This document shows positions 1 through 64,000 of a stretch of 64,000 nucleotides of DNA, piece by piece. Numbering within the stretch: the stretch's first letter is position 1; every line of letters begins with the position of its first letter. Location of the stretch: positions 2,232,001 through 2,296,000 of the forward strand of contig NZ_CP089301.1 of NCBI RefSeq assembly GCF_021227995.1. Direction: 5' to 3'. This DNA comes from Novosphingobium kaempferiae (GTDB taxonomy: Bacteria > Pseudomonadota > Alphaproteobacteria > Sphingomonadales > Sphingomonadaceae). Both the position numbers and the translations under genes were made by a program. The notes below the pieces were generated by a model. The model was given only the letters and a program-made list of their open reading frames with translations, ran no database searches and was not told the DNA's origin.

Positions 1-187
1 GGTGGGGCTGCGCGTAATCGTCCGGCAGCCAGTCGTCACGTTCGACCAGACGGGCCAGCAGCGTGCCGCCGCGCTCCAGAATGGCACCGAGATCATCGGT
101 CTCGTCCAGCAGTGCGGCGAAGTCGCCCACGAAGCGACGCAGCGGCGACAGGTCCGGCGTCACGGCGATCTGCGCGAAGGCGTTCAA
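1..187 (-). CDS. cysteine dioxygenase-like cupin, N-terminal part only
   Basis: Partial gene that runs off the left edge. About 62 N-terminal residues can be read (NAFAQIAVTPDLSPL near the start, DDWLPDDYAQPH at the edge). From memory this matches the N-terminus of metal-dependent cupins of the cysteine dioxygenase type, which oxidise a thiol to a sulfinate; the metal-binding barrel lies outside the window. The reading frame opens with TTG at 187, whose last two bases are part of the ssuB stop (TTGA overlap), with GGGAG just upstream. No ATG or GTG precedes it nearby, so translational coupling to ssuB is likely. A thiol dioxygenase behind a sulfonate transporter fits organosulfur use. The identification rests on a short stretch. 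Confidence 0.55.
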   Translation of the reverse strand, partial: MNAFAQIAVTPDLSPLRRFVGDFAALLDETDDLGAILERGGTLLARLVERDDWLPDDYAQPH

Positions 188-984
188 GGCCGCGCTCCCG
201 CATGGAGCGCGACGATCTCGCCCGCCGGACGCTCCTCGACGAGCCCGCCCAGCGCTTCGAGCAGGCGCTGCCGCAGCGGCGCGGCGATGGCGGTGCGTTC
301 GGGGCCGCGCGGTGCGGCAATGCGCTCCTGCGCAACGATCCTGCCGCCATCGAGCAGCACCACGCGGTCGGCCAGCGCGATCGCCTCGTCGACGTCATGC
401 GTCACCATCAGCACGGCGGGGCGATGACGGCGCCACAGCGACAGGACCAGTTCGTGCATCCTGAGGCGCGTCAGCGCGTCGAGCGCGGCGAAAGGCTCGT
501 CCAGCAGAAGCAGTTGCGGTTCACGGACCAGCGCGCGGGCAAGGGCCACCCGCTGCGCCTCACCGCCCGAAAGCGTCAGCGGCCAGGCTTCGAGGCGATG
601 GCCGAGGCCGACCTCCTGCAATGCCTCTTCGGCGCGCTCCCGCGCTTCCTTGCCCTTGAGGCCGAGCGCGACGTTGCGCCATACTTTCTTCCACGGCAGC
701 AAGCGGGCATCCTGGAACACCACGGCGCGCGAGGACGGGATTTCCACGTCCTGCCCGCCTACCGGATCGAGCCCGGCCAGCGTGCGCAACAGCGTCGTCT
801 TGCCCGAGCCAGAGCGGCCCAGCAGGATCACGAACTCGCCCTTGGCGATCTCGAGATCGAGGCCCGAAATGATCGTCGTATCGCCGAAGCGGCGGGTGAA
901 ATCGCGCAAGCGCACCACGGTTTCCGCGGGAAAAACGAAGCTTGCGGGGGCGGGCGCGGTGAATTGGGTCAATCGAGCGTCCAT
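184..984 (-). CDS. ssuB: ABC transporter ATPase, sulfonate/nitrate/taurine type (SsuB-like)
   Basis: Cytoplasmic ATPase of 266 residues that would power uptake through the SsuC-like permease encoded 26 bases upstream. All ATPase motifs are present: Walker A (GRSGSGKTT), Q-loop (VFQDARLLPW), signature (LSGGEAQRVALARAL), Walker B (LLLLDEPFAALD) and the switch histidine (THDVDEA). The ATG at 984 follows GAAGGA at a spacing of about 8; the longer frame upstream runs into ssuC out of phase and was not used. The family handles aliphatic sulfonates, taurine, nitrate or bicarbonate. The neighbouring cysteine-dioxygenase-like cupin favours an organosulfur compound. No periplasmic binding protein is encoded on this side of the operon within the window. 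Confidence 0.88.
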   Translation of the reverse strand: MDARLTQFTAPAPASFVFPAETVVRLRDFTRRFGDTTIISGLDLEIAKGEFVILLGRSGSGKTTLLRTLAGLDPVGGQDVEIPSSRAVVFQDARLLPWKKVWRNVALGLKGKEARERAEEALQEVGLGHRLEAWPLTLSGGEAQRVALARALVREPQLLLLDEPFAALDALTRLRMHELVLSLWRRHRPAVLMVTHDVDEAIALADRVVLLDGGRIVAQERIAAPRGPERTAIAAPLRQRLLEALGGLVEERPAGEIVALHAGARP

Positions 985-1010
985 GGGTCTGTCCTTCTCG
1001 AAAGGTCGGT

Positions 1011-1793
1011 TTACTGGGAGACGACGGCGGGCCGCCATGCGAGCGCGCGGCTCTCGATCGCGCGGACAAGGCCGTCCGCAAGGAGGCCGAGCCCGGCGTA
1101 GATCATCAGGCACACGAGGATGATGTCGGTGCGCATGAAGTCGCGGGCATTGTTGATGAGATAGCCCAGGCCCGCCGTCGCGTTGATCTGCTCGGCAACG
1201 ACCAGAACCAGCACTGAAACCGACAGAGAGTACCTCAAGCCGACCAGAAGCGACGGCAAGGCGCCTGGAAGCACCACATGCCACACCTGCGCCGCACGGC
1301 TGAGGCCAAGACTGCGCGCACTCTCCAGCAGGCGCACGTCGACGCCCCGGATGCCGCTGTAGAGGTTGAGGTAGACGGGGAAGATCGAGGCGAACGCGAT
1401 CAGGGCGATCTTGGGCGTCTCGCCGATGCCGAACCAGACGATGAACAGCGGCGTCAGCGCCAGCGTCGGGATCGTGCGCTTGATCTGCATGAGCGGATCG
1501 ACCGCGACCTCGCCCTGTCGTGAGAGACCCGCGACGAGCGCAAGCACCACGCCGGTCGTGACGCCGATGCCGAGCCCGGCGAGGACGCGCAGGAACGAGA
1601 CCAGCAGGTTGTCGGTCAGTTCGCCCGAGACGGTCATCGACCACAGCGTCGCGATCACCTGCGACGGCGCGGCCAACGTGCGCTCGGGGATCACGCCGAG
1701 GCGCGAGCCGGCTTCCAGCACCGCCAGCAGCAGCAGCGGCGAAAGCCAGCGCGCCGCGCCCAGCGAACGACTCAATTGCCTGAAACGGGACAT
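1011..1793 (-). CDS. ssuC: ABC transporter permease, sulfonate type (SsuC-like)
   Basis: Inner-membrane permease of 260 residues, first gene of the minus-strand operon ssuC-ssuB-cupin. Several hydrophobic segments are visible (LSPLLLLAVLEAG near the N-terminus, VLAGLGIGVTTGVVLALVAGL, ALIAFASIFPVYL, SVLVLVVAEQI, ILVCLMIYAGLGLLADGL), and the EAA-type coupling loop is ARSLGLSRAAQVWHVVLPGALP. The start at 1793 is preceded by GAGAGG; a frame extension to 1844 adds 17 residues without a better ribosome site. The family length is about 250-270 residues, so it is full length. It is divergent from a LysR gene, the usual arrangement for sulfonate uptake loci. The substrate-binding partner is not seen here. 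Confidence 0.87.
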   Translation of the reverse strand: MSRFRQLSRSLGAARWLSPLLLLAVLEAGSRLGVIPERTLAAPSQVIATLWSMTVSGELTDNLLVSFLRVLAGLGIGVTTGVVLALVAGLSRQGEVAVDPLMQIKRTIPTLALTPLFIVWFGIGETPKIALIAFASIFPVYLNLYSGIRGVDVRLLESARSLGLSRAAQVWHVVLPGALPSLLVGLRYSLSVSVLVLVVAEQINATAGLGYLINNARDFMRTDIILVCLMIYAGLGLLADGLVRAIESRALAWRPAVVSQ

Positions 1794-2075
1794 TCCTTCG
1801 CCTCTCATTGCCTGAGGCGAAGCTGGCATCATGCAGTCTACCAATTCAATTGAGATTGTGCCGCAGACCTATTTGCGCCGCTCATAACGACGCAGCGCAA
1901 AGCTCATGCACCGGCGGGATGTACGGAAAACCGGGCGAAATCCGTGGGCTGGTACAATGACCATACATCCGGACAGAAAACCTACGTCGGGATAAATCTC
2001 TACTATTTTGATTGACAATTAGTCTGCCGCCATGGCTTGAGGAACACTCAAGTCCCGCATGAGAGCCTGCCGCCA

Positions 2076-2915
2076 ATGACCGTGAACCTTCCTACGAACC
2101 TCCTGCGCAGCTTCGTCGCGATCGTGGATACCGGTTCCATGCTTCATGCCTCGGAGCGGGTCTTCGTCAGCCAGTCCGCGCTCAGCCTCCAGATCAAGCG
2201 GCTGGAGGAACTGTTGCAACAGTCGCTGTTTCACCGCGAGGGCCGCCGCCTGACGCTGACCGCGCACGGCGAACTCATGCTCGACTATGCCCGCAAGGTG
2301 CTGGCGCTCCATGACGAGGCGGTCGCGGCGGTGACTTCGGGCCAGTTCGCCGGACCCGCGCGGATCGGCATGGTTCAGGACTTCGCCGAGCTGCTGCTCT
2401 CCGGCCTGCTGGCGCAGTTCGCGGAACTGCACCCGGAGGCCGAACTCTATTCGCGCGTCGCCGGAACGGCGGAACTGCTGGACCTGCTCGAACGCCGCCA
2501 GCTCGACATCGTGCTCGGCTTCGCCGCGCCGAGCGACAGCCATGCAGTGACCACCGCGCCGATGTCCTGGTTCGGCAAGCCGGAACTCGCCGCACTCGAC
2601 ACGGTGCCGCTCGCCGTGCTGGAGACGCCCTGCCGCTTCCGCGAGGCGGCGATCCGGTCGCTGGAGGATGCCGGGCGACCCTTCCGCATCACGGTCGAGA
2701 CACCCAACCTGACCACGCTGCGCGCCGCCGTCGATGCCGGGCTCGGCCTGACCTGCCGCACCGGGATGTTCCTGCGCGATGCGCCGCTTGCCGAGGTTGG
2801 CCTGCCCGACCTGCCGCAAGTCTCATGCGTCCTCCACACCGCGCCCGGCCTCGACGGCCCGACCAGCCAGCTTGCCCTGCTCGCGCGCGAGGTGATCGCC
2901 GGACTGCCTGCATGA
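2076..2915 (+). CDS. LysR-family transcriptional regulator
   Basis: DNA-binding regulator of 279 residues. The N-terminal winged helix (residues about 5-65) reads NLLRSFVAIVDTGSMLHASERVFVSQSALSLQIKRLEE, the standard LysR helix-turn-helix, followed by a periplasmic-binding-like effector domain to the C-terminus. The ATG at 2076 was chosen because the domain begins directly after it; a TTG at 2037 would add 13 residues. It is divergent from ssuC, so by LysR convention it probably controls the sulfonate operon and itself from the 282-base intergenic region. The peroxiredoxin-like gene downstream may belong to the same response. The effector is unknown; a sulfur metabolite is an inference. Confidence 0.9.
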   Translation: MTVNLPTNLLRSFVAIVDTGSMLHASERVFVSQSALSLQIKRLEELLQQSLFHREGRRLTLTAHGELMLDYARKVLALHDEAVAAVTSGQFAGPARIGMVQDFAELLLSGLLAQFAELHPEAELYSRVAGTAELLDLLERRQLDIVLGFAAPSDSHAVTTAPMSWFGKPELAALDTVPLAVLETPCRFREAAIRSLEDAGRPFRITVETPNLTTLRAAVDAGLGLTCRTGMFLRDAPLAEVGLPDLPQVSCVLHTAPGLDGPTSQLALLAREVIAGLPA

Positions 2916-3018
2916 CGGCGCTTATTCGATAATCTCAACGGGGATCGCCCGCTTCTCGTTGGTCGTGCGACGGCGGCTTTCCTAGCCTGCATGCATGGCC
3001 AACCATGAGGCAAGCACG

Positions 3019-3684
3019 ATGACCGATACCCTGAAAGACCGTTTCGCCGCCCTCCAGGCCGAGCGTGAGCGGAGTTGGGCGCCCGAGCAGCTTGAACGCA
3101 ACGCCACGCAGCGCCGCGTGCTCGTCCAGCGCCACGACCCCGCCACGCTGCCGCAGAAGGGCGACCGCGTCGCACCCTTCACCCTGATCGATCAGGACGG
3201 GCAGGCGCTGACCCGGGACGATATCCTCGCCGACGGCCCGGCGGTGCTGGTGTTCTTCCGCTTCGGCGGCTGCCCGGCCTGCAACATCGCGCTGCCGTGG
3301 TACAACGAGACCCTCCTGCCGCATCTGCGCGAGCGCGGGGTCAGGCTGCTGGCGGTGAGCGCGCAGGTTCCGGTGGACCGCAATCTGATCGCCCGCCACG
3401 ACCTTGGCTTCACGGTGGCGGGCGATCCTGGCTATGCCCTCGCCCGCAGCCTCGGCATCACGTTCTTCCCCGAGGAACAGCCCGCAGTCGCCGCCGGAGC
3501 CCCGTGGATCGGCGCAACGCTGGGCACGAACAGCTACGAGATCGACCAGCCCGCCGTGCTGGTGCTCGCGCAGGATGGCACCGTCGCCTTCTTCGAGGCG
3601 AGCCCCGACTGGCTGGATCGCACCGAGACCGAGACGATCCTTGCCGCGCTGCCGGTGGCGGAGTCCGTCCGCAGCGCCGCCTGA
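3019..3684 (+). CDS. AhpC/TSA-family peroxiredoxin-like protein
   Basis: Thioredoxin-fold protein of 221 residues. The fold core is VLVFFRFGGCPACNIALPWYN at about residues 75-95, with a CPAC pair where peroxiredoxins keep the peroxidatic cysteine, and a second fold segment follows (VSAQVPVDRNLIARHDLGFTVAGDP). No signal peptide is visible, so it is probably cytoplasmic, where it would reduce peroxides or act as a thiol oxidoreductase. The ATG at 3019 has GAGG about 8 bases upstream; an in-frame ATG at 2995 lacks one. It follows the LysR gene on the same strand with a gap of about 100 bases and is convergent with the FAD protein, with only six bases between the stops. The exact substrate is unknown. 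Confidence 0.82.
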   Translation: MTDTLKDRFAALQAERERSWAPEQLERNATQRRVLVQRHDPATLPQKGDRVAPFTLIDQDGQALTRDDILADGPAVLVFFRFGGCPACNIALPWYNETLLPHLRERGVRLLAVSAQVPVDRNLIARHDLGFTVAGDPGYALARSLGITFFPEEQPAVAAGAPWIGATLGTNSYEIDQPAVLVLAQDGTVAFFEASPDWLDRTETETILAALPVAESVRSAA

Positions 3685-3690
3685 CGCGCG

Positions 3691-5055
3691 TCAGAGCCCC
3701 TCGCCGCCGACCCAGTGCTCGTCGGCGAGGAAGCGCGCGAGGCCCCATACCTGACGGCGGATATCGGGCACCGCGACGATCTCCCACGCCTCGCCCTTGG
3801 TGATCGGACCGGCGGCAAGCAGCCGGTCCTGCACCCTGCCATCGGCATCGCGCACCCGGCCGAGATGATCGGCGTCGACGCCGAGCCGGTGAACGTCGCT
3901 GCGGATGCGCCCCTGCTCCAGGAGGTGCGTCAGGATCGGCGCCTCGACGCGGGCGAGGTTCCCGTCCGGTCCGGCGCAGTTGTAGACGCGCGCGACGTCC
4001 AGCGTCTCGATCCGATCCTCCCCGCGCGGGCGATAGGACACGGCGACGCGGCCGTCCTCTTCATGCGCGTCGCAGAGCTTGCCCGCTACGTAGCGCAGCC
4101 GCCCCGCCGCCTCCATGTCCTCGAGACGCTTCGCGACCGATGGAGCCAGCCGGTGGCGGTGAATGTCCCAATAAGGCCGCAGGTGCCGTAGGAAGCTCGC
4201 CTGCGCGATGGAAGAATGGCGGCGCCAGATGTTCTGCGTATGCGGCCTCAGGGCATCGACCGCGCCGCGCCACCCGATCTCGGCCGCGCGCCGCCGCACC
4301 TCGCGGGCGAGCGCGACGCCGCGCAGATCGGGGTCCGGAACCGGCGTCACCACCGGCCCGCTCTCGGCATGGCTGAGCGGCTTGAGTCCACGCCGCGACA
4401 GCACCGTGACCTTGCCCGCGAAGCCCGCGCTGTCGAGCGACAGCACGACGTCGGCGGCGGTAAGGCCACTGCCGACGACCATCACATGATCGAGGCCGGC
4501 CAGCCCCTCCAGCGCGGCGGCGTTCCACGGGTCCGGGCAGTACAGGGGCTCCGGCACCCCCTCCAGCACGGGATGCGGAGCAGGCGGGAAATTGCCGAGC
4601 GCCAGCACGACCGCGCGGGCGACAACAGTGTCTCCATCGGCCAGCCTGACCTCGGCGGCGGTATCGCCGAACTCTATGGAGCAGGCCTCGCCATCGACGA
4701 TCCGTGCGTCCGGCCCCGCCTTGGCGAGCGCCGCCACCAGCTGTTCGCGCAGGTACATGCCGTAGGTCAGGCGAGGGACGAAGCGGTTCGCCTCGTCCGC
4801 GTCGGAGAAGTCCATCCAGCGCAGGAAATGCCCCGTATCGTCGGGAAAGGCGCTCATGTTGGAAGCACGCACATTCAACAGATGCTCCGGCCGCCGGGTG
4901 CCGAAGGCGACACCCTTGGCGAGCTGCGCGGAACTGCGCTCGATCAGCGCCACCTTCACGCCGTAGCGCAGGAGGTTGATCGCCAGCAGCGTCCCTGTGA
5001 ATCCTCCGCCGACGATCGCGATCGGCAGATCCCGGGCGGCGTTGCTACTGGTCAT
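3691..5055 (-). CDS. FAD/NAD(P)-binding oxidoreductase
   Basis: Flavoprotein of 454 residues. It opens with a Rossmann dinucleotide motif (IAIVGGGFTGTLLAINLLRYG, residues about 13-33) and a second one in the middle (VMVVGSGLTAADVVLSLDSAG). The HLLNVRASNMSAFPDDTGHFLRW region is typical of the FAD/NAD(P)-binding family that includes HpaN/ornithine-monooxygenase-like proteins of unknown role. No signal peptide or membrane segment. The ATG at 5055 is the only plausible start. It ends six bases from the peroxiredoxin-like gene, and its divergent neighbour is the GGDEF-EAL gene. Function beyond a redox role cannot be read from the sequence; a link to sulfur compound oxidation is only suggested by position. 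Confidence 0.78.
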   Translation of the reverse strand: MTSSNAARDLPIAIVGGGFTGTLLAINLLRYGVKVALIERSSAQLAKGVAFGTRRPEHLLNVRASNMSAFPDDTGHFLRWMDFSDADEANRFVPRLTYGMYLREQLVAALAKAGPDARIVDGEACSIEFGDTAAEVRLADGDTVVARAVVLALGNFPPAPHPVLEGVPEPLYCPDPWNAAALEGLAGLDHVMVVGSGLTAADVVLSLDSAGFAGKVTVLSRRGLKPLSHAESGPVVTPVPDPDLRGVALAREVRRRAAEIGWRGAVDALRPHTQNIWRRHSSIAQASFLRHLRPYWDIHRHRLAPSVAKRLEDMEAAGRLRYVAGKLCDAHEEDGRVAVSYRPRGEDRIETLDVARVYNCAGPDGNLARVEAPILTHLLEQGRIRSDVHRLGVDADHLGRVRDADGRVQDRLLAAGPITKGEAWEIVAVPDIRRQVWGLARFLADEHWVGGEGL

Positions 5056-5225
5056 GAAGGCGTGGTTCCCGTTCGGCTGGATGAGGCTCGCTAACAGGAA
5101 ACGCCGGGCGAAGGTTATTGTTTGTGCTCATAATCCACGCAAAAGACCGGTGCCGAGGATGCGCGCCTCGTTAACCATTCCTAGTGACATTCGGTTTATG
5201 CCTAGCCGCATCCTTGGGGTTGGGC

Positions 5226-7733
5226 ATGTCGGTTCGCTCGTTTCTGTTTCTGATCTGCGTCGTGCTGGCTGCACAGCTGGGGACGAGTCCCGCGCATGCG
5301 CAAGTGACGCGCCTGCGCGCCGATGCCTGCTATGCGACGGCGCCCGCAGCGTTTTCCGCGTCCGCCGCTTCGGTGTCCCGCCTCCGCTTCGACTGCGCCA
5401 AGGCTCCCGCCTATAAAGCCTACCGCGACGGCTGGGTCTGGCTGAAGGTCCGCGACCCCGCACGGCTGGCCCACCTGCCCGCCGGCTGGCAGCTGATGAC
5501 CGATCAGGCGCGCTTCGTCGGGATGACGGTCATCGTGACCGGCACCGACGGGACTGCCGCCACGACGCACATCGCGCCGGGCGCCGTCGGCGATCACTGG
5601 GCGCTCGGCGGCATGCTCCGCTTCCCGGTGGACCGCGCAGGTGCTCAGGTCCGTGACGTCTATGTCGGCTACCAGCGCCTCGACGACCTGTCGCTGATGC
5701 GCAAGCTCGTCGCCGCCGATCCGCCCACAGTCCTGCGATTGGAGGGCATGTGGCTATGCCTGATGGGCATCTTCGCGGGCGCGATCCTGTCGGCCTTCGC
5801 CTACAACCTGCTGATCTACACCGGGCAGCGCCTCGTCTTCCAGCGCTGGTATCTCGTCTGGTCCACGCTGGCGCTGGGCTACGGGCTGACCTGGACCAGC
5901 GTGTTCGCCTTCGTCGTGCCCGAGTACGTCGGGCCGATCGCGGTGAGGGCCGACTACGTGCTCGTTTCCGGCCTGATCGCGGCGGGCAACATGTTCTTCC
6001 TGTCGGTGATCGAGGAAGGCATCCTGCCGCGCTGGCTGTTCCGGTGCGGCCGGGTGCTGGCCTGCATCAACCTCGGCGTCGGGCTGATCGCGGCATTCCT
6101 CCCGATCGCGGCGCCGGTCACGATCGACCGCTGGCTCAACATCGTCTTCGTCATGAGCGCGCTGTGCCTCGGCACCGGCGTCGTCGTCGCGCTCCGGGCG
6201 CGCAGCCGCGTGGTGTGGTTCTACCTCGCGGGCTGGACCCCGGTGCTGTGCGTCTTCGCCCTGCGCGTCGCGCGCAACTTCGGGCTGATGGTGCAGGACG
6301 ACGTGATCGACATGGCGACCTTCGGAGCGCTCGCCTTCGAATCGGTCGCCCTGTCGCTCGCCATCGCCGACCGCTTCCGCCTGCTAGGCAAGGAGCGCGA
6401 TGCCGCCGAACAGGCGCGCAAGGTGATCGAGGTGGAAAGCGAGACCTTCCGCCGCGCCGCGCAGACCGACTACCTGACCGGCCTTGGCAACCGCGCCGCG
6501 TTCCAGTCCTGCCTGCGTACCATGTGCGACGCGGCGGCGAGCGCGCCGTTCATGCTGCTGCTGATCGACGTCGACTACCTCAAGCAGATCAACGACCGCC
6601 TCGGCCACGACGGCGGCGACCTGCTGCTCGGCAAGGTCGGGCGCGGCCTCGCCGCCGCCGGGGGGCCGAACGCGCACGTCTCGCGCATCGGCGGAGACGA
6701 GTTCGCGATCCTGCTGCCGTGGGACGAGACTGGCGAACAGCGCATCCGCCTCGCGCTCGACGCATTCCAGGGCGCTACCCTCACGCATGGGGGCCGGAGC
6801 TGGGCGCTCTCGCTCAGCATCGGCGTCGCCCGCTGCCCCGAGGACGCGGCGGAGCCCGAGGTGCTGGTGAAGAATGCCGATCTCGCGCTCTATCAGGCCA
6901 AGCAGGACGGCCGCCGTCGCCTCCACGACTTCGCTCCGCGTCTGCGCGAGGAACTCGACAGCCGCCAGCTGTTCGGACAGGAAGCGCGGCAGGGCATCGA
7001 GCGGGACGAATTCTCGCTCCATTACCAGCCCATCGTCGATCTCGATACCGGCGCGATCGGTTCCTACGAGGCGCTGCTGCGCTGGCAGCACCCTGTCCAC
7101 GGCATGATGACCCCGGCGGTCTTCGGCGGCATGCTGAACGATCGCAAGCTGGGGCTGGCGGTGCAGCAGCATGTCCTAGAGATGGGCCTGTCCACGCTGC
7201 GCGACCATCCCGAGCGCGTGCCCCGGCTCTCGATCAACCTCATCGCCGCGCAGCTCGACAGCCCGCAGGCCGCCGCCCGCCTGCTCGCGCGGATGCATGA
7301 CTTCGGCGTCGCGCCGGAGCGGCTCTGCATCGAGGTCACGGAGGATTTCGTCCTAGGCCGCGCGGTGGACGAGACCGCCAAGGCGCTCGGCCTGTTGCAC
7401 GAAGCGGGCGTGACGGTGGCGCTGGACGACTTCGGCACCGGCTACGCCTCGCTGATCCACCTCAAGCACCTGCCGTTCGACATGCTCAAGATCGACCGCT
7501 CGTTCACGCTCAGCCTGTTCGACGACGACGGCCAGAGCGAGGCGATCATCCGCGCCATCGTCGGGCTGGGCGAAGCGCTGGGCAAGCACGTCGTCGCCGA
7601 GGGTGTCGAGACCGAATGCCAGCGCCGCAAGCTGGCGGAGATGGGCTGCCGGCTCGGGCAGGGCTACCTCTTCGCCCGCCCGCAGCCGCTGGCCGCCGTC
7701 ATCCGCGCGGACGCGCCGTCTTGTCTCGCCTAG
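5226..7733 (+). CDS. membrane sensor with GGDEF and EAL domains (c-di-GMP turnover)
   Basis: Protein of 835 residues that would make and/or break cyclic di-GMP. Order: signal segment (SVRSFLFLICVVLAAQLG..AHAQ), a periplasmic domain to about residue 165, a block of seven or eight membrane helices of the 7TM-DISM type (about 170-390), a short linker, GGDEF (intact RIGGDEF near residue 489) and EAL (SYEALLRW near 613, DDFGTGYASL, LKIDRSF, EGVET). Both catalytic signatures are intact, so it may be bifunctional. The ATG at 5226 starts at the signal peptide; the frame extends to 5184 without support. Its stop codon shares CTAG with the stop of the convergent pectinesterase gene. It may link an outside signal to attachment or motility, but no ligand is evident. 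Confidence 0.9.
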   Translation: MSVRSFLFLICVVLAAQLGTSPAHAQVTRLRADACYATAPAAFSASAASVSRLRFDCAKAPAYKAYRDGWVWLKVRDPARLAHLPAGWQLMTDQARFVGMTVIVTGTDGTAATTHIAPGAVGDHWALGGMLRFPVDRAGAQVRDVYVGYQRLDDLSLMRKLVAADPPTVLRLEGMWLCLMGIFAGAILSAFAYNLLIYTGQRLVFQRWYLVWSTLALGYGLTWTSVFAFVVPEYVGPIAVRADYVLVSGLIAAGNMFFLSVIEEGILPRWLFRCGRVLACINLGVGLIAAFLPIAAPVTIDRWLNIVFVMSALCLGTGVVVALRARSRVVWFYLAGWTPVLCVFALRVARNFGLMVQDDVIDMATFGALAFESVALSLAIADRFRLLGKERDAAEQARKVIEVESETFRRAAQTDYLTGLGNRAAFQSCLRTMCDAAASAPFMLLLIDVDYLKQINDRLGHDGGDLLLGKVGRGLAAAGGPNAHVSRIGGDEFAILLPWDETGEQRIRLALDAFQGATLTHGGRSWALSLSIGVARCPEDAAEPEVLVKNADLALYQAKQDGRRRLHDFAPRLREELDSRQLFGQEARQGIERDEFSLHYQPIVDLDTGAIGSYEALLRWQHPVHGMMTPAVFGGMLNDRKLGLAVQQHVLEMGLSTLRDHPERVPRLSINLIAAQLDSPQAAARLLARMHDFGVAPERLCIEVTEDFVLGRAVDETAKALGLLHEAGVTVALDDFGTGYASLIHLKHLPFDMLKIDRSFTLSLFDDDGQSEAIIRAIVGLGEALGKHVVAEGVETECQRRKLAEMGCRLGQGYLFARPQPLAAVIRADAPSCLA

Positions 7734-8716
7734 CGCTTGAGGCCGCGTGCGATCCAACCGGTATCGCCGCCGAAGAAGCGCTCCAGCCGCCAGCCCTTCA
7801 CACCTTCGGCATCGAGCCAGGTCGCTTCCTTCGCGAGCGTGAGCCCGGACGTCCCCACGCCACTCGGCGCGTAAAGCGCGTAGCGCGTGGTCGGCAGCTT
7901 GTTGGTCTTGCCCGGCGTCCATTCCGTGAAAGCGCCCGGCGCCAGCGCGGTATCTAGCGTCGGATTGAGGAACACGACCGAGGCATAATCGCGCCATGGC
8001 CGCCCCAGCGAGACGTTGCGGGCATCCTTGTCCGCAGTCAGGCGGCAGTCCTCGAAGACGAAGGCGCTGTCCTCGTCCGGCGCATTGCGGCTCTGTGCGG
8101 TGTACATGACGGACTCGTGCGCCTCGCCGTGGAGCTGACACTTGCGGAAGAAGGCCTTCGCGTTGCCAAACACGAAATCGACGTGGCCTGCGATGTAGCA
8201 GTTCTCGAAATAGGCGCGCGTCTCGCGCCCGCCCTGCCCGTCGTTGACGAACAGCGTGTCCTGATGGCCCAACATCCGCACGTTGGAGACGACCGCTGCA
8301 TCGCCCGTCAGCGAGACCGCCACGGCCTGCGAAGGCGGGTGCGCGGGGTCGAGCCACCAGTCGTTGGACACGGTGAGGTTGCGCAGCGTGAAGCCCGCCC
8401 CGGTGACGCTGAGCGTCGCCGACTTGAAGGTGCCGCCCGCGTTCATGGCGGAATCGCCATAGACGAGCACCACGTCATCCGGCTTCCGGCCCGTGCCCGC
8501 CAGCGTCACGTTATCGGCGGCGACGGTCAGCTTCTCCCGGTAGCTGCCCGGCGCGATGAGGATGGTGCCGCCCTCTCCCGCGATGGCGTCGATCGCCGAC
8601 TGGACGGTGTGGAACGCACCCGCCTTCGCCGGATCGACATGGACGGTTCGCGCCAGAGCCGGAGAGGCCAGCACCACGGATGCGGCCAGCGCCGCGCAAA
8701 TCAGTCGATAGGTCAC
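7730..8716 (-). CDS. pectinesterase (carbohydrate esterase family 8)
   Basis: Secreted pectin methylesterase of 328 residues that removes methyl groups from homogalacturonan so lyases can cut it. It has a signal peptide (LICAALAASVVLASPALA), then a right-handed beta-helix with the family signatures: GHQDTLFV (catalytic aspartate), GHVDFVFGNAKAFF (second catalytic aspartate) and LGRPWRDYA (catalytic arginine). The start is taken as GTG at 8716, which overlaps the GH2 stop as GTGA and sits behind a strong GGGGAGGA, implying translational coupling to the GH2 gene; an ATG at 8743 would lie inside GH2 with no such site. It forms a two-gene unit with GH2 and belongs functionally with the PL10 pectate lyase on the other side of the divergent promoter. 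Confidence 0.9.
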   Translation of the reverse strand: MTYRLICAALAASVVLASPALARTVHVDPAKAGAFHTVQSAIDAIAGEGGTILIAPGSYREKLTVAADNVTLAGTGRKPDDVVLVYGDSAMNAGGTFKSATLSVTGAGFTLRNLTVSNDWWLDPAHPPSQAVAVSLTGDAAVVSNVRMLGHQDTLFVNDGQGGRETRAYFENCYIAGHVDFVFGNAKAFFRKCQLHGEAHESVMYTAQSRNAPDEDSAFVFEDCRLTADKDARNVSLGRPWRDYASVVFLNPTLDTALAPGAFTEWTPGKTNKLPTTRYALYAPSGVGTSGLTLAKEATWLDAEGVKGWRLERFFGGDTGWIARGLKR

Positions 8717-11700
8717 GAAGTCCTCCCCTGACCCGCCAGCCATTCCACGGCATTGGCGAGGAAGCGGCGCTGCAGCGGCGCCACCATGTCCGGCATGCGG
8801 TGCAGAACCGCGCGCATGCCCTTGTTTGCCGCGACCAGCGTGGCCGCGCCGTTATGCCGGTCATGGTCGCGGCTGTACCCGGCGACGATCTCGACGCCCG
8901 GCCCGTCGACCAGCAACCCGTTCGACAGCCTGCCGTCGATCTGGTGGAAGATTCCTGCCGCCCTGTCCGCCGGGATGCCCGCGAAGAGCGGATGCGCGCG
9001 CAGGTAGTTCCAGTTGCCCATCCACGGCGCGCGGATGTCACCCACGGTCCCGTCGAAGCGCAGCAGGCCGAGGTCGGCCAGTTGCCGCGCGACACCCTCG
9101 GACAGGCCGTCCTCCGGCACCAGCGCCAGCAGTGGCACGCCCTTGCCTACCGCAGCGAGGACCGGCGGCGGCAGTTCGCCCAGGACCAGCTTGGGCTTCT
9201 CGCCCTTCTTGGGCTGCGCTTCGAGGCCGGTCTGCTCACCGATCTGGCGGCGCGCGATCTCGTCCGCCTTGAGGCCCGAGGCGATCACCAGATCGTAGGA
9301 CTGCCCGGCGCGGAATTCCTCCAGCCTGAGACCGGGCAGCGTCTCAAGTTGCGCCCGCAGGCTGCGCGCGATGCCCGATACAGCGATACGCCTGCCGGAC
9401 GCCGCCTGTGCCGGAAGCGCCGTCACCCACAGGCTGCGCGTGAAGGTCGCGGCCGGAGCGCCGGAGAAGTAGACATGCACCTTCCATTCGCCCTCGCCCG
9501 AGAGCGCGGGCGTGCGCACTTCACGCGCGACGAGTTGGCTGAACCGGTCCGGCGCCGTCGCCGCAACCGCGTGGCGCGCCACCTCCCGCGCCGTGCCCTG
9601 CGGATCGATCAGCTCCAGCACCAGCTCGCCCGACACGGCCTTTCCGGTGTCGTTGAACAGGTAGAGATCGAGCACCGCGCTCTCCCCTGAAACGTAGGCC
9701 AGCCTCCGCTGCTTGGCGACCGGGCGTACCGGCAGCAGGCTCGCCCGGACGAGCGCTGGATCGGCTTTGAAGCCGCGCAGGTTGTCGACGATGCCGGAGT
9801 GGTTCTCGATCGCGGTGGTCTCCCACCCGCTGATCGCCGCCACGTCCACCTCGTCGCCGATGCGGATGTTTTCCATGTAATTGGCCCAGGCGTCGTAGCA
9901 CTTGGCCCCGATCGACTGGAACAGCGCCTGCGCGGTGGGGAAGGCCTTGCGGAATCCCCAGCGGTCGAGGAACGCCTCGGTATTGGCGAGGATCTCGGCA
10001 TGGTCGGCAAGGTCGTAGGACCGACCGCCCCCCTTGCGGATCGTCTCGACCATCGCGGCGTGATCGTCGGCGACGGCACAGCCTTCCATTTCGCCGAACT
10101 CGACGATGAAGGGCTTGCCCGTCTGGCGATGGATGTAGTCGTCCGGGCTCTTGTAGAAGGCGTCGTACCACTGGTCGCCCGCGCCCTGGTGGTTGTCCCA
10201 CCAGCCACCCCACTCGACCTCGTCGGAGCGGTAGTATTTGTCGCTGTAGGGCACGTACATCGCCTGCGACGCGCCGCGCTGGACGAAGCCGTCGTTGAGG
10301 ATGACCGTGCGGCTCGGGTCGGCGCGGTGCATCGCCAGCAGCACCGCCTGCACGTCCGGGTTCGCAAGGTCCGCGCCCAGTTCGTTCTGCAGCGTGTACT
10401 GGACCAGCGAGGGGTGCGAGCGGAATGCGCGGACCATCGCCACGCACTTCTCCACCTGATAATCCCGCGCGAAGCGGTCGGCCTCCGAGAGTTCGCCGTT
10501 CTTGCCGTAGCTGGCGATGGCGAAGCGCCCGCCGCCGGGCTCCATCACGCGCAGCAGACCCTTCTCGTCCTGCCGGTCGAGCACCTCGCGCTTGCCGACG
10601 TTGCGATGGAAATGCAGGCAGTTGAGACCCAGCGCCTTGGCCGCCTCGACTTCCTTCACCGCCAGTTCCGGCCTCGGCCAGAGCCCGTTGAAGCCCCAGT
10701 ACCCCCACGAGATCGCCGAGTAGAGCTTGATGCGTCGCCCGTTGAGGCGCAGCAGCGCGTCGCCGCCCAGCCCTTCCGGCGCGAACCAGCGGAAGCCGAA
10801 GCGCGCCTCGCGCACATCCTTGCCGAACGACAGCCGCAGGGTGTGGAGCACCGGATCGTCGAGATCCCACAGCTTCGCGCCACTCGCCTCGATGCGGAAG
10901 CGGACATGCGCGGTGACACCCTCCGCCCGTGCTTCCTCCAGCGTGACTTTCGCCGGGACGCGCGCGCCTGTGCCGTCGACGAGCACCGCCTTGGCGAGCT
11001 TCCCCGCCTTTGCCGCCAGCGCGGCGTCCCGGCACGCGACCTCCATGTGGGCGGTAACGGTGCGCGGCTCGGGCGTGTTCAGCACCCAGGCATCGGCGAC
11101 ATGCGCTTCCAGCGGGTGGCTGGTGACATGCACGTCGCGGTCGATCCCGCCGAAGCCGTGCGAGCGGAACAGCTTCACCGCGCCCCAGGTCATCGTGGTG
11201 GAATCGCGCCAGTCGTAACGACCGCCGGGGTTGGTGATGCGGATCGCCAGCCGGTTGGCCTTGCCGGGCTTCAGCGCGTCGGTCAGGTCGCAGACGATCG
11301 GCAGTTCCGCCATGATCGAATAGCCAACGAGCCTGCCGTTCAGGAAAACTTCCGCCCTCAGCCGCGCGCCGCGGATATGGAGCAGCGTGCGCCTTCCCGC
11401 GAAGGATGCAGGCGCGTCGAAGTCCCGATACCACCAGGAAACGCCGCGATAGGCGCCGTTCTGCGGGACGGGATCGTCGTTGGCGTAGCGATACTCGTCG
11501 TCGGTATAAGGCCGCTCGCCCAGCTTGCCCCAGACGTGTTCCTCGACCGTGGTGGGCAGCGTGACGGTGGCCGAAGCCGCGGTATCGAGCACGCTCCAGC
11601 CGCCGGTCGGCGGATTGACGGGAAGGCTCGCCAGATCGACCTGCGAGGGCAGGAATATGCGATCATCCGCGAACCGCGCATCGCGGTCGAGCCACAGGCG

Positions 11701-11826
11701 CCAGCCCTCGTCCGGCAGCGACAGGCGGTTGCCGACCGGTGCGGCGGACGCTGAAAGCGGCAACATCGTGATCGCACCCGACGCGCCAGCGACGCCGAGG
11801 AACCCTCGCCGATCGAGCGCCGTCAT
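8713..11826 (-). CDS. glycoside hydrolase family 2 protein, large, exported by Tat
   Basis: Glycosidase of about 1037 residues. The N-terminus has a twin-arginine signal (LDRRGFLGVAGASGAITMLPL). A sugar-binding jelly roll follows (GVSWWYRDFDAP near residue 130; FLNGRLVGYS near 165), then an immunoglobulin-like domain and the TIM barrel with the acid/base glutamate in YTLQNELGADL (about residue 482) and a candidate nucleophile in FIVEFGEMEG (about 576-579). The C-terminal 400 residues hold extra beta domains. The family includes beta-galactosidases, glucuronidases, mannosidases and galacturonidases; co-transcription with a pectinesterase favours a pectin side-chain linkage, but specificity cannot be read. 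The ATG at 11826 follows GAAGGTG. Divergent from GH3 across a promoter with two GATAGCGCTATC boxes. Confidence 0.82.
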   Translation of the reverse strand: MTALDRRGFLGVAGASGAITMLPLSASAAPVGNRLSLPDEGWRLWLDRDARFADDRIFLPSQVDLASLPVNPPTGGWSVLDTAASATVTLPTTVEEHVWGKLGERPYTDDEYRYANDDPVPQNGAYRGVSWWYRDFDAPASFAGRRTLLHIRGARLRAEVFLNGRLVGYSIMAELPIVCDLTDALKPGKANRLAIRITNPGGRYDWRDSTTMTWGAVKLFRSHGFGGIDRDVHVTSHPLEAHVADAWVLNTPEPRTVTAHMEVACRDAALAAKAGKLAKAVLVDGTGARVPAKVTLEEARAEGVTAHVRFRIEASGAKLWDLDDPVLHTLRLSFGKDVREARFGFRWFAPEGLGGDALLRLNGRRIKLYSAISWGYWGFNGLWPRPELAVKEVEAAKALGLNCLHFHRNVGKREVLDRQDEKGLLRVMEPGGGRFAIASYGKNGELSEADRFARDYQVEKCVAMVRAFRSHPSLVQYTLQNELGADLANPDVQAVLLAMHRADPSRTVILNDGFVQRGASQAMYVPYSDKYYRSDEVEWGGWWDNHQGAGDQWYDAFYKSPDDYIHRQTGKPFIVEFGEMEGCAVADDHAAMVETIRKGGGRSYDLADHAEILANTEAFLDRWGFRKAFPTAQALFQSIGAKCYDAWANYMENIRIGDEVDVAAISGWETTAIENHSGIVDNLRGFKADPALVRASLLPVRPVAKQRRLAYVSGESAVLDLYLFNDTGKAVSGELVLELIDPQGTAREVARHAVAATAPDRFSQLVAREVRTPALSGEGEWKVHVYFSGAPAATFTRSLWVTALPAQAASGRRIAVSGIARSLRAQLETLPGLRLEEFRAGQSYDLVIASGLKADEIARRQIGEQTGLEAQPKKGEKPKLVLGELPPPVLAAVGKGVPLLALVPEDGLSEGVARQLADLGLLRFDGTVGDIRAPWMGNWNYLRAHPLFAGIPADRAAGIFHQIDGRLSNGLLVDGPGVEIVAGYSRDHDRHNGAATLVAANKGMRAVLHRMPDMVAPLQRRFLANAVEWLAGQGRTS

Positions 11827-11920
11827 GCGCACACCTTCGACAACCGATACACGGATTTCTGCCGCTTCATGCCGTCCTTTCCCTGTTGCTTCGCCTGTTC
11901 TGCCAGGTCGTCATCTTTAC

Positions 11921-11932
11921 GATAGCGCTATC
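11921..11932. promoter_or_regulatory. palindromic operator GATAGCGCTATC, copy 1 (GH2 side)
   Basis: Perfect 12-base palindrome about 95 bases upstream of the GH2 start. The same palindrome recurs at 12047-12058 and, extended to 16 bases, at 57203-57218. The GCGC centre with GATA/TATC arms resembles XylR/LacI-family boxes of Caulobacter and Xanthomonas (remembered consensus close to TGTTAGCGCTA). No LacI gene lies in the window. Confidence 0.7.
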
Positions 11933-12046
11933 ATATTGTGACGCAAGCCCCTATCGGAAGGCATCGCGACGTGAACCGCTTTTGCGAAGTCGATTGCGGA
12001 ACAGTGACACAAGTTCGCAAGTCTCTTGCAATGTCGAAGCGCACTA

Positions 12047-12058
12047 GATAGCGCTATC
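12047..12058. promoter_or_regulatory. palindromic operator GATAGCGCTATC, copy 2 (GH3 side)
   Basis: Perfect palindrome identical to copy 1, ending 23 bases before the GH3 GTG start, a position where a bound repressor would block transcription initiation. Centre-to-centre distance to copy 1 is 126 bases, close to twelve helical turns, so both could be bound on the same face of the DNA. Confidence 0.72.
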
Positions 12059-12081
12059 ACCAAATAACAGGGGAGAGTACC

Positions 12082-14703
12082 GTGAAGCACCGAATCGGGC
12101 TGCTGCTATGCGCGGCGACCAGCGTTCTTCCAGCCGTGGCACGGGCCGAGGAGCCAAGCACGGCCTCGCTCCAGCGCCGGGCCGCGGAGATGGTGTCCGC
12201 GATGTCGCTGGAGGAGAAGGCGGGCCAGCTCAAGGGCGAGGCGCCCGCGATCCCGCGCCTCGGCATTCCCGCCTACGACTGGTGGAGCGAGGGTCTCCAC
12301 GGCGTCGCCCGCGCCGGGGAAGCGACGGTATTCCCGCAGGCCGTGGCCATGGCCGCCACCTTCGACGCCCCGCTCATCGGGCAGACGGGCGATGTGATCT
12401 CGACCGAATTTCGCGCCAAGTACCGCGAGACTCTGGGCACGGACGGCAGTTCGAAGCGCTATCGCGGGCTCACCGTCTGGTCCCCCAACATCAACATCTT
12501 CCGCGATCCGCGCTGGGGGCGCGGGCAGGAGACCTTCGGCGAGGACCCCTACCTCACTTCCCGCATGGGCGTGTCGTTCGTGCGCGGGCTGCAGGGTGAC
12601 GATCCGGTATTCTACAAGACCGCCGCCGTCGCCAAGCATTTCGCGGTCCACAGCGGGCCGGAAAGCAACCGGCATCATGAGGACGTCCACCCCTCCCCCT
12701 ACGATCTCGAGGACACGTACCTCCCCGCCTTCCGCGCCACGGTGACCGAGGCCCGGCCCGCCGGGATCATGTGCGCCTACAATGCGATCGACGGCGTGCC
12801 TGCCTGCGGAAGCCCGCTGCTGGCGCAGAAACTGCGCGGGGACTGGGGCTTTGCGGGGCATGTCGTCACCGACTGCGCAGCGATGGTCGATTTCTTCAAC
12901 CCCGAAGCCCACGCCTACAGCCGCGATCCGGCGGATGCGGTGGCGAGTGCGGTGCGGGCGGGGACCGACCTGATCTGCGTGGAATTCGGGCGCGACAAGT
13001 CGTCCGACCCGGCGATCATCGTCGATGCCGTGCGCCGCAACCTGCTGCCCGAGCCCATGCTGGACCGCGCCATCGAACGCACCCTGACCGACCGCCTGCG
13101 CCTTGGCCTGCCCGGCGAAACGACGCCTTACAGTACCATAAGCCCTGCACTGAACGACACCAAGGAGCACGCAGAGCTGAACCGAAAGGTCGCTCGCGAG
13201 TCCCTGGTGCTGCTCAAGAACGACGGACTGCTGCCTCTGGCGAAGGCGCCGCGCTCCATCGCGGTGATCGGCCCGAATGCCGACAGCGTCGACGCGCTCG
13301 TCGGCAACTACAACGGTACGCCCTCCCACCCCGTCACCATTCTGGAGGGCCTGCGCCAGCGCTTCCCCGAAGCGCGCATCGAGTACGTTGAGGGCACCGG
13401 CCATGTCGGCCCGCCGCTCAAGTCCGTGCCCGGCGCGGTGCTCTGCGTCGATGCCGCGTGCAACGCCAAGGGCGTGACCGTCGAGGAGTTCGCCGGGCCC
13501 GAGACGACGGGCAAGGCGGTGAGCCGGAGCACCCGCGCCGACGTCGGCTTCGGCTGGGGCCGCCCGGCGCGTGCGCAGCGTCGCAGCGCGATGCGGTGGA
13601 GCGGGTGGATCGTGCCCGAGGCCACCAGCGAGTACCACTTCCGCATGAACCTCGACGACGGCTACCGCATCCTCGTCGATGGCACCGAGATCGCCGATGC
13701 GTGGGATCCGGGCGACCCGCCCTCGATCCACAACGACGGGGTGACGCTGACCGCGGGGAAGGCGCATCGCATCGTCGTCGAGGCGCGGCAGGAGGGCGAT
13801 CGCGGCGACCAGTCGCTGCTGTGGACCGACATGCGCGAGCAGGAGGGCGCCGCGCTTGCCGCCGCCAGGAACGCCGACCTCGTCGTCTTCGCCGCCGGGC
13901 TCAACGCCAGGCTGGAGGGCGAGGAGATGCGCGTCAACGCGCCGGGCTTCGCGGGCGGCGACCGCACCAGCCTCGACCTGCCCGCGCCGCAGGAGACGCT
14001 GCTCGAACAGCTTCACGCCACCGGCAAGCCCGTCGTGCTGGTGCTGATGAACGGCAGCGCGATGAGCGTGAACTGGGCGCAGGCCAACCTGCCCGCCATC
14101 GTCGAGGCCTGGTATCCGGGCGGCGTCGGCGGGCGCGCGGTGGCGGACATGATCGCGGGCGACTTCTCCCCCGCCGGTCGCCTGCCGGTGACGTTCTACA
14201 GCTCCGCCGACCAGCTTCCGGCCTTCGGCGATTACGCGATGAAGGGCCGCACCTACCGGTACTTCGGGGGCAAGCCGCTCTACCCCTTCGGCTATGGCCT
14301 GAGCTACACCAGCTTCGCCTATGCCCCGCCGGTGGCGGCGAAGAGCGTGGTCGCGGGCAAGCCGCTCGAAGTCTCAACCCGGATCACCAACAGCGGCAAG
14401 CGCGCAAGCGATGAGGTGGCGCAACTCTACGTGCGCCATGTTGGCGCTGGCACCGGCGGCACTCCGGCGCCGCGCCACGCGCTGCAGGGCTTCTCGCGCA
14501 TCCACCTCGAACCCGGCGAAAGCCGCGAGGTGCGCTTCACGCTCGAAGCCCGCGCGCTGAGCAGCGTCGACGACAAGGGCGCGCGCAGCGTCCTGCCCGG
14601 CGAGGTCGAGATCTGGGTCGGCGGCGGCCAGCCCGACACCGGCGCACCGGGGGGCTGGATCAGGACGAAGATAACCGGCAAGACCATGCCACTGCCGAAA
14701 TAA
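12082..14703 (+). CDS. glycoside hydrolase family 3 protein with PA14 insert
   Basis: Exported beta-glycosidase of 873 residues, likely a beta-glucosidase or beta-xylosidase. Signal peptide RIGLLLCAATSVLPAVARA; N-terminal barrel with YDWWSEGLHGVAR (about 65-77), KHFAVHSGPE (about 185-194) and the nucleophile aspartate in HVVTDCAAM (about 264); the second alpha/beta domain; a PA14 insertion (EYHFRMNLDDGYRILVDG, about residues 516-533); and a C-terminal fibronectin-like domain. The start is GTG at 12082 behind GGGGAGAG. PL10 follows 21 bases after the stop, so the two form an operon. The palindrome 23 bases upstream suggests control by a xylose-type LacI regulator, which favours a xylosidase or arabinosidase role; this is inference. 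Confidence 0.88.
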   Translation: MKHRIGLLLCAATSVLPAVARAEEPSTASLQRRAAEMVSAMSLEEKAGQLKGEAPAIPRLGIPAYDWWSEGLHGVARAGEATVFPQAVAMAATFDAPLIGQTGDVISTEFRAKYRETLGTDGSSKRYRGLTVWSPNINIFRDPRWGRGQETFGEDPYLTSRMGVSFVRGLQGDDPVFYKTAAVAKHFAVHSGPESNRHHEDVHPSPYDLEDTYLPAFRATVTEARPAGIMCAYNAIDGVPACGSPLLAQKLRGDWGFAGHVVTDCAAMVDFFNPEAHAYSRDPADAVASAVRAGTDLICVEFGRDKSSDPAIIVDAVRRNLLPEPMLDRAIERTLTDRLRLGLPGETTPYSTISPALNDTKEHAELNRKVARESLVLLKNDGLLPLAKAPRSIAVIGPNADSVDALVGNYNGTPSHPVTILEGLRQRFPEARIEYVEGTGHVGPPLKSVPGAVLCVDAACNAKGVTVEEFAGPETTGKAVSRSTRADVGFGWGRPARAQRRSAMRWSGWIVPEATSEYHFRMNLDDGYRILVDGTEIADAWDPGDPPSIHNDGVTLTAGKAHRIVVEARQEGDRGDQSLLWTDMREQEGAALAAARNADLVVFAAGLNARLEGEEMRVNAPGFAGGDRTSLDLPAPQETLLEQLHATGKPVVLVLMNGSAMSVNWAQANLPAIVEAWYPGGVGGRAVADMIAGDFSPAGRLPVTFYSSADQLPAFGDYAMKGRTYRYFGGKPLYPFGYGLSYTSFAYAPPVAAKSVVAGKPLEVSTRITNSGKRASDEVAQLYVRHVGAGTGGTPAPRHALQGFSRIHLEPGESREVRFTLEARALSSVDDKGARSVLPGEVEIWVGGGQPDTGAPGGWIRTKITGKTMPLPK

Positions 14704-14724
14704 GGCGGATCGGGAGAGAGAAAC

Positions 14725-16044
14725 ATGAACCGCTTCAGGACGATACTGCTCGCCACCACGCTTTCCTGCGCCACCCTCGCCGGGATGGCGCAAGCCGCCA
14801 CCATCGGCACCATGACCCCGGCCGAGCCGGTGACCGCCACCCGCATCGCCGCGCTTCCGGCGGCCCAGCGCGCGGCGTGGGACGGCTATCTCGCCCGGTC
14901 GAAGGCGCTGATGGCGGCGGACCAGGCCGCGCTCGTCGCCGAGCGCAAGGACCATCCCGCCAGCAACCCGCCCGCGGGCCCCTCGGGCGGCGGCGGGATG
15001 CCGCTGGACCGGCCCGCCGCATGGTACGCCGGGGCCGAAGCGCGCCGCGTCGCCGCCACCATCGTCAGCTTCCAGACGCCGGCGGGCGGCTGGGGCAAGA
15101 ACATGGAGCGCTCCGGCCCCGCCCGCGTCCCCGGCGAAAGCTGGGTGCCGCACGAGAACCTGCCCGCCAATGCGCGCGAGGACATCGTCAGCGCCACCCC
15201 CGAATGGCGCTACGTCGGCACCATCGACAACAACGCCACGCTCGACGAGATGCGCTTCCTCGCCCGCGTGCAGGCGCAGGCCCCCGGCAAGGAGGGCGAC
15301 GCCGCGCGCGCCGCGTTCCGCAAGGGCCTCGCCTACCTGCTCGAAGCGCAGTTCCCCAACGGCGGCTGGCCGCAGGTCTACCCGTTGCAGGGCGGCTACC
15401 ACGACGCGGTGACGTACAACGACGACGCCATGGCGCAGGTGCTCGCGCTGCTGGACGACGTGGCGGCGCGCAAGGGCGACTTCGCCTTCGTCACCCCGGC
15501 CGAGGCGGCAAAGGCGCGCAAGGCCGCCGGGCGGGGCATCGCCGTGATCCTTTCCACGCAGGTCCGCGCGGGGAACGGGGCGCTGACCGGCTGGTCGCAG
15601 CAGCACGATGCGCTGACGCTGGCTCCGGTGGGCGCGCGCAATTTCGAGCCCGCCGCGCTGTCCAGCAACGAGAGCGCGCGGCTGCTCGCGGTGCTGATGG
15701 CGCAGCCCTCGCCCTCGCCGCAGCTTGTCGCGGCGGTGCATTCCGGCGCGGCCTGGCTGCGCTCGGTCGCGGTGCGCGACAAGGTGTGGAGCAATGCGCC
15801 CGACGACAGCGGCCTGATCGGTCGGCACCTGTCCAGCAAGCCCGGCGCAGGGCCGATCTGGGCGCGGTACTACGACATGAAGACGCAGCAGCCGATCTTC
15901 GGCGACCGCGACAAGTCGATCCACGACGACGCCAACGAGATCAGCCTCGAACGGCGCAACGGCTACAGCTGGTACGGTGCCGGACCGGCGCAGGCGCTCA
16001 AGCTGTACGACGAGTGGGCGAAGGCGCATCCGCAGAAGGGCTGA
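14725..16044 (+). CDS. pelA: pectate lyase, polysaccharide lyase family 10
   Basis: Secreted lyase of 439 residues that cleaves de-esterified homogalacturonan by beta-elimination. Signal peptide (ILLATTLSCATLAGMAQA), a linker rich in proline and glycine, then the PL10 toroid with its usual signatures: TPAGGWGKNMERSG, GTIDNNATLDEMRFLARV, FPNGGWPQVYPLQGGYHDAVTYNDDAM and, near the end, ERRNGYSWYGAGPAQAL. Length fits PelA/Pel-15E members. The ATG at 14725 follows GGGAGAGA. It lies 21 bases after GH3 and presumably shares its promoter. Pectinesterase on the opposite strand would prepare its substrate. An 11-base-pair hairpin at 16109-16155 probably ends the operon. Confidence 0.92.
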   Translation: MNRFRTILLATTLSCATLAGMAQAATIGTMTPAEPVTATRIAALPAAQRAAWDGYLARSKALMAADQAALVAERKDHPASNPPAGPSGGGGMPLDRPAAWYAGAEARRVAATIVSFQTPAGGWGKNMERSGPARVPGESWVPHENLPANAREDIVSATPEWRYVGTIDNNATLDEMRFLARVQAQAPGKEGDAARAAFRKGLAYLLEAQFPNGGWPQVYPLQGGYHDAVTYNDDAMAQVLALLDDVAARKGDFAFVTPAEAAKARKAAGRGIAVILSTQVRAGNGALTGWSQQHDALTLAPVGARNFEPAALSSNESARLLAVLMAQPSPSPQLVAAVHSGAAWLRSVAVRDKVWSNAPDDSGLIGRHLSSKPGAGPIWARYYDMKTQQPIFGDRDKSIHDDANEISLERRNGYSWYGAGPAQALKLYDEWAKAHPQKG

Positions 16045-16108
16045 GGCGACTTCCGGGCAAGGGGGCGGTGCAACCGCCGCCAACTGCCAATTGCAAAAAT
16101 CCCTGATG

Positions 16109-16155
16109 TGCCCGCCCGTTCCAGCGCCGAAGATCGGTGCCGTGACGGGCGGGCA
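16109..16155 (+). terminator. hairpin after the GH3-PL10 operon
   Basis: Arms TGCCCGCCCGT (16109-16119) and ACGGGCGGGCA (16145-16155) are perfectly complementary over 11 bases with a 25-base loop. There is no clear T-run, so it may attenuate or protect the 3' end rather than act as a classical intrinsic terminator. The next gene starts about 34 bases later. Confidence 0.4.
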
Positions 16156-16188
16156 TCCGCTGCGCCGCGTCGGTCTGCGGAGAGCATC

Positions 16189-17094
16189 GTGGTCGGAATA
16201 TCGGTGATCGAACAGGTCGGGCAGAAACTGCCGACAACCCATCACCGCACCGCGCAGGTCGCGGGGCTGGAGATCTTCTACCGAGAGGCAGGCCCGGCGG
16301 ATGCGCCGGTCGTGGTGCTACTGCACGGCTTTCCCAGTTCCTCGCACATGTACCGCAACCTCATCCCGCAACTGGCCGATCGCTACCACGTGATCGCGCC
16401 GGACTATCCGGGCTTCGGCCTCTCCGCGATGCCGTCGCGCGGGGAATTCGCCTATGGCTTCGACAGCTTCGCAGAGATCGTCTCCGGCCTGCTGACGCAA
16501 CTCGGCGCGGAACGGTATGCGCTCTACATCATGGACTACGGCGCGCCGACCGGGTTGCGGCTGGCGCTCAAGTACCCCGAGCGCGTGACCGCGCTCGTCG
16601 TCCAGAACGGCAATGCCTACGAGGAGGGGCTGCAGGCCTTCTTCGAGCCGACGCGCAGGCTGTGGGCCGACAACAGCGAGGCCAACCGCGACGCGATGCG
16701 GCCGTTCATGGCGCTCGAAGGCACGAAGTTCCAGTATGTCGACGGCGTCAAGGACATCTCGCGGCTGGACCCGGCGGCGTGGCTGTACGACCAGATCTTC
16801 CTCGACCGGCCGGGCGCGCAGGACATCCACCTCGACATCATCTACGACTACCGCACCAACGTGGAACTGTACCCCGCCTTCCACGCCTATTTCCGCGAGC
16901 ATCGCCCGCCCGCGCTGATCCTGTGGGGCGCGAACGACCAGATCTTCCCGGTGGACGGCGCGAAGGCCTTCCTGCGCGACCTGCCCGACGCCGAACTGCA
17001 CCTGCTCGACAGCGGCCACTTCGCGCTGGAGGACAAGGCGGACGAGATCGTGCCGCTGATGCGCGCCTTCCTGTCGCGCCATCTGGCGCGCTAG
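16189..17094 (+). CDS. alpha/beta hydrolase, epoxide hydrolase/haloalkane dehalogenase-like
   Basis: Cytoplasmic hydrolase of about 301 residues. The oxyanion-hole motif is LLHGFPSSSHMYRNLIPQLAD. The nucleophile elbow reads YIMDYGAPTG: an aspartate sits where lipases have serine, the pattern of epoxide hydrolases and dehalogenases. The acid is probably in ILWGANDQIFP and the base histidine in LLDSGHFALED. The start is uncertain: GTG at 16189 follows GGAGAG, GTG at 16204 is an alternative, and the frame is open to 16108. It is the first of three alpha/beta hydrolases in a row (16189, 17164, 19709). The substrate is unknown. Confidence 0.8.
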   Translation: MVGISVIEQVGQKLPTTHHRTAQVAGLEIFYREAGPADAPVVVLLHGFPSSSHMYRNLIPQLADRYHVIAPDYPGFGLSAMPSRGEFAYGFDSFAEIVSGLLTQLGAERYALYIMDYGAPTGLRLALKYPERVTALVVQNGNAYEEGLQAFFEPTRRLWADNSEANRDAMRPFMALEGTKFQYVDGVKDISRLDPAAWLYDQIFLDRPGAQDIHLDIIYDYRTNVELYPAFHAYFREHRPPALILWGANDQIFPVDGAKAFLRDLPDAELHLLDSGHFALEDKADEIVPLMRAFLSRHLAR

Positions 17095-17163
17095 GCGGAT
17101 CATGCTTACGGGTTCCACTGGGTGTCGGCGTTTCGGCACTTCCTTGACCAGACAGGCCTGCGC

Positions 17164-18255
17164 ATGACCGATCTCTCCCGCCTCCAGTCCGCCAGCACCG
17201 TGACCGACGAATGGTCCTATCCGCAGGCGGAGGCCAACCGGAGCGGGCTGCTGCAGGTCGATGAGGCGCCGGACCACAAGCTCTACTGGGAGGAATACGG
17301 CAACCCGGACGGCGAGCCGGTGATGTTCCTCCACGGCGGCCCCGGCGGGGCCTGCGCGCCCGTGATGGCGCGCTTCTTCGATCCCGCGCGCTACCGCGTG
17401 ATCCTGTTCGACCAGCGCGGCTGCGGCAAGAGCGTGCCCACCGTGGCGGCCGCCGGGCCGGAAGTCGCTCTGGTGCGCAACACGACCGATCATCTGGTGA
17501 ACGACATCGAGGCACTGCGCGGCGCGCTCGGCATCGAGGGGCCGATGCACGTCTTCGGCGGCAGCTGGGGCAGCACGCTGGCGCTCGTCTACGCGATCCG
17601 GCACCCCGCCCACGTCGCCTCGCTGATCCTGCGCGGCATCTTCCTCGGCGCGCCCGAAGACCTCCACTACATGTACCAGGGCAACGCGGCGAGCTTTGCC
17701 GAAAGCCCGTATGGCCTCGCCGCGCCGGGCAGCTACGTGACGTATCCGGATGAGTGGAAAGCCTTCGTCGAGGTCATCCCGGCATCGGACCGGGGCGACA
17801 TGATGGCGGCCTACAAGGCGATCTTCGACATGCAGGCGACCACGCAGGAGCAGCGCGACCTGCAGCTGCGCGCCGCCATCGCGTGGTCGGTGTGGGAAGG
17901 CACGATCTCCAACATGATCCCCAAGGACGACGATCCCGGCAAGTTCGGCGAGCCCGACTTCGCCCTGTCGTTCGCGCAGCTCGAGGCGCACTACTTCGCC
18001 AACGCGCTGTTCCTCGAACCCGACTACATCGTGCGCAACATCGGCAAGGTCGCGGCGATCCCGATGCACATCGTCCATGGCCGGTTCGACCAAATCTGCC
18101 CGCTGACGCAGGCCTCGCGCCTCGTGGACGCCCTCGCCGCCGCCGGAGCGACGCCCGCGACGTATGTGAAGACGAATGCCGGACACAGCGCGATGGAGGC
18201 GCAGACGGCCATCGCCCTGACCGCGATCATGGACGCCCTGCCGCCGATCGGCTGA
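17164..18255 (+). CDS. pip: proline iminopeptidase (alpha/beta hydrolase, S33)
   Basis: Cytoplasmic aminopeptidase of 363 residues that removes N-terminal proline from peptides. Signatures: VMFLHGGPGGACAPVMARFFDP (oxyanion hole), ILFDQRGCGKS (family hallmark), GGSWGSTLALVYAIRHP (nucleophile serine), HGRFDQICPL (aspartate) and TNAGHSAMEA (histidine). Full length for the family (about 310-360). The ATG at 17164 begins just before the conserved part; the frame is open to 17122 with a GTG, and neither start has a strong ribosome site. It follows the epoxide-hydrolase-like gene by about 70 bases and precedes an AraC regulator. A second protein of the same superfamily, but exported, is at 19709. 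Confidence 0.9.
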   Translation: MTDLSRLQSASTVTDEWSYPQAEANRSGLLQVDEAPDHKLYWEEYGNPDGEPVMFLHGGPGGACAPVMARFFDPARYRVILFDQRGCGKSVPTVAAAGPEVALVRNTTDHLVNDIEALRGALGIEGPMHVFGGSWGSTLALVYAIRHPAHVASLILRGIFLGAPEDLHYMYQGNAASFAESPYGLAAPGSYVTYPDEWKAFVEVIPASDRGDMMAAYKAIFDMQATTQEQRDLQLRAAIAWSVWEGTISNMIPKDDDPGKFGEPDFALSFAQLEAHYFANALFLEPDYIVRNIGKVAAIPMHIVHGRFDQICPLTQASRLVDALAAAGATPATYVKTNAGHSAMEAQTAIALTAIMDALPPIG

Positions 18256-18360
18256 CGGCGCTCTGTTCGCCCCGGACACGGCACCGTTCGGCGAGAGAAA
18301 GCGCGCAATGGTTGCGGGTGCAAGTGATCGTCTCCGTCCTGACATGATGCAGGCCCGACG

Positions 18361-19257
18361 ATGACGACAACCAGCACGCCCCTGATCGCGCAGGCGAAGG
18401 CGATCTTTCCCAACCTCCATATCGAGGCGGAAGAGCGCAGCGGTCGCTCCATCGCCTTCCGCGGGCTCGACCGCTTCACGCTCACCCGGTTGCAGGTGCC
18501 TGCCAGCAATGTCGACGCACGCGGGCGGCGGTCGCGCCGGGACGGGCTGGAGCCGCGCCTCAAGCTGATCTGGCAGCTCTCCGGCACGATGCGCTACGAG
18601 GATCAGGACCGCAGGCTGGAACTGCGCGCGGGCAACATGCTCGTCTCCGCCCTCGACAACGACTATCGGCTGGAGATGGGCGAGGGGCACGAAGCGCTGA
18701 TGGCGACGTTCGACCCGCAGGCCCACCCCGAATGGGCCGACCTTGCCGGGCAGGGTCTCTGCGCCGTCACCCCCGGCAATGCGGCCACCGCAGCGGCGGC
18801 GGCAGGCGCGCGAATGCTGCTGTCGAAGGGCGCGACCGACGCCTCCGCCGAACTGGCGCTGAAGGCAATGATCGACCTCTCGCTGCGCGGCGTCCGCTTC
18901 GCGCCGCCCGCCCATCCCGCAACGCCGCCGCTGATCGCGAGGGCGCGGCTCAACGTGCTGCGCAACATCGCCGATCCCGACTACGGCCCCGAACGCCTCG
19001 CCCGCGACATGGGCATGTCGCGCCGGTCGCTCTACGAGCGGCTGGCCGGGCACGACACCACCCCGGCCCGGCTCATCCGGCGAGTGCGGCTCCACAATGC
19101 CCGGCGCGATCTTGCCGGAGCGGGCGGACCGACGATACTGGAGATCGCGCTGGCCAACGGCTTCCCGGACGGGGCCAGTTTCAGCCGCCACTTCAAGGCG
19201 GAATTCGGCGCGACGCCCAGCGACATGCGCCGCTTCGCGCCGCATCAATGCACCTGA
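18361..19257 (+). CDS. AraC-family transcriptional regulator
   Basis: Regulator of 298 residues. The N-terminal half (about 1-195) is an effector-binding region without an obvious cupin signature (PRLKLIWQLSGTMRYEDQDRRLELRAGNMLVS). The C-terminal AraC DNA-binding domain shows both helix-turn-helix units (GPERLARDMGMSRRSLYERLAG and ILEIALANGFPDGASFSRHFKAEFGATPSDMRRF). It stands between two proline-iminopeptidase-type hydrolase genes on the same strand and may control one or both; the effector is unknown. The ATG at 18361 is the only early start in frame. Confidence 0.88.
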   Translation: MTTTSTPLIAQAKAIFPNLHIEAEERSGRSIAFRGLDRFTLTRLQVPASNVDARGRRSRRDGLEPRLKLIWQLSGTMRYEDQDRRLELRAGNMLVSALDNDYRLEMGEGHEALMATFDPQAHPEWADLAGQGLCAVTPGNAATAAAAAGARMLLSKGATDASAELALKAMIDLSLRGVRFAPPAHPATPPLIARARLNVLRNIADPDYGPERLARDMGMSRRSLYERLAGHDTTPARLIRRVRLHNARRDLAGAGGPTILEIALANGFPDGASFSRHFKAEFGATPSDMRRFAPHQCT

Positions 19258-19347
19258 CGGCAAGCCCTCGCACCCGGCGACAAGACGCATGCCACCTCTG
19301 CCGCTAGCGCGCCGGACGTCCCGAATGTTTCCCGGAACTTTCCAGTA

Positions 19348-19665
19348 ATGTCCCTTTTCTCTCGCAGCCTGTCCATCGCCCTCGCCTTTGGCATGGTCGG
19401 TCTTGCCACCACCGCCGAAGCCCGCGACCGTCGGGCCGATGACGAATACCGTCAGGCCAAGCTGGCCGTGAAGGACCGCTGCCGCGCTATCAAGCGCTCG
19501 GCGCCACGCATCATGGGGCCGGGCAACGGCCGCATGACCTTCACCGCGCCCGCCCGGCCCTCCGCCCGCGAAGCCTGTCTGCGCGACGGCATGCGCGAGG
19601 CCCGCGCCCGCCGCGACGCGCACATGGCGCATGACAGCCGCCGCGAGGCACACTCGACCAACTGA
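19348..19665 (+). CDS. small exported protein of unknown function
   Basis: Protein of 105 residues, not recognised. It has a clear signal peptide (SLSIALAFGMVGLATTAEA) followed by a very basic mature part rich in arginine, alanine and histidine (DRRADDEYRQAKLAVKDRC, then ACLRDGMREARARRDAHMAHDS). Two cysteines might form a periplasmic disulfide. It sits between the AraC gene and the exported iminopeptidase-like gene on the same strand, 43 bases before the latter, so co-expression is possible. The signal peptide argues for a real gene; the low-complexity mature part argues for caution. Confidence 0.5.
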   Translation: MSLFSRSLSIALAFGMVGLATTAEARDRRADDEYRQAKLAVKDRCRAIKRSAPRIMGPGNGRMTFTAPARPSAREACLRDGMREARARRDAHMAHDSRREAHSTN

Positions 19666-19708
19666 CCGGCACCGCGCCGACGCCCGAACCCGCTCAGGAG
19701 GCAAGGAT

Positions 19709-20710
19709 ATGGATATCGTGACCCCATCCCCCCATCGACTCGACCGCCGGGAATTCGTGAGCGTCGGCGCGCTGGCCGCCCTGCTGGCGGCCGCTCCGGC
19801 GCGCGCAGCGGCAGCACCTTCGGGCGCTGCGGCGCAGGACGGCGTGCGCTGGATCACGCTCGACAATGGCCACAAGGTCTGGACGCAGCGCGTGGGCAGC
19901 GGCAAGACCAAGGTGCTGCTGCTCCATGGCGGTCCCGGCTTCTCGCACGATTACCTGCAGTGCTTCGCCGACTATCTGCCTCAGGCGGGCTACGAGCTGT
20001 ACTTCTACGACCAGCTCGGCTGCGGCCTGTCGGACCGTCCCGAGGACACGAGCCTGTGGACGCTGCCGCGTTATCTCGACGAGTTGGAGCAGGTTCGCAC
20101 CGCTCTCGGCCTAGAGACGTTCGTCCTCTACGGCCACAGCTGGGGCGGCATCCTCGGCACCGAATACGCGCTGCGGCATCCCGAGCGCCTGTCGGGCCTC
20201 GTCATCTCGAACATGTCGGCCAGCATCGCCGACTACGTGAGCTACATCGCCAAGCTGCGCTCCTCGCTGCCCGAGGCGGCACGCAAGGAGCTGGACCGGC
20301 TGGAGGCCGCAGGCCAGTCCGAGAGCGAGGCCTACACCGCCATCGTCGAGCGCGAACTGTACCCGCGCTACATCCTGCGCCTCGATCCCCATCCCGAGCC
20401 CGTCCTGAAGGCATTCACCGCCGTCAATCCGGTGATCTACAGGCAGATGGCCGGGCCGAACGAGTTCGTCTTCTCCGGCAATCTCGAAGGCTGGGACCGC
20501 TGGGCCGACCTTCCCCGCATCCAGACCCCGACGCTGGTCATGGGCGCTCGCTATGACGAGATGGACCCCGCCAGCATGAAGCGGCAGGCCGAAATGCTCC
20601 CGCACGGCAGCCTCTTCATCAGCGAGAAGGGCAGTCACCTGTCGATGTGGGACGACCAGCGCGCGTATTTTCAGGCCCTGCTCAAGTTCCTCGGGACGAT
20701 CAGGGCCTGA
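19709..20710 (+). CDS. exported proline iminopeptidase-like alpha/beta hydrolase
   Basis: Hydrolase of 333 residues. The N-terminus carries a twin-arginine signal (LDRREFVSVGALAALLAAAPARAAA), so it acts in the periplasm, unlike the cytoplasmic paralogue at 17164. Catalytic parts: LLLHGGPGFSHDY (oxyanion hole), YFYDQLGCGLSDRP (iminopeptidase hallmark), LYGHSWGGILGTEYALRHPE (nucleophile serine), VMGARYDEMDP (aspartate) and SEKGSHLSMWDD (histidine). The ATG at 19709 has AGGAGG and AAGGA upstream; the open frame to 19631 overlaps the previous gene. Periplasmic members hydrolyse proline amides, peptides or homoserine lactones; the substrate here is open. Confidence 0.85.
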   Translation: MDIVTPSPHRLDRREFVSVGALAALLAAAPARAAAAPSGAAAQDGVRWITLDNGHKVWTQRVGSGKTKVLLLHGGPGFSHDYLQCFADYLPQAGYELYFYDQLGCGLSDRPEDTSLWTLPRYLDELEQVRTALGLETFVLYGHSWGGILGTEYALRHPERLSGLVISNMSASIADYVSYIAKLRSSLPEAARKELDRLEAAGQSESEAYTAIVERELYPRYILRLDPHPEPVLKAFTAVNPVIYRQMAGPNEFVFSGNLEGWDRWADLPRIQTPTLVMGARYDEMDPASMKRQAEMLPHGSLFISEKGSHLSMWDDQRAYFQALLKFLGTIRA

Positions 20711-20719
20711 TCGCAGGGG

Positions 20720-20754
20720 GCAGGCCCGTCCTTGCAGGGGGCGGGCCTGCTTTC
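20720..20754. terminator. hairpin between convergent genes
   Basis: GCAGGCCCG (20720-20728) pairs perfectly with CGGGCCTGC (20742-20750), followed by TTTCCC on the plus strand. It lies between the stop of the exported iminopeptidase-like gene and the stop of the convergent STAND regulator, so it may serve both. Confidence 0.55.
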
Positions 20755-20764
20755 CCGCTGACCG

Positions 20765-23629
20765 CTATCCGCCGCGCAGGCGTTCAAGGATTTCGCCCGA
20801 ACGCACGACATCCCGGCTGCACAGACTCGGATCGAACCGCGCATGGATCATCGAGAGAAGCCGCGCCGCTTCCGTCCTTTCGCCCGCGTCGTCCAGCAGC
20901 TCGGCAAGGTCCATGGCCGCGCGCAGTTCGAAAGTGAGCGCGCCGATCGCCGCGGCGGCCTCCACGGCCTGCCACAAAGTCTGCCGGGCCCCCTCCATGT
21001 CGCCCTCGTGCCGATGCACCAGCCCTTTCACGCGCAGGATTTCGGGAAGGCACCAGCGCTCCGCCTGGATATCCGACCGTTCATGTGCAGCGGCGATGCT
21101 GCTCCTTGCCTCATCGAGCCGGTCGTGTGCCAGTGCCGCTTCCGCCAGCATGGCAAGGTACATCGGTACGCGGATCACGAAATTGTTGCGGATCAGTGCA
21201 TCGATAGCCGCGCGCATCGTGTCGACCGATTGCGGATCGCCCTCCGCAGCGGCGATCGCGCCGTCGAGGAAGCGGCTCACCGGCGACCAGATCGCGGTTT
21301 CATGCAGGCTGAGATTGCGCGCCAGCAGGGCGCCGTTCCGCCGCGCCTGTTCGATGTTGCCGAGCAGCAGCGCCAGCGGCACGCCGATCTGCGCCAGCGC
21401 GTTCGACTGGGATACGCGGTGATCGAGTTCCGCGGCGCGGTCGAGCGCGGACTGCATGATCCCCTGCGCCTGCCGGTGATCGCCGCGCATCCACACGGCG
21501 AGCGCCAGTCCCACCCGGATGCCGACCAGCCGGTCCACCTGAAAACGTGCCACGCGCGCCTGCTCCAGCGCAGGAACCTGGCTGCGCGCCAGTGCGGTAA
21601 GCCCGGTCGCCGCCTCCTCGACCTCGCCGAGATAGAACCGCGTCATCAGGGTCAGCCGCGTGCCGTCGGGCATGGCCGTCACGTCGTTCTCGCGTTCGGC
21701 CAGCACCCGGAACCGCTCCAGCGTGGCGAGCGCATGCCCGTGGCGACCGGAAAAGCTCTGCAGGACCGCATGGCCCCACAAGGTCCGCAACTGGTAGTCG
21801 GTGCTGCCGAGACCGAGGGCAAGAAGGTAGCCCTCCTGCCACGCTGCATCGACTTCCCTGCCGAGGTGCTCGGAGAAATTGAGGCCGGATGCATAGCTGG
21901 CCATCAGCTTCATCTTCACTTCCGGGTCGCCCGGCTCGGTTCCGTCGATGGCCCGCAGCGCTCTCCCGGCCCGCTCCACGCTTTCGGCGATCGTGGAAAG
22001 CTCATCCCACAGCGGGATGGCCGCCGCAGTCAGCCGTACGCCAAGCGGTGCATCGCCGTCGTCGCCGAAAGCCCATTCGATCGCCTTGCGCAGATCATTG
22101 GCCCGGCGGCCGTAAGCGGCGGTCCATTCGCTCCGGGCCCGCCACGCCCATTCCGCTTCCGCCCGCTCGAACACCACGAGCAGGTAATCGGCGAGACGTT
22201 GCTGGGCACTGCGGTGCTCCCCGCTGGTCGCCAGTTGCGCCGCCGCGAACGAGCGTGTGGCGTCGAGCAGGCGATAGCGCAGCGCGCCATCGAGGTAGGT
22301 CACCGAAACCAGCGACTTGGCGACGAGGCTCTCCGTGCCCGCCGCGATTTCGGCAACCCGCACGTGCCGGTCATCGGCGACGCCGATGATGTCCTCCATC
22401 GAGAAGGCCCCGGTGAATACCGACAGCAGGCGCAACAGTTGAGCCTCGTCCCTGGACAACAGGCGATAGCTCCAGTCGAGCGTGGCGAGCAGGGTCTGGT
22501 GACGCGGGTTGCCGTTGGATGCTTCGAGGCTCAGCGCATCGAAACTTTCATTCAACAGGCCCAGCAGGACGACGGGGCTCGATGTCGAAAGGCGACCCGC
22601 TGCCAGAACGATGGCGAGCGCGATCCCGTCCAGCCGTCGGCAGATGGCGGCGACGACTGGCGCGTCGTCGTCGCTGAAAACATAATCCCAGGCCTGCTCC
22701 GCCAGCGTCACGAAAAGTTCCACGGCTGGATAAGTCATCGCCTCCCGCGCAGTCAGCTCGCGCCCGGCATAAGGGGTCTGGAGCGGGCCAAGCCGGAACA
22801 CCGACTCCGACTTCGAGCCCATCGGCTCACGGCTCGTCGCGAAGATCAGGACGCAGGGCATCACGGTTCGCAGGTGCTCGGCCAGGGTTGCTACGGCATT
22901 GCGAACGTGCTCGCAGTTGTCGAGCACCAGAACCATCGATCGCCCGCGCAGGATATCGACGATCTGCGCCAGCAGGTCGGCCGCGTCGCTATGCACGCCC
23001 AGCGCCGTCGCCACCGCCGCGCCCACCAGCTGCGGGTCCGTCAGCGATGCGAGGTCGACGAAGCAGGCCCCGTCGCCCAGCCGCTCCTCCAGCCGCTCCG
23101 CGACGCCAACGGCCACGGTGGTCTTGCCTACGCCTGCCGGTCCGACGATGGTGACCCACCCTTCGGCCGCCAGCCTTGCCTCCAGCCCGGCGATCTCCTC
23201 GTCGCGTCCGACGATAGCTGACGTGATCGGAAGGCCCGCCAGCGGTGTCGATGCGATGGGCGAGCCGGGAAGCTGCTCGGCCGGAGCGACCGCCTGCTCC
23301 ACCGCCACCTGCACCGGAGCCACGAAGCGATAGCCGCGCCCCGGCACCGTGACGATGTAGGGCAGGTCCGCCGTAGCGTGCGGCAGGAGGCGGCGCAGCG
23401 CCGATATCGTGACCTTGAGGTTGCTTTCATGGAGGTAGGTGTTGGGCCAGACGTGGCTGCGCAGCGCTTCCTTGCTCACCACCTCGCCCGCGCGCGACAC
23501 CAGCAGTTCGAGCATGGCCAGCGCCCGGGACCCCGCGACGACCGGCACCCCCTTGCGCAGGAGGAGCTGGCGATGCGGAACGAAGACGAAATCTCCGAAC
23601 CTGTACTCCCGGGTCTGCCTGTCGATCAT
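20765..23629 (-). CDS. winged-helix regulator fused to a STAND (NB-ARC-like) ATPase and helical repeats
   Basis: Large signal-integrating regulator of 954 residues. An OmpR/CadC-type winged helix comes first (about residues 8-105: VVSKEALRSHVWPNTYLHESNLKVTISALRRLL, then VPGRGYRFVAPV). An ATPase follows with Walker A (IVGPAGVGKTT, about 162-171), Walker B (MVLVLDNCEH) and the sensor motif FATSREP. From about residue 430 to the end it is alpha-helical with TPR-like repeats. Such proteins bind a ligand through the repeats and use nucleotide exchange to switch DNA binding. The ATG at 23629 opens just before the winged helix. No partner gene is obvious: it is convergent with the iminopeptidase-like gene and divergent from the secreted cupin gene at 23914. 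Confidence 0.85.
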   Translation of the reverse strand: MIDRQTREYRFGDFVFVPHRQLLLRKGVPVVAGSRALAMLELLVSRAGEVVSKEALRSHVWPNTYLHESNLKVTISALRRLLPHATADLPYIVTVPGRGYRFVAPVQVAVEQAVAPAEQLPGSPIASTPLAGLPITSAIVGRDEEIAGLEARLAAEGWVTIVGPAGVGKTTVAVGVAERLEERLGDGACFVDLASLTDPQLVGAAVATALGVHSDAADLLAQIVDILRGRSMVLVLDNCEHVRNAVATLAEHLRTVMPCVLIFATSREPMGSKSESVFRLGPLQTPYAGRELTAREAMTYPAVELFVTLAEQAWDYVFSDDDAPVVAAICRRLDGIALAIVLAAGRLSTSSPVVLLGLLNESFDALSLEASNGNPRHQTLLATLDWSYRLLSRDEAQLLRLLSVFTGAFSMEDIIGVADDRHVRVAEIAAGTESLVAKSLVSVTYLDGALRYRLLDATRSFAAAQLATSGEHRSAQQRLADYLLVVFERAEAEWAWRARSEWTAAYGRRANDLRKAIEWAFGDDGDAPLGVRLTAAAIPLWDELSTIAESVERAGRALRAIDGTEPGDPEVKMKLMASYASGLNFSEHLGREVDAAWQEGYLLALGLGSTDYQLRTLWGHAVLQSFSGRHGHALATLERFRVLAERENDVTAMPDGTRLTLMTRFYLGEVEEAATGLTALARSQVPALEQARVARFQVDRLVGIRVGLALAVWMRGDHRQAQGIMQSALDRAAELDHRVSQSNALAQIGVPLALLLGNIEQARRNGALLARNLSLHETAIWSPVSRFLDGAIAAAEGDPQSVDTMRAAIDALIRNNFVIRVPMYLAMLAEAALAHDRLDEARSSIAAAHERSDIQAERWCLPEILRVKGLVHRHEGDMEGARQTLWQAVEAAAAIGALTFELRAAMDLAELLDDAGERTEAARLLSMIHARFDPSLCSRDVVRSGEILERLRGG

Positions 23630-23913
23630 CGCCCCACGCCTGCCCGATGACGTCCGCATGAGCGGTCCGGTTCGAGATGGAGTACCGGCGCTGCGCCGCC
23701 GCGCGCGGACGCGAGACCCGGCACTGATACGTCACGAAAATTCGGTCCCAATTGCCCCGGATGCAACGCGATTGAGAGCAACTGCCCCGTGCAGCCGTGC
23801 GCGCCGGGCCGCCTGAATTCACCTCGTTTTACTCGACTGTACCTCAGCCACGCTCGCACTGCGGCTCCAGCTCAGCCCCTTGATGGAGTGACCGTTCCTT
23901 GCCTGGCTTCCCC

Positions 23914-24348
23914 ATGTCGAAGATTGCCTGCCGAAGCACGCCGATCCTGCTCGCCGCCGCCGTCCTGCCCGCCGCCGTTCACGCTGCCCCCTCAACCGTG
24001 CGAGTCGAGCCGGTGTCGCGCACCGCAGTGACGACATCAGGCGATCCGATCCGGATTCCCGAGGGCACCGACCGTATGGTGACGTCGAAGTACACCATCG
24101 CGCCCGGCGCCTCGCTCCCCGTCCACAAGCATCCCGGCCCGCGCTACGGCTATGTCCTGTCGGGCAGCATCGTCGTCACCAACGTCGAGACGCACCGCGA
24201 GACGACGTTCCATGCGGGCGACATGATCGTGGAGGATGTTGGCCGCTGGCACGAGGCGCGCAACGACGGGAAGGAGCCGGTCGTACTCCTCGTCATGGAC
24301 TTTCTCGGATCGGACGGCGGCAACGTCGTCCTGCGCGACGGAAAGTAG
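23914..24348 (+). CDS. exported cupin-domain protein
   Basis: Small beta-barrel protein of 144 residues. Signal peptide CRSTPILLAAAVLPAAVHA, then a single cupin with KYTIAPGASLPVHKHPGPRYGYVLSGSIVV (metal-type histidines) and VEDVGRWHEARNDGKEPVVLLVMDF. It is likely periplasmic, binding a metal or small ligand; no enzyme activity can be assigned. The ATG at 23914 starts at the signal; a TTG at 23899 is in frame. It is divergent from the STAND regulator, a layout that suggests the regulator might control it. A hairpin at 24362-24391 lies after its stop. Confidence 0.75.
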   Translation: MSKIACRSTPILLAAAVLPAAVHAAPSTVRVEPVSRTAVTTSGDPIRIPEGTDRMVTSKYTIAPGASLPVHKHPGPRYGYVLSGSIVVTNVETHRETTFHAGDMIVEDVGRWHEARNDGKEPVVLLVMDFLGSDGGNVVLRDGK

Positions 24349-24361
24349 CCACATGAGGAAA

Positions 24362-24391
24362 GGAGCCGACGACCTTGCGATCGTCGGCTCC
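24362..24391. terminator. bidirectional hairpin terminator
   Basis: GGAGCCGACGA (24362-24372) and TCGTCGGCTCC (24381-24391) form a perfect 11-base-pair stem with an 8-base loop between the convergent cupin and aldo/keto reductase genes. On the minus strand the stem is followed by TTTCC, so it most likely ends the minus-strand operon and also stops cupin transcripts. Confidence 0.7.
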
Positions 24392-24419
24392 TGTCTGCTC
24401 TACGGTTACTGCCGCGCGA

Positions 24420-25433
24420 TCACGCGCCGCCGGGGACCGGAGCCGCCGGGTTGACGACCCCCGCTGCGCGCAGTTCGCGCCAGAAGTCCACCGGCACCGC
24501 TTCGTTGAGCGCCGCGGTGTCCTCCGCAATGCGGCCGGGGCGGCTGGCGCCCGGGATCACTGCCGCAACGGCCGGGTTGGCCAGCGCGAACTGGAGGCCC
24601 GCCGCCTTCATGCTGATGCCGTAACGGTCCGCCAGCGCTTTGATCGAAGCGACCCTGGCGAGGATTTCCGGTGTCGCCGGGGCATATTCGAAGTTCGGCC
24701 CGCCGACCAGCGCGCCCGAGCTGTACGGACCGCCGACGACGATCCCGAGGCCACGTTCGGCGACCATCGGCATCACCCGCTGCAACGCACGATCGTGGTC
24801 GAGCAGGGTGTAGCGGCCCGCCAGCAGGAAGCCGTCGGGCTTGGGCCCTTCCAGTTCGAGCAGCAGTTCGATCGGCTCGACGCGGTTCACGCCGAGGCCC
24901 CAGGCCTTGACGACGCCTTCGTCCCGCAGGCGGTCGAGCGCCTTGAAGGCTCCCTTGCGCGCGCTTTCGAAGATGCCGACCCATTCGTCGCCGTAGAAGT
25001 CCTGCGCGACGTCGTGGACCCAGGCGATCTCGATGCGGTCGGTCTTGAGGCGCTTGAGGCTGTCCTCGATCGAACGCAGCGTGGCGTCTTCCGAGTAGTC
25101 GTTGACGATGCGGTTGGGACGGCCATGCTTGAACACGTCGCCCTTCTCGCCGAGGTCGCGGGCGCTGACGTCCTCCACTTCGTCGAGGATCACGCGGCCG
25201 ACCTTGGTGCTGATGACGTATTCGTCGCGCGGCTTGCCGACGAGCGCGTCACCCAGCCGGATTTCGGCCAGACCCGCGCCGTAGAACGGCGCGTTGTCGA
25301 AGTAGCGGATGCCGTCGTGCCATGCGGCTTCCACGGTCGCGCGGGCTTCCTCCTCGGGAATGTCGCGGAACATGTTGCCGAGCGGCGCGGCGCCGAAGCC
25401 GAGCTTGCTCGGCAGGATATCCTTGAGTGCCAT
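24420..25433 (-). CDS. aldo/keto reductase, first of two paralogues
   Basis: NAD(P)H-dependent oxidoreductase of 337 residues, cytoplasmic. The catalytic tetrad is visible: Asp and Tyr in YFDNAPFYGAG, Lys in STKVGRVI and His in IAWVHDVAQDF. The sugar/pyranose dehydrogenase-like branch of the family (L-fucose/D-threo-aldose 1-dehydrogenase group) shares this FGAAPLGNMF start. It ends an operon DJ-1/PfpI - monooxygenase - AKR on the minus strand, 16 bases after the monooxygenase gene. The paralogue at 33160 is nearly the same over the N-terminal third. The start at 25433 begins at MALKDILPSKLGFG. Whether it reduces quinones, aldehydes or oxidises sugars is not decided by sequence. Confidence 0.88.
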   Translation of the reverse strand: MALKDILPSKLGFGAAPLGNMFRDIPEEEARATVEAAWHDGIRYFDNAPFYGAGLAEIRLGDALVGKPRDEYVISTKVGRVILDEVEDVSARDLGEKGDVFKHGRPNRIVNDYSEDATLRSIEDSLKRLKTDRIEIAWVHDVAQDFYGDEWVGIFESARKGAFKALDRLRDEGVVKAWGLGVNRVEPIELLLELEGPKPDGFLLAGRYTLLDHDRALQRVMPMVAERGLGIVVGGPYSSGALVGGPNFEYAPATPEILARVASIKALADRYGISMKAAGLQFALANPAVAAVIPGASRPGRIAEDTAALNEAVPVDFWRELRAAGVVNPAAPVPGGA

Positions 25434-25449
25434 TGAAAGTGTCTTTCGT

Positions 25450-25746
25450 TCAGACGACCAGCAGCGGATCCAGCGCCGCGGCGGTGCGATCGGCCAGGTC
25501 ATTGATCTGGGAGAGATAGTTCTGGAAGTGCGGGGTCGCACGGTGCGTGGAATTGGCTGCGCTGTCCACGTAGAGCTCGTCCAGCACGAAACGCGTCGGG
25601 TTGGTCTGGTCGATCCACAGATCGTAGCGCAGGTTGCCGGGCTCCTCGCGGCTCGCGGCGACGAGGTCTTCGAGCAGCGCGCGCAGTTCGTCCGCCTTGC
25701 CTTCGCGGGCGGAGAGGATGGCAACGACCTTCACGTTATTGGACAT
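25450..25746 (-). CDS. putative quinol monooxygenase (ABM-domain protein)
   Basis: Small dimeric ferredoxin-fold protein of 98 residues of the antibiotic biosynthesis monooxygenase / YgiN type. Motifs: NNVKVVAILSAREGKADELRALLEDLV, SREEPGNLRYDLWIDQTNPTRFVLDELY and a C-terminal ATPHFQNYLSQINDL. Family members oxidise quinols or small aromatics without a cofactor, or serve as quinone-handling partners. The ATG at 25746 was preferred over a frame start at 25821 because the domain begins there. It lies between DJ-1/PfpI and aldo/keto reductase genes; the trio looks like a carbonyl or quinone stress operon under the divergent LysR gene. Confidence 0.85.
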   Translation of the reverse strand: MSNNVKVVAILSAREGKADELRALLEDLVAASREEPGNLRYDLWIDQTNPTRFVLDELYVDSAANSTHRATPHFQNYLSQINDLADRTAAALDPLLVV

Positions 25747-25817
25747 CGCAGGGTTTCCTTTCAGGTTTGCGGAGCCGGCGGGCCGCCGTCGTAGCGCCCC
25801 GCCGGTCATCCGCGTTC

Positions 25818-26615
25818 TCATGCCGAAACGAGCTGGCTATCGAGGGCTTCGACGAAACGCGCCGAGATCGGGTGGTCCGAACGCGGGTTCTGCCCGGTGA
25901 TGAGTTCGCGGTCCACGATCACGTTGGGTTCGAAGTCCACCGGGTTGGTCAGCACCTCGCCGCCCGCCGCGCCAAGGGCGGTCGGCATGTCGAAGTGCAT
26001 CTTCGCGTGCAGGATGTAATCCTCCACGACCTTCTCCTCGGTGGCCGAGAAGACCGTCATCCGGTAGCCCGCGTACTGCCAGCCCTTCGCGAGTTCGGCC
26101 GCCTTCACGGCGTCCCCGGCGATCAGCGCGGCGCGGAATTCGGGGGCGTTCGGCATCGCCGCGACGACTGCGATCGGGCCGTGGCAGAGCAGCGCGGTGG
26201 GCTTGGCGCGCTCATGGAAGTGGCGCAGGATCTCGCCCATGTCGGCGTCCTGCATCAGGTCGACGACCGGAGCCTGACCGCCCGGCACGAAGACGCCCGC
26301 GTACTGGTCGAGGCCGCCGTCGATCACCGAACGCAGCGTGCGCACGTCGTTCATGGCGGGGTCGTTCGCCCAGAAGTCCTTGGCGCGGGCGTAGGCGGCC
26401 TCGTCGTTCTCGAAGTGGGCGACAGCATCCGAAGCCTCGTCGATGTGCGGCTTGGTGCCGTTGGGCGTGGCGAGGACGACTTCGTAGCCCGCCTCGATCA
26501 CGGCCATCGCCGGAACGACGGTCTCGTTGAGGTACTGGCCGGTAGCGCCCCAGCCGCCCTGGACTTCGATCCGGGTTGCGTTGGAACCGATCACAAGAAC
26601 TTTACCCTTGGTCAT
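25818..26615 (-). CDS. DJ-1/PfpI-family protein (Hsp31-like)
   Basis: Class I glutamine-amidotransferase-like protein of 265 residues, first gene of the minus-strand trio. The nucleophile cysteine sits in TALLCHGPIAV (about residue 144); GVFVPGGQAPVVDL is the usual oxyanion region, and the N-terminal GKVLVIGSNAT opens the fold. Relatives are glyoxalase III, protein deglycases or chaperones acting on reactive carbonyls. Length (265) is close to Hsp31/HchA-type and longer than simple PfpI. It faces a LysR gene 110 bases away. A role in methylglyoxal or quinone defence is inferred from its neighbours. Confidence 0.85.
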   Translation of the reverse strand: MTKGKVLVIGSNATRIEVQGGWGATGQYLNETVVPAMAVIEAGYEVVLATPNGTKPHIDEASDAVAHFENDEAAYARAKDFWANDPAMNDVRTLRSVIDGGLDQYAGVFVPGGQAPVVDLMQDADMGEILRHFHERAKPTALLCHGPIAVVAAMPNAPEFRAALIAGDAVKAAELAKGWQYAGYRMTVFSATEEKVVEDYILHAKMHFDMPTALGAAGGEVLTNPVDFEPNVIVDRELITGQNPRSDHPISARFVEALDSQLVSA

Positions 26616-26725
26616 GTCAGTCTCCGTTGGTTGATGTCTTTCTGGACACCGCCAACATGCTCTCTCGGCACATATTCCAGAACTTTATTTCTATTATTTC
26701 AGATATACGTGTTATGATATAAGTG

Positions 26726-27643
26726 ATGCGTTACGACCTGAACCTGCTGCCGATCTTCGTCGCCCTGATGGAGGAGCGCAGCGTCACCCGTGCGGCGGAG
26801 CGGCTGGGCATGACGCAGCCCGCGCTGTCCAACGCCCTCTCCCGCCTGCGCGCGATGCTGCAGGACCAGCTGTTCATCCGCGAACGCTACGGCATCCAGC
26901 CGACGCCGATCGCGCTGGAGCTGGCTCCCGTGATCGCCGACGCACTGGCGAAGCTCGACGATGCGGTGCTCGGCCAGCAGGACTTCGATCCCGCCACGGC
27001 AGAGCGGCTGCTGACGATCGCGCCCAACGGCTATGTCGAGTTCGTGCTGGTGCCCGCCATCGTCGCGCGGCTCCAGCAGGTCGCGCCGGGCATTCGCCTG
27101 CGCCTGACGCCATATGGAACCGATCTGGCGGAGACCGGCGTCGTCTCGGGCACGACCGCGCTGGTGCTGGGCCGCATCACCGATCCGCCGGACAACCTCG
27201 TCGTGCAGCACCTGATGGACGAGGGACTCGACTGCGTGGTCCGCACCGACCACCCCGAAGTCCGCGACACGATCACGCGCGAGCAGTTCGAGCGGCTGCG
27301 GCACGTCAACGTCATGCCGCCGGGCCGCCTGCGCGCGGGACTGTTCCAGGCCCTTGCCCAGCAGCATCTGCGGCGCGACGTGGCGATCTCGGTCACGAAC
27401 TTCTTCGCGGTGGCGGAGATGGTGGCGGTGACCGACTACTGCGCCACGCTGCCAAAGCTGATCTGCCGCCGGCTCGACCTCGACCCGCGCATCAAGGTGC
27501 TCCCGGCCCCGGTAGACCTCGGAACCTTCCCGATCGAGATGGCGTGGCACGTCCGTTATCGCCACGACCCCGCGCATCGCTGGCTCAGGACGACGATCGG
27601 CGAGATCATCGCCGAAATCTCCGCGAGCGCCGCGCGTAGCTAG
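26726..27643 (+). CDS. LysR-family transcriptional regulator (NodD/PcpR-like)
   Basis: Regulator of 305 residues divergent from the DJ-1/ABM/AKR operon and its probable controller. The winged helix reads YDLNLLPIFVALMEERSVTRAAERLGMTQPALSNALSRLR (about residues 2-42), the variant typical of LysR proteins responding to aromatic compounds. The effector domain follows (PEVRDTITREQFERLRHVNVMPPG in the middle). ATG at 26726 and GTG at 26723 are both possible and no good ribosome site is visible. The 110-base intergenic region is AT-rich (ATATACGTGTTATGATATA just before the start), suitable for a shared operator. Its gene is followed by a strong GC hairpin. Confidence 0.88.
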   Translation: MRYDLNLLPIFVALMEERSVTRAAERLGMTQPALSNALSRLRAMLQDQLFIRERYGIQPTPIALELAPVIADALAKLDDAVLGQQDFDPATAERLLTIAPNGYVEFVLVPAIVARLQQVAPGIRLRLTPYGTDLAETGVVSGTTALVLGRITDPPDNLVVQHLMDEGLDCVVRTDHPEVRDTITREQFERLRHVNVMPPGRLRAGLFQALAQQHLRRDVAISVTNFFAVAEMVAVTDYCATLPKLICRRLDLDPRIKVLPAPVDLGTFPIEMAWHVRYRHDPAHRWLRTTIGEIIAEISASAARS

Positions 27644-27683
27644 GGGCCGGGCAGGAACGTCCATCGCGGACCTCCGCGAACCG

Positions 27684-27713
27684 CGCCCGCGCCGACAGGT
27701 TGCGGCGCGGGCG
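27684..27713. terminator. GC-rich hairpin between convergent genes
   Basis: CGCCCGCGCCG (27684-27694) and CGGCGCGGGCG (27703-27713) form a perfect 11-base-pair stem with an 8-base loop, between the stop of the LysR gene and the stop of the minus-strand alpha/beta hydrolase gene. No T-tract follows on either strand, so termination strength is uncertain. Confidence 0.5.
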
Positions 27714-27719
27714 GGAGCA

Positions 27720-28478
27720 TTACTTCTTCGCGGTCGCCGCGGCCTCGATGAAGCTTGCGACTTCCTTCGGGTGGGTGAGCATCACCGCGTGCGAGCTGGC
27801 GATTTCCAGCACCTTGCCGCCGGTACGCTTGGCCATCGTACGCTGCTGGCTTGGCGGGATCATGAAATCCTTGGTCGTCACCATGAACGAGGTGGGCTTC
27901 ACCTTCCATGCCACCTTGGTGAACTTGAACTGCACCGCCGCGACGCCCCACGGCACCTGGCCGGCAGCCATGAATCGGGTCAGCGACGGGTCGGCACCGG
28001 CCGCGAACGCATCGGGGAATTTCGCCTGATCGACGAGGAGGAAGCCGTCCGTAGGTCCGACCAGCGGCGCGTGCGGCTCACCGGGAGTGGGCTGCTCGGC
28101 AAGCTGGATGATGCTCTCTCCGGCGTCGGGTGCGAAGGCCGCCACGTAGACCACGCTGGCGACCTTGGGATTGTCGCCCGCCTGGGTGATGACGCCGCCA
28201 CCATAGGAATGGCCGACGAGGACCACGGGATGCTTGGCCGCGGCGATGACGCGCTCGGTTGCCGCTACGTCGCCCTCCAGCGTGGCGGTCGAGTTCTGGA
28301 CCATCAGGACTTCGTAGCCGTCCTTGGTCAGGATATCATAGACGGGCTTCCACCCGGACGCATCCGCGAAGGCGCCATGGACGAGAACGACCGAAACCGG
28401 TTTCTCGGCCTGCGCCTGCGCGGCGATAGGAAGGGCGGCGAAGAACGCCGCCAGCATTGCAGATTTCCAACGGGACAT
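27720..28478 (-). CDS. exported alpha/beta hydrolase
   Basis: Hydrolase of 252 residues with a signal peptide (SAMLAAFFAALPIAAQAQA). It has the oxyanion motif VVLVHGAFADASGWKPV, the nucleophile serine in VLVGHSYGGGVI, and a C-terminal histidine in IASSHAVMLTHP; it resembles the salicylate-esterase/MhpC-like group often called alpha/beta fold hydrolase with a GHSYGG elbow. The start at 28478 opens at the signal peptide. It is transcribed leftwards about 140 bases after the sugar porter gene; whether they are co-transcribed is unclear. The substrate is unknown. Confidence 0.82.
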   Translation of the reverse strand: MSRWKSAMLAAFFAALPIAAQAQAEKPVSVVLVHGAFADASGWKPVYDILTKDGYEVLMVQNSTATLEGDVAATERVIAAAKHPVVLVGHSYGGGVITQAGDNPKVASVVYVAAFAPDAGESIIQLAEQPTPGEPHAPLVGPTDGFLLVDQAKFPDAFAAGADPSLTRFMAAGQVPWGVAAVQFKFTKVAWKVKPTSFMVTTKDFMIPPSQQRTMAKRTGGKVLEIASSHAVMLTHPKEVASFIEAAATAKK

Positions 28479-28616
28479 TTCGTCAGTCTCCTATGCTGCG
28501 CACGCTCACGAAAACGTGCGCACGCAACCGGAGATGTCCGCACGATCAGGGGCTTGAACAACCTGAGAAGCTGAGACACGCTTGTGCCGGACTGCACAGC
28601 ATCCGACACCCCCTCG

Positions 28617-29921
28617 TCACAGGCCGGTTTCGAGCGATTCCAGCGACCTGCGCTTGGTTTCGGGGAACCAGACCAGCACTACCACGAACTGCAGCGCCAT
28701 GCAGGCAGCGAAGAACACGAAGGGCAGGCCGCGCATGTGCATCGCCACCAGCGGAAAGGCCGTCGCGATGATCGCGTCCATGAACCAGTGGGTCGAGGAA
28801 CCGAGGCTCTGCCCGCGTGCGCGCACGTCGGTCGGGAAGATTTCCGAGATGTAGACCCAGATCACCGCGCCCTGGCTGAACGCGAAGGAGGCGATGAACC
28901 CGATCAGCAGCCACAGCAGCAGATCCTGGTGGCTGCCGGTCAGGAACACCGCCGCGACGCCCGCAAGCGACGCGGTGACGCCCGCCGCGCCGACCAACAG
29001 CAGGGTCTTGCGCCCGAAGCGGTCGATCACCGTGAGCGCCAGCGCGGTGAAGATCAGGTTGCACGCGCCGATCACGATCGCCTGCCGGTCGGCCGAAACG
29101 GTGTCGAACCCGGCCGCGCCGAAGATGTCGTTGAGGTAGTAGAGGATCGCGTTGATACCCGAGAGCTGGTTGAAGCTGGCGATCGCGAAGGCGAGCAGGA
29201 TCGGCTTGCGATGGCGCCTCCAGCTGAGGCGCGGGGCCGCGCTGACGGCCTCCGCCCGGCGATAGGCAGCGAGTTCGGCGTCCGGGTCCGTGGTGCCGAG
29301 CGCGGCCAGGACTGCGCGCGCTTCCTCGCCCCGCCCCTTCGCCGCCAGCCAGCGCGGGCTTGCGGGGATGGTGAACATCATCGCCAGCAACAGCAGCGCC
29401 GGGATACCGGTGACGCCGAACTTGACGTGCCAGTCGAGCACGCCGAGGTCGAGCGAGGTGACCAGCGCGTTGCTGAGATAGGCCACGAGGATGCCCAGTA
29501 CGATGTTGAGCTGGAACGCGCCCACCAGCATGCCCCGACGCTCGGCCGGAGCGATCTCGGCAATGTAGACCGGGGCCAGCACCGAGGAGGCGCCCACCGC
29601 AAGCCCCGCAAGCACGCGGAACACGATCAGCGCACCCCAACTCCACGCGAACAGGCAGCCGATCGCCGAGACGAAATAGAGCACCGCAATCGCCACCAGC
29701 GCATTGCGCGCACCGAACCGGTCCCCCGGCGCGCCCGAGAACAGCGCTCCTGCCAGCGTGCCCCACAGCGCGCTCGAAACAGTGATGCCGACACCTGCGG
29801 CATCGAGGCCATAAGCCTGACGGATGCCTTCGGTGGTCCCGGCAATGACGGCGGTGTCGAAGCCAAACAGCAGGCCCGCAAGGGCGCCGACGGCGACGCC
29901 GCGGATCAGGAGAGCATTCAT
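28617..29921 (-). CDS. sugar porter-family MFS transporter
   Basis: Inner-membrane proton symporter of 434 residues with twelve expected helices. Family signatures: GLLFGFDTAVIAGT at the first helix, GDRFGARNALV in loop 2-3, PVYIAEIAPAERRGMLVGAFQLNIVLGI (PESPR-like region after helix 4), QLSGINAILYYLNDIF (helix 7 sugar-selectivity motif) and PTDVRARGQSLGSSTHW near the end. The closest recalled relatives are XylE, GalP and AraE. The start at 29921 (ATG, MNALLIRG) was taken over the longer frame. It could import pentoses or hexoses released by the glycosidases elsewhere in the window; no operator like those at 12047 or 57203 is seen upstream. Confidence 0.88.
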   Translation of the reverse strand: MNALLIRGVAVGALAGLLFGFDTAVIAGTTEGIRQAYGLDAAGVGITVSSALWGTLAGALFSGAPGDRFGARNALVAIAVLYFVSAIGCLFAWSWGALIVFRVLAGLAVGASSVLAPVYIAEIAPAERRGMLVGAFQLNIVLGILVAYLSNALVTSLDLGVLDWHVKFGVTGIPALLLLAMMFTIPASPRWLAAKGRGEEARAVLAALGTTDPDAELAAYRRAEAVSAAPRLSWRRHRKPILLAFAIASFNQLSGINAILYYLNDIFGAAGFDTVSADRQAIVIGACNLIFTALALTVIDRFGRKTLLLVGAAGVTASLAGVAAVFLTGSHQDLLLWLLIGFIASFAFSQGAVIWVYISEIFPTDVRARGQSLGSSTHWFMDAIIATAFPLVAMHMRGLPFVFFAACMALQFVVVLVWFPETKRRSLESLETGL

Positions 29922-30074
29922 TACGGGCCGCAACCTCTCGTTCTCTGTGCTGGTGATGCCAGTCTGGACGCGGCCCGCTTGGGGCCGTCGCAGGCATGTC
30001 TAGCAGAACGCAAGGCGCTGTCGCGTGAAGCTTTTCCTATCTTTCGGATTTATGCGATGAAATGGCGGCGACGC

Positions 30075-30695
30075 TCAGTCCCTGCCCTTAAGCTTGGCGC
30101 GAAGCCCGGCATTCTCCGCCTCCAGTTCGGCCAGCCGGTCCCGGAAGGGCTGCATGGCGCTGGCCAGTTCGGCCTCGGTGAAGCGCGGGGTGATGTGCTG
30201 CGGGCAGTTCCAGTCGAACGCCGCCAGCGTAAGGCGGAAGATGCGCTCCGGCCTTGCGCGGTAGCCGGGATCGAGAACCCGCTCGCGCAAGTCCGGGTCG
30301 TCGTCGAGCGCGATCACCTCGGCGCGGGCATAGATCTTGAGCCGGGCGCGATGTGGGTAATCCATCAGGAACAGGCAGACCCGCCCGTCCGCCGAAAGGT
30401 TGCCGAGGCTGATGTACTGCCGGTTGCCGCGATAGTCCGCGAAGGCCAGCGTCCGCTCGTCCAGCACCTTGAGGAAGCCCGGCGCGCCGCCACGATGCTG
30501 GACGTAAGGCCATCCCGTCTCCGAGACGCTGGCCATGTAGAAGCTGTCGCGTGCGGCAATGAACTGCATTTCGGCACCGGTGAAGCAGTCCGGCCCACTG
30601 CCCTCGACGCCGTCCCACATGTAGCCGGTGCCCATCTGCGCCTGCGCGGCGCGGACGCCGGGCGTCATCGCGATGTCGAGAAAGCCTGCGGTCAC
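30075..30695 (-). CDS. pyridoxamine 5'-phosphate oxidase-like flavin-binding protein
   Basis: Split-barrel protein of 206 residues. Core signatures are FIAARDSFYMASVSETGWPYVQHRGG and FLKVLDERTLAFADYRGNRQYISLGNLSADGRVCLFLMDYPHRARLKIYARAEV, typical of PNPOx-like FMN or F420/haem-binding proteins. The last 25 residues form a short coiled coil (RDRLAELEAENAGLRAKL). The start is GTG at 30695 behind GGAGAGG, 17 bases after the stop of the Old Yellow Enzyme gene; the frame continues into that gene and was not used. Co-transcription with an FMN enzyme suggests a flavin-dependent reductive step, but the reaction is unknown. Confidence 0.8.
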   Translation of the reverse strand: MTAGFLDIAMTPGVRAAQAQMGTGYMWDGVEGSGPDCFTGAEMQFIAARDSFYMASVSETGWPYVQHRGGAPGFLKVLDERTLAFADYRGNRQYISLGNLSADGRVCLFLMDYPHRARLKIYARAEVIALDDDPDLRERVLDPGYRARPERIFRLTLAAFDWNCPQHITPRFTEAELASAMQPFRDRLAELEAENAGLRAKLKGRD

Positions 30696-30711
30696 TGCCT
30701 CTCCCCGTCGA

Positions 30712-31818
30712 TCAGGCCAGCCTGAACAGGTTCCTGGCCCAGCGCGGCTCACACCGCATGTACTGGCCAGGGGCAGGAACGGTCGCGCCCAGTTGCGCGG
30801 CGGCATGCCACGGCCAGCGCGGATCATAGGCCATGACCCGCGCCAGCGCCACCGCATCCGCCTGACCGGTGGCGAGAATGCTCTCCGCTTGCTCGGGGCT
30901 GACGATGAGGCCCACGGCGATGACGGGCATCTTCACCGCCGCCTTGATCGCGGCGGAAAACTGCACCTGATAGCTTGGCCCCACGGCGATCTGCTGGGCC
31001 GGGTGGAGGCCGCCGCTCGATACATGTATCCCGTCGCAACCGCGCTCCTCCAGCGCCTTGGCGAAGACGATCGACTGCTCGATATCCCAGCCGCCGTCCA
31101 CCCAGTCCGTCGCCGACAGACGCACCGTGACCGGCCGGTTGGAGGGAAAGTGCGCGCGCACTGCGTCGAACACCTCAAGCGGGAAGCGCATGCGGTTTTC
31201 CAGCGAACCGCCGTACTCGTCGTCACGCTGGTTGGACAGCGGCGACAGGAACTGGTGCAGCAGGTAGCCGTGCGCGCAATGGACCTGCACCAGACTGATC
31301 CCGATGTTCGCCGCGCGCTCCGCAGCCTGCCCGAAGAATTCCCGGACGTGCGCCAGATCGTCCTTGCTCATCGCGACGGGCGGGTGGTCGCCCTCATTGA
31401 ACGGGATCGCGGAAGGGGCGTAAGTCTGCCAGCCGTTGTCATCGTCAGGGCCGATGTGCTTGCCGCCCAGCCACGGCTTCTCCTGCGACGCCTTGCGCCC
31501 GGCGTGCGAGAGCTGGACCGCGATCGGTATCTCCGAGACATTGCGGATGGTTTCGAGCACGCCGCCCATCGCGAGCGCCGTCTGGTCATCGTACAACCCG
31601 ACATCGGCATAGGATATCCGCCCGGACGGCGCGACCGCCGTCGCCTCGATCGTGAGCATCGCCGCGCCCGACATCGCGAGCCCGCCCAGATGGATGAGAT
31701 GCCAGTCGGTCATGCAGCCGTCGACCGCCGAGTACTGGCACATCGGGGCGATGATGATCCGGTTCGCCAGTTCGAGGTTCGCGATCCGGATGGGCTGGAA
31801 CAACCTGGGTGTGGACAT
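30712..31818 (-). CDS. NADH:flavin oxidoreductase, Old Yellow Enzyme family (YqjM-like)
   Basis: FMN-dependent ene-reductase of 368 residues that reduces activated C=C bonds of enals, enones or quinones. Motifs: LFQPIRIANLELANRIIIAPMCQYSAVDGCMTDWH (FMN-binding, with the YqjM-type cysteine in PMCQYS), IAVQLSHAGRKAS, VQVHCAHGYLLHQFLSPLSNQRDDEYGGSLENR (substrate-binding His and the GGS(L)ENR signature) and the terminal ADAVALARVMAYDPRWPWHAA. The ATG at 31818 opens at MSTPRLFQP; the frame extends to 31938. It heads a two-gene unit with the PNPOx-like gene and is divergent from the luciferase-like oxidoreductase at 32073. Induction by electrophiles is an inference. Confidence 0.9.
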   Translation of the reverse strand: MSTPRLFQPIRIANLELANRIIIAPMCQYSAVDGCMTDWHLIHLGGLAMSGAAMLTIEATAVAPSGRISYADVGLYDDQTALAMGGVLETIRNVSEIPIAVQLSHAGRKASQEKPWLGGKHIGPDDDNGWQTYAPSAIPFNEGDHPPVAMSKDDLAHVREFFGQAAERAANIGISLVQVHCAHGYLLHQFLSPLSNQRDDEYGGSLENRMRFPLEVFDAVRAHFPSNRPVTVRLSATDWVDGGWDIEQSIVFAKALEERGCDGIHVSSGGLHPAQQIAVGPSYQVQFSAAIKAAVKMPVIAVGLIVSPEQAESILATGQADAVALARVMAYDPRWPWHAAAQLGATVPAPGQYMRCEPRWARNLFRLA

Positions 31819-32072
31819 ACTGGCCTCGCCACTGGGTAAGCGGATGGGACCACAGCGTAGCGCCTTCGCGTCCGTCATGAACTTTAAGCGAGATAAATCC
31901 GTGTGAATCGGCTCGTGCGAGGCGACGGCGGCGAACATCCTCCACGTGGAGCTAGCCGCACGCTAATGCCTCGCTATTCGCGCGCTACGACGTTTTACGT
32001 GACATCGCCTGCCGGAGTGCGGACGCTGGCGGAATTGCCCCTGGCACCCTGTTCACCCCTCGGAGAGCCGAC

Positions 32073-33053
32073 ATGCGGGAACTCTCGGCACTGGCGCAAC
32101 TCGTGCGTCCCGGCGGCATGACCATCGGGCTGGAGCTTCCGCTCGACAACGAATGGTCCCCGGAAGGCGAAGAACGCCGCCTTGCCGACGGCCGCCCGCG
32201 CGGTGTACCGGACCTCACGCGCCACGCCGCCTTCGCCCGCAAGGCCGACCGCCTCGGCTTCGCCGCACTTTGGCTGCGCGACGTTCCGGTCTTCGACAGC
32301 GTGCGCATGGGCGATGCCGGGTCGGTATTCGACGTGTTCAGCTACCTCGGGTTTCTTGCCGGGATCACGCAGGACATCGTGCTCGGCACCGCAGCGGTCA
32401 TCCTGCCGATCCGCCACCCGCTGATGACCGCCAAGGCCGCCGCAACGGTGGACGTGCTGTCCGGCGGTCGCCTCGTGCTCGGCGTGGCCTCGGGAGACAG
32501 GCCCATCGAGTATCCGCTGTTCGGCGTCGATTTCGACCAGCGCGGAGCCATCTTCCGCGAGGCCGTTCAATACATACGCGGCGCATGGGAACCGGGTGGC
32601 TTGCCTCTCGGTGACGGGGATCGCGAGCCCACGCTGGACATCCTGCCCCGCCCGTTCCAGCCCCGCATCCCGATGATCGTGGCGGGCCGCGCGCAGCAGG
32701 AGGAGCGCTGGATCGCCAGCCACATGGACGGCCGCATCGTCTACCCCGGACCTCTCGAACGACTGGCCCGGGAAGCCGCCGACTGGCAGCGCGAGGGCCC
32801 GCCCGGCGGCGCGTTCCTGACGCCGTTCCACCTCGATCTTGCCGAAGATCCTGACGAGGAAGCGAGGCCCATCCGGTTCGGTGCCCGGCTGGGTCGCAAT
32901 GCACTGATCGAACACCTCGCGGCGCTTGCGCGGGCAGGCGTTCATCATGTCGCGATCAACGTTCGACAGTCGCGACGCGGGGTTTCGGAGGTGCTGGACG
33001 AACTTGCACAGTATGTCCTCCCTATATTCGAAAGCGAACGTTCAGCCGCGTGA
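32073..33053 (+). CDS. luciferase-like (LLM) flavin-dependent oxidoreductase
   Basis: TIM-barrel oxidoreductase of 326 residues. It keeps the LLM-family features: HAAFARKADRLGFAALWLRDVPVFD near residue 50, DVFSYLGFLAGITQDIVLGTAAVILPIRHPLMTAKAAATVDVLSGGRLVLGVASGDRPIEY (central signature) and IPMIVAGRAQQEERWIASHMDG. The enzyme class uses FMNH2 or F420 to oxidise small molecules. GGAGAG lies just before the ATG at 32073. It is divergent from the Old Yellow Enzyme gene, with a 12-base palindrome (CTCCACGTGGAG at 31940-31951) between them, and about 107 bases upstream of the second aldo/keto reductase. Substrate unknown. Confidence 0.86.
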   Translation: MRELSALAQLVRPGGMTIGLELPLDNEWSPEGEERRLADGRPRGVPDLTRHAAFARKADRLGFAALWLRDVPVFDSVRMGDAGSVFDVFSYLGFLAGITQDIVLGTAAVILPIRHPLMTAKAAATVDVLSGGRLVLGVASGDRPIEYPLFGVDFDQRGAIFREAVQYIRGAWEPGGLPLGDGDREPTLDILPRPFQPRIPMIVAGRAQQEERWIASHMDGRIVYPGPLERLAREAADWQREGPPGGAFLTPFHLDLAEDPDEEARPIRFGARLGRNALIEHLAALARAGVHHVAINVRQSRRGVSEVLDELAQYVLPIFESERSAA

Positions 33054-33159
33054 CCATCGCCCCTTGGGTTCACAAGAATTTATCAGCTTTAACGATCGGT
33101 GCTTCGACCGAACCGATAGTCTCTGCGTCCACGCACGTACTCTGTCAGCAGGAGAAGGT

Positions 33160-34176
33160 ATGGGTATCAGAGACGCTTTGCTCGCCGGGCCGATCGGCTT
33201 CGGCGCGGCCCCGCTCGGCAACATGTTCCGCAACATTCCCGAGGAGGAAGCGCAGGCGACCGTCGATGCCGCGTGGGATGCCGGGACGCGCTACTTCGAC
33301 ACCGCCCCGTTCTACGGCGCGGGACTTTCCGAAATCCGGCTGGGACAGGCGCTCTCGAAGCGGCCTCGCAGCGAATACATCCTCAGCACCAAGGTCGGCC
33401 GCATCATCCTCGACGAGCTTGAGGACGTTTCCGAGCGCGACCTCGGCGAAAAGGGCGACATCTTCAAGTACGGTCGCGCCAACAAGATCGAGATCGACTA
33501 CTCTGCCAATGGTGCAAAGCGTTCGATCGAGGACAGCATCAAGCGCATGGGAGTCGACTACATCGACTTCGTGTGGATCCACGACACCGCGCAGGATTTC
33601 TACGGCGATTCCTGGCTGATCCACCTCGAAACGGCGCGCACCGGCGCGTTCCGGGCGCTCGGCGAACTGCGCGATCAGGGCGTCATCAAAGGCTGGGGCC
33701 TCGGCGTGAACCGCACCGAGCCGGTCGAGATCATGCTGGAACTCTCCGAGCCCACGCCGGACAGCACGCTGCTTGCGGGCCGCTATTCGCTGCTCGACCA
33801 CGAGCACGCCCTCCAGCGCCTGATGCCGTTGGCGGCCGAGAAGAAGCTCGATATCGTGGTAGGCGGGCCATACAGCTCGGGCGTTCTCGCAGGTGGTTCG
33901 CACTTCGAGTACGGCCCGATCCCGCCCGCGATCGCGGCCAAGGTGGAGAAGTTCAAGGCGCTGGCCGGCAAGTACGACGTGTCGCTGAAGGCCGCCGCGC
34001 TGCACTTCGCCCTTGCCAATCCGGCGGTCGCGTCGGTCATTCCCGGCGCCAGCCATCCCGAGAACGTCATCGAGGATCATGCTGCCTACAAGATGACGAT
34101 CCCGGATGATTTCTGGACCGAGGTGCGCAAGGAAGGCCTCGTCGCCGCTGCCGCCCCTCTCCCGATCGACAAGTGA
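33160..34176 (+). CDS. aldo/keto reductase, second of two paralogues
   Basis: Oxidoreductase of 338 residues with the intact tetrad: YFDTAPFYGAG (Asp, Tyr), STKVGRIILDE (Lys) and FVWIHDTAQDFYGD (His). It is strongly similar to the protein at 24420-25433 along the full length (FGAAPLGNMF, IPEEEA, LGVNR.EP, GGPYSSG), so the two arose by duplication. The ATG at 33160 follows GGAGAAGG; the longer frame overlaps the LLM gene. The SRPBCC gene starts 14 bases after its stop and is likely co-transcribed. Unlike paralogue one it is not in an operon with DJ-1 or the ABM protein. Confidence 0.88.
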   Translation: MGIRDALLAGPIGFGAAPLGNMFRNIPEEEAQATVDAAWDAGTRYFDTAPFYGAGLSEIRLGQALSKRPRSEYILSTKVGRIILDELEDVSERDLGEKGDIFKYGRANKIEIDYSANGAKRSIEDSIKRMGVDYIDFVWIHDTAQDFYGDSWLIHLETARTGAFRALGELRDQGVIKGWGLGVNRTEPVEIMLELSEPTPDSTLLAGRYSLLDHEHALQRLMPLAAEKKLDIVVGGPYSSGVLAGGSHFEYGPIPPAIAAKVEKFKALAGKYDVSLKAAALHFALANPAVASVIPGASHPENVIEDHAAYKMTIPDDFWTEVRKEGLVAAAAPLPIDK

Positions 34177-34190
34177 GCGGAGGCACGACG

Positions 34191-34610
34191 ATGGCAACGG
34201 CATCCTCAAGCATCGACCTCGACGTTCCCGCGCAGCAGGTCTGGGATCTGATCGGCGGGTTCGACTCCCTTCCCGACTGGCTGCCCTATATCCCCAGTTC
34301 CGAGCTCAGCGACGGCGGGCGGATCAGGCACCTCGCCAACCCCGATGGCAGTTCCATCGTCGAGCGGCTGATGGCCTTCGACGAGAAGGAGCGCAGCTAC
34401 ACCTACCACATCCTCGAAGCCCCCTTCCCGCAGAAGGACTATCTTGCCACGCTGCGCGTGCGCGAAACCGACGGCGGCAAGAGTTCGCGCGTGGAATGGT
34501 TCGGTGAGTTCACGCCGGTCGGCGTCACCGATGTGGAAGTCTCGGCACTGTTCCAGGGCATCTACGACGATGGCCTTGCCGCACTCAAGGCGCACTACGA
34601 CGCCAAATAG
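34191..34610 (+). CDS. SRPBCC-family (START/Bet v 1-like) protein
   Basis: Ligand-binding helix-grip protein of 139 residues. The N-terminal ASSSIDLDVPAQQVWDLIGGFDSLPDWLPYIPSSEL and the C-terminal VSALFQGIYDDGLAALKAHYD long helix are typical of the polyketide cyclase-like SRPBCC proteins that bind small hydrophobic molecules. The ATG at 34191 has GGAGG 8 bases upstream; the GTG overlapping the previous stop at 34173 is in frame but lacks a site. Co-transcription with aldo/keto reductase 2 suggests that it binds the same substrate or product. No catalytic residues can be claimed. Confidence 0.83.
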   Translation: MATASSSIDLDVPAQQVWDLIGGFDSLPDWLPYIPSSELSDGGRIRHLANPDGSSIVERLMAFDEKERSYTYHILEAPFPQKDYLATLRVRETDGGKSSRVEWFGEFTPVGVTDVEVSALFQGIYDDGLAALKAHYDAK

Positions 34611-34676
34611 TCGCCGGATATCCGGCGAATGATATCGACCGGCGATAGGGGATGTTGGGATCCTCTTTCGCCGGTC
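34611..34676. repeat. 18-base perfect palindrome followed by a matching inverted repeat
   Basis: TCGCCGGATATCCGGCGA (34611-34628) starts on the base after the SRPBCC stop. GACCGGCGA (34637-34645) and TCGCCGGTC (34668-34676) then pair across a 22-base loop. All arms share TCGCCGG, so alternative stems are possible. It could terminate the AKR-SRPBCC transcript or bind a protein. Confidence 0.55.
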
Positions 34677-34766
34677 GTCATGTATTGACCATGTAGTCGT
34701 GACGAATATTTGAGTATCCGGACACCTTCGGATTTTCGAGTCTTCACAACGCTTAACCCCAGCTCC

Positions 34767-34794
34767 GGAAACAACCTGATACTCTGCAACAGTT
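34767..34794 (+). promoter_or_regulatory. possible EcfG-type (general stress) promoter
   Basis: GGAAAC at 34767-34772 and GTT at 34792-34794, about 17-20 bases apart, resemble the alphaproteobacterial EcfG consensus (GGAAC, spacer 16-17, CGTT). The -35 has one extra A, so this is weak. The histidine kinase starts 45 bases downstream. Confidence 0.25.
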
Positions 34795-34839
34795 CGACGC
34801 AATCGGCCGGACCTGCTGCCGCTACAGGGAGTATTCCAG

Positions 34840-35496
34840 ATGCATCTCAACCTCACGCAACCTGAGCCCGTTCGCGCACCGATGGCCGCCGTCTTCGCGA
34901 ACCACCTTCTGCTTGCCGAATACATCCATCGCTCGGCGAACGACTTCGCGGTCGTATGCGCCGAAGTCGATGTCGCCGGACAGGAGACGACGCTCGAGCG
35001 CGCCCGCGACCGGCTCGATACCGTCGTGGAGCGCCTGTACTCGCTCGCTGCCATCCAGCGTCTGCTGCAGCCGCCCGAACTGGAGGTCATGGACCTCGGC
35101 AACGAACTGGGCGATCTTTGCCACCACCACGCACAGGCCCGTTTCGCCGAGCAGGGTGTGTTCGTCCAGCTCCGGGCTGCGAACATCGAACTCGATTCCG
35201 AACGGGGATGGGCGCTGCTCATGATCGTGTCGGAACTGCTCACGAACGCCGCGCGCCACGCTTTTGAAAGGCCCGGCGGATTCGTGAAGGTCGATCTCAT
35301 CCGCTGCGGCGAGGAACTCGTCTGCCTCGTCAGCGACGACGGCGTCGGCATGGGCGGCCATCGGCCCGCCGCCAAGCCCCGCATGGGCACAGCCATCGTG
35401 CAGGAACTCGCCCGTAATGCCGGCATCCGGATGAACGCGCATCACTGTTCGATCGGCACGATGTTCGAGATGCGCATGCCACTTCTGCCAAACTGA
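34840..35496 (+). CDS. sensorless histidine kinase, HisKA_2/HWE-like
   Basis: Protein of 218 residues made only of a kinase core. The phosphoacceptor is probably His30 in LLLAEYIHRSANDFAVV. The N-box is SELLTNAARHAFERPGGFVKV (Asn136) and the G1 motif is VSDDGVGMGG (about 166-173), with MGTAIVQELARNAG after it. There is no sensor, HAMP or membrane segment, so it takes its signal from a partner or works as a phosphotransfer protein. HisKA_2 kinases in alphaproteobacteria often feed PhyR and the general stress response; a possible EcfG-like promoter upstream would fit. No response regulator gene is nearby. The start at 34840 is the first ATG in a frame that is open upstream only shortly. Confidence 0.8.
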   Translation: MHLNLTQPEPVRAPMAAVFANHLLLAEYIHRSANDFAVVCAEVDVAGQETTLERARDRLDTVVERLYSLAAIQRLLQPPELEVMDLGNELGDLCHHHAQARFAEQGVFVQLRAANIELDSERGWALLMIVSELLTNAARHAFERPGGFVKVDLIRCGEELVCLVSDDGVGMGGHRPAAKPRMGTAIVQELARNAGIRMNAHHCSIGTMFEMRMPLLPN

Positions 35497-35548
35497 AATC
35501 TTCCCCGCTTCCGCCGCAGCGAGCGACGGAAGCGGAAGGCCGCGTTGC

Positions 35549-36391
35549 CTAGACCGGAATGTCCGGGCCGAAGTCGGGATAGCCGGGATACCAGCCGCCC
35601 TTGGCCCCGAGCGTACGCACGTCGAACTCGTCATCCCCCTCATAGCGCGGCGCATATTTCTTGAACGCCGCTTCGATCTCCGTCCACCGCGCGCTGATCC
35701 GCGCGAAGTTGAAGGCGTGGGAGACGATGTAGAACTCCTCCGCGAGAAGCTGCTCCATGACGAGCGCGGCATAGACGTCGGTATTCATGCCCTCCTGCGT
35801 CTCGCGTGCCAGTTCCGAGAGCACCAGCCCGGGACAGATGAGCGATACGTCGATGTGATCGGGCACTTCCTCCCGCAGGGCCACGGTCATCGCCAGCACC
35901 GAATGCTTGCTGGCGACATAGCCCGCGCCTTCGGGAATGGCGTTGAAGAACGAGTTCTCCGAGCCGACGTTGTAGATCGCGGCTGGGGTGCCCTGGTCGA
36001 TGAAGCGCCGCCCGAAGACCGCAGTACCATTCCAAACGCCATAGAGATTGACCGCGAAGACGCTCTCTACGTCCTCCGCCTTCGCGTCGATCACGCTGGC
36101 GGGAATAGGGCCGACGCCGGCGTTATTGACGATGACGTCTACGGTGCCGAAGGTCTTCCACGCGAAGTCGGCCAGTGCCTCGACCTGTGGGCGCCTGGTC
36201 ACGTCGCACTCGAAGATCTCGACCTTGGTTCCTCCGGACGCGAGCTCGGTCTGCGCCTGCTCCAGCCTCCCCTTGTCGATCCCGGCGATAAGCAGATGCG
36301 CGCCCTTCTGCGCGAACTGCTTCGCCAGCGCGAAGCCGATGCCTGTGGCACCGCCGGTAATCACCACGAACTTGTCCTTGAAGTCCCGCAT
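35549..36391 (-). CDS. short-chain dehydrogenase/reductase
   Basis: NAD(P)-dependent oxidoreductase of 280 residues. The cofactor motif is VVITGGATGIGFALAKQFAQKG (TGxxxGIG), NNAG is in VDVIVNNAGVGPIP, and the active-site YxxxK is YVASKHSVLAMT, with the catalytic serine in YNVGSENSFF. The C-terminus has a long extension after residue 220 (YIVSHAFNFARISARWTEIEAAFKKY). The ATG at 36391 opens the domain; the frame extends to 36490. It is convergent with the histidine kinase gene and divergent from the FecI-like sigma factor. The substrate is unknown. Confidence 0.85.
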   Translation of the reverse strand: MRDFKDKFVVITGGATGIGFALAKQFAQKGAHLLIAGIDKGRLEQAQTELASGGTKVEIFECDVTRRPQVEALADFAWKTFGTVDVIVNNAGVGPIPASVIDAKAEDVESVFAVNLYGVWNGTAVFGRRFIDQGTPAAIYNVGSENSFFNAIPEGAGYVASKHSVLAMTVALREEVPDHIDVSLICPGLVLSELARETQEGMNTDVYAALVMEQLLAEEFYIVSHAFNFARISARWTEIEAAFKKYAPRYEGDDEFDVRTLGAKGGWYPGYPDFGPDIPV

Positions 36392-36764
36392 GATCCTTTC
36401 CTTTCGATGATGGTCCCGGGAGGAGGCGAAAGCCTTGCGCCGGCGGTGCTGTTCGCGGGCGTTCACTTCTGGTTGACCAGCCCGTAACACCGGGCTTCGA
36501 TCGACCGACGAAAGCTAGGCCGCCCCCCCTCGGGCCCGCCCGTAAATCCTTGCAAATCGGCTGCTGCCGGCTGCAAATTTCCGCTCCGGACCTGCCTTCA
36601 CAGCCCCCCAATCCCGCAGAAACTATGGATTCACCTCATTTTACCCTCCGCCGGATGCAGATTCTGCGCCCGCGTGCGTAATCCCCTTCGGTAAGGCCAT
36701 GGCAGCGGCTCCCTGGCTTCAGCAAACGCTGGAATTCGCTCGAAATGTGGATCACGCTGGCCGC
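36392..36764. other. intergenic region between the SDR and the sigma factor
   Basis: 373 bases without a supported gene (307 if the sigma factor starts at the ATG at 36699). Seen in it: two direct TGCAAAT copies 21 bases apart (36551-36557 and 36572-36578) and TTCACCTCATTTTAC at 36630-36644, which differs by one base from 23818-23832 upstream of the secreted cupin gene. It must hold the divergent promoters. Confidence 0.5.
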
Positions 36765-37292
36765 ATGGCCGATCCAGGCGCAGATTCGGGACAGGCGGAT
36801 GCTCTCGAGCATCAGTTCCGTCGTGCCCGCGCTTCGCTGGTCGCCTGGTTTCGCCGCCGTGTCGGCGATCCGTGCGAGGCGGAAGACCTCGCGCAGGAAT
36901 GCTTCGTCCGCATCGCCAACCGCGAGGATCGGGAAGCGGTCGCCCATTTCGAGGGCTACCTCTACCGAACGGCACGGAGCGTGCTTTTCGACCGCCGTCG
37001 CCGACGCAGCGTGCGCCATGTGGATGCTCACGTCAGCCTGCTTCCCGAACACGATGCCCCCGACGACAGCGACGCCCTGCGCACCCTGCTCGCCCGGGAA
37101 AAGCTCGAAAGGGCAACCACCGTGCTGAGCACCATGCCCGAGCGGACCCGCTCCATATTCATCCTCTGCCGCATGGAAGGTATGCGCTACGCCGAGATTG
37201 CGAAGCGCTTCGGCATCTCGGTGAGCGCCGTCCAGAAGCACATGCTCCGCGCCATCGACACGCTGACTCAGGCGCAGGAGGACGATGCATGA
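36765..37292 (+). CDS. ECF sigma factor, FecI type
   Basis: Sigma-70 family protein of 175 residues. Region 2 is DALEHQFRRARASLVAWFRRRVGDPCEAEDLAQECFVRIANRED with the usual YLYRTARSVLFDRRRRR after it; region 4 is TMPERTRSIFILCRMEGMRYAEIAKRFGISVSAVQKHMLRAI. The start is uncertain: ATG at 36765 gives normal length, and ATG at 36699 would add 22 residues. Its last bases overlap the FecR start as ATGA. It should direct polymerase to a transporter operon on a signal relayed by FecR. The TonB receptor at 39212 is near but has no visible N-terminal signalling domain, so the coupling is not proved. Confidence 0.86.
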   Translation: MADPGADSGQADALEHQFRRARASLVAWFRRRVGDPCEAEDLAQECFVRIANREDREAVAHFEGYLYRTARSVLFDRRRRRSVRHVDAHVSLLPEHDAPDDSDALRTLLAREKLERATTVLSTMPERTRSIFILCRMEGMRYAEIAKRFGISVSAVQKHMLRAIDTLTQAQEDDA

Positions 37293-38344
37293 GCGCCGAC
37301 CTTCCCACGCTCGAAGCCCTGGAAAAGCTCGGCCCGACCAAGGCGGCGGCGTTCTGGCTGGAGAGGCTGGACCGCGTCGAAGACGATGAAGACAGCCCCC
37401 TCTTTCACCGATGGCTGACCGCAAGCGAGGAAAACCGCGCGGCCTGGGATGACGCGCTCGATGTCTGGGACAGCTTCGATGAGGCCGATATGGACGGGGA
37501 ACTGGAAGCGATGCGCCGGGAGGCGCTCTCGTTCCGCCCCCGCGGATTATCCGCACCGTGGTTCAGGTACGCCGCCGCATCCTTGGCCGTGATCGCCTCG
37601 ACCGCATTGCTGTGGCACATGGGCACCTTCGACGGTCGCGAGCCGGTGCCCTACGTCGCGCGGGCCGAACGCGCGGACCTCTACAGTTTCGGGCTGCCGG
37701 ACTACACCACGGCTGTCGGACAGCGCAGGACCATCGGCCTCAGCGACGGCAGCCGGGTGACGCTGGATACGGATACCGCCATCGACATCGCCTATCTGCC
37801 GGACAAGCGGCTGATACGCCTTGTGCGAGGACAGGCGTTCTTCGCTGTCAGGCACGACGCCACCCGCCCCTTCCGGGTCGCAGCGGGAGAACGGATCGTT
37901 TCCGTGCTCGGCACCAGCTTCAATGTGCGCGTGTCGCCGGAGGAGACGAGAGTCGTTCTCGTCGAGGGTGCGGTTGCGGTCAGCAAAGGCAGCGACCCCG
38001 CCCAGCCCGATGCCGTGTTCGAGCATCTGTCTCCGGGGCAGGAACTGATCGCGCACCTCGGAGATGATGACCACATTCACAATGCCGATCTTGGTTCCGG
38101 CCTCGGCTGGCGGGAGGGTTTCCTCCAGTTCGACGGCGATCCGCTTGGCAAGGTCGTGGCCGAATTGAACCGCTACACTCCGCAAAAGCTGCTGGTAAGG
38201 GATCCATGGGTGGCCGACCTGCGGATCAGCGGTGCATTTCCGACCGGAGACACGGACCGCTTCATCCAGACGCTGGGCGCCATCTATCCGGTCCGCGTGA
38301 TCCCGGCGGCAGGCGGTGAACTGGAGATCATACGCAAGCGCTGA
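37289..38344 (+). CDS. FecR-family anti-sigma/sigma regulator
   Basis: Membrane-anchored regulator of 351 residues. An N-terminal DUF4880-type region (AFWLERLDRVEDDEDSPLFHRWLTASEENRAAWDDALDVWD) is followed by one transmembrane helix (RYAAASLAVIASTALLWHMG, about 100-118) and a periplasmic FecR domain (GQRRTIGLSDGSRVTLDTDTAIDIAY, then RLIRLVRGQAFFAVRHD and VLGTSFNVRV). The C-terminal part (GFLQFDGDPLGKVVAELNRYTPQKL) is the short secretin/STN-like module found in many FecR proteins. It begins in an ATGA overlap with the sigma gene. It would hold the sigma factor inactive until a receptor signals. Confidence 0.9.
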   Translation: MSADLPTLEALEKLGPTKAAAFWLERLDRVEDDEDSPLFHRWLTASEENRAAWDDALDVWDSFDEADMDGELEAMRREALSFRPRGLSAPWFRYAAASLAVIASTALLWHMGTFDGREPVPYVARAERADLYSFGLPDYTTAVGQRRTIGLSDGSRVTLDTDTAIDIAYLPDKRLIRLVRGQAFFAVRHDATRPFRVAAGERIVSVLGTSFNVRVSPEETRVVLVEGAVAVSKGSDPAQPDAVFEHLSPGQELIAHLGDDDHIHNADLGSGLGWREGFLQFDGDPLGKVVAELNRYTPQKLLVRDPWVADLRISGAFPTGDTDRFIQTLGAIYPVRVIPAAGGELEIIRKR

Positions 38345-38458
38345 TGCCCCGCTGCACCGCATGATTAAGTCCAGCACCTAATTAATTTTCCGAAACACAT
38401 GTAGATTTCCGGAGCGGCCGCGTCTTCCCCTTTGTGCAACGCGCATGGGGAAGAACGC

Positions 38459-39139
38459 ATGGGCAGCTTGAACGATATGAAGGTTGTGCAGGCTCAGCCG
38501 GCAGGCGCCGCCCTGGAACTCTCGACCGGCCTGACTTTCCGTAACATCCGAAGCCCGGCTCAATCCGCGGTTCCAGATCAGAGGACTGCCGCAAACGATG
38601 CCGCTATCGATGCCGGCCTGCCAGCGAACACCCTGACGGGTAATGCCCGATCGAACAGCGGATCCATCCGTCTCGGCGCGCTCGAAGTCCATCCACGCGC
38701 GCGTACCGTCGCCATCGATGGCGGTCGGGTAGATCTGGGCGGCCGGGCATTCGATCTCCTGATGGTGCTGATCGAAGCCGCCGGTCAGATCGTCTCGAAG
38801 GAGGAACTGCTGCGCCGTGTTTGGCCCACCGTGACCATCATCGAAAGCAATCTCAAAGTGCAACTCAGCCTGCTGCGGCGCGCATTGGGGCCGGAACGCT
38901 GGCGCATAAAGACGGTCTCCGGGCGCGGTTACCTGCTCATCACGGATGACGCCGAAGTCGCCGCCCCTGCTACGGGCCAGGTCCGCGCCGCGCCATCTCA
39001 TCCCTTCGTCATCGTTGTTGACGTGGATCCGAATACCCAGAACGTCCTGGTAAGCGCCATCTCCGAAGTAGCCCGGCAGTTCGACGCTCTACTGTCTTCT
39101 CCCGATCTTTCGACGCCGCATCTCGTGTCGCTCGGCTGA
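38459..39139 (+). CDS. winged-helix (OmpR/CadC-type) transcriptional regulator
   Basis: Protein of 226 residues. The first 70 or so residues look disordered. A winged helix follows (about residues 70-165: GSIRLGALEVHPRARTVAIDGG, then AFDLLMVLIEAAGQIVSKEELLRRVWPTVTIIESNLKVQLSLLRRAL and RIKTVSGRGYLLI). A tail of about 55 residues contains HPFVIVVDVDPNTQNVLVSAISEV, perhaps the start of a receiver-like or sensor fold. No receiver, membrane or ATPase domain is present. The ATG at 38459 follows GGGGAAGA. It sits between fecR and a convergent TonB receptor gene, and its winged helix is like that of the STAND protein at 20765. Target genes are unknown. Confidence 0.8.
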   Translation: MGSLNDMKVVQAQPAGAALELSTGLTFRNIRSPAQSAVPDQRTAANDAAIDAGLPANTLTGNARSNSGSIRLGALEVHPRARTVAIDGGRVDLGGRAFDLLMVLIEAAGQIVSKEELLRRVWPTVTIIESNLKVQLSLLRRALGPERWRIKTVSGRGYLLITDDAEVAAPATGQVRAAPSHPFVIVVDVDPNTQNVLVSAISEVARQFDALLSSPDLSTPHLVSLG

Positions 39140-39163
39140 TCATTTTCGTCTCCCGCAGAAGGG

Positions 39164-39192
39164 CGTGCCGCCGCGAGGGGTGCGGCGGCACG
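39164..39192. terminator. hairpin between convergent regulator and receptor genes
   Basis: CGTGCCGCCGC (39164-39174) and GCGGCGGCACG (39182-39192) pair over 11 bases with a 7-base loop; GTCTCC and GGAGAC outside could extend the stem. It separates the winged-helix gene and the TonB receptor gene, which converge here, and may terminate both. Confidence 0.55.
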
Positions 39193-39211
39193 CAGGGAGG
39201 AGACTGCTAAC

Positions 39212-42200
39212 TCAGAACTGCGCGCGCAGGCCGACGCGGTAGACTGGGCCGGAGCTGCTGTAGTTCGTGACGACCGGGGAATCCTGGTAAGCGTAGTTGT
39301 TCGCGGTCTGGTTGGTCAGGTTCAGGCCTTCCAGTGTTACCGTCGCGAAGTCGGTCAGTTTGTAGCTGATCGATGCGTCGATGTTGGTCGTGCCCTTGCT
39401 GAACGCGAAGTCGTTGATGAGCGGGCTGTTGCAGATCGTTCCCGCCACCGACGGATCGGCCGGCGAGTTGGTCAGGCCCGGCGCGCAGTCACCCGCCGAG
39501 AGCGGATAGGTGGTGCTGTACCCCTTGCGCTTCGCCATCGATACGCGGGCACGGAACCGCTCGGTCTCGTAAAAAAGCGTGGCGTTGAGGGCATCCGGCG
39601 AAACGCCGAGGAAGGGCGCCTTGCCCAGCGTCTGCGGCTTGGTCGCGGTTCCGGGGTCGAGGATGTAGGTCAGCTTGCTGTCGATGTGGGTGTAGTTGAT
39701 GATCCCGCCGAAATGGCTGAGGAAGCCGGGCAGGAAGTCGAAGTTCTGCTGGAAGCTGATCTCGAAGCCACGGATGTAGCCGCCCGGCGCATCGCGGAAC
39801 TGGCGCGCCGTGACTTCGTAGTCGTTGTCGATATAGGCGAGCTGATTGGCGTTGGTGAACTGCTGGCGCAGCTCCGCCAGCGCCTGCGCGTCAAGGAACT
39901 GCGACAACGGGCCTGAGAACAGGATCGTCTGCGGGAACGACTTGATCTTCTTATTGAACAGCGCCACCGACAGCAGGCCGCCCTTGGCGAAGTACCATTC
40001 GGCGCTGAAGTCGAGGTTGGTCGAATAGAACGGCTTCAGCCTCGGGTTGCCGACCGTCAGCGTGCCGCCGGTGGTGTCGCCGGTGTTCGGGATCGAGATG
40101 CTGCTGACGGTGGGGGACAGGTTGCCCAGCAGCGGGCGCGCCATCACCTTGGCCGCCGCAAGTCGGATCACCACGTCGTCGATCGGCTCGTAGATCAGGT
40201 TAACCGAAGGCAGCCAGTCGGTGTACTTGTTGGTGCCCGAGATGCTGCGGCCTGCCGTCGTGCGTCCGGTCGAGATCAGGTCCGTCACCGCCACGCGCGT
40301 GCCGACATTGCCCCGGAACGGGCGGTCGAACAGCGTCACATCCCAGTCGCCCTGGAGGTAGAACGCGTATTCCTTCTCGTTCACCCCGAACGTCGCGGTG
40401 TTGTTGCGCGTGTTCCAGATGCGCCAGTCGCCCCACTTGTTGATGCAGTTGCAGGTGAAGTCGAACAGGTCGTTGAACTTCTCGATGTCGGGCACATAGA
40501 ACTGGTTCGCGGTGCCCTCCGGCACGTCGAGGCCCTGCCCGAAGTTCACGACCTTGCCGACTGCGGCGGCGTTGGTCCCAGCCTCCAGCAGCGTCGGGTT
40601 GAGGGTATCTACCGGGCGCTCGTACTGCGTGGTGTAGAAGCCGAACTTGCGCCAGGTGCCGCCGAACGAGATCGCGAACTGCGGATCGAGATCCCAGCGG
40701 AAGTCTGCCTTCGCCGACTTCTGGGAGTTTTCGACGGTGCGCTTGTAGTTGCGGATCGCGGAGAAGCCTTTGACCGTAGTCCAGTTGTTGGGGTCGGACA
40801 AGTCGAAGCCCGCATCGAACACCGGCATTGAGCCACCGTCGCGTTCGTCATACGTGAACGTCTCGGGCGCATTCATGCGGTTGAATTCGACCAGCAGGCC
40901 CTGTGAATCGTTCGTCGACTTCGACTGGCCGTATGTGAAGTTGGCGCGCAGCGTGTCGGTGAACTCGTGGTCGATGTTGGCGGACCACTGGTAGAACTCG
41001 GTGGTGTAGTCCTGCCGGTCAGCGGCGGAGCGCCAGTCCACATTGCGCAACTTGAGGTAGTTGGCGGTGCCGTTCTCGACATTGGCGTCCAGCACGTCGA
41101 CGCCGGGACGACCGATCAGTTCGCCGCGATAGGCGAGGCGGTTGTTCGACGGGATGTACCCGACCGAGTTCGGGTTGTTGTAGTAGTCATACGGGTCGAG
41201 ATTGTACGGATTGACGCTGAAGATGTTGGTGCCGAGTTGCGACGCCACGGTGTTGCCATTGGCGTCAAGCGCGGTGCCGAATGCAGGCGTCGTGCCGTAA
41301 GTGCTCTCGCCGCAATCCTGCCCATAGGTGATGTCGGACGAGGCGCGCGACGTGCAGAGGCCCGGATAGAGGTTGCGCGCTGCGGTGGGCGTCAGGTTGT
41401 TGCCCGCCGTGTTGTAGGCCGCATTGGTGTTGTTACGGTTGAGGCCGACGGTGCCGACCTGATACTTGGTGCTGCTGTTCTTGAACCGCGAGTACAGCCC
41501 GTCCACGTTGAGCCGCGTGCGGTTCGAGATCTGCCACTGATAGGCGGCAGTGATGCCGAGACGCTGGTTCTTCACGTCCTGCTGCTGGATCGAGGGAAGC
41601 GCGGGGATACGCACCGTGGAATCGTCGAAGCGGCCTGGCGTGTTGTAGGGTGCGCCGGGATAGAGCTTGGCGTAAGCGACCGGATCGGACCCGGTCAGCA
41701 CGTCGATCGCCGAGGGATTGGTGACGCCGCTGCCGAGGTTCGTCCCCACCGGCGCGGAGAAGCCGCCGCGCTGCGGGTTCTCGTTCCCCGCGAAGTCGGA
41801 ACCGCGGTAGAGGTAGTCCGAAGAACCGGCGGAGCGCTGGTAGGAATCCAGTTCATTGCGCGTCTTGTTGTAGGCGAACGAGACGAGGAAGCCCATGTCG
41901 CCGTCCATGAACTTCTTGGAGACGAGGCCCGCGATGCGCGGGCTCCAGGCCTTCGAGTTCTTCTGGTAACTGCCCTCGGTTGAGATCGCGAAGCGGTCTT
42001 CCTTGAAGTCGAACGGACGCGCGGTCTGGAGGTCGATGTTGGCGCCGAGCGCGCCTTCGTCCGTCGCCGCCGAGGCGGTCTTCTGGACCTTGAGCGAGTT
42101 GAACAGCTCCGACGCGAAGGTGTTGTAGTCGAACGAGCGGCTGCGGTTCGGGCTGGTGCCGGAATCGTTTGAGCCCGAGGTGGAAAGCGCCATCAGTCCG

Positions 42201-42583
42201 TTGAGGCGGGTGATGTTGAAGTCACCGCCAAGACCGCGCACGGTGATCGTGCGCCCCTCGCCATTGTCACGGTCGATCGAGACGCCGGTCATGCGCTGAA
42301 GCGATTCCGCAAGGTTGGCGTCAGGGAAGTCGGCAATGTCTTCGGCATTGATGGCATCGACGATGACGGTGGCGTTGCGCTTGGTGTTGATCGCGTTCTC
42401 GAGGCTGGCCCTGAAACCGGTGACGATGATCTCCTGAGCGCTGGGCTCACCGGCGGGCGGCACGGCCTCTCCGGCATCCTGCGCCAGCGCTGGCACCGCG
42501 AAAGCCGCCGTGGCGACCGCGATCAATGAAGCTGCGCCGTTCAGCGCAAGGCGCATGTTCGGTGCGGTAAAGGTCTTCGACAT
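39212..42583 (-). CDS. TonB-dependent receptor, large, Xanthomonas/Caulobacter type
   Basis: Outer-membrane transporter of 1123 residues. Signal peptide ALNGAASLIAVATAAFAVPALAQ; TonB box region SAQEIIVTGFRAS; plug with ADFPDANLAESLQRMTGVSIDRDNGEGRTITVRGLG (hallmark of this receptor group); then a long barrel ending in an aromatic residue (YRVGLRAQF). There is no N-terminal STN signalling domain. These receptors import carbohydrates or chelates by energy from TonB. It is divergent from rhamnogalacturonan acetylesterase and close to FecIR, so a pectin oligosaccharide is a reasonable guess. The ATG at 42583 follows GGGAGAGAA. A near-perfect palindrome at 42700-42713 lies 117 bases upstream. Confidence 0.92.
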   Translation of the reverse strand: MSKTFTAPNMRLALNGAASLIAVATAAFAVPALAQDAGEAVPPAGEPSAQEIIVTGFRASLENAINTKRNATVIVDAINAEDIADFPDANLAESLQRMTGVSIDRDNGEGRTITVRGLGGDFNITRLNGLMALSTSGSNDSGTSPNRSRSFDYNTFASELFNSLKVQKTASAATDEGALGANIDLQTARPFDFKEDRFAISTEGSYQKNSKAWSPRIAGLVSKKFMDGDMGFLVSFAYNKTRNELDSYQRSAGSSDYLYRGSDFAGNENPQRGGFSAPVGTNLGSGVTNPSAIDVLTGSDPVAYAKLYPGAPYNTPGRFDDSTVRIPALPSIQQQDVKNQRLGITAAYQWQISNRTRLNVDGLYSRFKNSSTKYQVGTVGLNRNNTNAAYNTAGNNLTPTAARNLYPGLCTSRASSDITYGQDCGESTYGTTPAFGTALDANGNTVASQLGTNIFSVNPYNLDPYDYYNNPNSVGYIPSNNRLAYRGELIGRPGVDVLDANVENGTANYLKLRNVDWRSAADRQDYTTEFYQWSANIDHEFTDTLRANFTYGQSKSTNDSQGLLVEFNRMNAPETFTYDERDGGSMPVFDAGFDLSDPNNWTTVKGFSAIRNYKRTVENSQKSAKADFRWDLDPQFAISFGGTWRKFGFYTTQYERPVDTLNPTLLEAGTNAAAVGKVVNFGQGLDVPEGTANQFYVPDIEKFNDLFDFTCNCINKWGDWRIWNTRNNTATFGVNEKEYAFYLQGDWDVTLFDRPFRGNVGTRVAVTDLISTGRTTAGRSISGTNKYTDWLPSVNLIYEPIDDVVIRLAAAKVMARPLLGNLSPTVSSISIPNTGDTTGGTLTVGNPRLKPFYSTNLDFSAEWYFAKGGLLSVALFNKKIKSFPQTILFSGPLSQFLDAQALAELRQQFTNANQLAYIDNDYEVTARQFRDAPGGYIRGFEISFQQNFDFLPGFLSHFGGIINYTHIDSKLTYILDPGTATKPQTLGKAPFLGVSPDALNATLFYETERFRARVSMAKRKGYSTTYPLSAGDCAPGLTNSPADPSVAGTICNSPLINDFAFSKGTTNIDASISYKLTDFATVTLEGLNLTNQTANNYAYQDSPVVTNYSSSGPVYRVGLRAQF

Positions 42584-42699
42584 CGTTGTTCTCTCCCTGT
42601 TGGCCAACGCCACCCCGCGACGCGCAGCCGTCCTCGATGCGCCACGTATCCGCGCGCAATTGGTCCCCGGCGAAGCCTTAGCCTCGACGAATGAATTTA

Positions 42700-42713
42700 T
42701 GATACCGGTGTCA
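42700..42713. promoter_or_regulatory. palindromic operator TGATACCGGTGTCA upstream of TonB receptor
   Basis: Reads almost the same on both strands (the reverse complement is TGACACCGGTATCA, one mismatch pair). The CCGG-centred TGA-N8-TCA shape is that of LacI-family operators for polysaccharide receptors. It lies 117 bases before the receptor start and differs from the GCGC-centred boxes elsewhere, so a different LacI-type protein is likely. Confidence 0.5.
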
Positions 42714-42953
42714 ATTCGACGTATAAGTTCGGAAAACGCGCTTATCACTCGCACAAAAGCGCGCCCCGAAAATCCGACGATTGACAGAGTTTATTGAATT
42801 TCCGGAGATCCCCATCGCAGATGTCTTCCGGAGTACTTCGCCCACGCGTCAGCCGGGCCGATTGCCTTTGTTCATACCCTACCCCTCCTCAAGCCAGTAT
42901 TTGTCTGGACTATGTCTGACGTACCCCAATCGACAAAACTGGACAAGCGAAAA

Positions 42954-42965
42954 GTTAGCGCTATC
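42954..42965. promoter_or_regulatory. operator-like GTTAGCGCTATC upstream of RG acetylesterase
   Basis: Imperfect copy of the GATAGCGCTATC palindrome (one changed base, A to T in the left arm, which makes it closer to the remembered XylR box). It ends 63 bases before the acetylesterase start, a suitable repressor position. Confidence 0.5.
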
Positions 42966-43028
42966 TTGCGACCGCGAAAAAGGCTGCCAGTCATTCAGGT
43001 AGGACGGCCGGTTCGGGAGGGAAAGTCC

Positions 43029-43847
43029 ATGAAATCCGCTATATTCGCTACTGCAGCAATGCTGCTTGCCGTTCCCGCTCATGCCCAGATGGCGCCTCCC
43101 CCGGGATCACCGGCGGTGGTGCCGATCAAGCCGTCGAAGATCATTCTCGTCGGCGATTCGACGACTGCGGTGGTGGGAGGCTGGGGACCGAGCTTTTGCG
43201 CCTATCACGTCACTTCATTTGCGGCCTGCCTGAACCTTGCCCGGGGCGGGCGCAGTTCCGGGAACTATCGCTGGGAAGGCTCCTGGGACGTGGCACTGTC
43301 GGAAATGCGGGCCAAGGGCTACCAGAAGACCTGGGTGCTGATCCAGTTCGGTCATAACGACCAGCCGGGCAAGCCCGGCCGCTCCACCGATCTCAAGACC
43401 GGCTATCCCGAGAACCTGCGCAGCTACGTTCGGGAGGCCCGTGCAGCCGGGGCGATTCCGGTGCTCGTCACGCCGCTGACCCGTCGAATCTTCAAGGACG
43501 GCAAGCTGGACAATGACCTTGCGCCCTGGGCCGAGGCGACGCGCGCCGTGGCGGCGGAAATGAAGGTGCCGCTGCTCGACCTCAACCGTGACAGCGTGCG
43601 ACTGGTCGAGGCGCTGGGCAGCGATTACGCCAATCGCTTCGCCCAAGTGCCCAAGGGCACTGCGGCCGCCGTTCCTGCCCCGGCCACGCCGGCCGGCACC
43701 GAAGTTCAGGTACAGCCGATGGCGATCCCCAAGCTCTCGTTCGACTACACGCACCTCGGCACCGAAGGCGCTAACGTATTCGCCTCGATCGTCACCGACG
43801 AACTGTCCCAGGCGGTTCCCGAGATGCGCCCGCTGCTGATCCCGTAA
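43029..43847 (+). CDS. rhamnogalacturonan acetylesterase (SGNH hydrolase, CE12-like)
   Basis: Secreted esterase of 272 residues that removes acetyl groups from rhamnogalacturonan I backbones. Signal peptide AIFATAAMLLAVPAHA. SGNH blocks: IILVGDSTTAVVGGWGPSF (Ser about residue 44), CLNLARGGRSSGNYRWEG (Gly), LIQFGHNDQPGK (Asn) and the C-terminal FDYTHLGTEGANVFA (Asp, His). The ATG at 43029 is preceded by CGGGAGGGAAA. It is divergent from the TonB receptor and ends 3 bases from the convergent IclR stop. Together with the fucosidase and pectate lyase it points to hairy regions of pectin. Confidence 0.9.
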   Translation: MKSAIFATAAMLLAVPAHAQMAPPPGSPAVVPIKPSKIILVGDSTTAVVGGWGPSFCAYHVTSFAACLNLARGGRSSGNYRWEGSWDVALSEMRAKGYQKTWVLIQFGHNDQPGKPGRSTDLKTGYPENLRSYVREARAAGAIPVLVTPLTRRIFKDGKLDNDLAPWAEATRAVAAEMKVPLLDLNRDSVRLVEALGSDYANRFAQVPKGTAAAVPAPATPAGTEVQVQPMAIPKLSFDYTHLGTEGANVFASIVTDELSQAVPEMRPLLIP

Positions 43848-43850
43848 GGG

Positions 43851-44654
43851 CTATCCGGCGACCGACCAGCCGAGGCCGTGCGAGATGTCCTGCGCCGCAC
43901 GGCCAAGCATTTCGCGGGTTTCCTCAAGGCTGGTCCGTTGCGAACCGTCGATGGTGACGAGGAACGGGATCGTCAGCGCCGCGCATACATGGCCATCGAA
44001 GCCGAACACCGGGAAGCTGATGTCGGTGACGCCAGCCGTGCGCGCGCTGGGCTGCATCTCGTAGCCCTGCAACCGCACCGCATCGAGCCGCCGCTCCAGC
44101 CGTGCCCGCGCCTCGTCGCCCACTGCGAGAGCAGAAAGCACCCGCGCACGCCGGTCATCCGCCGCGAAGGCGAGCAGGACATGGCCCGAACAACTCGTCA
44201 CCAGATCGACTACGGTGCCGAGGCGGATGCTGAAGCCCACCGCGCCCATGTTCTCCTGCCGGTGGATCACTGTGGCGCGCCCACCTGTCTCCACGACGAG
44301 GTGACAGGACTGGTTGGTCGCGCTCGATAGCTCATACATGATCGGCGCCGCGACATTGCTCAGGGTCTGCGCAGGCGTGGCGCGGAACGCCACGTCGAGC
44401 ACACGGTAAGTCACACTGTAGCGGTCATTGACGGGATCCTTCGCCAGCCAGCCAAGGCGTTCCATCACGATGATGATGCGGAACACCTCGCTGATCGAGC
44501 GCGAGAGCTTCTGCGCGATCTCGCTGATCGTCAGCCCGCGCGGTTCGGCGGCGAACAGCTCCAGTATCTGGATGCCCTTCTCCAGCGCGGGCGCGGAGTA
44601 GGATCGCTTGCCGCCCGAGGTGCCCTCGTCACCGTCTTCTTCTGTGCTGGCCAT
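43851..44654 (-). CDS. IclR-family transcriptional regulator
   Basis: Regulator of 267 residues. The winged helix-turn-helix (SAPALEKGIQILELFAAEPRGLTISEIAQKLSRSISEVFRIIIVMERLGWL) is followed by the GAF-like effector domain (SCHLVVETGGRATVIHRQENMGAVGFSIRLGTVVDLVTSCSGHVLLAF, then VRLQGYEMQPSARTAGVTDISFPVFGFDGHVCAALTIPFL). The ATG at 44654 was chosen; an ATG at 44693 adds 13 residues. It is separated by a strong terminator from the upstream receptor gene and is the only regulator inside the fucose locus, so control of the fucose genes is likely. The effector may be L-fuconate or a 2-keto acid; this is inference. Confidence 0.88.
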   Translation of the reverse strand: MASTEEDGDEGTSGGKRSYSAPALEKGIQILELFAAEPRGLTISEIAQKLSRSISEVFRIIIVMERLGWLAKDPVNDRYSVTYRVLDVAFRATPAQTLSNVAAPIMYELSSATNQSCHLVVETGGRATVIHRQENMGAVGFSIRLGTVVDLVTSCSGHVLLAFAADDRRARVLSALAVGDEARARLERRLDAVRLQGYEMQPSARTAGVTDISFPVFGFDGHVCAALTIPFLVTIDGSQRTSLEETREMLGRAAQDISHGLGWSVAG

Positions 44655-44703
44655 TCCAACCCGGATAATCGAGCGCCGATGCCTGCGCAACATGGTGCAG
44701 CGT

Positions 44704-44739
44704 AAAAGGATCGGCCGCAGCGGGGATATGCTGCGGCCG
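44704..44739 (-). terminator. intrinsic terminator after the TonB receptor operon
   Basis: CGGCCGCAGC (44712-44721) and GCTGCGGCCG (44730-44739) form a perfect 10-base-pair stem with an 8-base loop; on the minus strand the stem is followed by CCTTTTA. It ends the ADH-hydrolase-receptor transcript before the IclR gene. Confidence 0.72.
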
Positions 44740-44756
44740 ACAGGGGGAGTAGCCGG

Positions 44757-47489
44757 TCAGAACTTGACGCGCGCGCCTGCGGTGAAGCGGCGGCCGAAGT
44801 CGTATTCGCTGAGCAGCACGCCCTGCAGCGTCTCGCGCTTGAGGGTCGCACCCGTCACGTTGCTGGCGTTGAAGGTCAGCGACAGGAACTGCGTCACGTC
44901 GTAGTTGGCCGAGATGTCGAGCTGGCCGTAAGGCTTCTGGCGATCGCCGTCGCCGAAAGTGCCCGAGACGTTGTTGATCGCCGCGCTGCGATACGAATAG
45001 TTCGCACGGATGCCGAAGCCCGCCTTCTCGTAGTATGCGCCAAGGTTGTACGAACGCTTCGAGACGCCGGGGATCGGCACCTTCGGTCCACCCGCCACGG
45101 TCTCGACATTGCTGACGTCGAGCAATGTCAGGTTGGAGGTCACGCCGAAGCCGTCGAACGGGGAGGGCAGCATGTCGAGCGGCACCTGCGCGTTGAGTTC
45201 CAGCCCCTTGATCTTGCCGCCCGCTCCATTGTCCGGGCGGAAGGTGCGGAAGTCCATGGTCACGGTGCCCGTCAGCGTCGACCTGATGGTCCGTGTCTCT
45301 ACGGAGGTGGTGTCGACGATGAAGTTCTTCACGTCCTTGTAGAACACGGCCGCCGAAAGGAGCCCGGTCCGACCGAAGTAGTATTCCAGCGAGAGATCCG
45401 CCTGATCCGCAAGGTAGGGCTTGAGGAACGGATTCTGCGTGGTGATCGTGCGCACGTTGGCGTTGATGGCGACCGACGGTGACAGGCGGTTGAGGTCCGG
45501 CCGCGTCATCGCCCGGGCAAGGCCCATACGCACGATCAGGTTCTCGGTCGCATTGAAGCGCATGTTGAAGCTGGGCAGCCAGTTCGAATAGCGGTTCTTG
45601 AAGGAGATCGGCCCGCTGTCGGGCACGATCAGCGTTATGCTGTCGTTCTGGAGTTCGGCATTGGCGATGTCCGCGCCGAAGCCGTCCGAACCCACCCGCG
45701 TCCGCACGTAGCGCAGGCCGATGTTGCCTGCGAGGCGGTCGTCCGCCGTCGCGAAATCGACGCGCGCATATCCAGCCAGCACCTTCTCGCTCACCGTGAA
45801 CTGGTTGGTCCTGTCGATCGTCAGCGTGCCCCTGGCCAGCACGTCCTCGAGGCTGACGTTCTCGAACAGCTTCGAGTAATCGGGCACGAGGAAGACGCCG
45901 AGCCCCTCACCGATGAAGCGGGAGTAGTCGACCACCTTCAGCAGATTGGCCGCCGAAATCGCGCCGCCCTCGACCCCGGCCAGATACGGCGTGCCGTAGA
46001 TCTCGGACAGCACCTGCGGGCTCACGAAATACCGTGGGCGAGCGCCGAACGCGATCTCGTCCTCGCCGTAGTAGCCGCCGCCCTTGACCGAGCGGATGAA
46101 GCTATCGTCGAAATCGTACTTGAGGTCGAGGCGACCGCTCTTGTTGGTCTCAGTCGTCTTCTGCCCGCGAATGGCGGAGAAGCTGCGGAAATAGAACGTG
46201 CTCGGATCCAGCGGGTCGTATCCGCGCGTGTAGTTGATGTCCGGAACCGCACCGAGATCATCGCCGATGTCGTAGGACGCGGAAGCGCGGGAGATCGGCG
46301 CGAAGGAGTTGCGGTCCGATACGTTGCGCACCGAACGGCCCCAGTTGACCTCGCCCGAGACAGTCAGCTTGTCGAACGTCGCATCGCCGCCCAGCGCGAA
46401 GTTGAGCGTGCGATCCTTCGTCACCCAGTCGAGGTTGTTGGATTGGTGATCCACGCCATCCGCATCGAGGAACGTGAGAAGGTTGTTCTGGCCGACGGTG
46501 CTGCCGCGCACCGCACCGGTCGGGCCGCCGATGTTGGTCCAGCGCAACTGGTGCTCGAAGCGGTTGAACCCGTCGGTGAACCAGGTGGCGAGACCGTCAG
46601 CGTAAAGGTTCACGTTGTCCGCAGGCTTCCACTGGAGCCCACCGACAACCGCCTTGCGCTCGAAGTCGCCCTCGTCCGACACGAACGTGGTCGCATGGTC
46701 GAACCCGTAGGCAGTCGCGGACTTCACGCCGTCCTGATTGTAATCCTGCCCGCCCGACGCATTCTCGCGGCGCTGCTCGATGCCGTAGCCGGTGAAGCCC
46801 GCCTGGATGACCTTGCGCTTCTCGTAGTTCACGCCAAGGTTCACGCCGAAGCTGCCGTCGCCGAACACGCGGTTGATGAAGGCCGAAACGTGCGGCGTCA
46901 CCTTCTTCGGGTTGGTCTCGTAAAGGCCCTCCGCGACGACCGTGACGATGTTCTTGCCCACATCGGCCGGGCGGTTGATCTTGACGTTTACCGTCGCCGA
47001 AAGTCCGCCGTCGATCATGTCGGCGGTCGGCGTCTTGCTGACCTCGACCGTGCTGACGAAGTCGGTCGGCATCGAGGTGAACGAGAACCCGCGCGTACCG
47101 CTGGGCGAGGTCAGGACACGGCCGTTATAGAGCGTGCGCGTGAAGTTCTCCGAAAGGCCGCGCACACTGACACCGCTGCCCTCACCCTTGTTGCGGGTGA
47201 TCTGCACGCCGGTCACGCGCTGCAGAGATTCCGCGAGGTTGCGGTCCGGAAACTTGCCGATGTCCTCGGCCGAGATCGCCTCGACCAGATTGGGCGCGGC
47301 GCGCTTGATGTTGGCCGCGTCCTCAAGGCTGCGGCGGATGCCGGTAACGATGATCTCTTGTTCGGTAGCGCTATCATTCGCAGGCGCGGAAATGCGCTCC
47401 GGTTGCGCGGCATCCTGTGCGAAAGCGGGAAGCCCCGTTCCCGCGACAAGGAGTGCGGTCAACGATACGGTCCGGTGCAGATACCTCAT
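44757..47489 (-). CDS. TonB-dependent receptor in the fucose locus
   Basis: Outer-membrane transporter of 910 residues. Signal peptide VSLTALLVAGTGLPAFAQ; TonB box EQEIIVTGIRRS; plug with GKFPDRNLAESLQRVTGVQITRNKGEGSGVSVRGLSENF (same receptor group as the one at 39212, though the two are not close paralogues); beta barrel ending FTAGARVKF. There is no STN domain. The ATG at 47489 follows GGAGAGGAAGAG. The gap to the upstream hydrolase gene is 74 bases and there is no terminator between them, so it is probably co-transcribed with the alcohol dehydrogenase and the FAH hydrolase. Likely cargo: fucosylated oligosaccharides. Confidence 0.9.
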   Translation of the reverse strand: MRYLHRTVSLTALLVAGTGLPAFAQDAAQPERISAPANDSATEQEIIVTGIRRSLEDAANIKRAAPNLVEAISAEDIGKFPDRNLAESLQRVTGVQITRNKGEGSGVSVRGLSENFTRTLYNGRVLTSPSGTRGFSFTSMPTDFVSTVEVSKTPTADMIDGGLSATVNVKINRPADVGKNIVTVVAEGLYETNPKKVTPHVSAFINRVFGDGSFGVNLGVNYEKRKVIQAGFTGYGIEQRRENASGGQDYNQDGVKSATAYGFDHATTFVSDEGDFERKAVVGGLQWKPADNVNLYADGLATWFTDGFNRFEHQLRWTNIGGPTGAVRGSTVGQNNLLTFLDADGVDHQSNNLDWVTKDRTLNFALGGDATFDKLTVSGEVNWGRSVRNVSDRNSFAPISRASASYDIGDDLGAVPDINYTRGYDPLDPSTFYFRSFSAIRGQKTTETNKSGRLDLKYDFDDSFIRSVKGGGYYGEDEIAFGARPRYFVSPQVLSEIYGTPYLAGVEGGAISAANLLKVVDYSRFIGEGLGVFLVPDYSKLFENVSLEDVLARGTLTIDRTNQFTVSEKVLAGYARVDFATADDRLAGNIGLRYVRTRVGSDGFGADIANAELQNDSITLIVPDSGPISFKNRYSNWLPSFNMRFNATENLIVRMGLARAMTRPDLNRLSPSVAINANVRTITTQNPFLKPYLADQADLSLEYYFGRTGLLSAAVFYKDVKNFIVDTTSVETRTIRSTLTGTVTMDFRTFRPDNGAGGKIKGLELNAQVPLDMLPSPFDGFGVTSNLTLLDVSNVETVAGGPKVPIPGVSKRSYNLGAYYEKAGFGIRANYSYRSAAINNVSGTFGDGDRQKPYGQLDISANYDVTQFLSLTFNASNVTGATLKRETLQGVLLSEYDFGRRFTAGARVKF

Positions 47490-47563
47490 GTGCTCTTCCT
47501 CTCCAGTTGCCGCCCCCGGTCTTCGCGGTGGCCGGCCTTCTCCAATCACATCACGTTGAATTC

Positions 47564-48409
47564 TTACTTCGGCGCCACCACGCGCTGACGCTGTTCGCCG
47601 AGCCCTTCGATACCGAGGCGGACTTCGTTGCCCGGCCGGAGGTAGCGTGGCGGCTTGAGGCCGAGGCCGACCCCGGCGGGTGTGCCGGTCGAAATCACGT
47701 CGCCCGGATGCAGGCTCATGAACTGCGACACGTGCGCGATGATCTGCGGCACCGTGAAGATCATGTCGGCGGTGGTGCCGTCCTGATGGCGCTCGCCGTC
47801 CACTTCCAGCCAGATGCGGGCGCTGCCGATATCGGGGACCTCGTCCGCGGTCACCAGCCAGGGGCCGGTGGGCCCGAAGGTGTCGCAGCCCTTGCCTTTG
47901 TCCCAGGTGCCGCCGCGATCGAACTGGAAGCTGCGCTCGCTGACGTCGTGGACGACGCAGTACCCCGCCACATGATCGAGCGCGTCCGCCTCATCGATGT
48001 AGGCGCCTGCCTTGCCGATCACGACGCCGAGTTCGACTTCCCAGTCGAGCCGGTCCGAACCGCGCGGCTGTACGATGTCGTCGTTCGGGCCGACGATGGC
48101 GCTGGTCCACTTGTTGAAGACGACGGGCTCGGCCGGCGGCTCCATGCCACTCTCGCGCGCATGATCGATGTAGTTGAGGCCGATGCACACGAACTTGCCG
48201 ATCCGACCCACGCAGGCACCAAGACGGACGCCCTCCTCGACAACCGGCAGTTCCGACAGATCGAGCTCGCGCAGTCTGGCGAGACCTTCGCTCGTCAGTA
48301 CGTCCCCGGCGATGTCGTCAACGATACCGGACAGGTCACGCACGCGGCCCTCGGGATCGAGGATACCGGGGCGTTCGTGGCCCGCTTCGCCGAACCTGAG
48401 CAACTTCAC
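47564..48409 (-). CDS. 2,4-diketo-3-deoxy-L-fuconate hydrolase (FAH family)
   Basis: Enzyme of 281 residues. FAH-family signatures: FVCIGLNYIDHARESG (about 73-88), metal-binding glutamates in DWEVELGVVIG (124 and 126) and aspartate in VHDVSERSFQ (155), followed by the lid GPWLVTADEVPD and the terminal STGTPAGVGLGLKPPRYLRPGNEV. In the oxidative L-fucose pathway (and the related rhamnose route of sphingomonads) it cleaves the diketo acid to pyruvate and L-lactate. Length fits. Neighbours confirm the pathway: fuconate dehydratase and both sugar-acid dehydrogenases are in the adjacent operon. The start at 48409 is 13 bases after the alcohol dehydrogenase stop. Confidence 0.88.
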   Translation of the reverse strand: MKLLRFGEAGHERPGILDPEGRVRDLSGIVDDIAGDVLTSEGLARLRELDLSELPVVEEGVRLGACVGRIGKFVCIGLNYIDHARESGMEPPAEPVVFNKWTSAIVGPNDDIVQPRGSDRLDWEVELGVVIGKAGAYIDEADALDHVAGYCVVHDVSERSFQFDRGGTWDKGKGCDTFGPTGPWLVTADEVPDIGSARIWLEVDGERHQDGTTADMIFTVPQIIAHVSQFMSLHPGDVISTGTPAGVGLGLKPPRYLRPGNEVRLGIEGLGEQRQRVVAPK

Positions 48410-48422
48410 GTGATATTCTCCT

Positions 48423-49433
48423 TCACAGAACCACCAGCGCCTTGATGACGCCCGCGCCCGGCTCCATCAGCCGCCCGATTGTTTCGGGCACATCGGCGAA
48501 AGGCAGCGTGTGGCTGACGACCGCATCGAGCGGGAACTCGCCCGCACGGAGCACCTCGATGACTTGCGCGAAGTCCTCATGCGTGGCGTTGCGGCTGCCG
48601 AGCAGGGTCATTTCGCGCTTGTGGAATTCGGGGTCGCTGAACGCGATGTCGGCGGTGACGATCGAAACCAGCACATAGCGCCCGCCGTGAGCCACGTAGG
48701 CGAACCCGGCCTCGATGGCCTTGGCATTGCCGGTGGCGTCGAACACGCAGTCGTAGAACTCGCCGTCGGTCAGGACCGACAGTTCACCCGCGGTATCTGC
48801 CCCCAGCGCCACCCCATGCCGCGCACCGAGGCGGTCCACGCAGAGCGCTACACGGGCCGCGTTGCCATCCAGCACGGTGACTTCGGCTCCAGCGCGCGCT
48901 GCAAAGAAGGCGACCGCCATGCCGATCGGCCCGGCGCCGACGACGAGGACACGTTCGTCCGCCTGCAGATCGGCACGGCCGACTGCATGGCGACCGATCG
49001 AGAGAAATTCGACCATGGCGATCTCGTCGAGCGAGAGGCCATCGGCGGCGATCAGGTAGCGCTCGTCCACCGCGAGGTATTCGGTCAGCCCGCCGTCCTT
49101 GTGGACGCCGAGCACGCTGATGCGGGTGCAGCAGTTGGACCTGCCCTTCCGGCAGGCCACGCATGTGCCGCAGGAATGGTAGGGCATGATGCAGACGCGA
49201 TCGCCGGCCTTCCAGACGCCGTCGCTACCCGCGGTGACGATTTCCCCCGCCAGTTCATGCCCCGGCACGCGCGGGTAGGAGAGATAGGGCTGCGTGCCGC
49301 GAACGATGTGATAATCGGTGCCGCAGATGCCCACGCGGCGGATACGCACCAACGCCTCACCCGGCGCGGGGACCGGCATCGCGCAGGCATCGAGCACAAG
49401 CCTGCCCGGCTCGACGCAACTGATCCTCGCCAT
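48423..49433 (-). CDS. zinc-dependent alcohol dehydrogenase (MDR superfamily)
   Basis: NAD(P)-linked dehydrogenase of 336 residues. The catalytic zinc site is seen in VGICGTDYHIV and PGHELAGEI, the structural zinc cysteines in HSCGTCVACRKGRSNCC, and the Rossmann motif in VLVVGAGPIGMAVAFFAA. From its look it is in the L-galactonate/sorbitol dehydrogenase branch. In this operon it could oxidise L-fucose itself, KDF at C4, or a related sugar acid; since SDR enzymes for these steps are present, its role is redundant or distinct. The start at 49433 opens at MARISCVEPG. It is first in the operon with the FAH hydrolase and the TonB receptor, behind a region with two palindromes. Confidence 0.82.
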   Translation of the reverse strand: MARISCVEPGRLVLDACAMPVPAPGEALVRIRRVGICGTDYHIVRGTQPYLSYPRVPGHELAGEIVTAGSDGVWKAGDRVCIMPYHSCGTCVACRKGRSNCCTRISVLGVHKDGGLTEYLAVDERYLIAADGLSLDEIAMVEFLSIGRHAVGRADLQADERVLVVGAGPIGMAVAFFAARAGAEVTVLDGNAARVALCVDRLGARHGVALGADTAGELSVLTDGEFYDCVFDATGNAKAIEAGFAYVAHGGRYVLVSIVTADIAFSDPEFHKREMTLLGSRNATHEDFAQVIEVLRAGEFPLDAVVSHTLPFADVPETIGRLMEPGAGVIKALVVL

Positions 49434-49500
49434 TTCCGGCACGCCTTCACCCCTCGCACATCGCACCGAATCGAAGGCGTTCGCCCGTCCGGCTGTCTTC

Positions 49501-49550
49501 GTCGATATATCGACCTATATGCCATATGTGCAATTTATTTTTGCATATGG
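49501..49550. promoter_or_regulatory. palindrome cluster upstream of the alcohol dehydrogenase operon
   Basis: GTCGATATATCGAC (49501-49514) is a perfect 14-base palindrome. CCATATG (49522-49528) and CATATGG (49544-49550) then form an inverted repeat with a 15-base spacer. The stretch is AT-rich against a GC-rich background and lies 68-117 bases before the start, so it is a probable regulator site, perhaps for the IclR protein. Confidence 0.5.
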
Positions 49551-49594
49551 AATTTCGTTCGATAGCGATGGTCCAAGAATTCGAAGATATCCAG

Positions 49595-49633
49595 CAAAAA
49601 GCCTGCCTCGGATTTCCGAGACAGGCTTCTTAT
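49595..49633 (-). terminator. intrinsic terminator after the fucose operon
   Basis: On the minus strand the sequence reads AAGCCTGTCTCGG, a short AAAT loop, CCGAGGCAGGCTT, then TTTTG: a 13-base stem with one mismatch and a T-run. It lies 36 bases after the L-fucose dehydrogenase stop and ends the operon that begins at 55712. Confidence 0.8.
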
Positions 49634-49669
49634 TTTCGCATGTGAAACCATCCAACCGTTATGCTGACG

Positions 49670-51713
<2,044 letters not shown>

Positions 51714-51717
<4 letters not shown>

Positions 51718-52457
51718 TCGACCGTCCATCCCCCGTCGATCACGGCTGTGGTCCCCGTCATGAAGGCGCTTTCGTCCGATGCAAGATAGAGCGCGAGCGC
51801 CGCGATCTCGTCCGGTTGGCCGAGCCGACCGACCGGCTGGCGGCCCGAGAACGCAGCCCGCGTGGCCTCGAAGCTCTCACCGGTCACGTCCGCCTGCGCC
51901 TGCATGCGCGCACGCAGCGAAGGGCTCTCCACGGTGCCGGGGCAGATAGCGTTGCAACGCACACCATCCTGCACGAAGTCCGCGGCGACCGACTTGGTCA
52001 GGCCGATCACCGCCGCCTTGCTCGCACCATAGGCGAAACGGTTGCGCACGCCGATGATCGACGACGCGACCGAGGATACGTTCACGATGGAGCCTCCGCG
52101 CCGCTCCACCATCGCCGGAAGGTAGGCCTTGATAAGCCGGAACATGGCGGTCGCGTTGAGGTCCAGCGAGGCGGACCACTGTTCCTCGGTGCAATCCAGC
52201 AGCGTGCCGGGGAACACGATGCCGGCACAGTTCACCAGCACATCGCACTCGCCCGTTGCGGCGGCCAGCGCTGTGACAGCGGTCGGGTCGGTAAGCTCGG
52301 CAACGTGGGACACAACACCTTCGAGCGTGGCGAGGCCTTCCGCATCGCGATCGACCGCATGCACGCTCGCGCCCTCAGCAACGAAGCGCTCGGCGATGGC
52401 ACGGCCGATTCCGGCGGCGGCGGCTGTCACCACCGCCCTTTTTCCGGCAAGTCTCAT
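51714..52457 (-). CDS. 2-keto-3-deoxy-L-fuconate dehydrogenase (SDR family)
   Basis: Dehydrogenase of 247 residues, probably oxidising KDF at C4 to the 2,4-diketo acid. Motifs: AVVTAAAAGIGRAIAERFVAEG, VNCAGIVFPG, serine in VNVSSVASSI, YxxxK in YGASKAAVIGLTKSVAADF, and the SDR tail ALYLASDESAFMTGTTAVIDGGWTVE. The IGVRNRFAYGASKAAVIGLTKSVA stretch is typical of the KDF dehydrogenase group as remembered from Xanthomonas. The start at 52457 is 10 bases after the GH95 stop. The ATGA overlap with the dehydratase gene suggests coupled translation. Confidence 0.88.
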
Positions 52458-52467
52458 GGATACTCCT

Positions 52468-54852
52468 TTATGCCGTGCGCAGATCGGGACCGGTCAGTAC
52501 GACCGCCTTGCCCGGCTGGAACGTGATGGTGCGGCGGATGTCGCCGCAGCGGATTTCGTGCGTGCCGCCGATGGCCGAGACCACCCGCGCCTGCGCCAGC
52601 GCGCCGCCCTTCCACGACAGATCGACCATGCAGGCTCCTCGCGCACGCAGGCCACGGATCGAGCCATCGGGCCAGGCCGAGGGCAAGGCGGGCAGCAGAT
52701 GAATCTTCGTACCGATGCTCTGCATGAGCATCTCGGTCACGCCCGAAGTGCCGCCGAAGTTGCCGTCGATCTGGAACGGCGGATGCGCGTCGAACATGTT
52801 TGGATACGTCCGCTCCGGCCCCAGCAGGAAGCGCAGGATCCTGTGCGCATGGTCGCCGTCACGCAGTCGCGCCCAGAGGTTGATGCGCCATGCGGTCGCC
52901 CAGCCGGTCGCCTTGTCGCCGCGGATTTCGAGCGACTTCTTCACCGCTGCCGCGAGTTCGGGCGTGTCGTCCGGGTTGATCTGCGCATCGGGGAACAGGC
53001 CGAAGAGATGCGAGACGTGGCGGTGGTGGATGTCCTTGGCATCCGCGTCCCAGTCGTCCTTCCACTCCATGAGCTGACCCTGCGCGCCGATGCGGTTGGG
53101 GATCAGCTTGCCCTTCATCGCCTCGATCTCGGTGACGAAGGCGGCGTCGGTCTTGAGCACCCCCGCAGCCGCGGCGGTCGCGGTGAAGAGCGCGCGCAGG
53201 ATCTGCATGTCCATCGTCGGCCCCGCGCACAGCGAGGTATCGCCATGCCCATGGTTGTTCTCGGGCGAGAGCGAGGGGTTCGTCACCATCCAGCCGGTCT
53301 TGGGATCCTTGACCAGCGTATCGAGGAAGAACTCGCAGGCGCCCTTGAGGATCGGGTAGACGCTGGCGAGATACTTCGCATCGCGGCCATAATCGTAGCG
53401 GTCCCACAAGTGCAGGCTCAGCCACGCGCCGCCCATCGGCCAGAGCCCGAACTGCGCGCCGTCGATCGGCGCCGTCGCGCGCCACAGGTCGGTGTTGTGA
53501 TGGCAGACCCAGCCGCGCGCGCCGTACATCGACTTAGCTGTGCGGGCGCCGGTCTTGGCGATGTCGCGGATCATGGCGATCAGCGGCTCGACCATTTCCG
53601 GCATCGCGGTCGGCTCGGCGGGCCAGTAGTTCATTTCGGTATTGATATTGACCGTGTATTTCGAGCCCCACGGCGGGCTTACGCTGTCGTTCCAGATACC
53701 CTGAAGGTTGGCTGGCTGCGTACCGGGCCGCGACGACGTGATGAGCAGGTAGCGCCCGTAGCGGAAATAGAGCGAGGCCAGCGCCGGGTCAGTGGCGCTT
53801 TCCGAGCCGCGGATGCGTTCGTCAGTCGGCTTGTCCGCCTCGGCGGTACGGCCGAGATCGATGGAGACCCGGCGGTAGATCGCGCGGTGATCGGTCGCGG
53901 TTTTCTCCGCAATAGTGCGGAAGGGCTTGCGCGAAGCCGCCGCGATCTGGCCCTTCGTGATCGCCTCGGGATCGCCGCTGACGTCCTCGTAATTGCGGTA
54001 GCTGGTGGCCATGGCGATGAGGATCGTCACCTCATCCGCGCCACTGACCGATACCTGAGCGGCACCTAGCGCTACCTTACCGCCACCGACGATGACCTTG
54101 ACGCGCCCCTGGAACTTCAGAGCGCCCGCAATGCCGAACCCTTCGTTGTTGGTACCGGCCAGCAGCAGTTCGTCGCCCGGGAGCGCCTTCACCGTCCAAG
54201 CCTTCTGCGGCGAGGTCATCCCGAGATCGACCGCGACCGCGCCGCGCTTGCCCGCCTTGAGATGGACGGCGATCACCTGATCCGCCGGGGACGCCACGAC
54301 AGTGCGTTCATAGTCCACCCCGCCCGCGCGGAAGCGCGTGGTGTGGCGCGCCGCGTCGATGTCGAGTTCGCGGCGATAGCTGCCTGCTTCGGGCTCGCCG
54401 AGACCGGGGAACGTCAGCTTGAGATCGCCCAGCCCCTGATACGGCATCTGCCGCAGCGGCCTCGCCATGACCTTTTCCTTGGCGAGCGCCTGCGCCTCGT
54501 CGTAGCGGCCCTCGAAGATCAGCTTGCGCACTTCCGGCAGTGCGGCCTTCGCCTGCGGATTGACCGGATCGTAGGGGCCGCCGCCCCAAAGCGTATCCTC
54601 GTTGAGCTGGAGCCGTTCCTCGGCCACGCCGCCGAAGACCATCGCGCCGATGCGGCCGTTGCCGACCGGCAGCGCCTCGGTCCATTCCTTCGCGGGCTGG
54701 CGATACCACAGCATGTCGTCGCCGGGAGCGCCCTGCACGCCCTGCGCGGTCGCCGCCTCGACACCGGGCGCGCCGAGCAGCGAGAGCGCCGCGATGGTGG
54801 ACCCGCCCGCGACAAGCTCGCGGCGGGAAACGGCGAAGTCTTCAAGGCTCAC
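52468..54852 (-). CDS. alpha-L-fucosidase, glycoside hydrolase family 95, Tat-exported
   Basis: Inverting 1,2-alpha-L-fucosidase (or L-galactosidase) of 794 residues. Twin-arginine signal AVSRRELVAGGSTIAALSLLG; N-terminal super-sandwich (LWYRQPAKEWTEALPVGNGRIGAMVFGG); linker; then the alpha/alpha barrel with the family catalytic elements: asparagines in YTVNINTEMNYWPAE, acid glutamate in NPSLSPENNHG and aspartate in IDGNFGGTSG. The start is taken as GTG at 54852, overlapping the lactonase stop (GTGA) with GGGAGAGAA upstream; the open frame continues inside the lactonase gene and was not used. It releases fucose from xyloglucan or rhamnogalacturonan side chains for the flanking pathway. Confidence 0.92.
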   Translation of the reverse strand: MSLEDFAVSRRELVAGGSTIAALSLLGAPGVEAATAQGVQGAPGDDMLWYRQPAKEWTEALPVGNGRIGAMVFGGVAEERLQLNEDTLWGGGPYDPVNPQAKAALPEVRKLIFEGRYDEAQALAKEKVMARPLRQMPYQGLGDLKLTFPGLGEPEAGSYRRELDIDAARHTTRFRAGGVDYERTVVASPADQVIAVHLKAGKRGAVAVDLGMTSPQKAWTVKALPGDELLLAGTNNEGFGIAGALKFQGRVKVIVGGGKVALGAAQVSVSGADEVTILIAMATSYRNYEDVSGDPEAITKGQIAAASRKPFRTIAEKTATDHRAIYRRVSIDLGRTAEADKPTDERIRGSESATDPALASLYFRYGRYLLITSSRPGTQPANLQGIWNDSVSPPWGSKYTVNINTEMNYWPAEPTAMPEMVEPLIAMIRDIAKTGARTAKSMYGARGWVCHHNTDLWRATAPIDGAQFGLWPMGGAWLSLHLWDRYDYGRDAKYLASVYPILKGACEFFLDTLVKDPKTGWMVTNPSLSPENNHGHGDTSLCAGPTMDMQILRALFTATAAAAGVLKTDAAFVTEIEAMKGKLIPNRIGAQGQLMEWKDDWDADAKDIHHRHVSHLFGLFPDAQINPDDTPELAAAVKKSLEIRGDKATGWATAWRINLWARLRDGDHAHRILRFLLGPERTYPNMFDAHPPFQIDGNFGGTSGVTEMLMQSIGTKIHLLPALPSAWPDGSIRGLRARGACMVDLSWKGGALAQARVVSAIGGTHEIRCGDIRRTITFQPGKAVVLTGPDLRTA

Positions 54853-55712
54853 TGGATTTTCTCTCCCTCTACCGGCGCGGCAATCCGCGCGTAAGCGCGC
54901 CTTGCGTTGCCTCCCATGATGGCCTCGCGCTCGGCCGGAGCGAGCGGGGCAAGCAGTGTCTCGGCCAGTGCATGGACGCGCGCGTAAGGCGCCGCGAGCA
55001 GGCACACCGGCCAGTCCGAACCGTAGATCAGGCGCTCCGGCCCGAAGCAGTCGAGGAGGTGCGCCATGTAGCGCATGACCTCGTCCTCTCGCCACGCCGC
55101 CGGGTCCGCCTCGGTAACAAGGCCGGAGAGCTTGCAATCGATCGGATAGTCGCGGGCTATCGCGGCGATGCGACCGGCCCAGGGCTCCCACTCCGCCTCG
55201 GCAATGGCGGGCTTGGCACCGTGATCGATGACGATGGAGCCCGGCCCGATGGCATCCAGAAAAGCAGGCACATGCTCAAGCTGCGGCGCGCGGATGAGCA
55301 GGTCGTAGGCCAGCCCTGCCGCAAGCACCGCACGCACGCCGCGCTGGAACGCCGCATCGAGCAGAAATTCCGGATTGGGCTCGTCCTGCACCACATGCCG
55401 GAACCCGACCAGCCGCGCCTCGCCCGCCCATGCCGCAATGCGCGCCTCGACATCCGGCGCCCGCAGATCGGTCCAGCCGACGACACCCGCGATCGAGGCA
55501 TCGCGCCTGGCAAGGTCGAGCAGCCAGCGCGTCTCCTCCTCGGACTGGCGAGCCTGAACCGCAACGCTGCGCGCAATCCCGGCGTCGTCCAACTCTCCGC
55601 GCAGATCATCCGGGAGGTAGTTCCGCGCCAGAACCGAGCCCGGCTCGATCCATTCATACTGCGGCGGGTCGTAGCGCCAGAAATGCTGGTGCGCGTCGAT
55701 TCGGCCTTCCAT
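54849..55712 (-). CDS. L-fuconolactonase (amidohydrolase family 2)
   Basis: Metal-dependent TIM-barrel hydrolase of 287 residues that opens L-fucono-lactone to L-fuconate. Motifs: RIDAHQHFWRYDPPQYEWIEP at the start (metal histidines), VVGWTDLRAPDVEARIA, VIDHGAKP (third histidine), CKLSGLVTEA and YGSDWPVCLLAA (metal aspartate). The order of sequence blocks matches lactonases of the fucose/rhamnose route. The ATG at 55712 opens at the metal motif; in-frame starts at 55730 and 55751 are possible. It is first gene of the operon lactonase-GH95-SDR-dehydratase-SDR and divergent from fucP across 153 bases. Confidence 0.9.
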   Translation of the reverse strand: MEGRIDAHQHFWRYDPPQYEWIEPGSVLARNYLPDDLRGELDDAGIARSVAVQARQSEEETRWLLDLARRDASIAGVVGWTDLRAPDVEARIAAWAGEARLVGFRHVVQDEPNPEFLLDAAFQRGVRAVLAAGLAYDLLIRAPQLEHVPAFLDAIGPGSIVIDHGAKPAIAEAEWEPWAGRIAAIARDYPIDCKLSGLVTEADPAAWREDEVMRYMAHLLDCFGPERLIYGSDWPVCLLAAPYARVHALAETLLAPLAPAEREAIMGGNARRAYARIAAPVEGEKIQ

Positions 55713-55750
55713 CACCCTGCGCTCCCGCATCACTGTCGTATTTGACAGCA

Positions 55751-55779
55751 CTTTCTATATGTGAAAGTTAGCGTCATAT
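55751..55779. promoter_or_regulatory. possible operator between lactonase operon and fucP
   Basis: CTTTC (55751-55755) and GAAAG (55763-55767) form an inverted repeat around TATATGT, and CATAT follows at 55775-55779. The ATATGTG...CATAT pattern echoes the site at 49524-49548 upstream of the alcohol dehydrogenase operon, although the spacing differs by two bases. A shared regulator is possible. Confidence 0.35.
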
Positions 55780-55865
55780 CTGAAACGGCGCAAGACGAAA
55801 TCTCGGCGCGGTTGTCTTGAGCAGCGCACCACGACAGGATGCGCACGGGACGGGAGAGGAAGCGA

Positions 55866-57170
55866 ATGGGTATCAGCATGCCGCCTGCCGCGGCGACAGA
55901 GCTTGCGACCGGGACGGATGACACCGGTAACACCGTCGGGCGATTCGTCACACCGGGCTTTCGCGCCGGGTTCGTCCTCGTCACCGCCATGTTCTTCACC
56001 TGGGCGCTGGCGAACAACCTCAACGACATCCTGATCCGGCAATTCCAGAAGGCGCTGGCGCTGTCCCGCGCGGAGGCCGGGTTCATCCAGTTCGTGTTCT
56101 ACCTCGCCTATTTCCTCTGGGCGATTCCGGCGGGACTGCTGCTGCGCCGCTTCGGTTATCGCGCCGGGCTGCTGCTGGGCCTGGCACTCTACGCGGCGGG
56201 GGCAGTGCTGTTCTATCCGGCGGCGGAAATCCACCGCTACTGGGCGTTCCTGTTCGCCCTGTTCGTGCTGGCATCGGGCGCAGCGTTTCTGGAGACTGCC
56301 GCCAACCCCTTCATCGCCCGTTTCGGCGACCCGTCGCGCGCCTCGCAGCGCCTGACGCTGGCGCAGGCGTTCAACGGGCTCGGCGCGGTTGTGGCGCCCA
56401 CCATCGGCGGTCTGTTCATCTTCTCCGGCATCGAACACAGCGCGCAGGACATCGCGGTGATGTCCGAGGCGCAGCTCCAGACCTACCGCGCGTCCGAAGC
56501 GGCCATGGTGCAGGAGCCCTATCTTGCGCTGGCGCTGTTCGTCGTCGTTCTCGCCATCGCCATCGCCAGGGTGCGCCTGCCGACCATCCCGCGCGGACAG
56601 GACGACAGCACCGGCTCGCTGGGCGCGATCCTGCGCAACCGCCAGCTTGCGGGCGCGGTGATCGCGCAGTTCTTCTATGTCGGCGCGCAAGTCTGCGTGT
56701 GGAGCTACTTCGTCGATTTCGTGAAGCACCTCATGCCCGAAACGCCCGAGAAGACCGCCGCCTACCTGCTCTCGGGCAGCCTGCTGCTGTTCATGACCGG
56801 GCGTTTCGTCGGCGCGGCGCTGATGCACCGCATCCGTCCGACGCGCCTGCTGGGCCTGTTCGGGATCGCCAACGTCGTCCTCGTCGCCCTATCCATGGTG
56901 CTGCCGGGAAGCGCGGCCGTGGCGACGCTGGCGCTGACCAGCTTCTTCATGTCGATCATGTTCCCGACCATCTTCGCGCTCGGCATCCGCGATCTTGGCG
57001 AGGGCACCGCGCTCGGCTCCTCGCTCATCATCATGGCCATCATCGGCGGCGCGCTGTTCCCGCCCGCGATGGGGCTGCTGAGCGAGGTTCTGGACCTCCA
57101 GTTCGCACTGATCCTGCCGCTGATCTGCTTCGCCGTGGTCGCCATCTTCGCCCGGTTTGCCCGAGATTGA
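55866..57170 (+). CDS. fucP: L-fucose:H+ symporter (FucP-type MFS permease)
   Basis: Inner-membrane permease of 434 residues with twelve predicted helices. The FucP signature is clear: TAMFFTWALANNLNDILIRQFQKALALSRAEAGFIQFVFYLAYFLWAIPAGLLLRRFGYRAG at the N-terminal end, FLETAANPFIARFGDPSRASQRLTLAQAFNGLGAVVAPTIGG in the middle, and FMSIMFPTIFALGIRDLGEGTALGSSLIIMAIIGGALFPP in the C-terminal half. GGGAGAGGAA lies before the ATG at 55866. It is divergent from the fucose operon and would bring in the L-fucose released by GH95; relatives also move L-galactose and D-arabinose. Confidence 0.92.
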   Translation: MGISMPPAAATELATGTDDTGNTVGRFVTPGFRAGFVLVTAMFFTWALANNLNDILIRQFQKALALSRAEAGFIQFVFYLAYFLWAIPAGLLLRRFGYRAGLLLGLALYAAGAVLFYPAAEIHRYWAFLFALFVLASGAAFLETAANPFIARFGDPSRASQRLTLAQAFNGLGAVVAPTIGGLFIFSGIEHSAQDIAVMSEAQLQTYRASEAAMVQEPYLALALFVVVLAIAIARVRLPTIPRGQDDSTGSLGAILRNRQLAGAVIAQFFYVGAQVCVWSYFVDFVKHLMPETPEKTAAYLLSGSLLLFMTGRFVGAALMHRIRPTRLLGLFGIANVVLVALSMVLPGSAAVATLALTSFFMSIMFPTIFALGIRDLGEGTALGSSLIIMAIIGGALFPPAMGLLSEVLDLQFALILPLICFAVVAIFARFARD

Positions 57171-57202
57171 GCGACGGGCCCTTGACGTGCGACGTATGAT
57201 AA

Positions 57203-57218
57203 TTGATAGCGCTATCAA
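57203..57218. promoter_or_regulatory. perfect 16-base operator TTGATAGCGCTATCAA
   Basis: Perfect palindrome between fucP and the semialdehyde dehydrogenase gene, 133 bases before the latter. The inner 12 bases are identical to the two sites in the GH2/GH3 promoter 45 kb away. In Caulobacter the xylose genes are repressed by a LacI-family protein (XylR) that binds a similar GCGC-centred box. Confidence 0.75.
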
Positions 57219-57350
57219 CGATAACGGGAGCGGATTCTTGGGCGATCATTGCGATCTCGGCGAAATCCGATCCTGCGCGCGCATTGTACGCCGCGCTGCC
57301 TTTTGCGCTTTGACGGCGATCACCATTTCCACGACCAGAAGGACACCGAC

Positions 57351-58922
57351 ATGATTACCGGCGCCATCCTCATCGGCCGCGAAGAAGCGCAGACGCAGGC
57401 GGGTTACGCAGCGATCAACCCCGCCACCGGAGAGGCGCTGGAGCCGCGCTTCACCACCGCCGGGCTCGACGAAGTGGAGCGTGCCTGCGCGCTGGCCGAC
57501 GCCGCCTCCATCCCCTTCGCCGAAGCCGAGCCGGAAACCCGCGCTGTCTTCCTCGAAACCATCGCCGAGGAAATCATGGGTATCGGCGACGCCCTGATCG
57601 AGCGCGGCATGGCCGAAACCGGCCTGCCCCGTGGCCGCCTCGAGAACGAGCGCGGCCGCACCACCGGCCAGCTTCGCCTGTTCGCGCAGGTTCTGCGCGA
57701 GGGTAGCTGGGCCGGCCTGACGCTCGACAGCGCCCTGCCCGACCGCGCGCCCGCTCCGCGCCCGGACCTGCGCGTGCGCAAGGTCGCGCTCGGCCCGGTC
57801 GTGGTGTTCGGCGCGAGCAACTTCCCGCTCGCCTTCTCGGTCGCGGGCGGAGACACCGCCTCGGCCTTCGCGGCGGGCTGCCCGGTGATCGTCAAGGGCC
57901 ATTCCGCCCACCCCGGCACCGGCGAACTGGTCGCGCGCGCCATCCAGCGCGCGGTAGCGCTGTGCCACCTGCCCGAAGGCGTGTTCTCCTACCTCCCCGC
58001 CACGCGTGAGGCAGGCACGGCGCTCGTCGCCGACCATCGCGTCAAGGCGGTCGGCTTCACCGGATCGCGCCCGGGCGGCATGGCGCTGATGCGCACCGCC
58101 GCCAGCCGCGCGGAGCCGATCCCGGTCTATGCCGAGATGAGCTCGATCAACCCCGTCGTCCTGTTCCCCGCCGCCCTCGCGGCGCGCGCGGAGGCGCTGG
58201 GCGCAGCCTTCGTCGGTTCGCTCACGATGGGCGCGGGCCAGTTCTGCACCAATCCGGGCCTCGTCATCGCCATCGACGGGCCTGATCTCGACACCTTCCT
58301 CGCCTCCGCCGCCGCCGCGATGGGCGGCAGCGCGGCGCAGGACATGCTGACGCCGGGCATCCATTCGGCCTATGTCGAGGGCGTCGACGCGCTGGCGGGC
58401 CACGCCGCCGTCACCACGCTGGCGCGCGGCGTCGAGCCCACCGGTCCGCACCAGGCGCAGGGCGCGCTGTTCAAGACGAGCGCGGCGGATTTCCTTGCCG
58501 ATCCGGCGCTCGGGGCCGAGGTTTTCGGCTCCTCCTCGCTCGTCATCACCGTCACCGACATGGCCGAGGCGACCCACGTCATCGCCGCGCTGGAAGGCCA
58601 GCTGACCGCCACCCTGATCCTCGACGCCGAGGACGAAGCGGAGGCAGCGAAGCTGCTGCCGGTGCTGGAGCGCAAGGTCGGCCGCATCCTCGTCAACGGC
58701 TGGCCGACCGGCGTCGAAGTGTGCCATGCGATGGTCCACGGCGGGCCGTTCCCCTCGACTTCGGATGGGCGTACAACCTCGGTCGGCGCCATGGCGATCG
58801 AGCGTTTCCTGCGCCCGGTCTGCTACCAGAACATGCCGTCGGCCCTGCTTCCCGAGGGCCTGCGCGACGCAAATCCGTGGAATGCGCCGCGCCGCATCGA
58901 CGGTGTCCTGACGACGTACTGA
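57351..58922 (+). CDS. alpha-ketoglutaric semialdehyde dehydrogenase (2,5-dioxopentanoate dehydrogenase)
   Basis: NADP-type aldehyde dehydrogenase of 523 residues that produces 2-oxoglutarate, last step of non-phosphorylative pentose and hexarate pathways. Motifs: [35 protein letters not shown] (cofactor fold), [13 protein letters not shown], catalytic glutamate in [10 protein letters not shown] (about 262) and cysteine in [10 protein letters not shown] (about 299), and the terminal [21 protein letters not shown] typical of this branch. The ATG at 57351 follows AAGGA; the open frame to 57249 lacks a site. Operon with the XylD-like gene 24 bases on. The palindrome upstream suggests sugar-controlled derepression. 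Confidence 0.9.
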
Positions 58923-58945
58923 ACGACACCTAGAAGGTACTGAAG

Positions 58946-60727
58946 ATGACCGACGCCCCGTCGACACGCCGCTTCCGCTCGCAGGACTGGTTCTCGGACC
59001 CGGCCAGGTCGGACATGGTGGCGCTCTACCTCGAGCGCTTCATGAACTACGGCGTGACCCCGGCGGAATTGCGATCGGGGCGTCCGATCATCGGCATCGC
59101 CCAGTCGGGCAGCGACCTCTCCCCCTGCAACCGCATCCACCTCGACCTCGCCAAGCGGGTGCGGGACGGGATCCGCGATGCGGGGGGGATCGCGATGGAG
59201 TTTCCGGTCCATCCGATCTTCGAGAACTGCCGCCGCCCGACTGCCGCGCTCGACCGCAACCTTGCCTACATGGGGCTGGTCGAGATCCTCTACGGCTACC
59301 CCATCGACGCGGTCGTGCTGACCACCGGTTGCGACAAGACCACGCCCTCGCAGGTCATGGCCGCTTCCACCGTCGATATTCCCGCCATCGTCCTGTCCGG
59401 CGGGCCGATGCTCGACGGCTGGCACGAGGGCGACCTCGTCGGATCGGGCACGGTGATCTGGCGCAGCCGCCGCAAGCTGGCGGCGGGCGAGATCGACGAG
59501 GAGGAGTTCCTCCAGCGCGCCTGCGACAGCGCGCCGTCCGCCGGGCACTGCAACACCATGGGCACCGCCTCCACCATGAACGCGGTGGCCGAGGCGCTCG
59601 GCCTCTCGCTCCCCGGCTGCGCGGCCATCCCGGCGCCTTACCGCGAGCGCGGACAGTACGCCTATGAAACCGGCCGCCGCATCGTCGAGATGGCCTACGA
59701 AGACCTGCGCCCCTCGAAGATCCTCACGCGCGACAGCTTCCTCAACGCCATCCGCGTCGTCAGCGCCATCGGCGGGTCGAGCAACGCGCAGCCGCACGTC
59801 ATGGCGATGGCGCGCCACGCGGGTGTCGAGCTTCACGCGTCGGACTGGACCGAGCACGGCTACGATCTGCCGCTGATCGTCGACATGCAGCCCGCCGGGC
59901 GCTTCCTTGGCGAACGCTTCCACCGCGCCGGCGGCGTGCCTGCGGTCATGTGGGAGCTGCAACAGGCGGGCGTGCTGGCGCAGGACTGCCTGACCGTCAC
60001 CGGCGAGACGCTGGCCGACAACCTCGAAGGCCGCGAGGCGCGCGACCGCGAGGTCATCCGCCCCTTCGCCGAACCGCTGCGCGAGAAGGCGGGCTTCCTC
60101 GTCCTCTCGGGCAACCTGTTCGACTTCGGCATCATGAAGACCTCGGTCATCAGCGCCGAGTTCCAGAACCGCTATCTCTCGCGCCCCGGCTCCGAGGGCG
60201 TGTTCGAGGGTCGCGCGATCGTGTTCGAGGGCGGCGAGGACTACCACCACCGCATCAACGACCCTTCGCTGAACATCGACGCCGACTGCATCCTCGTCAT
60301 GCGCGGGGCCGGGCCGATGGGCTGGCCGGGCTCGGCCGAAGTCGTCAACATGCAGCCGCCCGACGCGCTGATCCGCAGCGGCGTGCAGTGGCTGCCGACG
60401 CTCGGCGACGGGCGCCAGTCGGGCACGTCGGACAGCCCCTCGATCCTCAACTGCTCACCCGAAAGCGCGGCGGGCGGCGGGCTGTCGTGGCTGCGCACCG
60501 GCGACACGATCCGCATCGACATCAACGCGGGCGCCTGCAACGCGCTGGTCGACGAGGCCGAAATCGCCCGCCGCAAGACCGAGACGCCGCCCCCGGTGCC
60601 GCAGAGCCATACCCCATGGGAGGAACTCTTCCGCGAGAAGACCGGCCAGATGGCCGAGGGCGCGGTGATGGAGATGGCGGTGAAGTATCGCCGCATCGCC
60701 GAGAAGACGCCGCGACATAACCACTGA
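58946..60727 (+). CDS. xylD: D-xylonate / L-arabonate dehydratase (IlvD/Edd family)
   Basis: Iron-sulfur dehydratase of 593 residues giving 2-keto-3-deoxy-pentonate. Cluster cysteines are in SGSDLSPCNRIH (about 61), TTGCDKTTP (about 129) and SAGHCNTMGTAS (about 202). The whole sequence, from RFRSQDWFSDPARSDMVALYL to the C-terminal PRHNH, looks like Caulobacter XylD as remembered. Substrate choice between xylonate and arabonate cannot be settled by sight. It is co-transcribed with the semialdehyde dehydrogenase. Pentose dehydrogenase, lactonase and 2-keto-3-deoxy-pentonate dehydratase are not in the window. The start at 58946 is 10 bases after GAAGGT-like sequence. Confidence 0.88.
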   Translation: MTDAPSTRRFRSQDWFSDPARSDMVALYLERFMNYGVTPAELRSGRPIIGIAQSGSDLSPCNRIHLDLAKRVRDGIRDAGGIAMEFPVHPIFENCRRPTAALDRNLAYMGLVEILYGYPIDAVVLTTGCDKTTPSQVMAASTVDIPAIVLSGGPMLDGWHEGDLVGSGTVIWRSRRKLAAGEIDEEEFLQRACDSAPSAGHCNTMGTASTMNAVAEALGLSLPGCAAIPAPYRERGQYAYETGRRIVEMAYEDLRPSKILTRDSFLNAIRVVSAIGGSSNAQPHVMAMARHAGVELHASDWTEHGYDLPLIVDMQPAGRFLGERFHRAGGVPAVMWELQQAGVLAQDCLTVTGETLADNLEGREARDREVIRPFAEPLREKAGFLVLSGNLFDFGIMKTSVISAEFQNRYLSRPGSEGVFEGRAIVFEGGEDYHHRINDPSLNIDADCILVMRGAGPMGWPGSAEVVNMQPPDALIRSGVQWLPTLGDGRQSGTSDSPSILNCSPESAAGGGLSWLRTGDTIRIDINAGACNALVDEAEIARRKTETPPPVPQSHTPWEELFREKTGQMAEGAVMEMAVKYRRIAEKTPRHNH

Positions 60728-60745
60728 GGGGGAAACGCCAACTTT

Positions 60746-60820
60746 CGTCATTGCGAGCGTAGCGAAGCAATCCACGGCAGGCCCGCGCCGCCGGATCGCT
60801 TCGCTATGCTCGCAATGACG
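60746..60820. repeat. imperfect palindromic intergenic repeat
   Basis: CGTCATTGCGAGCGTAGCG at 60746-60764 is mirrored by CGCTATGCTCGCAATGACG at 60802-60820; the inner arms GAAGCAATCC and GGATCGCTTC also pair. This is the widely dispersed CGTCATTGCGAGC type of extragenic element known from many proteobacteria. It lies after the XylD stop and can fold into one long hairpin. Confidence 0.75.
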
Positions 60821-60894
60821 AGGTATGTCGCTGCACCCCGCCCTTCCCCCCGTGCGCGTGAAGGCCTACATCACCTCCCGCAAGGAGAGGCCAC

Positions 60895-61656
60895 ATGCTT
60901 GAAATCCACCAGTTCCCCTGCCTGTCCGACAACTACGGCTACCTGCTCCACGACCCGGAGAGCCAGGAAACCGTCTGCATCGACACCCCCGACGCGGACG
61001 AGTACCTGCGGCAGGCGGGCCGCAAGGGCTGGCAGATCACGCAGATCTGGAACACCCACTGGCACCGCGACCACGCGGGCGGCAACGCGGCTATCAAGGC
61101 CGTCACGAACTGCCGCGTCACCGCTCCGAAGGGCGACGCCGACAAGATCGAGGGCATCGACCGCACCGTCGGACAGGGCGACATCGTCACCATCGGCCAC
61201 CGGCAGGCCTTCGTGATCGACGTCGGCGGCCACACCAACGGCCACATCGCCTACCACCTGCCCGGATCATGCACCGCCTTCGTCGGCGACGCGCTGTTCG
61301 CGCTCGGCTGCGGCCGCATGTTCGAGGGCGAACCGGCGCAGTTCTGGGCCTCGCTCAAGCGGCTGAAGGCGCTGCCCGGTGAGACCATGATCTACTGCGC
61401 GCACGAATACACCGCGGCCAACGCCCGCTTCGCGCTCCACGCCGACCCCGACAATGCCGACCTCCAGGCCTATGCCGAGGACGTGACGCGCCGCCGCGAC
61501 AAGGGCCTGCCCACGGTGCCGACCAAGCTGGAACGCGAACTGCGCGCCAACCCGTTCCTGCGCGCCGACGATCCCGACATGCAGCGCCGCTGGGGCCACC
61601 CCGGCGACGCCGTGGCGACCTTCGCCGCGCTCAGGAGCGCGAAGGACTCGTTCTGA
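60895..61656 (+). CDS. gloB: hydroxyacylglutathione hydrolase (glyoxalase II)
   Basis: Metallo-beta-lactamase-fold thioesterase of 253 residues that hydrolyses S-lactoylglutathione to D-lactate and glutathione. Metal motif NTHWHRDHAGG (about 53-63), HTNGHIAYHLPG and FVGDALFALGCGRMFEG follow, and the substrate-binding C-terminal part CAHEYTAANARFALHADPDN is the family hallmark. GGAGAGG precedes the ATG at 60895. The stop overlaps the next start by one base (TGATG). It completes the carbonyl-defence theme with DJ-1 and aldo/keto reductases, though those are 30 kb away. Confidence 0.93.
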   Translation: MLEIHQFPCLSDNYGYLLHDPESQETVCIDTPDADEYLRQAGRKGWQITQIWNTHWHRDHAGGNAAIKAVTNCRVTAPKGDADKIEGIDRTVGQGDIVTIGHRQAFVIDVGGHTNGHIAYHLPGSCTAFVGDALFALGCGRMFEGEPAQFWASLKRLKALPGETMIYCAHEYTAANARFALHADPDNADLQAYAEDVTRRRDKGLPTVPTKLERELRANPFLRADDPDMQRRWGHPGDAVATFAALRSAKDSF

Positions 61657-62195
61657 TGGGATCGCGCATCGCGCTGGCTGCGGCCGCGCTGCTGGGACTG
61701 GCCACGCCCGCCATGGCCGCGCAGGTGGTGGTGTCTCCCGATGCCCTGCCCGCCGCGCATGACCGTGCCCGCGTGTTCCTCGGCGGCAGCATCGAGATGG
61801 GCGTGGCGCGGGACTGGCAGGCGGATCTCATCGCCGCTCTGGCCGACGAGCCCGCGATCCTGCTCAATCCCCGCCGCCCGGACTGGAGCCCGGCATGGAA
61901 GCCGGTGGCCGAGGAGCCGGAATTCCGGCGGCAGGTCGAATGGGAACTGGCCGCGCTCGACAGCGCCGACGTGATCGTGATGTACCTCGCCCCCGGCACC
62001 CAGAGCCCGATCAGCCTGCTCGAACTCGGTTTGCACGGGCGCAGCGGCAAGGTCGTCCTGCTCTGTCCCGACGGGTTCTGGCGCAAGGGCAACGTCGACA
62101 TCACCGCCGACCGCTACGGCGTGAAGCGCGTGGCGGACTTCGACGAACTCGTCGCGGAAGTCCGCGCGCGCCTCAGGCGCTGGAAACCCGGCTGA
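61656..62195 (+). CDS. exported nucleoside 2-deoxyribosyltransferase-like protein
   Basis: Protein of 179 residues with a predicted signal peptide (SRIALAAAALLGLATPAMAA) and a Nuc_deoxyrib_tr2-type domain: ARVFLGGSIEMGVARDWQADLIAAL, ILLNPRRPDWSPAWKPVAEEPEFRRQVEWELAALDSADVIVMYLAPGTQSPISLLELGLHGRSGKVVLLCPDGFWRKGNV. Cytoplasmic relatives bind or cleave nucleosides; the signal peptide would place this one in the periplasm, which is unusual. Translation is coupled to gloB by a TGATG overlap. No role linked to glyoxal metabolism is known to me, and the enzymatic activity is unproven. Confidence 0.75.
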   Translation: MGSRIALAAAALLGLATPAMAAQVVVSPDALPAAHDRARVFLGGSIEMGVARDWQADLIAALADEPAILLNPRRPDWSPAWKPVAEEPEFRRQVEWELAALDSADVIVMYLAPGTQSPISLLELGLHGRSGKVVLLCPDGFWRKGNVDITADRYGVKRVADFDELVAEVRARLRRWKPG

Positions 62196-62213
62196 CCCTC
62201 AGGTTACGGAGCC

Positions 62214-62402
62214 TCAGGTCTCCGGAAACGAGAGTGTATGGTTCAGCCGCTCCATCACCTCTTCGAGCGGCTCGACCACCGTCACCGAGCGGCCCTCGCC
62301 GAAACGGATGCGGGTGCCTTCGGAAACCTGCGAAATGAACGTGACCTGCGAGGCGTTGACGGCGGTTGCGGTGCGGTCTGCCCCGGTGAACTTCACGAAC
62401 AT
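62214..62402 (-). CDS. small conserved-looking protein, FlbD-like
   Basis: Protein of 62 residues (VKFTGADRTATAVNASQVTFI at the start, VTVVEPLEEVMERLNH near the end). It looks like one small beta-rich domain of the type seen in FlbD/flagellar-associated short proteins, a weak resemblance. An excellent ribosome site (GGAGAGGTGATCC before the ATG at 62402) supports a real gene. It stands alone between the deoxyribosyltransferase-like gene (convergent) and the DUF2490 gene (divergent). Function unknown. Confidence 0.6.
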   Translation of the reverse strand: MFVKFTGADRTATAVNASQVTFISQVSEGTRIRFGEGRSVTVVEPLEEVMERLNHTLSFPET

Positions 62403-62586
62403 GGATCACCTCTCCTGCTTGTTATTGGAAGGGGAGACTAGGACGCGTTCGCGCCGTGCGATAGAGTGTTCTCGACAGGTCGCGGTGGATCATTTTCGAC
62501 ACAAGACCTGACGTTGCAGCAACGGAACGGACACGTTCCAGCCATATCGCATCGGCGCCCTGCCTGCCATTACACTCAAGGATCGC

Positions 62587-63273
62587 ATGACCTTTCGCCC
62601 TGCCCTCCTCGCCGCCGCTGCAACCTTCGCCTTCGCAACCGGCGCGCACGCCGAGACGACGCACGACGAGCAGGCCTGGGTCAACCTGACGGCGATGGGG
62701 CCGATCTCGGGCGACGTGGTCTATTTCGCCGAGCTCCAGCCGCGCGTGGGCGATGGCATCTCGCGCCTCGACGCCCTGCTGCTGCGCGGCGCGGTGGGAG
62801 TGAAGCTCTCGCCGAAGGTCACGCTGTACCAGGGCTACGCCCATGTCATCACGCCGGTGGACGGCGGGCGCGACATCAACGAGGAGCGCAGCTTCCAGCA
62901 GCTCAACGTCGCGCTCGGCAAGCCTTTCGGCGGCGAACTGTCCTCGCGCACGCGGCTCGAACAGCGCTGGCGCTCGAACGGCAGCGACATGGGCTGGCGC
63001 CTGCGCGAGATGCTCCGCTACGAGCACCCGCTCAAGCAGGGCAGCGACGCGGTGAACGCGCTCGTCTACGCCGAGGGCTTCGTGGCGTTCAACGACACCG
63101 ACTGGGGCGCGCGTGCGGGCTTCGACCAGCTGCGCAGCTTCGTCGGCGCGGAAGTGGGCCTGCCGGGTGCATCGACGCTGGAACTGGGCTACCTCAACCA
63201 GACCATCGACCAGACGCGCGGACGCACGCGGATGAACCACGTCGCGTCGATCACGCTGTTTTATCGGCATTGA
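62587..63273 (+). CDS. DUF2490 outer-membrane barrel-like protein
   Basis: Exported protein of 228 residues. Signal peptide FRPALLAAAATFAFATGAHA, then alternating beta strands (DEQAWVNLTAMGPISGDVVYFAELQPRVG, LLLRGAVGVKLSPKVTLYQGYAHV, RLEQRWRSNGSDMGWRLREMLRYEHPL) and a terminal aromatic residue pair (ITLFYRH), the pattern of DUF2490, thought to be a small outer-membrane barrel. GGATCGC before the ATG is a poor ribosome site. GGAACG-GACA-CGTTCC, an inverted repeat at 62524-62539, lies about 50 bases upstream. Function unknown. Confidence 0.8.
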   Translation: MTFRPALLAAAATFAFATGAHAETTHDEQAWVNLTAMGPISGDVVYFAELQPRVGDGISRLDALLLRGAVGVKLSPKVTLYQGYAHVITPVDGGRDINEERSFQQLNVALGKPFGGELSSRTRLEQRWRSNGSDMGWRLREMLRYEHPLKQGSDAVNALVYAEGFVAFNDTDWGARAGFDQLRSFVGAEVGLPGASTLELGYLNQTIDQTRGRTRMNHVASITLFYRH

Positions 63274-63278
63274 TAGTT

Positions 63279-63402
63279 CCTCCCCGAGCTTGTCTCGGGG
63301 AGGGGGACCGCCGCGAAGCGGTGGTGGAGGGGGAGAGCTCAGCCAGTTCCCCCTCCGTCAGCCCTAACGGGCTGCCACCTCCCCGAGCGAGCTCGGGGAG
63401 GA
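63279..63402. repeat. compound hairpin intergenic repeat
   Basis: Four stems in a row: CCTCCCCGAG with CTCGGGGAGG (63279-63303), ACCGC with GCGGT (63307-63322), GGAGGGGGA with TCCCCCTCC (63326-63356), and again CCTCCCCGAG with CTCGGGGAGG (63378-63402). The outer stems are identical. It lies between two convergent genes and looks like a dispersed sphingomonad intergenic element; it probably also stops transcription. Confidence 0.65.
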
Positions 63403-63413
63403 ATTTGGGCGGC

Positions 63414-64000
63414 TCAGAACGGCAGGTTGTACAGCCGCACCGCGTTGTCCTGCAGCACCTTCTTGCGCGTGGCGTGGTCGTAGCCGCCCAGCACGTCCTT
63501 CAGGTGCTCCTGCACGCCCGGATAGAGCGAGGTGGGGTGCGGGAAGTCGGTCTCGAACATCACGTTGTCGACGCCGATGATCTCCAGCAGGTACTTGGGC
63601 GCGATCTTCTCGAACCAGAAGGTGCAGAAGAAGTGGTCGCGGAAGTAGTCCCAGGGCTGCTTGCGGAGCACGTCGCGCATGATCGGCAGCATCTCGCGGA
63701 ACTGGTGTTCCAGCGCCTCGACCGCGAAGGGCACCCAGCCCGCGCCGCTCTCGATGAGGCCGATCTTGAGGCCGGGGTGACGGTCGAGGCGGCCCGAGAC
63801 CATCCAGTTGCCGAGCGTCGCCGCGTTGCCGATGGAGAACATCGTCGCCACCACCGACAGCGTCTGCTCGAACTTGAAGCCTTCCCAGGTCAGCGTGTTC
63901 GGGTCGATCGCCGCATTGAGGTGGAAGTTGAGCGGCATGCCGGTGGCGTCGCACATCTCCAGGAACGGGGTCCAGTAGTCATGGTTGAAGCTGGGCACGC
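63414..64000 (-). CDS. amidohydrolase family 2 protein, C-terminal part only
   Basis: Gene cut by the right edge; about 195 C-terminal residues are present. TIM-barrel metal-hydrolase features: PLNFHLNAAIDPNT (metal histidine), IGLIESGAGWVPFAVEALEHQF, and FETDFPHPTSLYPG with the catalytic aspartate. This resembles the ACMSD/decarboxylase-type amidohydrolases used on aromatic or isoprenoid acids. No start can be given. It converges with the DUF2490 gene across the hairpin repeat. Confidence 0.85.
   Translation of the reverse strand, partial: VPSFNHDYWTPFLEMCDATGMPLNFHLNAAIDPNTLTWEGFKFEQTLSVVATMFSIGNAATLGNWMVSGRLDRHPGLKIGLIESGAGWVPFAVEALEHQFREMLPIMRDVLRKQPWDYFRDHFFCTFWFEKIAPKYLLEIIGVDNVMFETDFPHPTSLYPGVQEHLKDVLGGYDHATRKKVLQDNAVRLYNLPF

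Follow-up and report, generated by a model that had tools for sequence, protein, structure and literature searches.

Four palindromic sites in a 64-kb stretch of a Novosphingobium genome (hereafter the window, positions 2,232,001-2,296,000 of a single contig of 5,698,134 bases) are very probably xyl-box operators, through which a XylR-type repressor of the LacI family, acting in trans, controls the window's operons for plant-sugar breakdown. Without sugar, a repressor dimer would sit on TGATAGCGCTATCA and block the promoters of the GH2-pectinesterase, GH3-pectate lyase, esterase, and dehydrogenase-dehydratase genes, and a xylose-derived inducer would release it; this mechanism of repression and release is modelled on the XylR family.

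The sequence-only reading had placed a palindrome at these four positions, one of them with a single substitution, and had put all four upstream of carbohydrate genes; every coordinate proved correct, and the Pfam content of the neighbouring genes agrees (Table 1). The three exact copies of the 12-mer GATAGCGCTATC compare with about 0.002 expected in the window (0.00188 under an order-0 and 0.00193 under an order-1 model), and among the 28 distinct perfect 12-bp palindromes found there it alone occurs more than once. When up to two mismatches to GATAGCGCTATC are allowed, the window holds eight matches, as against 2.39 (sd 1.38) in shuffled sequences, none of 100 of which reaches eight. Perfect 16-bp palindromes number three in the window, and the enclosing 16-mer TTGATAGCGCTATCAA is among them. 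Measured against the 14-mer TGATAGCGCTATCA, the site at 57204 is exact, those at 11920 and 12046 each carry one outer mismatch, and that at 42953 carries three; the esterase site is thus the weakest of the four, and it fits the CG-centred even form TGNTAGCGCTANCA, seen in the window's other sites, in its core only. A further one-mismatch copy, GGTAGCGCTATC at 47364-47375, lies within the coding region of the TonB-dependent receptor gene of a fucose cluster and is probably due to chance. Operators 1 and 2 stand 126 bp apart, about 12 helical turns, and DNA looping between them is a possibility. A scan for sigma-70-like promoters, the one promoter type sought, returned none in 11780-12130 or 57100-57400. 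Start codons were judged by signal peptides, Shine-Dalgarno-like stretches, and homologues.

Table 1. Candidate operators and adjoining genes, in coordinates of the 64-kb window.
Feature	Position	Strand	Remarks
Pectinesterase	7730..8743	-	Pfam; overlaps the end of the GH2 gene
GH2 family glycosidase	8713..11826	-	Pfam; start ATG 11826
Operator 1, GATAGCGCTATC (14-mer CGATAGCGCTATCA)	11921..11932		Ends ~95 bp before the GH2 start
Operator 2, GATAGCGCTATC (14-mer AGATAGCGCTATCA)	12047..12058		Ends 23 bp before the GH3 start
GH3 glycosidase	12082..14703	+	Pfam; start GTG 12082
Pectic acid lyase	14725..16044	+	Pfam PF09492
TonB-dependent receptor	39212..42583	-	Pfam; divergent from the esterase gene
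Weaker operator, GTTAGCGCTATC, one mismatch to GATAGCGCTATC (14-mer AGTTAGCGCTATCT)	42954..42965		Ends ~63 bp before the esterase start; ~370 bp before the start of the divergent TonB receptor gene
GDSL-type esterase, putative RG acetylesterase	43029..43847	+	Pfam; start ATG 43029
Operator, perfect 16-mer TTGATAGCGCTATCAA	57203..57218		Encloses the GATAGCGCTATC copy at 57205-57216; ends ~132 bp before the dehydrogenase start
Aldehyde dehydrogenase	57351..58922	+	Pfam; start ATG 57351
IlvD/EDD dehydratase	58946..60727	+	Pfam; nearest solved chain 5oyn, 1033 bits

The pectinesterase is probably co-transcribed with the GH2 gene, since the two overlap. The best NCBIfam model for the GH3 enzyme is the xylan 1,4-beta-xylosidase Xyl3A (809 bits, under the model cut-off of 1250), and the pectic acid lyase behind it belongs to PF09492 (family PL10). 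The sequence-only reading had spoken of pentose oxidation in general, a claim that can be sharpened, D-xylose being the most likely pentose. The dehydratase is probably a D-xylonate dehydratase: it scores 1033 bits against 5oyn, presumably the Caulobacter xylonate dehydratase, 809 against the galactonate dehydratase 7m3k, and 458 against the L-arabinonate dehydratase 9evv. Arabinose was rejected as the pentose on these scores, and because the NCBIfam L-arabinonate dehydratase model gives 510 bits under a cut-off of 882. The aldehyde dehydrogenase, judged by its partner genes, is probably the alpha-ketoglutaric semialdehyde dehydrogenase of the last step of D-xylose oxidation. The first half of this route would lie near 4.137 Mb, where genes for an FAA-type enzyme, an SDR, an SMP-30 lactonase, a sugar transporter, and an aldose epimerase stand behind TGATAGCGCTAGCA and by homology appear to supply the remainder of the pathway. 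On that homology and the dehydratase's match to 5oyn, D-xylose catabolism would be among the targets of this class of site. The two halves are 1.85 Mb apart here and form one cluster with a terminal LacI gene in two relatives (G101, contig C2, and G107); with the same class of operator before the 4.137-Mb genes, both parts of the pathway would answer to a single signal.

The esterase is separated from the dehydrogenase operon by an L-fucose-type cluster at 43851-57170 (GH95, SDRs, an enolase-type dehydratase, an amidohydrolase, an FAA hydrolase, an MFS permease, and an IclR regulator). The cluster (43.8-57.1 kb) was rejected as a part of the regulon on account of its own IclR and of having no site of this class except the coding copy at 47364. 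In one relative (G106) the esterase and the dehydrogenase operon that it parts here are adjacent, and the cluster may be an insertion.

The xyl-box of Xanthomonas has been published as TGGTAGCGCTAACA (PMC10380989, PMC7748154), and one of these two papers describes a LacI-type repressor, XylR, that binds the xyl-box in Xanthomonas and Caulobacter and is released by xylose. In addition, the Caulobacter xylose regulon is reported to be preceded by a 20-bp palindrome that Xanthomonas likewise has in front of xylose and TonB receptor genes (PMC1790865). Like the system of Xanthomonas and Caulobacter crescentus, the one proposed here combines a TAGCGCTA core, a LacI-type regulator, and genes for D-xylose and xylan. 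It differs in the half-site, which is TGATAGC here and TGGTAGC or TGTTAGC there, mainly a matter of the third base; in a predicted regulon that includes pectin and rhamnogalacturonan genes; and in that the locus lacks the LacI gene and the pathway is divided between two loci. More generally, over 75% of the sites in LacI-family regulons lie 30-140 bp upstream of gene starts (PMC4052901), and the present sites resemble them in being even, CG-centred palindromes, three of the four within that range and one at 23 bp. The words XylR and Sphingomonadales are absent from the main text of that paper; the portions consulted of PMC12619356 and PMC5343134 hold nothing on a sphingomonad XylR regulon; and, among the matches listed, mostly non-subscription literature, no described XylR regulon of Novosphingobium or other sphingomonads was recognised by title or abstract.

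The placement of the sites is conserved in relatives. Besides the window's own, nine dehydrogenase orthologues of at least 75% identity were found, six of which are preceded by a site with no more than one mismatch (two in G029, and one each in G078, G101 contig C2, G007, and G107), its far end 130-159 bp before the dehydrogenase start. A seventh (G090) has a three-mismatch variant, TGTTAACGCTAACA, and the remaining two (G101 contig C1 and G106) have no site directly upstream; in G106, an esterase orthologue with AGATAGCGCTATCT at its front is followed directly by the dehydrogenase. Among 22 more distant dehydrogenase homologues with loci fetched, two have TGATTGCGCTACCA at about -151 and the other 20 have no site of that quality. 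The esterase site is letter-identical (AGTTAGCGCTATCT) in G078, N. guangzhouense, before the orthologous TonB receptor gene, in a flank where 98 of 144 aligned columns, gaps counted, are identical. In G029, the dehydrogenase operon borders on a GH2 gene that lacks the N-terminal 365 residues, and TGATAGCGCTATCA stands between the two, so more than one rearrangement has affected these neighbours. In Stakelama sediminis the order is dehydrogenase, TGATAGCGCTATCA, LacI, dehydratase. GH3 orthologues above 80% identity occur, among 195 genomes, in this genome and in G078 only. The conservation of sites upstream of orthologues lends computational support to the proposal of the sequence-only reading that glycosidases, a pectin lyase, an esterase, and pentose oxidation form one regulon.

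Across the whole genome, the exact word GATAGCGCTATC occurs four times and the reversed pattern not at all. The fourth copy, at 4168432, lies 5 bp before a GH43 gene, and all four fall outside the genes predicted by a GC3-based caller; genes not checked by Pfam come from this caller, which occasionally gives a wrong strand or an over-long start. One-mismatch copies of GATAGCGCTATC are found at 15 places, against 13 for the reversed pattern, and single near-matches thus carry little weight. The degenerate pattern TGNTNGCGNTANCA gives 13 strand matches at 11 places, against 18 for its control; four of these places fall outside the sugar loci that were examined, and three of the four are inside predicted genes. 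Because neither scan did better than its control, no genome-wide list of regulon members is claimed.

A comparison of 195 Novosphingobium genomes, this one included, shows that the word tracks one clade of LacI proteins, as would be expected of the LacI/XylR-type box that the sequence-only reading took it for, and in keeping with the published xyl-box class. The exact 12-mer has 81 copies in 50 genomes, and the reversed pattern 25 copies in 23. Clade membership was defined as a match to the LacI protein of G101 contig C1 at E <= 1e-95, a cut set after viewing this genome's values, and by this measure 85 genomes have a clade LacI. Word and clade occur together in 45 genomes, the word only in 5, the LacI only in 40, and neither in 105 (Fisher p = 3.5e-15, in a test that ignores shared ancestry, genome size, and completeness); for the reversed pattern, the only control, the corresponding numbers are 12, 11, 73, and 99 (p = 0.25). 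Genomes with the clade hold 76 of the 81 sites, as against 14 of the 25 copies of the reversed pattern, and among the 75 sites with a listed position a clade LacI is no more than 20 kb away for 37 and no more than 50 kb away for 50. The named loci retrieved with the LacI protein point the same way: in the best 80 of 581, many of them close relatives and from Massilia above all, TAGCGCTA leads the CG-centred palindromic 8-mers in over-representation (51 seen, 3.1 expected), and in 33 of the 80 a loosely defined site precedes the LacI match by no more than 500 bp, against one of 80 in one first-order random set. Since 40 of the 85 clade genomes lack the exact 12-mer, and since these loosely defined sites precede LacI in 33 loci, the true consensus is looser than GATAGCGCTATC. 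Among 12-mers in the same best 80 of 581 loci, GAAATCGATTTC outranks the GATAGCGCTATC-type word (9 seen, 0.11 expected), an enrichment that comes from loci L200-L279, which surround LacI genes of the XylR type in other Proteobacteria.

Which protein would read the window's sites? As had been proposed, a LacI-type regulator would have to be encoded elsewhere: PF00356 identifies 12 LacI-family genes in the genome, and the window contains none of them. In relatives, the recognition helix SLMTVSRVMN (the LM type) is carried by LacI proteins of G078 (contig C2), G101 (C1 and C2), and G107, whose genes adjoin GH2/GH3 or dehydrogenase-dehydratase genes; those of G090 and G176 are of the SPMTVSRVIN type. 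A whole-genome search found no LM-type LacI here. The nearest matches to the LacI of G101 contig C1 are LacI_3882 (matched at C1:3882711-3883760, 61% identity) and LacI_924 (C1:923146-924177, 56%), both with the helix SPMTVSRVIN and both carrying the LacI HTH (PF00356) and the sugar-binding domain (PF13377). In a tree of 62 chosen rows, proteins with methionine at the variable position (xMTVSR) form one clade of 34 rows (support 100/99), within which LacI_3882 pairs with LacI_924 (99/91); an LM sub-clade of eight rows (100/98) contains N. guangzhouense twice, and this genome is absent from it. The LacI of an uncultured Caulobacter (L202) is 61% identical to that of G101 and has SDR, IlvD (80%), and transporter (73%) genes as neighbours. 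Genes of GH31, GH1, GH39, and GH43 enzymes lie near LacI_3882, and genes of GH43, GH3, arabinofuranosidase, and esterase enzymes near LacI_924; variant sites are close to both, those of LacI_3882 just downstream of the gene. LacI_3882 probably reads the window's sites in trans, and LacI_924 is a less likely reader. No regulator gene stands beside the window's own sites, and one does in relatives; such adjacency is common in LacI-family XylR regulons and is not required.

A local repressor gene appears in fact to be missing. In G078 the pectate lyase and GH3 genes are followed by LacI and then by GH2 and pectinesterase, and TGATAGCGCTATCA and TGATAGCGCTATCT border the LacI gene, whose product is identical in the tree to that of N. 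guangzhouense SA925 (NZ_LYMM01000002.1). Two main pieces of alignment link the outer flanks of this gene to the window's gap between GH2 and GH3, some 250 bp long, and each piece holds one operator, operator 1 corresponding to the GH2-side flank and operator 2 to the GH3-side flank; within the G078 LacI gene itself, the gap yielded no aligned piece longer than 18 bases. The LacI gene present at this locus in G078 is absent here, and both operators are kept. When the LacI of G101 contig C1 was searched against the whole genome, a search that very short remnants could escape, nothing matched above 61%, and one partial match (39%, C1:363273) lacked the DNA-binding part. In G101, the same type of LacI adjoins the orthologue of the window's gene at 5184-7733, a GGDEF/EAL gene that flanks the pectin locus, and this favours loss of the gene here rather than gain in G078. 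It is tempting to speculate that an LM-type XylR gene was deleted from between the two operators and that a paralogue 1.6 Mb away now reads both, coupling pectin and rhamnogalacturonan breakdown to xylose; we hold this fuller scenario tentatively, at somewhat less than an even chance.

Another candidate reader is LacI_A (C1:4136457-4137485). No other LacI gene of this genome lies closer to the xylose operon, from which LacI_A is divergent, and its own promoter carries TGATAGCGCTAGCA. A site also recurs between the LacI_A and GH43 genes, as TGATAGCGCTAGCA in this genome, TGCTAGCGCTATCA in G029, and the variant TGGTAACGCTATCA in G032. However, its recognition residues are SIRTVSR, where the clade that co-occurs with the word has xMTVSR; the stretches retrieved around its orthologues in G025 and G007, the latter adjoining uxaC, show no such site; and the exact site occurs in G005, G028, G030, and G031, where the best LacI_A matches listed are at most 43% identical. 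On these grounds LacI_A was rejected as the regulator, and we regard it as an unlikely reader.

The absence of the LM-type LacI from this genome, and of the LacI seen at the G078 locus, would also be compatible with orphan operators, that is, with a repressor that has been lost, no paralogue that binds, constitutive operons, and decaying sites. Yet three letter-perfect 12-mers and a fourth copy before a GH43 gene suggest continuing selection, and LacI_3882 and LacI_924 belong to the same xMTVSR clade with similar sites nearby, all of which makes this reading highly improbable. Least credible of all, with a bare sliver of probability, is a chance or non-regulatory repeat, which could point to the control-like one-mismatch count and the coding copy at 47364 but is opposed by the excess of exact copies in window, genome, and genus and by the constant placement of sites before orthologous operons.

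A second LacI-like palindrome, TGATACCGGTGTCA (TGANACCGGTNTCA), has three copies in the genome, against none of the reversed pattern: one in the window (42700-42713), one in L028 (16601-16614), and one in L038 (14051-14064). Genes for TonB-dependent receptors follow two of the copies, and a gene for a 1283-aa protein with a lectin/glucanase-like domain follows the third; the palindrome also stands before the orthologous TonB receptor gene in G078. It may be read by LacI_A or by a KduI/KduD-linked LacI. The latter gene, at C1:4155160-4156086 (L029; SKKTVSR), lies near genes for KduI, an SDR (KduD-like), a PfkB-type kinase, and a DHDPS-type enzyme, and likely encodes a uronate (KdgR-like) regulator.

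Returning to the window's four sites as probable xyl-box operators read in trans, the new points are the predicted reach of a XylR-type regulon into pectin and rhamnogalacturonan genes and the absent local repressor. For a sphingomonad that degrades plant sugars, this names a candidate regulator and a candidate inducer of a regulon that would reach across polymers. In addition, the GH2/GH3 locus provides an example from nature, with an intact species for comparison, in which two operators have persisted although the repressor gene beside them has probably been lost. Finally, the tie between word and LacI clade over 195 genomes would make parts of the regulon predictable in other species of the genus.
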